From contig JAVBYB010000088.1 in NCBI GenBank assembly GCA_030824255.1, forward strand, positions 1 to 22,217: DNA of 22,217 nt, in the 5' to 3' direction. The notes beneath the pieces are model-generated. The model was not told the DNA's origin and did no database searches. It was given only the letters and a program-made list of their open reading frames with translations. The position numbers were made by a program, and so were the translations under genes. Below are positions 1 through 22,217 of the stretch, one piece after another (position 1 is the stretch's first letter; the number at the start of each line of letters is the position of its first letter). The DNA is from a bacterium. GTDB lineage: Bacteria; Pseudomonadota; Alphaproteobacteria; Caulobacterales; Hyphomonadaceae.

Positions 1-513
1 GACACGACGGTCGAGCGCTATCTTGTCAGCCACGCGTGTCTGGCGGGTCTGCCTTGGGGCTGGCACAGAAGCCGCCTTTTTCTGGTCGATCTCGAAGAAG
101 AAAGCCGACGCCTTGGCATGTGCGTCAGCTGGAGGCGTCCATTGCAGGGTGAGGTGGTGGACGGTCTCGAACTGCGCGCCCGCCTGTTCGAACTGGGCCG
201 CCCGCTCCGAGTCGATGAGACGCGAGAGATCATCCTCGAACGCGCCGTCGGGATAGTCCGTTATCTCGCGGCGATCCGCTTCGATATAGACAACCCAGCC
301 ATGCCCGAGCCGCCGGAACACATTGTTGGCGCGCGCGGTGAAGGCGACCAGCTCTTCCGGAGTAGACGAGCGTACGTCAGGTCCGCGGAACCGGGCTGTG
401 GCCTGGAAGGACCCATCCTTGTTGAGGACAACGCCTGGCGCGACCAGCATTGCCCAAGGGAGGTAATCCTCAAGGCGGCTGGGCGTGTGAGCGTAAGGAG
501 CAAGGGAGAACAT
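1..513 (-). CDS. trbE: TrbE conjugal transfer ATPase (VirB4 family), N-terminal part
   Basis: The reading frame opens at ATG 513-511 and stays open to the left edge, giving the first 171 residues. It starts MFSLAPYAHTPSRLEDYLPW and continues with a GVVLNKDGSFQATARFRGPD stretch. This matches the N-terminal domain of TrbE/VirB4, the largest ATPase of the mating-pair-formation type IV secretion system, which works at the inner membrane with TrbB and TraG. The Walker motifs of this family lie further in and fall outside the window. The start follows the trbD stop by 35 bases, and the gene is fifth in an overlapping traG-copG-trbBCDE operon. The family call rests on the N-terminus plus gene order. 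Confidence 0.88.
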   Translation of the reverse strand, partial: MFSLAPYAHTPSRLEDYLPWAMLVAPGVVLNKDGSFQATARFRGPDVRSSTPEELVAFTARANNVFRRLGHGWVVYIEADRREITDYPDGAFEDDLSRLIDSERAAQFEQAGAQFETVHHLTLQWTPPADAHAKASAFFFEIDQKKAASVPAPRQTRQTRVADKIALDRRV

Positions 514-548
514 GTTCAGATCCGTTGGGAGAGAGTCCGTTTGAAGCG

Positions 549-815
549 TCAGGTCTCAAGACGGTTGGGGATGCGCATGGCGCGGCTCATCACTTCGACC
601 GCGTCGGGATCGCGCCGGGCGAGGATGACGCCGAGCACATGCCCCGCGATGCCCAGGATGAGCCCGGGGAGGAGGGCTCCGGCAAAGGCGACGATGGCCG
701 CCAGCGTGCCGTTGAGGATGGCATAAGACCGGGGAGCCCCACCCATGAGGAGGGGTTGGGTGAGGGCCTGCCGAACGGGCGCCACAAATCCTGGAACATC
801 GCGGGTATCGCGCAT
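549..815 (-). CDS. trbD: TrbD conjugal transfer protein (VirB3 family)
   Basis: This 88-residue inner-membrane protein starts MRDTRDVPGFVAPVRQALTQ and has a hydrophobic pair of segments at about residues 32-65. It ends in a charged tail with ARRDPDAVEVMSRAM. Length and pattern fit TrbD/VirB3, a small membrane component of the type IV secretion channel that pairs with TrbE/VirB4. The start was set at ATG 815-813 because AGGAGA precedes it by seven bases. The frame is open further upstream, but that extension would overlap trbC and looks non-coding. The trbC stop lies 13 bases upstream, so the genes are co-transcribed. Confidence 0.88.
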   Translation of the reverse strand: MRDTRDVPGFVAPVRQALTQPLLMGGAPRSYAILNGTLAAIVAFAGALLPGLILGIAGHVLGVILARRDPDAVEVMSRAMRIPNRLET

Positions 816-828
816 GCGAGCTTCTCCT

Positions 829-1161
829 CTACGGAATAACCGCGCCGCCGCCGCCAACCAGCGGCAGGAAGAAGCTCGCCGCAGCGAATGCGATGGCGAG
901 ACCGAACAGGATCTGCAGCAGCTTCTTGAAGCCCTGGCCGACATCGCCGAACGCCAGCGTGAGGCCTGTTGCGACGATGATCAGGATCGCGACGATCCGC
1001 GCGACCGGGCCGGTGATGGAATCCAGCACCGCCGTCAGCGGGCCTTCCCACGGCATGCCGCCGCCGGCAGTCGCCGCGTGCGCCGCTCCGCTGAGCATCA
1101 CGGCGCCAACGCCGAGAGTTGCCACGCGCACCATTGCGCGCAGCGTCTTGGTCAGTCTCAT
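829..1161 (-). CDS. trbC: TrbC conjugal pilin subunit (VirB2 family)
   Basis: This 110-residue protein has an N-terminal signal peptide ending near AAHA (about residue 29). A glycine-rich stretch and two hydrophobic helices follow, at about 52-72 and 85-102, and it ends GGGGAVIP. This is the standard form of TrbC/VirB2 propilin, the precursor of the conjugative pilus subunit. In RP4 the TrbC pilin is matured by the TraF peptidase, and a traF-like gene lies at 5948-6505 on the other side of traG. The ATG overlaps the trbB stop in an ATGA junction, which indicates translational coupling. Confidence 0.9.
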   Translation of the reverse strand: MRLTKTLRAMVRVATLGVGAVMLSGAAHAATAGGGMPWEGPLTAVLDSITGPVARIVAILIIVATGLTLAFGDVGQGFKKLLQILFGLAIAFAAASFFLPLVGGGGAVIP

Positions 1162-2168
1162 GGTTCACTCCTGTTGGTAGATTGAAGCGCGCTTCCCCCT
1201 CGCGCAGCGGGGTCCGGCGCTGCGGGCAATCTGCCCTTCGGCGCGAGGATTTCCGGGATGCGCCGGCCGGCTGGCCCGCCGCGCTCCACAAAGACGACGA
1301 GATCAATGGCTTCCGCGATCAGCGCGCGAGGCGGCGTCTCGCAGACTTCCATGGTGAGCTGCTCAAGCCGCGACAGAGCGGCCTGCGCCGAGTTTGCGTG
1401 CAGTGTCGCGATGCCGCCCGGATGACCGGTATTCCAGGCCTTGAGCAGGTCGAGAGCTTCGGGACCGCGCACCTCGCCGACCACAATGCGATCAGGCCGG
1501 AGCCGGAGCGTCGAGCGCACCAGGTCCGACAGGGATACCGACCCGGGCTGTGTCCGCAGCGCGACCACGTCCTCCGCCGCGCACTGGAGCTCGCGGGTGT
1601 CTTCTAGAATGACCACGCGTTCGCCAAGCTGGGCGATCTCATGCAGCAGCGCATTGGCGAGCGTTGTCTTGCCCGAGCCCGTGCCGCCCGCGACCATGAT
1701 GTTGGCGTGGTCGCGGATCGCGCGCCGAAGTGTGGCGGCCTGTCCTGGGGTGATGACGCCCGAGGCTTCATAGTCATTGAGCGTGAACACGCGTGCCGCT
1801 GGCTTGCGGATCGCAAAGCAGGGCGCGCGTGACACCGGCGGCAGGACGCCTTCGAACCGCTCGCCACGTGGGGGCAGCTCGGCAGAGACGATGGGGGTGT
1901 CGCGATTGACCTCGGCGCCGGTCAGCGTGGCGACAAGACGGATGACGCGCTCGGTCTCTGATGCTTCGAGCCGGTGCGGCGTTGCGACCCGACCCTTGCC
2001 GGCCTGCTCAAGCCAGAGACGGCCATCCGGGTTGGCGATGACCTCGATCGTGTCGGTCGCCTCCAGCATGGCTGCGACCGACGGCCCGAGCGCTGTGGTC
2101 AGCATGGCCAATCCACGTGAGGGGTCATGGCCACGCGACGCGTCGTGTTGAGGAACGGCGTTGCTCAT
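1158..2168 (-). CDS. trbB: TrbB conjugal transfer ATPase (VirB11 family)
   Basis: This 336-residue protein is the hexameric traffic ATPase of the type IV secretion system. The Walker A motif GGTGSGKT lies at about residues 161-168, an Asp box VVILEDTREL at 185-194, a Walker B-like RIVVGEVRG at 227-235, and the His box GHPGGIATLHAN at 248-259, all in the order found in VirB11 proteins. The length is normal for TrbB, and no signal peptide or membrane segment is seen, which fits a cytoplasmic protein at the inner face of the channel. It overlaps both neighbours by four bases (ATGA), with the copG-like gene upstream and trbC downstream. Confidence 0.95.
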   Translation of the reverse strand: MSNAVPQHDASRGHDPSRGLAMLTTALGPSVAAMLEATDTIEVIANPDGRLWLEQAGKGRVATPHRLEASETERVIRLVATLTGAEVNRDTPIVSAELPPRGERFEGVLPPVSRAPCFAIRKPAARVFTLNDYEASGVITPGQAATLRRAIRDHANIMVAGGTGSGKTTLANALLHEIAQLGERVVILEDTRELQCAAEDVVALRTQPGSVSLSDLVRSTLRLRPDRIVVGEVRGPEALDLLKAWNTGHPGGIATLHANSAQAALSRLEQLTMEVCETPPRALIAEAIDLVVFVERGGPAGRRIPEILAPKGRLPAAPDPAARGGSALQSTNRSEP

Positions 2169-2623
2169 TCGCCGGCCGCCCCCACATGGCAGTCGGGAGT
2201 AGAATGCTCGATGGTCGGACCGAACTGGTCGCGCAGGATGCTGCGGCCCGTCCGGAGCTTGGCAACCATCGCGGCGATGACATTGCGGAAGCGCTCCGAC
2301 CCCCGCGCGTTGACGTCCGCCTTGTCCATCTCCGGAATGTCGGGTGAGACGCTCATCACAAACCGCGTCGTGTGTGCGGTCAGTTCGAACAGCGTCTCCT
2401 GGCCGTGCTCGAGCATGGCGAGCCGCGCCATGATCCGGTCGAGGCGCGCCATCAGGGCGTGATGCTCGCCCTCCTGGCGCGTCGCATCGAAGAAGCGATG
2501 GACGGCATCCTCCAGAACGTCTGACGCACTGCGACCCTGATGCACGGCCAGACGCCGCATCGCGGCGACGAGATCCTGGTTGATGTAGGCGGTGATCTTG
2601 GCGCGCGGCATGAGCTCAGACAT
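2165..2623 (-). CDS. CopG/ribbon-helix-helix family protein of the tra operon
   Basis: This 152-residue protein has a predicted ribbon-helix-helix start at about residues 6-35 (PRAKITAYINQDLVAAMRRL, then GRSASDVLEDAVHRF). A helical region with ARLDRIMARLAMLEHGQE follows and may form a coiled coil. Such genes sit between traG and trbB in many alphaproteobacterial transfer clusters. They are annotated as CopG-family regulators, and their targets are mostly unknown. The chosen ATG at 2623 overlaps the traG stop by eight bases. A second in-frame ATG at 2611 (MPRAKI) is also possible, and neither has a strong ribosome binding site. The stop overlaps the trbB start in ATGA. Confidence 0.82.
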   Translation of the reverse strand: MSELMPRAKITAYINQDLVAAMRRLAVHQGRSASDVLEDAVHRFFDATRQEGEHHALMARLDRIMARLAMLEHGQETLFELTAHTTRFVMSVSPDIPEMDKADVNARGSERFRNVIAAMVAKLRTGRSILRDQFGPTIEHSTPDCHVGAAGE

Positions 2624-4613
2624 CCGTGTCGAAATGTTCGGGGTTGAAGGCGAACACGGTTCTCGCGAGGCCAGGCCCCGTGAACGCCGCGCCAAGATCG
2701 TCGGACGATGGCGGTGTTGCCTGTGATGCTGCGTCGTTCGTTTGCGTCGCCTCGCCTGCGGCAGGCGTTGAAAAGTTGAAGGCGTGCTGTAGCGACTGCT
2801 CACTCTGGTCCTGGGCGTGCGTATGGCCGGGACCGGTTGTGCGCTTGAGAGACGTCGACTGCGAGGACGGCGGGAGGGGCGTCGTGGACGCGATGAGGCC
2901 GGACCAGACCGTTGGGAGGCCGTTGGGGGAATGGCGGGGGGACGCAATAGGCGGCTTCAGGCGCGCCTTGAAGATGGGTTCTGCGAAGTAGCGCACTTTC
3001 TTTGCGCGGATGGGTGGCGCCCCGCCGGTCAGGATCAGCGCATCCGCATGCGGCAGCTGCATGACCTCGCCCGGCGTCAGCAGGGGCCGCGGCACTTCCT
3101 GGCGCGAGACCATGGTGTGGCCGAGCCAGGGCGCCATGCGCGAGCCGGCATAGTTCATCTGCGCGCGCGTCTCGGTGGTGACGCCCAGCATGTCGGAGAT
3201 ACGGCGGGCAGTCCGTTCGTCATTGCAGGCGAAGGCGACCCGCACATGAGCATTGTCGAGAATGGAGGTGTTCTCGCCATAGGTCTGGACGAGCTGATTG
3301 AGCGATTGCGCAACCAGGCAGGCCTTGATCCTGTAGCCACGGATATAGGCGAGGGCGTGCTCGAAGAAATCCAGCTTCCCGAGCTGCGGAAACTCATCGA
3401 GCATCAGGAGGACGCGCCGGCCGGTAGGGTTTTCGGAAGCGACCTCTGTCAACCGCTTCAGGATCTGGTTGATCATCAGACGCAGCAGCGCCTTGAGACG
3501 GGAGATCTCTTCGGGCGGCACAACCAGATAGAGCGAGATCGGCCGCTCGCCGTTGATCAGCTCCTCGATCGTGAAATCAGACGTCTCGGTCGCGCGGGCG
3601 AGGAGAGGATCACGATAGAGCGCAAGGAAACCGAGGGCGGTTGAGACAACGCCGGAGCGCTCGGCATCCGCCATGTCCAGGAGTTGACGCGCGCCGGCCG
3701 CGACAACGGGATGGGGTGCGCCATCCTTGATGGGTCGACGCAGCATCTCGTCGAACAGGTCGAGCACCGGTCGCGCCGGGTCGGCCAGCAGCTGCCCGAC
3801 GCGTGCAAGCGACTTCTGCTTCTCGGCATAGAGCGTCCAGAGGATCGTTGCGACCAGCAGTTCGAACGCGCGGAGCTGCCAGTGGCTGCGCTCGCGCAAC
3901 GCCCCTTCCGGATCGACCAACATGTCGGCCAGGACCTGCGCGTCGCGCACTTCGGCATCGCCGCGGCGGATCTGAGTCAGCGGATTGTAGCGATGCGTGT
4001 CCGCCTTGGTCGGCGCAAACCTGTAGACCGGGCCAAAAGCTGCCCGCAGGCCGGATGTTACGGCCCAGCTCTCGCCCTTGAGGTCGAGGGCCAAGTAGGA
4101 ATGCCGCCAGACAAGGCCGGTGGGCAGCGAAATGCCAACACTTTTGCCCGTGTTGGTCGGGGCGATGACCAGCACATGCTCATCCCCATCATGTCGCAGG
4201 AGCTGGTTGTCCAGCGTGCCCAGGACGACGCCATCGCCGCTGGTGAGATTGAGTTTGTGGACATCGCGTGGCGTCGCCCAGCGGGCGCTGCCATAGGTGA
4301 CTGAGTCTTTGGCTTCCCGCGCGCGCCAGAGTGAGAAGCCGAACGCGATCGCGACCGAGATGATGACCCCGGCAAGGAAGATCAGTGCGCCCGTCTCGAA
4401 GATGTGCCGGGCATAGGCGTCATAGGCATACCACCACAGGAAGAACTTCCAGGGCGCATAGAGGGGATAGCCAAGCAGGATAGCATCAGGCGTGCCGAGT
4501 TGTGACTGGTAACCCAGCACGCCGGCCGTCCATTGTGTCGTGATGACAAGACTCGCAGCAAACGCTGCAAGCACGCAGAGGATCTGACCCCAGTAAACGC
4601 GTCCGGCGCTCAT
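2616..4613 (-). CDS. traG: TraG/VirD4-type conjugal coupling protein
   Basis: This 665-residue inner-membrane ATPase brings the relaxase-DNA complex to the secretion channel. Two N-terminal membrane segments lie at about residues 10-30 and 74-94. The Walker A motif APTNTGKSVG is at 151-160, Walker B VLLMLDEFPQLG at 401-412, and VAQSLNQLVQTYG follows at 434-446, all typical of VirD4/TraG. Beyond about residue 560 the C-terminus is a low-complexity tail rich in Ser, Pro, Thr and Gln, of the kind that varies between relatives. It is the first gene of the minus-strand transfer operon and diverges from the LysR-type gene across 341 bases. The relaxase that would use this coupling protein is not in the window. 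Confidence 0.95.
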   Translation of the reverse strand: MSAGRVYWGQILCVLAAFAASLVITTQWTAGVLGYQSQLGTPDAILLGYPLYAPWKFFLWWYAYDAYARHIFETGALIFLAGVIISVAIAFGFSLWRAREAKDSVTYGSARWATPRDVHKLNLTSGDGVVLGTLDNQLLRHDGDEHVLVIAPTNTGKSVGISLPTGLVWRHSYLALDLKGESWAVTSGLRAAFGPVYRFAPTKADTHRYNPLTQIRRGDAEVRDAQVLADMLVDPEGALRERSHWQLRAFELLVATILWTLYAEKQKSLARVGQLLADPARPVLDLFDEMLRRPIKDGAPHPVVAAGARQLLDMADAERSGVVSTALGFLALYRDPLLARATETSDFTIEELINGERPISLYLVVPPEEISRLKALLRLMINQILKRLTEVASENPTGRRVLLMLDEFPQLGKLDFFEHALAYIRGYRIKACLVAQSLNQLVQTYGENTSILDNAHVRVAFACNDERTARRISDMLGVTTETRAQMNYAGSRMAPWLGHTMVSRQEVPRPLLTPGEVMQLPHADALILTGGAPPIRAKKVRYFAEPIFKARLKPPIASPRHSPNGLPTVWSGLIASTTPLPPSSQSTSLKRTTGPGHTHAQDQSEQSLQHAFNFSTPAAGEATQTNDAASQATPPSSDDLGAAFTGPGLARTVFAFNPEHFDTDV

Positions 4614-4954
4614 GCGTTTACGACTCTCATTGCGCAGCGAGCGTTAATCGCAGGGCGCCCCGTGAGGCGCGAAGCTGTCGTGGCGTTACGGGACGCGCCC
4701 GGCGAAGAGACCTCGGATGGACTCGCCGTCTGCGGGAACAGCGGGTTATCGAATTCGCGGTCACCGCACGCTTCGAAGACCGTCCGTACACGGAGGCCGG
4801 ACGAAAAAGCCTGTCTGGTCCGGGGGTTGCACGGATAACACGTTAACGTGGGTAGGGGCCTGTCCATCGCGTCCACTCAGCCAGTGATCTATCTGGCTTA
4901 GGCGCGGCGCGGATTTTTCGCCTCACGTAGTTTACGCGAGGGGGTCGTCAAAAA
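4614..4954. promoter_or_regulatory. Divergent control region between traG and the LysR-type gene
   Basis: These 341 bases hold no convincing gene. They must carry promoters for the minus-strand traG-trb operon and for the plus-strand lysR-like gene. The clearest structure is a perfect palindrome, CACGTTAACGTG, at 4839-4850. It lies about 105 bases before the LysR-type start, so it could be an operator for that regulator or for the nearby ParB-like protein. A purine-rich GAGGGGG at 4938-4944 serves as ribosome binding site for the LysR-type gene. An origin of transfer could also lie here, but I cannot recognise a nick site with confidence. Confidence 0.5.
4839..4850. repeat. Perfect 12-base palindrome (possible operator)
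   Basis: CACGTTAACGTG is its own reverse complement. The symmetry stops at the flanking bases (A on the left, G on the right). It sits between two divergent transfer-module operons, where a dimeric DNA-binding protein would be expected to act. The assignment as an operator is inferred from position and symmetry only. Confidence 0.5.
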
Positions 4955-5923
4955 ATGACGAACGTTGGCGGGGCGAAACTCGACTGGGATCGGCTTAAGG
5001 TCTTCCAGACGGTAGCCGACACGGGAAGCATCAACGCAGCTTCGAAGACGCTCTGCCTCAGCTACGGCAAGGTGTCCAAGGACCTCGAGGAGCTTGAACG
5101 CATGCTCGGACACCAGCTGTTCGAACGATCAAGCCGGGGCCTTGAGTTGACCAATGTCGGCGAAGACATCCTGCGCTCGGCGCGCAACATGGCGGACTCG
5201 GTGCAGTCGATCATCGAGCGCGCCAATGAGAGTGCGCCAGACCATCTCGTCATCTGCGCGCGCGAAGGCATCGCAACCTACTGGCTCGCGCGCCGCATGT
5301 CCGAGCTACTGGCGCTTGAGCCCGATATGAGGGTCTTTCTGAAGGTGCTGCCGACGGCTCCAAACCTCCTTGAAGGCGATGGCGATATCGCCATCCAGTT
5401 CGAAGAACCTGGCGCGAGCAACATCGTCTCACGCCAACTCGGCTGGCTGCACTACATTCTCTACGCAACGCCGGACTATCTGAAGCGCTTCGGTGAACCG
5501 AAGACGATGTCGGATCTCCAGTCGCATCAATGCCTGCGGCTGTCCGGCAAGGAATACCAGCCCTCGAGCTGGCGGCCCGGTGCGGCAGCCTGGGGCGAGA
5601 TTCTGCCCAACGCGATGGAGACTGATACGGGTACTGTGCTCATGGAGGCATGCGCCTCCGGGGCAGGGATTGCTGTTCTGCCGAGCTATGTCTCCGAGTT
5701 CGAGGACCGTGTGGTGCCGCTCCTCGGCATCAAGCCGCTAGGGTCGGTCAAGTTCTGGCTGACCTACACCGAACGCGTCCGCAATCTGCAGGCCAGCCAA
5801 CCGATACTCCATTGGATCAGGTCCTGCTTTGATCCGCGCTACCACGCATGTTTCCGGGAGCTCTATGTGCCGCCCGAGCCGAAACTGTGCCTGCCGGCTG
5901 GATCGCCCAGATCGATGCTTTGA
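4955..5923 (+). CDS. LysR-type transcriptional regulator of the transfer module
   Basis: This 322-residue protein has a LysR-type winged helix-turn-helix at about residues 9-68 (LDWDRLKVFQTVADTGSINA, then SYGKVSKDLEELERMLGHQL and GLELTNVGEDIL). A substrate-binding-like effector domain follows at about 95-300, containing LATPDYL-like and GAGIAVLPSYVSEFE segments. The helix-turn-helix carries a Tyr-Gly in place of the more usual Gln-Pro-Ser or Gln-Ser-Ala, a modest departure. It diverges from traG and is followed after 24 bases by the traF-like gene, so it probably controls transfer genes. The effector is unknown. The start at ATG 4955 has GAGGGGG ten bases upstream. Confidence 0.9.
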   Translation: MTNVGGAKLDWDRLKVFQTVADTGSINAASKTLCLSYGKVSKDLEELERMLGHQLFERSSRGLELTNVGEDILRSARNMADSVQSIIERANESAPDHLVICAREGIATYWLARRMSELLALEPDMRVFLKVLPTAPNLLEGDGDIAIQFEEPGASNIVSRQLGWLHYILYATPDYLKRFGEPKTMSDLQSHQCLRLSGKEYQPSSWRPGAAAWGEILPNAMETDTGTVLMEACASGAGIAVLPSYVSEFEDRVVPLLGIKPLGSVKFWLTYTERVRNLQASQPILHWIRSCFDPRYHACFRELYVPPEPKLCLPAGSPRSML

Positions 5924-5947
5924 GAGATTGAAGGCAAGAGTCACCGC

Positions 5948-6505
5948 ATGGTTGAAGACCTGGGAGGGCCGCGAGGAAGAACGCTTGCACGGGCTCAACC
6001 TGGTCGTGGCTGGATGAAGGCCGGCCTCCTGGCTGTCGCCACACTGGGTGTAGCGGCTTTGGCTCTTCCCGTAGCCGCGGGATCAGCGCAGTTCGTTTGG
6101 AATGCGACCGCCAGCGCTCCAGCGGGACTCTATCGCATCGACCACGAACGATGGCATGTCGGGGATCGCGTCGCCGTGCTTCCCGCCGATATGCTGGCCG
6201 CAGAGCTGGATCGTAGGGGCGTTCTGCCGAGAGGCAAACTTCTCATCAAGCGCGTTGTTGCTGCGGCCGGAGATGCCGTTTGCCGACGTGATGGCACGGT
6301 CCTCGTCAACGACGAGGTTATCGCACAAGCCAAATCGAACGACTCGACAGGAGAGCCGCTTCCATCATGGCAGGGGTGTGCCTCCTTGCACGAGGGCCAG
6401 GTGTTCCTGCTTGGCGATACCGCTGGGTCTTATGATGGGCGGTACTTTGGCGTGACACGGGCAAGCGAGATCATCGGCCGGGCGGAACTGCTGCTGACAT
6501 TCTGA
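5948..6505 (+). CDS. traF: TraF-like S26 family signal peptidase
   Basis: This 185-residue protein has one N-terminal membrane segment at about residues 23-45 followed by a periplasmic S26 peptidase domain. The catalytic serine is probably Ser56 in NATASAPAGLYRI and the general-base lysine Lys101 in LLIKRVVAAAGD. The family's final box is GDTAGSYDGRYFG at about 156-168. In RP4, TraF cleaves and cyclises the TrbC pilin, and the same role is likely here because trbC is in the same module. It follows the lysR-like gene by 24 bases and is probably co-transcribed. The start is not certain: ATG 6014 (residue 23) would also keep the membrane segment and active site. Confidence 0.9.
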   Translation: MVEDLGGPRGRTLARAQPGRGWMKAGLLAVATLGVAALALPVAAGSAQFVWNATASAPAGLYRIDHERWHVGDRVAVLPADMLAAELDRRGVLPRGKLLIKRVVAAAGDAVCRRDGTVLVNDEVIAQAKSNDSTGEPLPSWQGCASLHEGQVFLLGDTAGSYDGRYFGVTRASEIIGRAELLLTF

Positions 6506-6567
6506 CAGTCAGCGACACGTTGAGCAGGCGGGTGTCGACGCCGGTAGGACGCCTGCGCGCTTCTCCT

Positions 6568-6655
6568 CGCCTGTGGCCTGTCGCGTCCGCCGTTCAAGGG
6601 ACGCTGGCGCTCTTCGCCCTTGAGCAGCGGCCTCATGCGACAGGCCGGTGAGGCG
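6568..6655 (+). repeat. Long imperfect inverted repeat upstream of the parB-like gene
   Basis: The left arm (6568-6600) and right arm (6617-6655) can pair around a 16-base loop. The exact core is GGCCTGTCGC at 6575-6584 against GCGACAGGCC at 6637-6646, and a second block of seven matching bases lies at TCAAGGG 6594-6600 against CCCTTGA 6617-6623. It fills most of the 210-base gap between traF and the parB-like gene and ends about 60 bases before the parB start. No U-run follows, so it does not look like a simple terminator. It may be a leader RNA hairpin or a protein-binding site. Confidence 0.65.
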
Positions 6656-6715
6656 GGTCGCGCAGGCGACCCCGATCCGGCGTTCCGCCCTCGGGCATGC
6701 TCAAGGAGCTCATCC

Positions 6716-8644
6716 ATGACTGCTCAAGCTCACTCCATACAGCTGATCGCCCTCAACAAGCTGGTCGCTTCGCCGCGCAATGTTCGCAAGCAGGATCGCA
6801 AGGCCGATCTCGACGCCCTGGCCGCTTCAATTGCCGCTCACGGCCTGCTCCAGAATCTCTGCGTGGTTCCGACCGAGGGAGACAAGTTCGAGGTCGACGC
6901 CGGTGGCCGACGTCTCGCCGCACTGAAACAACTGGCCAGGCAGGGCGTGCTGTCGAAAGATCATCCGGTCCCCTGCCACGTTGTTGCGGCAGAGCGGGGC
7001 ATCGAGGTGTCGCTTGCGGAAAACGTCCAGCGCGTCGCCATGGACGCCATGGATGAGGTTGATGCCTACGCCGCGCTCGTCGCAGAGGGAGCCACGGCAG
7101 ACGATGTCGCCCGCCGATTCGGGGTAACCCGTCGTCACGTCGACCAGCGCCTGGCACTCGCGGGACTGTCGCCCAAAATCAAGACGGCCTGGAAGCGCGG
7201 GGACGTCAGCCTGGAAGCAGCCCGCGCCTTCTGCCTCGTCGAAAGCCATGCCCAGCAAGAGGCCGTGTTCAAGAGTCTGAGCCGGCCGGTGACGCATGCC
7301 GGATCCGTTCGCGCCCGACTGATGGAAGGGCGCATGCGGGCGTCGGATCGTCTGGCGGCGTTTGTCGGGCTTGAAGCCTATGAATGCGCCGGAGGCGTTG
7401 TGGTGCGCGACCTGTTTGATGCTGAAGCCGTCTATGTTGAAAATCCGGCACTGATGGCGGAACTGGCTGAACAGAAGCTCGCCGGCGAGCGCGATAGCTG
7501 GATCGCGCAAGGCTGGGGATGGGTCGAGACAAGCCTTGGTCAGGGCCGCGCCGATAGCGGCTATGCTGTGATGCGCCTTCAGCCTGAATGGCGCGACTAC
7601 ACCGATGACGAAGAGGCCGAACTGACCCGCCTGCGCGACGAACTGGATGCGCTCGACGCCGCACTGGATGAAGACAGCATCGAGGATGATCCGCGCTGGG
7701 ACGCGCGTGACACGCTTGCCGCCTCAATCGAAACCCTGCGTCAGTCAGCCCGGGTCTGGAACGCGGATCTCATCGCACATGCTGGCGTGGTCATCGCGAT
7801 CAATCATGACGGAGAAGCCTATGCCACACTGGGCGTTGTCCGGCAGTCTGATGAGAAGACGATCAAGGACATCCGCAAACGGCTGGAGAGGGCAGAGACC
7901 GGTGATGACGCCGTCATCGATGACGAGGCGGTCGCATCTCCAGAGCCTGAGACTGCCTGCGGTCTCCCAAAGTCCGTGATCCGCGATTTGTCGCTCGCGC
8001 GTTCACGCGCGATACGTCTCCTGCTGGCGCGGGATCGGGAAACTGCTCTTGCCGTGACAGTTGCTGCGATGATCATGCGGACCGTGTTCCGAAGCGAATT
8101 GTCCGGTGTCGGTCTGTCGGCGAGCGCCGCGCATGTCGACGACCTCGAAGCGCTCGTTGAAACGCGCAGCGCAATTATGGCCCATATTCCTGACAATGAG
8201 GACGAGGTGCTCGACTGGTGCCTGATGCAGCCTCCCGAAACACTTCTCTCGGTTCTGGCGGTCATCGCGGCCGATGCCGTCGATCTCGTGCACGAGAAGG
8301 GCGCGCCCTCAGATCATCGCCGTCAGTCACTGGCCGACAGACTGTCGGAGATCCTCGATCTCGACATGCGTGAGTTCTGGAAGGCGGATGCGTCTTACTG
8401 GACACGTCTGCCAAAGGCGGACCTGCTGGTCGCCGTTGCCGAGGCGCCACGATTTTTCGAGCAGAGGGAGCAGTCACGGGAAGCGACATTGAAAGCTTAC
8501 AACAAGCTCAAGAAGGACGAGCTGGCCGCAAAGGTTGGCGAGGCATTGGGAGGAACAGGCTATCTGCCTGATCTTCTGGTTACGCCCGCGCCTGCTGGCG
8601 TCTACGAGCTGACGTCTGCCGGTGTGGCGATTGCTGCCGAGTAA
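6716..8644 (+). CDS. Large ParB-like partition/nuclease-domain protein of the conjugative element
   Basis: This 642-residue protein has an N-terminal ParB domain at about residues 8-100, containing ASPRNVRKQ, AASIAAHGLLQNL and the GGRRLAAL box, and SLAENVQR. A helix-turn-helix follows at about 120-145 (TADDVARRFGVTRRHVDQRL). The remaining 450 residues are acidic and helical and have no motif I can name. It is more than twice the size of ordinary ParB, but large ParB-like proteins of this kind are common beside traF and lysR in alphaproteobacterial elements. No ParA partner is in the window, so classical partition is unproven. The start at ATG 6716 has AAGGAG seven bases upstream. An upstream in-frame extension crosses the inverted repeat and was rejected. 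Confidence 0.88.
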   Translation: MTAQAHSIQLIALNKLVASPRNVRKQDRKADLDALAASIAAHGLLQNLCVVPTEGDKFEVDAGGRRLAALKQLARQGVLSKDHPVPCHVVAAERGIEVSLAENVQRVAMDAMDEVDAYAALVAEGATADDVARRFGVTRRHVDQRLALAGLSPKIKTAWKRGDVSLEAARAFCLVESHAQQEAVFKSLSRPVTHAGSVRARLMEGRMRASDRLAAFVGLEAYECAGGVVVRDLFDAEAVYVENPALMAELAEQKLAGERDSWIAQGWGWVETSLGQGRADSGYAVMRLQPEWRDYTDDEEAELTRLRDELDALDAALDEDSIEDDPRWDARDTLAASIETLRQSARVWNADLIAHAGVVIAINHDGEAYATLGVVRQSDEKTIKDIRKRLERAETGDDAVIDDEAVASPEPETACGLPKSVIRDLSLARSRAIRLLLARDRETALAVTVAAMIMRTVFRSELSGVGLSASAAHVDDLEALVETRSAIMAHIPDNEDEVLDWCLMQPPETLLSVLAVIAADAVDLVHEKGAPSDHRRQSLADRLSEILDLDMREFWKADASYWTRLPKADLLVAVAEAPRFFEQREQSREATLKAYNKLKKDELAAKVGEALGGTGYLPDLLVTPAPAGVYELTSAGVAIAAE

Positions 8645-8665
8645 GAGTTACTCTGTCGGAGTCTA

Positions 8666-8708
8666 AAGGGGTCGTCGCAGTTCCGACGGCCCCTTCACTT
8701 TGTTTCTT
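8666..8708 (+). terminator. Intrinsic terminator after the parB-like gene
   Basis: AAGGGGTCGTCG (8666-8677) pairs with CGACGGCCCCTT (8684-8695) as a 12-pair stem with a single G-U pair and the six-base loop CAGTTC. A T-rich stretch (CACTTTGTTTCTT) follows. It lies 21 bases after the parB stop and should end the transfer-module transcript before the copper genes. Confidence 0.85.
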
Positions 8709-8871
8709 GTCCACCGGCTAGGGGAGGGGTCTGCGATGAGGCGCCCGCCCTGGGCCATCGAACACTCTGATCCGCCGCCATCAATGGCAAGGCGCTGAGT
8801 CCGGTCATGGACAGCTGGTTTGTCGAGGCATCCAAGTGAGTGGGCGTTCGCTTAAACCTGACACTCGGCTT

Positions 8872-8897
8872 TGAGGGATTTGGTCTTAGGCTGCGTA
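8872..8897 (+). promoter_or_regulatory. Candidate ECF sigma promoter of copA
   Basis: TGAGGG (8872-8877) is followed by 16 bases and then CGTA (8894-8897), inside the octamer GCTGCGTA at 8890-8897. The same octamer with a similar upstream box and identical spacing occurs before copC and before the cnrY-like gene. The spacing and the CGTA box fit ECF-type promoters. The octamer ends 57 bases before the copA ATG. Confidence 0.55.
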
Positions 8898-8915
8898 CTG
8901 TTCTCAATAGCGAAG

Positions 8916-8931
8916 TCGCGCGATCGCGCGA
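8916..8931. repeat. Perfect 16-base palindrome in the copA leader
   Basis: TCGCGCGATCGCGCGA equals its own reverse complement. It lies between the candidate promoter and the copA ribosome binding site (AGGAG at 8944-8948). It could be an operator. In RNA it could fold as a six-pair hairpin with a GAUC loop, just ahead of the ribosome binding site. Confidence 0.55.
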
Positions 8932-8954
8932 TACATTCTGATCAGGAGTTGCGG

Positions 8955-10766
8955 ATGGGTGACGAGGCAGCGAGAGGTCTTGGCCGGCGCCAGTTTCTGG
9001 TCGGGACGGCCATCGCAGGCGTTGCCATCACCGCTGGGCCCACTGCCTGGGCGCAAAAGCTTCCCTCAGCGGTCGAGAAACCGGAAACACTCTCGGGCTC
9101 AGATATCCACCTGACGATCGGCCATGGTGCGATCACGATCGACGGCAGGACGGGGCACGCAATCACCATAAACGGAACCGTTCCCGGCCCGATCATCCGG
9201 CTCAAGGAAGGTCAGACTGTTCGCCTGCATATCACCAACACTCTTGAGGAGGACACGTCGATCCACTGGCACGGGCTCCTGGTGCCGTTCGAAATGGATG
9301 GCGTGCCCGGCGTCAGCTTTCCCGGAATTCGGCCTGGCGAGACTTTCACGTACGAATTTCCCGTGAAGCAGTCGGGTACCTACTGGTTCCACAGTCACTC
9401 CGGCCTGCAGGAGCAGGAGGGACATTATGCAGCGATGATCATCGATCCTGCAGGTCCCGATCCGGTCGCCTATGACCGCGAGCACGTGATCTTGCTGTCC
9501 GACTACAGCTTCATCCACCCGCACGTCATAGCCCAGAAGCTCAAGCAGGAAGCCGGCGTCTTCAATTTTCAGAAGCAGACCATCGCAGGGCTCCTGGCTG
9601 GCAAGGACCAGTCGCTGACAGAGCGCATGGAATGGGCCCGTGAGCTCATGGATCCGACCGACATCTCGGACGTGACCGGGGCCGTCTATACATTCCTCGT
9701 CAATGGTCGCGGACCCACCGACAACTGGACCGGGCTCTTCGCGCCGGGTGAGCGCGTCCGTCTGCGCTTTATCAACGCCGCAGCGCAGACCATTTTCAAT
9801 GTGCGCATTCCCGGACTAAAGCTTAGCGTCGTTGCAACCGACGGACAGAATGTGCGTCCGGTCACGGTTGACGAGTTCCAGATCGGTAACGCCGAGACGT
9901 ATGACGTCATCATCACGCCGACCGAAGATCGGGCCTTCACGCTGGTTGCTGAGGCCGTCGATCGTTCGGGGATGGCGCGCGCAACGCTTGCGCCACGCCT
10001 TGGCATGACAGCGGAAGTCCCGCCACTACGGGAGCGCCCTCTCGGCACGATGAAAGACATGGGCATGGCGCACGACATGGGCGGCATGACCGGGTCGGTG
10101 CACGCCGGCCACACCGATATGGCTGCGATGGCAGTACCTGGCATGGCCGCGCCACGCGTACGTGGTTCGGATGTCATGGGCGACATGGCCGGAATGGAGG
10201 GCATGGACATGTCCATGCGCAACTGGATGAACGCCCCGCAGGTCGACCTCGGACCGGGTGTGCAGTCACTTGCACCCATGCCAATGGATCGCACCGGAGA
10301 AACGGGGCAGGGTCTCGAAAGCGTCGGCCATCGCGTACTCGTCTACAGGGATCTCATCGCGCTTGAACCCAACGCCGACACGCGCGCGCCATCGCGCGAA
10401 CTGGAAATCCGCCTCACTGGCAACATGGAACGCTTCATGTGGGGCTTCGACGGCAAGAAGTTCTCCGACAAGCCGGCGCCCTATGCTTTCCGCAAGAACG
10501 AACGTGTCCGTGTCAGTCTCGTCAACGACACGATGATGGCGCATCCCATTCACCTGCATGGACATTTTTTCGAGCTGGCGCAGAGAGCCCCGCTTGGCCA
10601 TATGCCGCGCAAGCACACGGTGATCGTCGCTCCGGGCGGCATCGTGAAGTTCGATTTCACGGCCGAACCTGGCGACTGGGCCTTCCACTGCCACATGCTT
10701 TACCACATGCATGCCGGGATGTTTCAGGTCTTCACTGTGCGTCCGCTTGATGGGGCTGCCGCATGA
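8955..10766 (+). CDS. copA: CopA multicopper oxidase (periplasmic copper resistance)
   Basis: This 603-residue periplasmic protein oxidises Cu(I) and/or binds copper. A twin-arginine signal (RRQFLVG, residues 11-17) ends near AWAQ (34). The four copper-binding segments of multicopper oxidases are complete: HWHG (104-107), HSHSG (146-150), HPIHLHGH (530-537) and HCHMLYHMHAGM (578-589), which includes the type 1 Cys and an axial Met. A Met/His-rich insert at about 366-425 is the typical copper-loading region of PcoA/CopA. The start at ATG 8955 has AGGAG six bases upstream, and longer frames lack a signal peptide. The stop overlaps the copB start (ATGA). A CnrH-like sigma factor may drive it, judging from the promoter motif. 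Confidence 0.96.
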   Translation: MGDEAARGLGRRQFLVGTAIAGVAITAGPTAWAQKLPSAVEKPETLSGSDIHLTIGHGAITIDGRTGHAITINGTVPGPIIRLKEGQTVRLHITNTLEEDTSIHWHGLLVPFEMDGVPGVSFPGIRPGETFTYEFPVKQSGTYWFHSHSGLQEQEGHYAAMIIDPAGPDPVAYDREHVILLSDYSFIHPHVIAQKLKQEAGVFNFQKQTIAGLLAGKDQSLTERMEWARELMDPTDISDVTGAVYTFLVNGRGPTDNWTGLFAPGERVRLRFINAAAQTIFNVRIPGLKLSVVATDGQNVRPVTVDEFQIGNAETYDVIITPTEDRAFTLVAEAVDRSGMARATLAPRLGMTAEVPPLRERPLGTMKDMGMAHDMGGMTGSVHAGHTDMAAMAVPGMAAPRVRGSDVMGDMAGMEGMDMSMRNWMNAPQVDLGPGVQSLAPMPMDRTGETGQGLESVGHRVLVYRDLIALEPNADTRAPSRELEIRLTGNMERFMWGFDGKKFSDKPAPYAFRKNERVRVSLVNDTMMAHPIHLHGHFFELAQRAPLGHMPRKHTVIVAPGGIVKFDFTAEPGDWAFHCHMLYHMHAGMFQVFTVRPLDGAAA

Positions 10767-11767
10767 ACCGGTATCTCCTCCTGATCGCCCTTTCTCTTGG
10801 TGGCGCGGCTCCGGCCCTCGCTCAGCACGAAGGCCATGGTGCGCCACAAACACCGGCTCCCCCAACGCCTGCGCCCCCAACGCCTGCGCCAAAGACCCCA
10901 GGGCCGCAACAGCAACCCGCAGCGCCTGCCGAACCACACGCACAGCACGATCACGGCGACAAACCCGCCGCTACTGCGCCGGACCAGCATGCTGGCCACG
11001 AGATGGCCGAGGAGGCCGTTGATCCGCCGGAAGCGGGCAATGATGTACCGCCCGACGCGCCAGCCGAATTTGCGGCCGACCGCTTCTTTGGTGTGGACGA
11101 TATGAACCGGGCGCGCGGCATCCTGCGCGACGAGCATGGCGGCGCTCTCACTTACAAGATCATGGGCGACATGATCGAGTATCGCAGCCAGGACGGCGAG
11201 GATGGCTATGCCTGGAATGGCGAGGCATGGTTCGGCGGCGACATCGATCGACTTGTCATCAAGACGGAAGGCGAGGGTGACGAGGAGGTCGAGAGCGCAG
11301 AGATTCAGGCGCTCTATTCGCGCGCCTGGGATCACGTCACTGACCTTCAGATTGGCATCCGGCAGGACATCGAACCCAATCCTTCGCGCACCTACCTCGC
11401 GCTCGGCTTTGAGACGGTTCTGCCTTACTGGTTCGAGGTGGAGGGAGCGCTGTTCGTCGGTCAACGCGGCCAGGTGCTTGGACGACTCGACGGAAACTAC
11501 GATTTCCGACTGACGCAGCGCCTCGTCCTCCAGCCGCGCGCCGAGGTGAATTTCGCCGCCCGGGACGATGCTGCCATTGGTCTTGGCTCCGGCCTCTCCG
11601 ACGCGGAGCTTGGCCTGCGTCTCCGCTACGAGTTTCAGCGCGAGTTCGCCCCCTACATTGGGGTATCGTGGGAACGCAAGTTCGGGGACACTGCCGACTA
11701 TGCGCGGGCCGACGGAGAGAGCGCGGAGACGGCGAGCTTCGTCGTCGGCCTGCGGGCGTGGTACTGA
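10763..11767 (+). CDS. copB: CopB outer-membrane copper resistance protein
   Basis: This 334-residue protein has a signal peptide (MNRYLLLIALSL to about ALAQ, residue 21) and then a long Pro/His-rich low-complexity region (about 22-95) with HEGHG, HAQHDHGD and HAGHE clusters. A CopB/PcoB domain follows at about 105-334, rich in alternating beta-strand patterns and ending in the aromatic residue expected of an outer-membrane barrel (GLRAWY). It is translationally coupled to copA through an ATGA overlap. CopB is thought to bind copper and act at the outer membrane with CopA. The Pro-rich part includes two perfect 15-base direct repeats. Confidence 0.95.
   Translation: MNRYLLLIALSLGGAAPALAQHEGHGAPQTPAPPTPAPPTPAPKTPGPQQQPAAPAEPHAQHDHGDKPAATAPDQHAGHEMAEEAVDPPEAGNDVPPDAPAEFAADRFFGVDDMNRARGILRDEHGGALTYKIMGDMIEYRSQDGEDGYAWNGEAWFGGDIDRLVIKTEGEGDEEVESAEIQALYSRAWDHVTDLQIGIRQDIEPNPSRTYLALGFETVLPYWFEVEGALFVGQRGQVLGRLDGNYDFRLTQRLVLQPRAEVNFAARDDAAIGLGSGLSDAELGLRLRYEFQREFAPYIGVSWERKFGDTADYARADGESAETASFVVGLRAWY
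10861..10890 (+). repeat. Two perfect tandem 15-base repeats inside copB
   Basis: CCCAACGCCTGCGCC occurs at 10861-10875 and again at 10876-10890. It keeps the reading frame and encodes part of the PTPAPPTPAP linker. Such a repeat can expand or shrink by slippage and so change the linker length. Confidence 0.9.
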
Positions 11768-11797
11768 CGAGCGGCCTGGACGAGATTGGAGCGTGGC

Positions 11798-12286
11798 ATG
11801 ACCTGTAGTCGCATTCGCTGGATTCTGGCGGCATCGCTTCTGACATCGATACACGCTGTCGCCACGGCGCAGACCATCGATGCGCCGTTGGTGGCGCCCA
11901 TGTCGTCAGAAGCGCAGCAGGCCGCGAAGGCGGTTGACGCCTTTCATGCCAAACTTTCTGGAGGTGATGGCGTCGCCGCCGCGGCGCTACTTGCTGACGA
12001 TGCGCTGATCTTCGAGAGCGGCCATGCCGAACGGTCGCGGGCCGAGTACGCTTCGCATCATGCTGGCGCAGATGCCGCCTATGCAGCGGCTATTCCATCA
12101 AGGCTCACGCATCGGGCCGGCTTTGTCGAGGGCGACACGGCCTGGATCGTCAGCGAAAGCCGCGCGACAGGAACGTACAAGGACAAGCCCGTTGATCGCG
12201 TGACCACCGAAACGATGATCCTGCGCAAGGCTGCCGAAGGCTGGCGCATCGCTCATATTCACTGGTCGTCGCGCGCCGCGAAGTAA
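11798..12286 (+). CDS. Exported SnoaL/DUF4440-like (NTF2-fold) protein
   Basis: This 162-residue protein has a signal peptide ending near AVATAQ (about residue 25). An NTF2-like domain follows: AAKAVDAFHAKLSGGD, AALLADDALIFESGHAERSR and a C-terminal TYKDKPVDRVTTETMILRKA, then GWRIAHIHWSSR. Sequence and length fit the SnoaL-like or DUF4440 group, whose role in metal resistance is unclear. Small proteins of this type occur next to cop genes. It lies 30 bases after copB and is likely the last gene of the copAB operon. GGAG six bases before ATG 11798 decides the start over an upstream TTG at 11786. It converges on the sigma gene with only seven bases between the stops. Confidence 0.82.
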   Translation: MTCSRIRWILAASLLTSIHAVATAQTIDAPLVAPMSSEAQQAAKAVDAFHAKLSGGDGVAAAALLADDALIFESGHAERSRAEYASHHAGADAAYAAAIPSRLTHRAGFVEGDTAWIVSESRATGTYKDKPVDRVTTETMILRKAAEGWRIAHIHWSSRAAK

Positions 12287-12293
12287 TTGCCTT

Positions 12294-12869
12294 TCAAGAT
12301 TCATCGACATCAACGCCACCGGCCTTGAGGGCTTCTGCAAGCAGCTTGCGCGCGCGGTAGACGCGGGTTTCGACGGCCTTGGCCGAAATTCCGAGCGCCT
12401 CGCCAGCCGCCGCTTGAGACAAGCCTTCAAATGCCGTGAGGAGCAGAGGCTCCTTGAGCTGGCCAGGCAGTGCCGCGATCGCGCGGTCGAGACGGGTCAG
12501 CGCGGCCTCATTGGCGTCGTCTGTGCTCGCTTCCGACGCCGCAGCGGTTTCATCAAGGGCTCGAGCACCATAGAAGAACCGCCGCACGACCCGGCGGCGT
12601 CCCCAGTCCCGGCACTTGTTGAGCGCGATCCGACGAAGCCATGTGGCTGCCGGACGCGACGGATCATATCGCCCGAGCGCCTGCCAGGCCGAAACGAAGG
12701 ATTCCTGAAGGAGATCATACGCTTCATCTGCATCGCCGACATACCGGCGGATGAAGCGGTAGAGCGGTTCCTGGTGGCGCCGGACGATATGGTTGAAGGC
12801 GGAACGATCGCCCTTAAGGGCGCGCGCCGCCAGCATGGCGTCGCTATCATCCGGGTTGGCGCCGCTCAT
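12294..12869 (-). CDS. ECF RNA polymerase sigma factor (CnrH-like)
   Basis: This 191-residue sigma factor of the extracytoplasmic-function type has only regions 2 and 4. Region 2 spans about residues 20-90 (LYRFIRRYVGDADEAYDLLQ and ESFVSAWQALGRYDP). Region 4 spans about 120-180 (AIAALPGQLKEPLLLTAFEG, then SQAAAGEALGISAKAVETRV). It directs RNA polymerase to a small set of stress promoters. It is the last gene of a three-gene unit (anti-sigma, sensor, sigma) in the same order as cnrYXH of Cupriavidus metallidurans, and its ATG overlaps the sensor stop (ATGA). Likely targets are the three promoters sharing GCTGCGTA. The cnrH symbol is withheld because true orthology is not shown. Confidence 0.92.
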   Translation of the reverse strand: MSGANPDDSDAMLAARALKGDRSAFNHIVRRHQEPLYRFIRRYVGDADEAYDLLQESFVSAWQALGRYDPSRPAATWLRRIALNKCRDWGRRRVVRRFFYGARALDETAAASEASTDDANEAALTRLDRAIAALPGQLKEPLLLTAFEGLSQAAAGEALGISAKAVETRVYRARKLLAEALKAGGVDVDES

Positions 12870-13306
12870 TTGGCGTCGGCGGTCAACGCCTCGCCGATCC
12901 TGTCGTCGAACTGCCTGCGCTGTTCCGGGGTGAGCACTTTGCGCATGGCGAAGACGTGCGCGATTGTCTCCGTCTGAAGCGTGCCCATGGCATCGTGAAA
13001 GTGATGCACGGCCGCCTCGACGGCTGGTCCTGCGGTCTCGCTTGCACGGATTGCGGCGGCCAGCTCAGCATTGGCCTCGCGCATCTCGCCTTCCAGCGCC
13101 AGACGACGGCCGGCGAAATCAGTCTCCAAGGCGTCGAGCGCCCGTTCCTGCTCGGGCGTCAGCGAAAGTTCATTGTGCACCATCGCGTGCAGGGACTGGT
13201 CGTGAGCCGGGGCGGTAAGCAACTGGTGCCCAAGCCACATGCCGCCGATGCCCGCCAAGAAGGCGAGAACAACAGTGATGATGGCGCTGCGAACCGAAAC
13301 CTTCAC
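12866..13306 (-). CDS. Periplasmic heavy-metal sensor (CnrX-like)
   Basis: This 146-residue protein has an N-terminal membrane anchor at about residues 7-25 and a helical periplasmic domain. His40, His44, Glu61, His117 and Met121 lie at the same mutual spacing as the metal ligands of CnrX (His42, His46, Glu63, His119, Met123), a constant offset of two. CnrX senses nickel or cobalt in the periplasm and signals through CnrY to free CnrH. The start is GTG 13306, chosen because it overlaps the stop of the upstream anti-sigma gene (GTGA) and because a longer frame would bury the membrane anchor. Its stop overlaps the sigma gene. Confidence 0.88.
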   Translation of the reverse strand: MKVSVRSAIITVVLAFLAGIGGMWLGHQLLTAPAHDQSLHAMVHNELSLTPEQERALDALETDFAGRRLALEGEMREANAELAAAIRASETAGPAVEAAVHHFHDAMGTLQTETIAHVFAMRKVLTPEQRRQFDDRIGEALTADAK

Positions 13307-13578
13307 TCGGAAGGCTCCAGGAGGGTTGACGGCGCAAGACTGGACCAGGCGGAAAATGGGGATGTTGAGGGGGCCACAGCCGATGCCGTCGAGGCGCTGA
13401 CGGCAGCGCCTCCCATGACCAGAAGGCCCATAACCGCCGCACGCAGCCGCCATGTCTGGCCGGTGATCGCCGCGCGCTCGGCCAGCGTCTCGTTGACCTC
13501 GACGGTAAGGCCGCCAAGATCACGGTCTGGGGGCTGCCGGTGCAATTCTGTCAGCAGGTGTTCAAGGTTAGGCGACAT
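13303..13578 (-). CDS. Small membrane anti-sigma factor (CnrY-like)
   Basis: This 91-residue protein has a cytoplasmic N-terminal part of about 45 residues, one membrane helix at about 47-63 (RLRAAVMGLLVMGGAAVSAS) and a short periplasmic tail (SPFSAWSSLAPSTLLEPSE). The size, the single helix and the position as first gene before a CnrX-like sensor and an ECF sigma factor all match CnrY, which holds the sigma factor at the membrane until metal is sensed. The assignment is mostly from context, because anti-sigma factors of this kind are short and diverge quickly. GGGAG lies about six bases before ATG 13578. Its stop overlaps the sensor start (GTGA). Confidence 0.75.
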   Translation of the reverse strand: MSPNLEHLLTELHRQPPDRDLGGLTVEVNETLAERAAITGQTWRLRAAVMGLLVMGGAAVSASTASAVAPSTSPFSAWSSLAPSTLLEPSE

Positions 13579-13613
13579 GCCGATCTCCCAATACGTCCGT
13601 CCCTTCCAGTCTA

Positions 13614-13639
13614 TACGCAGCGACGACCGAATTCACGCA
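13614..13639 (-). promoter_or_regulatory. Candidate ECF sigma promoter of the cnrYXH-like unit
   Basis: Read on the minus strand, TGCGTG (13639-13634) is followed by 16 bases and then CGTA, inside GCTGCGTA (13621-13614). The octamer and spacing are identical to those before copA and copC, while the upstream box matches TGAGGG at four of six positions. It ends 35 bases before the cnrY-like ATG and would give autoregulation of the unit. Confidence 0.5.
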
Positions 13640-13732
13640 GGGATTGGACAGCCTCTTGATTTCGAGCGGCCAGCGGCATGATCGAGATAGATCCATGTGT
13701 GGCCCGCCTTGATGCGGATCGCTGCGCGCCAG

Positions 13733-14584
13733 TTATCCGGCGGGGGCGCCAATCGTGGTGGCCGCGGAGACAGCGATTATAGCCGCCGCAAACAACGTCG
13801 CTTCGCACAGCAGCGCAACGCGTAGCCACTTCTTACCGGTGGCCGGAGCAGCTGCAACCTTTGCTGTGATGACCTGCTTGTTGAGCGCGCCAACGCCTAT
13901 CGCGATGATCCCAATCGCGAGTTTGGCGAGCAATAGAAGCCCGTAGGTTGTGACGAGAAGTTTCTCGCCCCCTTCGGTAAGCATCCACGCAAGCCAGATG
14001 CCCAAGGCGATCAAGACCGGGATGGCCGCGACGGCGATTGTGCTGAAACGGTGGAGACGGCTGGTAAGCCGAGCACTGTCCAGCGTTGAACCTGGATAAA
14101 GGCTGATCGGAGCAGCGACCCAGAAGCCCGCGATCAAGACATGCGCGGCGACCATTATGGGCGCAAGGCCGGGATCGGTCAGTCCCTGCGCATGGCCCGT
14201 GAGGCCGAAGCCAACACTGAGCGCTGCTGCGCCGAGACCGGCGACGACCCGTGAGCCGAACCACACTCCGGCGATGGAGGCAACAGCGCCTACAAGGATC
14301 GCGAGCGTCGAGTTGCCAAGAACCAACCACGCCAGCGGCATCAGTTCAGGGTCGAGGAAATTCCCACCATCCCCCATCTGCGCGACGAGGATGCCAAGAC
14401 GAACCGCTGTGAAGAAGGCCAGAGCGGCGCCGGTCAGGGCAATACGGGACCGCAGACCCCGAAATGAATCGCGCTCCAAGACGCCTGAAGCGGCATGGAG
14501 CGCGAAACCGATCGTCAGGAGCGAAAAAAGATTGAGACCGATCCGGTCAGCGAACTGCAGAAATGACAGTTCGTCCCCGATCAC
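13733..14584 (-). CDS. copD: CopD inner-membrane copper resistance protein
   Basis: This 283-residue integral membrane protein has about eight hydrophobic segments, including LFSLLTIGFALHAASGV, LAWLVLGNSTLAILVGAVAS, IMVAAHVLIAGFWVAAPISL and LLLLAKLAIGIIAIGVGALN. The AHVLIAGFWVAA segment and the later HRFST motif are typical of the CopD/PcoD family, which moves copper across the inner membrane together with CopC. The start lies four bases after the copC stop, so the two are one translational unit. The region between its stop and the cnrY-like gene (154 bases) holds the promoter of the next unit. Confidence 0.93.
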   Translation of the reverse strand: MIGDELSFLQFADRIGLNLFSLLTIGFALHAASGVLERDSFRGLRSRIALTGAALAFFTAVRLGILVAQMGDGGNFLDPELMPLAWLVLGNSTLAILVGAVASIAGVWFGSRVVAGLGAAALSVGFGLTGHAQGLTDPGLAPIMVAAHVLIAGFWVAAPISLYPGSTLDSARLTSRLHRFSTIAVAAIPVLIALGIWLAWMLTEGGEKLLVTTYGLLLLAKLAIGIIAIGVGALNKQVITAKVAAAPATGKKWLRVALLCEATLFAAAIIAVSAATTIGAPAG

Positions 14585-14588
14585 GGTG

Positions 14589-14945
14589 CTACTGGCCCGT
14601 TACCGTGAAACGCACGGCGCCTGGCATGGCATGGCCGTCCTTAGCCATCGATTTCCACGACAGCGTGTAAGAGCCTTTGGCGAGCGTCGGCAGCGGGACT
14701 ATGAACTCCTTGCCCATCGTCTTTGAAGGCTTAAAATCGACCGCGATCATCTTCTTGTCCGCCGTCATCAGCATGAGGCTGGTGATGGCGCTCTCGTGCT
14801 GGAATGTCACTTTGAATTCGGCCGGTGCCTGCACCAGGCTGGCCTTGTCGTGGATGCTGGTTTCCATCATGCCGCCGTGGGCGAAGGCGGGCGATGCGCC
14901 CAGAAGAGCCGCCGCCAGCATGAGAGTCAGAAGCTTGTTTTTCAT
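14589..14945 (-). CDS. copC: CopC periplasmic copper-binding protein
   Basis: This 118-residue protein has a signal peptide ending at AFA (residue 22), so the mature protein begins with His23, the N-terminal copper ligand of CopC proteins. Other CopC features are SIHDKASLVQAPAEFKVTF at about 30-48 and the C-terminal DGHAMPGAVRFTV, whose His completes the Cu(II) site. A Met-rich stretch (SLMLMTADKKMIAV) may bind Cu(I). CopC carries copper in the periplasm and hands it to CopD, whose gene follows directly. It is transcribed on the minus strand, 84 bases after the P-type ATPase, and has its own ECF-like promoter. Confidence 0.95.
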   Translation of the reverse strand: MKNKLLTLMLAAALLGASPAFAHGGMMETSIHDKASLVQAPAEFKVTFQHESAITSLMLMTADKKMIAVDFKPSKTMGKEFIVPLPTLAKGSYTLSWKSMAKDGHAMPGAVRFTVTGQ

Positions 14946-15002
14946 AGGATGCTCGTTGATCTAGCCGCAGATTTTGTGCGGCGGGGAGGGGGTCATACAT
15001 AA

Positions 15003-15028
15003 TACGCAGCTTATGGGCGGAACCCTCA
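15003..15028 (-). promoter_or_regulatory. Candidate ECF sigma promoter of copCD
   Basis: On the minus strand TGAGGG (15028-15023) is followed by 16 bases and CGTA within GCTGCGTA (15010-15003). Both boxes and the spacing equal those before copA, and the octamer again ends 57 bases before the start codon. The upstream box begins two bases after the stop codon of the ATPase gene, so copCD would be transcribed independently of it. Confidence 0.55.
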
Positions 15029-15029
15029 C

Positions 15030-17537
15030 CTAGGGCTTCGCCCCGGGAACACTAGTGGGAGCTGGCGCCAGTTGGGTTTGGGGCGCAAGCGTAGGCTTCG
15101 GATGCGGTCCGGGCGCCTCGCTTGGCGGCGTGGCCCCCAGCCGCAGCGAGTTCACGATTACCGATACCGAGGACAACGCCATGGCGAGCGCCGCGATCAT
15201 TGGGGACAGCAGCTGACCCGTGATCGGATAAAGGAGGCCAGCGGCAACAGGGATCCCGAGGGCATTGTAGCCGAACGCAAAAACCAGATTCTGCCGGATG
15301 TTCGCCATTGTCGCGCGCGACACAGCCCGGCCTTTCACAACCCCGCTGAGATCGCCCCGGAGCAATGTGACGCCAGCGCTTTCGATGGCGACATCCGTGC
15401 CGGTGCCCATGGCGATCCCAACATCAGCTGCCGCAAGCGCGGGCGCGTCGTTGACGCCGTCTCCTGCCATCGCAACGATGCGGCCTTCTCGCTTGAGTCG
15501 CTCGACGATCCGCGATTTGTCTTCAGGCAGGACTTCTGCCTCGACATTCGTGATGCCCAGTGTCCGACCGACAGCCTCCGCCGTCGTGCGATTGTCTCCG
15601 GTCAACATGACCAGTTCGATGCCCTGGCTGCGCAGCGCCTTGAGCGATTCAGGCGTCGTCGCCTTGATCCGGTCAGCAATGCCCAGAACACCAGCCAGTC
15701 CGCCCTCGATGGCAACAAAGATGGCCGTGACGCCATCCGCGCGCAGGCGTTCTGCTTCGGAGCGAAGAGATGATGTCGCGATGCCGAGTTCATCCAGATA
15801 GCGTTCGGCGCCAAGCGCGACGGTCTTGCCTTCGACTTTGCCGATGACGCCCTTGCCTGTCGGCGAGTCGAACTCGGTCGGTTCGACCAGGGAGATGCCA
15901 CGTTCCTTCGCAGCTGCCACCACGGCAAGCGCCAGTGGATGCTCGCTGCGCTGCTCGAGACTTGCTGCAGCGTGCAGGAGGTCAGCTTCCACTAACCCCG
16001 CAACAGTCTTGATTGCAACGACGCCGGGCTTGCCCTCGGTCAGCGTGCCCGTCTTGTCCAGGACCAGCGTGTTGACCTTTTCAAAGCGCTCCAGCGCTTC
16101 GGCGTTGCGGATCAGGACGCCCTGACGTGCTGCCCGACCGACGCCCGCCATGATCGACATGGGGGTGGCGAGGCCAAGCGCACACGGACATGCGATGATC
16201 AGGACGGAGACGGCAGCTATCAGTCCATAGGTGAAAGAGGGCTGCGGCCCGAACACCCACCAGCCAATGAACGCAAGGACGGCGATAGCGATCACAGCTG
16301 GCACAAACCAGCCTGATACCTTGTCCGCGAGGCGCTGGATCGGCGCGCGGCTACGCTGCGCGTCAGCAACCAACTGCACGATCTGCGACAGCATCGTGTC
16401 GCGGCCTACGCGTTTTGCTTCGATGACGAGAGCGCCGGTTTGATTGAGGGTCCCGGCAATGACGGCGTCACCGACGCCCCGCGTGACGGGCATGGATTCG
16501 CCGGTCACCATGGACTCATCGACCGTCGAGCGCCCGTCGATGACAACGCCGTCGACCGGCGTCTTCTCGCCCGGACGGACACGCAACCGATCGCCGACCA
16601 TGATTGCATCAAGCGGTACTTCGGCTTCATCGCCATCGCTGATGCGCCGTGCGGTCTTGGGAGCAAGGTCAAGCAGGGCGCGAATGGCCCCGCCCGTGCG
16701 CTCGCGAGCGCCTAGCTCCAGAACCTGCCCGAGTAGCACAAGCACTATAATGACGGCAGCCGCTTCAAAGTAGACAGAGACATCGCCGTGGGGGCCGCGG
16801 AATTCTGGCGGAAAGGCCGACGGGAAGAGCAGGGCGACCACGCTGTAAGTCCATGCCACGCCCGTGCCGAGCGCAATCAGCGTGAACATGTTGAGGCTAC
16901 GGTTGACGAGCGAAGCATAACCCCGCTCGAAGAACGGCCAACCTGCCCAAAGGACTACCGGTGTCGCGAGGCCAAACTGGATCCACGCATTGATATTCGG
17001 AGGTACAAGAGCATCGACGTTGAATAAGTGACGGCCCATTTCCAGCACGAGAACTGGTAGTGCGAGCGCAAGACCCACCCAGAAGCGACGCGACATGTCG
17101 GCGAGCTCGGGGTTCGGCCCTGCTTCGGCCGTCGGCATCATCGGCTCGAGCGCCATTCCGCAGATCGGGCAGGAGCCCGGGCCATCCCGCACAATCTCCG
17201 GATGCATTGGGCAGGTCCATTTCGCGCCGGCAGGAGCGGGAATTGCCGCAGGTGTCAGGGACGGCGTGTGTGAATGCTGGTGGTGATGACGGCTCCCAGC
17301 ATCCTGACCGCCAACGTGTGCATCCTTGGAGCCATCTGCGGAGCAGCAGCTGTGTTCGGATTTGGTGGCCGGCTTCAGATATCGACCAGACTCGGCCTGG
17401 AACTTCGTCTTGCAGCCCGCGCTGCAAAACAACACCTCGTGGCCGTCATGCGTTGTGCGATGGGGCGTATCCGCCTTCACCGTCATACCGCAGACCGGAT
17501 CCTTGAGTTCGTTTCCTTCAGGGTGGGTATGCGCCAT
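15030..17537 (-). CDS. Copper-translocating P1B-type ATPase with YHS and CPMHPE N-terminal domains
   Basis: This 835-residue inner-membrane pump probably exports Cu(I). The N-terminus has a YHS domain (DPVCGM at residues 13-18, to about 55), a His/Cys-rich linker (HSCCSAD, HHHQHSH) and a heavy-metal-binding segment ([15 protein letters not shown], 107-128). The core has TGES (345-348), the transport motif CPC (450-452), the phosphorylation site DKTGT (494-498), SEHP (531-534) and GDGVND (692-697). There is no GMTCxxC HMA domain, which is replaced by the YHS/CPMHPE arrangement. It diverges from the csoR-like gene, and CsoR operators overlap its promoter. GGAGGG lies four bases before the ATG. 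The C-terminal 25 residues are a Pro-rich tail. Confidence 0.94.
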
Positions 17538-17570
17538 CGCGCCCTCCGGGCTTGCATTTGTTCTTCAGCG

Positions 17571-17598
17571 TATATACCCTATGGGGGTATCAAATCAA
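17571..17598 (-). promoter_or_regulatory. Sigma-70-type promoter of the copper ATPase gene
   Basis: On the minus strand TTGATT (17598-17593) is separated by 16 bases from TATATA (17576-17571). The spacing and both boxes suit a housekeeping promoter reading into the ATPase gene at 17537. The first TACCC-N5-GGGTA site covers the spacer and touches the -10 box, so a bound CsoR-type repressor would block RNA polymerase. Confidence 0.65.
17574..17590. promoter_or_regulatory. CsoR-type operator 1
   Basis: ATACCC, five bases, GGGTAT form an inverted repeat at 17574-17590. TACCC/GGGTA half-sites like these are known for CsoR-family repressors. The site lies inside the ATPase promoter, between the divergent ATPase and csoR-like genes. 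Confidence 0.75.
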
Positions 17599-17599
17599 G

Positions 17600-17614
17600 T
17601 ACCCGGGAGGGGTA
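17600..17614. promoter_or_regulatory. CsoR-type operator 2
   Basis: TACCC, five bases, GGGTA at 17600-17614 repeats the pattern of operator 1, with centres 25 bases apart. It covers the ribosome binding site (GGGAGGGG) of the csoR-like gene and ends one base before its ATG, so it would act on autoregulation. Confidence 0.7.
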
Positions 17615-17615
17615 T

Positions 17616-17882
17616 ATGGAAAAATCGGTTTCTGAGAAGGTTCTGAAGAATCTGAACCGGGTCGAAGGGCAGGTTCGGGGCATCGCCAAAATGGTCGAAG
17701 AGGACCGCTACTGCATTGATGTGGTGACGCAGATCGAAGCGGCCCGTGCTGCGCTCGCGCGCATCGAAAGCGACCTGTTGCGGCAACACCTTGGCCATTG
17801 CGTGCACCGCGCTATGAACTCGAAGAACGCTTCAGAGCAGGAAAAGGTCATCGAAGAACTCGTCGGCGTCTTCCGGCGCTGA
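17616..17882 (+). CDS. csoR: CsoR/RcnR-family copper-sensing repressor
   Basis: This 88-residue all-helical repressor starts MEKSVSEKVLKNLNRVEGQV. Cys33, His58 and Cys62 lie at the same spacing as the Cu(I) ligands of CsoR (Cys36, His61, Cys65 in Mycobacterium tuberculosis), within YCIDVVTQI and LLRQHLGHC. Binding of Cu(I) releases such tetramers from DNA. The ATG at 17616 was chosen because the family begins here and a purine-rich ribosome binding site precedes it. A much longer open frame upstream runs through the ATPase gene and is not real. The two operators in the 78-base divergent gap suggest control of the ATPase gene and of itself. No -35/-10 pair is obvious on this strand. Confidence 0.9.
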   Translation: MEKSVSEKVLKNLNRVEGQVRGIAKMVEEDRYCIDVVTQIEAARAALARIESDLLRQHLGHCVHRAMNSKNASEQEKVIEELVGVFRR

Positions 17883-17996
17883 CACCTTCGCACCCGATGC
17901 CGTCGAAATCATAAATCGTTGGTCGGCTGTCCGCGCGGCGCCCGGAATCGTCGTCCGGCTGTAGTCTCAGCCAAAACGTCCACCGAGATCGGCAGC

Positions 17997-19319
17997 TCAA
18001 AGAAAATACACAGGGGCGAAACCGCCGCCTTCAGTGCGGAAATTTGTCGTTTGGCCTTGGTAGAGTCGAGCCGCCGCCAACAGCAGCTTTCCCTCATAGG
18101 TATAGAGGCGCACGTCGATCTTTCTTGGCAGCGGCGCATCGCCGATCTTCACGAGGCGTTCGGTGGGTGGGGCGATGTCCTGTGCGATGTACTCGGAGAC
18201 GAGTATCTCGGACCAAACCGATTTCGTCAGCTTGTCGCCGCGATAGACCGCTTTGCCCCCGTGGCCCGCAACCGGTTTGAAGAACAAACCTTTGCGCTGG
18301 GACCATAGTTGCCCAGCGTTGTCGTGTGTGACGTGAATCGCCTTGGGAATAGATGCCAGCGTCTGGATGGCATCAGGCGCAACGGCCCAGCCGCGCAATT
18401 GGTCCACATCCGATAGTAGCACCAGATTTCGCTTGTCGGCGAACAGTGCGTGCGTGCGGGGGTTGGGCGTCACCACGACAGCGCCATCAAGATAGGCATC
18501 GCGCAGTGTCTTGTGGCGCTCCTCGGTGAGTGAGAAATCAACCAGGCGATTGTAGACAAGATCCACGACGGTTTCGCCTGCACGAAGCTTTCCACCCACG
18601 TAGGAAAGTTCTGCTGGATCGGCTATTATGGTCGAGACACCCTCAGCTTCAAGCAGCTGCCGGGCCAGCAGGAACTCGGGATAGAGATACTGCGCCGTTG
18701 GCGCATCATCGATGATCGCGACGGTCTGGGGCCGCCCCGCGCCACGCTGCCGCCGCCACTCGCTCTCAAACATCGTGACCACGGCCTCGTCAAACCCTCC
18801 CACGGTCGTACCCTTCTTGAGCGGTTCGACTATGTCGCAACAGGCCAGCTGCGCACGCGCACTGAAGGCATTCAAAAAAGCGCCGCCGGCGTTCGTGTTG
18901 ATTTCGATGAGGCGAGGCGCCTCTGAACCAAGATGAAAATCGTATCCCATGAATGCGCCGGCCGGACCAAAATCGCGCAGCGCAATATCAGGCGCCCACT
19001 TCAATACGGCATCGATGTAGGCGGGGAGCCGGGCGGTTTTCTCGATCGCGAGCACGATTGCCAGCATCGCGTCACGATCGGACTCCGGCAGGAACACCGG
19101 CACATTCGCGAACAGATGAGGCCGGCTCACAATATGGGTCGCGTAAAAATCAGGAACAGCAGCAACCGCCTGCATCGCCGTTGCCAAAGCGTGGCGGTCG
19201 AGCGTGATGCAGAAGCAGCTGCGATTCAACTCGTTTGCAAGTTCTCGCGCGCGAGCGACGGAGTCGCCCGGCGGGCAGCCGGTGGATTGGCACGAAATAG
19301 GGGGGACGCTGTCAGTCAA
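17997..19319 (-). CDS. ATP-grasp-like enzyme of unknown substrate
   Basis: This protein of about 440 residues resembles glutathione-synthetase-type ATP-grasp enzymes. A central segment with GAFMGYDFHLG and LIEINTNAGGAFLNAF (about residues 138-152) carries the Glu/Asn metal-ATP ligands, and a second part contains KGLFFKPVAGHGGKAVYRGD and a late RKIDVRLYTYEGKLLLAAAR. The order suggests a permuted or duplicated grasp fold. I do not recognise the exact family and cannot give a substrate; a ligase joining an amino acid or peptide is the general expectation. The start is TTG 19319, picked because AGGAGG lies nine bases upstream and no ATG fits. It converges on the csoR-like gene and diverges from the Met-rich lipoprotein. 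Confidence 0.72.
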   Translation of the reverse strand: MTDSVPPISCQSTGCPPGDSVARARELANELNRSCFCITLDRHALATAMQAVAAVPDFYATHIVSRPHLFANVPVFLPESDRDAMLAIVLAIEKTARLPAYIDAVLKWAPDIALRDFGPAGAFMGYDFHLGSEAPRLIEINTNAGGAFLNAFSARAQLACCDIVEPLKKGTTVGGFDEAVVTMFESEWRRQRGAGRPQTVAIIDDAPTAQYLYPEFLLARQLLEAEGVSTIIADPAELSYVGGKLRAGETVVDLVYNRLVDFSLTEERHKTLRDAYLDGAVVVTPNPRTHALFADKRNLVLLSDVDQLRGWAVAPDAIQTLASIPKAIHVTHDNAGQLWSQRKGLFFKPVAGHGGKAVYRGDKLTKSVWSEILVSEYIAQDIAPPTERLVKIGDAPLPRKIDVRLYTYEGKLLLAAARLYQGQTTNFRTEGGGFAPVYFL

Positions 19320-19534
19320 GTCGCGCGCCCTCCTGTGCGGTGAATAACGCCTACAAGATTGTGTCGCGTCAAAGACCGTGAGCTTGATCCAACGCAAGAC
19401 ATTGTCCAGCTCTTATTGCGCATGCTTCGCCATAGCTTGCTTGGAGCAGCACCAGAGGTTCGGACGCCACGATGTGCCTCATTTCAGGCGTTCTGTACTT
19501 GCCCACCCACCGGCGGACCTAAGGGAGAATAACC
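19320..19534. promoter_or_regulatory. Divergent promoter region, ATP-grasp gene and Met-rich lipoprotein gene
   Basis: These 215 bases must start both genes. AGGAGG (19329-19334) on the minus strand and GGGAG (19523-19527) on the plus strand are the ribosome binding sites. I found no copy of the GCTGCGTA octamer and no TACCC-N5-GGGTA site here. Confidence 0.5.
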
Positions 19535-19864
19535 ATGATTTCGTCAAAACGTGCTGCATTCGCAATCGCCGCGATTGCCTTCGCTGCTGCAGGCTGCGCT
19601 CAAGCTCCAGCGCCGCGAGCCGACATGAAGATGGCCGACGCGGATCACATGATGATGCAATCGTGCATGTCCATGTCGCACGAAGACATGATGAAGAGCC
19701 CCGGTTGCACCAGCATGATGACCAGCATGAAAATGTCGGAAGCGGACATGACGGTCATGATGGCGTGTCACAAGATGCCTCATGCAGAGATGACGAAAAA
19801 CGAACGCTGCGCGTCGATGATGAAAATGCATTCGGGCATGATGAGCATGAAGACGCCGAGCTGA
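19535..19864 (+). CDS. Met/Cys/His-rich lipoprotein with two 34-residue repeats (putative copper binder)
   Basis: This 109-residue protein has a lipoprotein signal (lipobox AAGC, Cys21), so it should be anchored in a periplasm-facing or outer membrane. The 89-residue mature part has 24 Met, many in MM pairs. Residues 31-64 and 65-98 are two tandem copies, with 15 of 34 positions identical by my alignment. Each contains C-x2-M-x-H-x2-M-x-K-x3-C-x-S-M-M (Cys44 to Met62, Cys78 to Met96). The spaced Met, Cys and His residues are good soft-metal ligands, so copper or silver binding is likely but inferred. GGGAG seven bases before the ATG supports the start. The only partner suggested by context is the divergent ATP-grasp gene. 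I know no named family. Confidence 0.85.
   Translation: MISSKRAAFAIAAIAFAAAGCAQAPAPRADMKMADADHMMMQSCMSMSHEDMMKSPGCTSMMTSMKMSEADMTVMMACHKMPHAEMTKNERCASMMKMHSGMMSMKTPS
19625..19828 (+). repeat. Two tandem 102-base units encoding the Met-rich repeats
   Basis: Unit 1 spans 19625-19726 and unit 2 spans 19727-19828. The similarity is clear at protein level (both begin MKM and contain AD, C, H, K, C and SMM at matched positions) but has decayed at DNA level, which suggests an old internal duplication. Confidence 0.75.
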
Positions 19865-20217
19865 CGTATCAACGAACGCGCAACTTGTCCGGGAGCCGGC
19901 CGCCGCAAGTCCGAAGCTTTAACTACGGAGGTTGCTCATCTTCCGGACATAGTTGGCATGCTGGAGAAGCGCTTACCCAGGCCTAATTTGTGATCTCGCC
20001 AATCCGGCCTGAACCCCGAAGATCACGAACGACGCTTATTGGGCGACGTCTTGCCTGATCAACAGTGCAGAAGCGACCGGCAATTCACGCGCGACCCGGC
20101 CATCGGTAACATCATCGGACGGGCGTGAAGTTGTGGGGCCCTAAGCTGTCATTCATCCGGTCCGCTTCGCCTCGTATGGTCACGCAGTGCGACATAGACT
20201 TAGCAAGCCTGAGGCGC
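19865..20217. other. Gene-poor gap between the lipoprotein gene and the Zur-like gene
   Basis: These 353 bases contain no gene I can support. A short open stretch at about 20000-20128 reads like protein on the plus strand but has no start, ribosome binding site or family match. No strong terminator hairpin was seen after the lipoprotein gene. The region may be a decayed remnant. Confidence 0.4.
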
Positions 20218-20700
20218 TTAATGGCAGGCGGCGCAGAGCCCACGCAATTCGATGGTAGCTCGGCGCCTTTGAAACCGGACTGCTCGTACATCGTCGTCCA
20301 GCGTCGCAATGGTGGCGTCTGAGACAAACTCCTCAACATTTTCGCACGCCGTGCAGATAAGCATGATCGGGGTGTGATCGCGTCCCCACTGGCGGCAGAC
20401 GACGAAGCTGCCCAGCAGCTGGATGCGATGGATTGCGCCGACCTCCTCCAGAAAATCCAGCGCGCGATAGATTCCCATCATCCCCGACCTGGTAGAAAGA
20501 CCGAGGATCGCAGGAAGGCCGTAGGCAGATATCGGGCTTTTCGCGTCGAGATATGATTGCAGAATCTTGAGTCGCATGGAGGTGAAGCGATGCGTCGGGA
20601 TGCCCAGGCCGATCCTTGCCTGGCGCACGACAGCTGCCACGTCCGCCGGAGCGCAACTTCTGTAGCGACCCTTGGTGGTCAAGCTCCAATCCCTTGGCAA
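20218..20700 (-). CDS. Fur-family metal repressor, Zur-like
   Basis: This protein of up to 160 residues has a winged helix at about residues 35-95 (MRLKILQSYLDAKSPISAYG, then MGIYRALDFLEEVGAIHRIQ) and a metal-binding part with VVC, HTPIMLICTAC and a terminal ELRGLCAACH. The two CxxC pairs form the structural zinc site, and the AYRALDFL-like and CxxC-end pattern is closer to Zur than to Fur. Zur represses zinc uptake genes, but next to a czcC-like gene a role in efflux control is also possible. The start is uncertain: TTG 20700 gives the longest frame, TTG 20682 has AAGGGA upstream, and GTG codons near the family N-terminus are alternatives. It diverges from the small secreted protein gene. 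Confidence 0.85.
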   Translation of the reverse strand: MPRDWSLTTKGRYRSCAPADVAAVVRQARIGLGIPTHRFTSMRLKILQSYLDAKSPISAYGLPAILGLSTRSGMMGIYRALDFLEEVGAIHRIQLLGSFVVCRQWGRDHTPIMLICTACENVEEFVSDATIATLDDDVRAVRFQRRRATIELRGLCAACH

Positions 20701-20923
20701 AATACGAACGTACAGGACCCGACATTACGATGCATCTCTGCCGTCGATTGGTGATGCGTGCGTGGGCCAATCCACGAGGCAGCTAAGCGCTGATATAACG
20801 TCACACGTACCCCGCATTATGGAAAGGAAGGTACTAACACGGTCTGCGACATTTGATTGTCTTATCGTCCGTTTAAGGTATGCGGGCTAGCTTCCGACCG
20901 TACTCGCCACTATTTTGGTCATC
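20701..20923. promoter_or_regulatory. Divergent control region between the Zur-like gene and the czc-type genes
   Basis: These 223 bases are AT-richer than the surroundings. They contain TGATATAACGTCA, a weakly symmetrical sequence that only loosely resembles a Zur box. Promoters for both directions are expected here, but none could be fixed with confidence. Confidence 0.4.
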
Positions 20924-21298
20924 ATGTCTTTCAGGAACGCATTCGAGTCGATGCTGAGGGTCGCGCGCGCAGCGCTCGCCTCTCTGCTGCTCGTCGGCGT
21001 GCCGCTTGCTGATGCTGCGGCGTGTGCGGGCGAGGAGCTTTCGGCCCATCCCGCCCCGTTTGAAGTCAGCGGTGAAGCGTCAGTTTCGGATTCCGGCGAT
21101 ACGACCGATCATGACGGTGAGCCTGCCGGTGATGGGCAACACTGCATTCATGGCCACTGCCACCATATGACGCCGTTCCGGACGCCCGACGCGAACGTGA
21201 CGCCGGCTGAATCAGCCGCGATCGAGAAGGAACGCCCGCACAATCAGTCGACACTCGTGCGCGCGACGCCCGGGCATGAGCGCCCGCCCAAGAACTGA
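20924..21298 (+). CDS. Small secreted His/Cys-rich protein (CzcI-like)
   Basis: This 124-residue protein has a signal peptide ending near ADAAA (about residue 33) and an acidic middle. A dense metal-binding cluster, HCIHGHCHHM, lies at residues 73-82, and the tail is proline-containing and probably unstructured. A short exported protein with a Cys/His motif just before czcC recalls CzcI of the Cupriavidus czc system, whose role is regulatory or metal-handling and not settled. The likeness is in position, size and motif, not in clear homology. ATG 20924 is used. ATG 20951 gives a more typical signal peptide and cannot be excluded. It ends 62 bases before the czcC-like start. Confidence 0.7.
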   Translation: MSFRNAFESMLRVARAALASLLLVGVPLADAAACAGEELSAHPAPFEVSGEASVSDSGDTTDHDGEPAGDGQHCIHGHCHHMTPFRTPDANVTPAESAAIEKERPHNQSTLVRATPGHERPPKN

Positions 21299-21360
21299 AC
21301 TCAGCGTGAAATCGCGCGCGTTGCGACGCGCTGCCGACACTCTGATTTCAGGGATTCTCC

Positions 21361-22217
21361 ATGTCTTCGCTCAATCGCGTCCGCGGGCGCGCAGCGCTTG
21401 CATCAGCGCTGGCCGCTCTCGCATGGGCCGCGCCAGCCGCCGGCCAGGAGGCGCCGCGCCAGATAACACTCGCGGAAGTGCTCGACCTCGCGCGGACGGG
21501 CTCTCCAACGGTAGGGATCGCCAGCGCACAGCTGGAGGCAGCCCGGGGCAGGCAGCGCCAGGCGGGCGCCGGCATCAATCCCGAGCTCAGCTACTCCGTG
21601 GAGAACTTCTCCGGCAGCGGCAGCCTTCGCGGCATGGACAATGCGGAGGCTACCATCGGGCTGTCACAACAGATCGAGCTTGGCGGGAAGCGCGAAGCGC
21701 GCGGCGAGACCGCGGGCAGACAAGCCGACGCGATTGCCATCCGCGGCCAGATTGCGGGGGCCAATCTTGAACTCGCTGCGCGCGAAAGGTTCGCCGACCT
21801 GTCAGCCGCTGAAGAGCGTCTGGACCTGGCGCGGGCAGCCGTAGCGCGCGCGACCAGGCTATCGGGTGTTGCCCAGTCGCTTGTCGATGCAGGGCGGGAG
21901 CCGCCTTTGCGGCTGTTGCGGGCGCAGGCGCTGGCGGCCGAGACATCCGCGCAGCTGAACATAGCGATGGCTGAGCACGCTGCGAGCCAACGTGCACTGG
22001 CTGCCTTGTGGGGCGCCAATCAGGTATCGCTGGACGCCGTTGGACCATGGGAATTCCAGCAGCCCGAAGACCGTCTCAACACGGCGCCGCCTGATACGCT
22101 GGATTACCGGCTGGCCGAGGCGGACCATGATGCAGCCGAGGCCGCGCTTCGGCTCGAGAAAGCCAATGCCTGGATCGATGTGACGGTGAATGCCGGGTAC
22201 CGCCGTTTTGAAGGGAC
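21361..22217 (+). CDS. czcC: CzcC/CusC-type outer-membrane efflux factor, N-terminal part
   Basis: The first 285 residues of a TolC-like outer-membrane factor are present, and the frame runs off the right edge. A signal peptide ends near AAGQ (about residue 29). The next part has ITLAEVLDLARTGSPTVGIA, the repeated-helix segments ELSYSVENFSGSGSLRGMDN and TIGLSQQIELGGKREARGET, and a long coiled-coil region, all typical of the CzcC/CnrC/CusC branch of heavy-metal RND systems. CzcB- and CzcA-type genes are expected just beyond the window. Substrate metal (Zn/Co/Cd, Ni/Co or Cu/Ag) cannot be decided from this part. AGGGA lies six bases before the ATG. Confidence 0.9.
   Translation, partial: MSSLNRVRGRAALASALAALAWAAPAAGQEAPRQITLAEVLDLARTGSPTVGIASAQLEAARGRQRQAGAGINPELSYSVENFSGSGSLRGMDNAEATIGLSQQIELGGKREARGETAGRQADAIAIRGQIAGANLELAARERFADLSAAEERLDLARAAVARATRLSGVAQSLVDAGREPPLRLLRAQALAAETSAQLNIAMAEHAASQRALAALWGANQVSLDAVGPWEFQQPEDRLNTAPPDTLDYRLAEADHDAAEAALRLEKANAWIDVTVNAGYRRFEG

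Follow-up and report, generated by a model that had tools for sequence, protein, structure and literature searches.

The window, by which the whole analysed stretch of 22,217 nucleotides is meant, carries copper genes on both strands together with a regulatory unit of three genes (Table 1). The best solved relative of the sigma factor is CnrH (4cxf, E 1.5e-32; next E 1.8e-20), and the next relative within the same genome is only 34% identical. The sensor was searched as 12866-13312, its start at 13306 being read from the sequence, and gave NccX and CnrX as top matches among solved structures. Position and length of the anti-sigma candidate fit CnrY and one hydrophobic stretch is visible by eye; its alignment to CnrY is weak and no family match was obtained with Pfam and NCBIfam. 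The three genes follow the Y-X-H order and overlap at 13306-13303 (cnrY-like stop/GTG) and 12869-12866 (cnrX-like stop/sigma ATG). No CnrC-like gene is found in the window, where the putative targets are cop genes and not the CnrCBA efflux pump, and the 17 window proteins scanned, a set short of every frame, included no two-component gene.

Table 1. Genes and predicted promoters of the window.
Feature	Position	Strand	Basis
copA promoter (predicted)	8872..8897	+	TGAGGG(AT) 8872-8877; TGCGTA 8892-8897; predicted start ~8905
copA, periplasmic multicopper oxidase	8955..10766	+	TIGR01480 E 3.1e-240
copB, outer membrane copper protein	10763..11767	+	Pfam CopB 1.8e-84
SnoaL/DUF4440-like protein, downstream of copAB	11801..12286	+	Pfam SnoaL_3 1.1e-10 (scanned as 11786-12286)
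CnrH-like ECF sigma factor, 191 aa	12294..12869	-	Pfam Sigma70_r2 + Sigma70_r4_2
CnrX-like periplasmic metal sensor	12866..13306	-	Pfam Metal_resist 8.5e-22; GTG start
CnrY-like anti-sigma candidate, 91 aa	13303..13578	-	position, weak CnrY alignment; C-terminal LAPSTLL
cnrY-like promoter (predicted)	13614..13639	-	TGCGTG(AATT) 13639-13634; TGCGTA 13619-13614; predicted start ~13606
copD, inner membrane copper protein, after copC	13733..14584	-	Pfam CopD 1.6e-14
copC, periplasmic copper-binding protein	14589..14945	-	Pfam CopC 7.1e-17
copC promoter (predicted)	15003..15028	-	TGAGGG 15028-15023; TGCGTA 15008-15003; predicted start ~14995
Copper-type P-type ATPase	15030..17537	-	TIGR01511 E 1.8e-181

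The 8-mer GCTGCGTA was located at 8890-8897 (+), 13621-13614 (-) and 15010-15003 (-), and a recount of the window gave no further copy; shuffled windows contained 0.48 copies on average and 1 of 100 shuffles reached 3. Between CGTA and the start codon, 57, 35 and 57 bases were measured for copA (ATG 8955), the cnrY-like gene (ATG 13578) and copC (ATG 14945), respectively. A -35-type box, TGAGGG at the copA and copC sites and TGCGTG at the cnrY site, lies exactly 16 bases before CGTA in all three. The preliminary description had given the same positions, distances and spacing, all of which were confirmed to the base. Exactly three matches to TGNGNG-N16-CGTA are present in the window, these being the same sites, and none stands before the P-type ATPase gene. 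The -35-type box of copC is 1 base away from the stop codon of this ATPase gene. In aligned promoter rows, for which several gene starts were ends of protein alignments or hand-adjusted, the copA site reads (T/C)(G/A)AGGGAT-N14-CGTA in 10/10 rows (L066, L073 and L076 left out, the gene start missing), the copC site TGAGGG-N16-CGTA in 11/11 and the cnrY-like site TG(C/G)GTGAA-N14-CGTATAGA in 12/12, the window being among the rows each time. Predicted transcript starts were set by analogy with cnrYp and cnrCp as given in the accessible part of PMC9045368.

Pairs of TGAGGG and CGTA were counted in 80 related loci at spacings of 6 to 30, resulting in 173 pairs at N16 and 0-7 at every other spacing; anagrams of TGAGGG gave 0-4 pairs and anagrams of CGTA 0-9. 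These loci stem from one query and include near-duplicates (L082/L083, L130/L132) as well as several loci per assembly (e.g. L068/L070, L069/L071, L072/L074), and they overlap with the set of 398 genomes used below. The consensus over 204 distinct sites is (T/C)GAGGG(A/G)T-N12-(T/C)GCGTA, with the information in the two boxes and an uninformative spacer and flanks, and the copA site of the window fits it. By this consensus the real box is (T/C)GCGTA and the 8-mer as such was rejected: of the motif described earlier as shared by the three promoters, the TGCGTA part holds and the leading GC, which carries little information over the 204 sites, does not. The fixed N16 in the 80 loci and the near-identity to the pMOL28 CnrH promoters support the earlier view that the geometry fits an ECF sigma promoter.

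In 67 of the 76 loci with enough DNA, a site was present 600-950 bases before the sigma gene: strict in 54, of the own-clade variant in 10 and relaxed in 3. Nine loci had none, and the other 4 out of 80 were too short for this count; as controls, four scrambled or shifted patterns gave 0 and one relaxed pattern 1. Sorted by the following gene, 232 sites were divided over the cnrYXH-like unit (65, assigned by position before the sigma alone), copA (45), copC-type genes (36), CusF-like genes (16), other or unassigned genes (67) and the window (3). Copper proteins form the largest assigned target classes (CopA, CopC, CusF-like; PCuAC once). CnrC-like genes were detected in 6/80 loci (E 1e-10). 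Sites in front of P-type ATPases were considered and rejected: in an assignment whose downstream genes a script had chosen with preference for conserved frames, some of them wrong frames (cluster 8 especially), no gene matched the ATPase of the window, though 43/80 loci contain an ATPase relative.

The cnrY site of the window's clade departs from the consensus by a deviant, clade-conserved -35 box, TGCGTGAA; all 12 rows of the clade deviate at this box. The AATT/AAAT form was counted 12 times across eight close genomes and in 11 cases stands about 770 bases before such a sigma. Because this box is different and clade-conserved, self-activation is the least certain function of the three promoters. 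The site might be read by something other than the CnrH-like sigma, with CGTATAGAC as a housekeeping or double promoter: the GAGGG box has given way to TG(C/G)GTGAA, TAGA directly follows CGTA (+1 to +4) in 11/11 variant sites while these positions are mixed in 54 ordinary cnrY sites, and pMOL28 cnrY has an RpoD promoter as well, according to the available text of PMC9045368. We regard this as possible but doubtful, since the variant keeps both the spacing of 16 and (T/C)GCGTA, occupies the position where other lineages carry TGAGGG, and has a counterpart in pMOL28 cnrC, a CnrH promoter that likewise reads CGTATAGAG.

The metal-ligand positions of CnrX, H42, H46, E63, H119 and M123, are kept in 68 of 79 aligned sensor rows, and by alignment the sensor of the window has all five. 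Genes for copA/copB are absent from all 5 loci whose sensors lack H42 as well as H119, against 4/72 of the other loci, the count being made without L126 and L076 (no CnrX-like match) and L138 (cut). As these ligands are of the nickel/cobalt type, the sensor alone does not prove copper, and copper is proposed as the inducing metal because the target genes are copper genes. Promoters and sigma could be as described here but answer, as in CnrYXH, to nickel, to cobalt or to metals in a broader sense, the copper genes being part of a wider response; full conservation of the five ligand positions would agree with this, and CnrX requires Met123 for Ni/Co signalling in what is accessible of PMC7689651. 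Such an inducer is nevertheless unlikely, given that copper proteins lead the assigned target classes (67/232 sites being other or unassigned), that CnrC-like genes occur in so few of the loci, and that Met123 is replaced by Leu or Val in some copA-linked sensors (L105, L106, L108, L109, L122).

The relation between motif and sigma was assessed in 398 genomes, called sigma-positive when they contain a match to the sigma of the window at E 1e-30 or better. Sigma-positive genomes (136) contain 3.34 sites on average and sigma-negative genomes (262) 0.71, against 0.62 and 0.55 for the reversed control, loci and genomes being kin and overlapping and the statistics ignoring phylogeny. Exceptions are 12/136 sigma-positive genomes without a site and 10/262 sigma-negative genomes with 3 or more. 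One of the latter, G184, carries fragments of the sigma at the ends of contigs and the motif on the same stretch; in G011, G017, G060, G154, G254 and G303, the 3.5 kb surrounding the most similar distant sigma contained no motif. The 21 sites of sigma-negative genomes were read for frame context.

For copA, 60/136 sigma-positive genomes (own genus excluded) and 80/262 sigma-negative genomes were compared, using 30 loci per group out of 59 and 86 match rows listed. The upstream region contains a site in 11/30 sigma-positive loci (13 with the relaxed pattern) and in 0/30 sigma-negative loci. CopA identity to the protein of the window is 56-77% in the former and 54-62% in the latter, and among the seven positive loci below 60% identity a strict site is present in 2. 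Many sigma-positive copA genes sit behind the sigma gene in one operon, where an own promoter may be unneeded. A further 32 places were read in sigma-positive genomes, and ten downstream proteins were family-scanned, giving CopA, CopC, CusF, PepSY, an acyltransferase, two methyltransferases and three proteins without family; several of the 22 remaining places fall inside long reading frames and look chance-like. The motif could instead belong to another regulator, as a two-component cop box or the promoter of a different ECF sigma, and the ten site-rich genomes without a close sigma would be in line with that. It is very improbable, however, as the number of sites tracks sigma presence, copA loci without the sigma lack the site, and the two boxes are arranged as -35 and -10 elements at a single spacing, an arrangement common to CnrH promoters.

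A scan of the window's genome (3.34 Mb, 73% complete) with TGNGNG-N16-CGTA, proposed in the preliminary description as a check, remained at chance level (60 matches, the reversed control giving 130), so that the degenerate pattern taken by itself is unspecific. Among the 60 matches, the TGAGGG form is limited to the copA and copC sites of the window. TGAGGG-N15-GCGTA matched twice, both times inside the window (control 0), and YGAGGG-N14-YGCGTA three times (control 3). In the eight close genomes the YGAGGG form gave 41 matches and its reversed control 25, which means that an isolated remote site may be due to chance. Six further sites of the window's genome and the close genomes were inspected: three precede copA, copC and PCuAC, one precedes an unclear frame, and two, including the third site of the window's genome, have no convincing gene. 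Chance resemblance of the motif as a whole, for which the level of the degenerate pattern might plead, has a negligible probability, being already excluded by the spacing scan, with the window shuffles, clade alignments, 204-site consensus and copA comparison also against it.

The three sites are very probably ECF-type promoters read by the CnrH-like sigma at 12294-12869, and the best reading is a CnrYXH-type unit rebuilt into a copper regulator of periplasmic genes. The DNA itself shows the promoter class, its fixed geometry and conservation, its association with presence of the sigma from genome to genome, and that the largest target classes are copper genes. We infer that the sigma binds, which metal induces, in which direction the response goes and that release follows the mechanism established for CnrYXH. 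Metal in the periplasm, most likely copper, would bind the CnrX-like sensor, after which the CnrY-like anti-sigma would let go of the sigma and RNA polymerase with sigma would start transcription about 8 bases past CGTA. Switched on would be copA-copB-SnoaL, copC-copD and, via the deviant copy, the cnrYXH-like unit itself. The local sigma regulon suggested earlier is supported, control of the sigma by itself less firmly. The four supporting lines (spacing, 398 genomes, copA 11/30 vs 0/30 and pMOL28) derive from partly overlapping genome sets.

On a wider scale, we lean towards the view that in Caulobacterales, Sphingomonadales and their plasmids a branch of the CnrH family has turned into a general regulator of periplasmic copper. 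This branch would use the one promoter (T/C)GAGGG(A/G)T-N12-(T/C)GCGTA for a dispersed regulon (copper oxidases, chaperones, DUF305, DUF411, PepSY, acyltransferase), the cytoplasmic copper ATPase being left to other regulators and the self-activating promoter of the window's own clade being rewired. Control of copper oxidase operons is usually credited to two-component systems. Copper-tied sigma factors in the literature, as far as the accessible text extends, are CorE (PMC10141476), SigF (PMC8224329) and RpoQ. No description of CnrX/CnrH-type control of copper genes was found in the literature within reach, where subscription journals are mostly missing and the main paper on ECF classification is absent. 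If true, a CnrX-type sensor on copper genes would show a nickel/cobalt sensor architecture redirected to copper. The sharp promoter model allows regulon predictions in many Alphaproteobacteria and places poorly understood proteins (DUF305, DUF411, DUF6152, acyltransferase) under probable metal control.

Among known systems, CopRS/PcoRS two-component control of copABCD has the same kind of target genes, whereas control in the window would be exerted by a sigma factor. CorE of Myxococcus xanthus is an ECF sigma with links to a multicopper oxidase and a copper ATPase; in the available text of PMC10141476 it senses copper itself via a Cys-rich C-terminal extension. A CorE-type copper sigma was rejected for the window, whose sigma has a single Cys in 191 aa, lacks such an extension and is encoded beside a distinct sensor and an anti-sigma candidate. 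SigF-NrsF of Caulobacter crescentus, a related alphaproteobacterium, likewise comprises a copper-induced ECF sigma, but the genes under SigF control are different ones (DUF692, DoxX and others); upregulation of pcoAB was confined to stalked cells in M2G, and 'cnr' does not appear in the text (all from the accessible part of PMC8224329). Closest is CnrYXH of Cupriavidus metallidurans pMOL28, which shares the YXH order, the overlapping genes, a CnrH-like sigma and a CnrX-like sensor whose five ligand positions agree. The promoter is nearly the same (GAGGGG or AAGGGG, N16 and CGTATA), with GAGGGG-N16-CGTATAGAG for cnrC and AAGGGG-N16-CGTATAAG for cnrY. Transcripts start 25 and 24 bases before cnrC and cnrY, respectively, in the available part of PMC9045368, from which a start about 8 bases past CGTA was computed. 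CnrH-type promoters are present in the window before Y and before target genes, with a deviant cnrY -35 box and the G run shifted by one base, that of pMOL28 being one base closer to the -10 box. The sensor of the window is 33% identical to CnrX, and the putative targets comprise copAB, copCD and further periplasmic copper genes, in contrast to the CnrCBA efflux pump controlled by CnrYXH.

The sites studied here combine a −35-type and a −10-type box (TGAGGG-N16-CGTA; strict form, TGAGGG-N15-GCGTA), and on re-reading of the sequence their three positions in the preliminary description were exact. The plus strand encodes a Tat-type multicopper oxidase CopA, CopB and a SnoaL-like protein, and the minus strand a CnrY/CnrX/CnrH-like unit, CopC, CopD and a copper-type P-type ATPase. 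Top solved relatives were CnrH for the sigma factor (E 1.5e-32) and NccX and CnrX for the sensor; the loci nearest to the window came mostly from Hyphomonadaceae assemblies. At 15003-15030, a single base separates the ATPase stop codon from the start of the copC promoter box. Conjugation-type genes at 1158-8644 (T2SSE-family ATPase, TraG-type coupling protein, S26 peptidase, ParB-like protein) adjoin the copper genes, so the copper cluster is probably carried by a plasmid or an integrated element. CnrX-like genes were found on 79 plasmid records, Cupriavidus among them. A 466-residue frame at 17997-19397 had no match in Pfam or NCBIfam.

Sites and regulatory genes of the window
Feature	Coordinates	Sequence	Position
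copA site		TGAGGGATTTGGTCTTAGGCTGCGTA	57 bases upstream of ATG 8955
cnrY-like site		TGCGTGAATTCGGTCGTCGCTGCGTA	35 bases upstream of ATG 13578
copC site		TGAGGGTTCCGCCCATAAGCTGCGTA	57 bases upstream of ATG 14945
CnrH-like ECF sigma factor	12294..12869 (-)		
CnrX-like sensor	12866..13306 (-)		
cnrY-like gene, anti-sigma candidate	13303..13578 (-)		

Eighty loci (L numbers), obtained from one scan of genomes carrying the sigma, contained a copA relative in 70 cases, copB in 68 and a CnrX-like gene in 78. TGAGGG-N16-CGTA occurred 173 times in these loci, the same boxes at any other spacing from 6 to 30 only 0 to 7 times each; anagrams of TGAGGG gave 0 to 4 occurrences and those of CGTA 0 to 9. In a profile of 204 distinct sites (T or C first), information was concentrated in (T/C)GAGGG(A/G)T and (T/C)GCGTA(T) and the spacer and flanks were nearly uninformative, the pattern expected of a promoter. 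Among the 76 loci with enough DNA, 67 carried a site 600-950 bases upstream of the sigma start, that is, before the cnrY-like gene (54 strict, 10 of a variant found in the window's closest relatives, 3 relaxed), and nine had none there.

Counting the window, 232 sites were classified: the cnrY unit had 65 in front of it (54 ordinary, 11 variant), copA 45, copC-type genes 36 and CusF-like genes 16; 67 were other or unassigned, and three were the window's own. A Pfam scan of ten representative targets returned CopC, CusF, DUF305, DUF411, PepSY, DUF6152, an acyltransferase, two methyltransferases and an outer membrane efflux protein, and additional sites in further genomes had CopA, CopC and a PCuAC copper chaperone as targets. 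No site in the 80 loci had the P-type ATPase as its assigned downstream gene. Several loci of Caulobacter type (e.g. L079, L080, L082) have a site after the ATPase gene and before an acyltransferase gene, and L079, L080, L087, L089 and L094 have a cnrY-like gene that is distant from the sigma and stands back to back with a CusF-like gene and the site of the latter. Five genomes (L154, L158, L159, L162, L201) share an identical 26-base site (TGAGGGGACCACAGCGTTGGTGCGTA); in L154, L162 and L201 it precedes a 341-residue frame, which in L154 matched no Pfam family. The titles of L073, L082 and L143 (Bradyrhizobium, Verrucomicrobiales and Myxococcota) may result from faulty binning: L073 has the layout of the closest clade and the gene coordinates of L082 are identical to those of the Caulobacteraceae locus L083.

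The degenerate pattern TGNGNG-N16-CGTA, put forward for genome-wide use, was not specific in the window's genome (3.34 Mb, 73% complete), with 60 matches versus 130 for the backwards pattern. The strict form did exceed chance, matching twice in this 73% complete genome, both times inside the window (reversed control, 0). A looser form (C allowed at the first base, pyrimidine before GCGTA) gave three matches versus three in the control, its one extra match lying on another contig without a convincing gene downstream; in eight close genomes it gave 41 versus 25.

The sigma (match at E 1e-30) and the strict motif were searched for in one set of 398 genomes from the order. The 136 sigma-positive genomes averaged 3.34 sites versus 0.71 in the negative ones (rank test ignoring relatedness, 4e-36), with reversed-control means of 0.62 and 0.55, respectively. 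Exceptions were 12 of the 136 positive genomes without a site and 10 of the 262 negative ones with at least three. One of the latter, G184, has sigma fragments at contig ends and the motif on the same stretch; in six others, no motif was found in the 3.5 kb surrounding the best distant sigma (41% identical in G017, 33-36% in the rest). Within 450 bases upstream of copA, the strict motif was present in 11/30 loci from sigma-positive (relaxed, 13/30) versus 0/30 from sigma-negative genomes (Fisher 3e-4), the positive loci being in part closer to the window's CopA (56-77% versus 54-62% identity); among positive loci below 60% identity, 2/7 had a strict site.

All five CnrX ligand positions were present in 68 of 79 aligned sensor rows, the window's included. 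L105, L106, L108, L109 and L122 have every ligand position except Met123, and copA is still present. Where both H42 and H119 were missing (L095, L100, L117, L120, L137), copA/copB were absent from the locus DNA in 5/5 cases, versus 4/72 other loci, in three of which (L066, L107, L118) the available DNA stops less than 1 kb beyond the sigma; this table excludes L126 and L076 (no CnrX-like match) and L138 (cut). In L095, L117, L120 and L126, which lack copAB, sites precede DUF6152-like genes; the first three have sensors without the CnrX metal ligands and L126 has no CnrX-like match. The signal sensed in this branch may be one other than metal.

In the closest loci the cnrY box reads TG(C/G)GTGAA, not GAGGG, in 12/12 rows, with GCGTATAGA at a constant distance after it; the copC box, in contrast, is still TGAGGG (11/11) and the copA box (T/C)(G/A)AGGGAT (10/10). 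At 13634-13639 and the equivalent place in L066-L075 and L077, this clade-specific box occurs with an invariant CGTATAGA before the cnrY-like gene, the copA and copC boxes being AGGG-type. TGSGTGAA-N14-CGTA matched 19 times in eight close genomes. Twelve matches were of AATT/AAAT form: 11 start 769-784 bases upstream of a CnrH-like sigma, and the remaining one is at a contig end, with a copC promoter 1.3 kb before it. Seven further matches, with GAAGG or GAAGC, are located elsewhere. As the AATT/AAAT matches are almost all upstream of a CnrH-like sigma, the variant is tied to the regulatory unit. It may weaken self-activation, be used by a second sigma or form a mixed promoter.

Following the CnrYXH model (PMC7689651, PMC9045368), periplasmic metal would act on the sensor, the anti-sigma would release the sigma, and the sigma would then act; the present analysis covers the DNA side of this mechanism. 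The target genes point to copper as the inducer. On pMOL28, the Cupriavidus metallidurans plasmid carrying CnrYXH, the stretches upstream of cnrC and cnrY are CGAGGGGAAGCATCGACCTGGTCCGTATAGAG and AAGGGGGAGTCCTTCGCGCAGCCGTATAAGAG. According to PMC9045368, CnrH-dependent transcripts start 25 (cnrC) and 24 (cnrY) bases upstream of the genes; CGTA ends 33 and 32 bases upstream, which places the start of transcription there about 8 bases beyond CGTA. Transcripts in the window would, by analogy, start near 8905 (copA), 13606 (cnrY-like) and 14995 (copC). The local sigma regulon proposed in the preliminary description stands, apart from its degenerate pattern, which is at chance level, and the deviant −35 box of cnrY. 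In pMOL28 the hexamers 16 bases back from CGTA are GAGGGG (cnrC) and AAGGGG (cnrY), and the G run is therefore one base closer to the −10 box than in TGAGGG-N16. The regulon of the CnrH-like sigma is well supported; it is of the CnrYXH kind, in a variant whose targets are copper genes.
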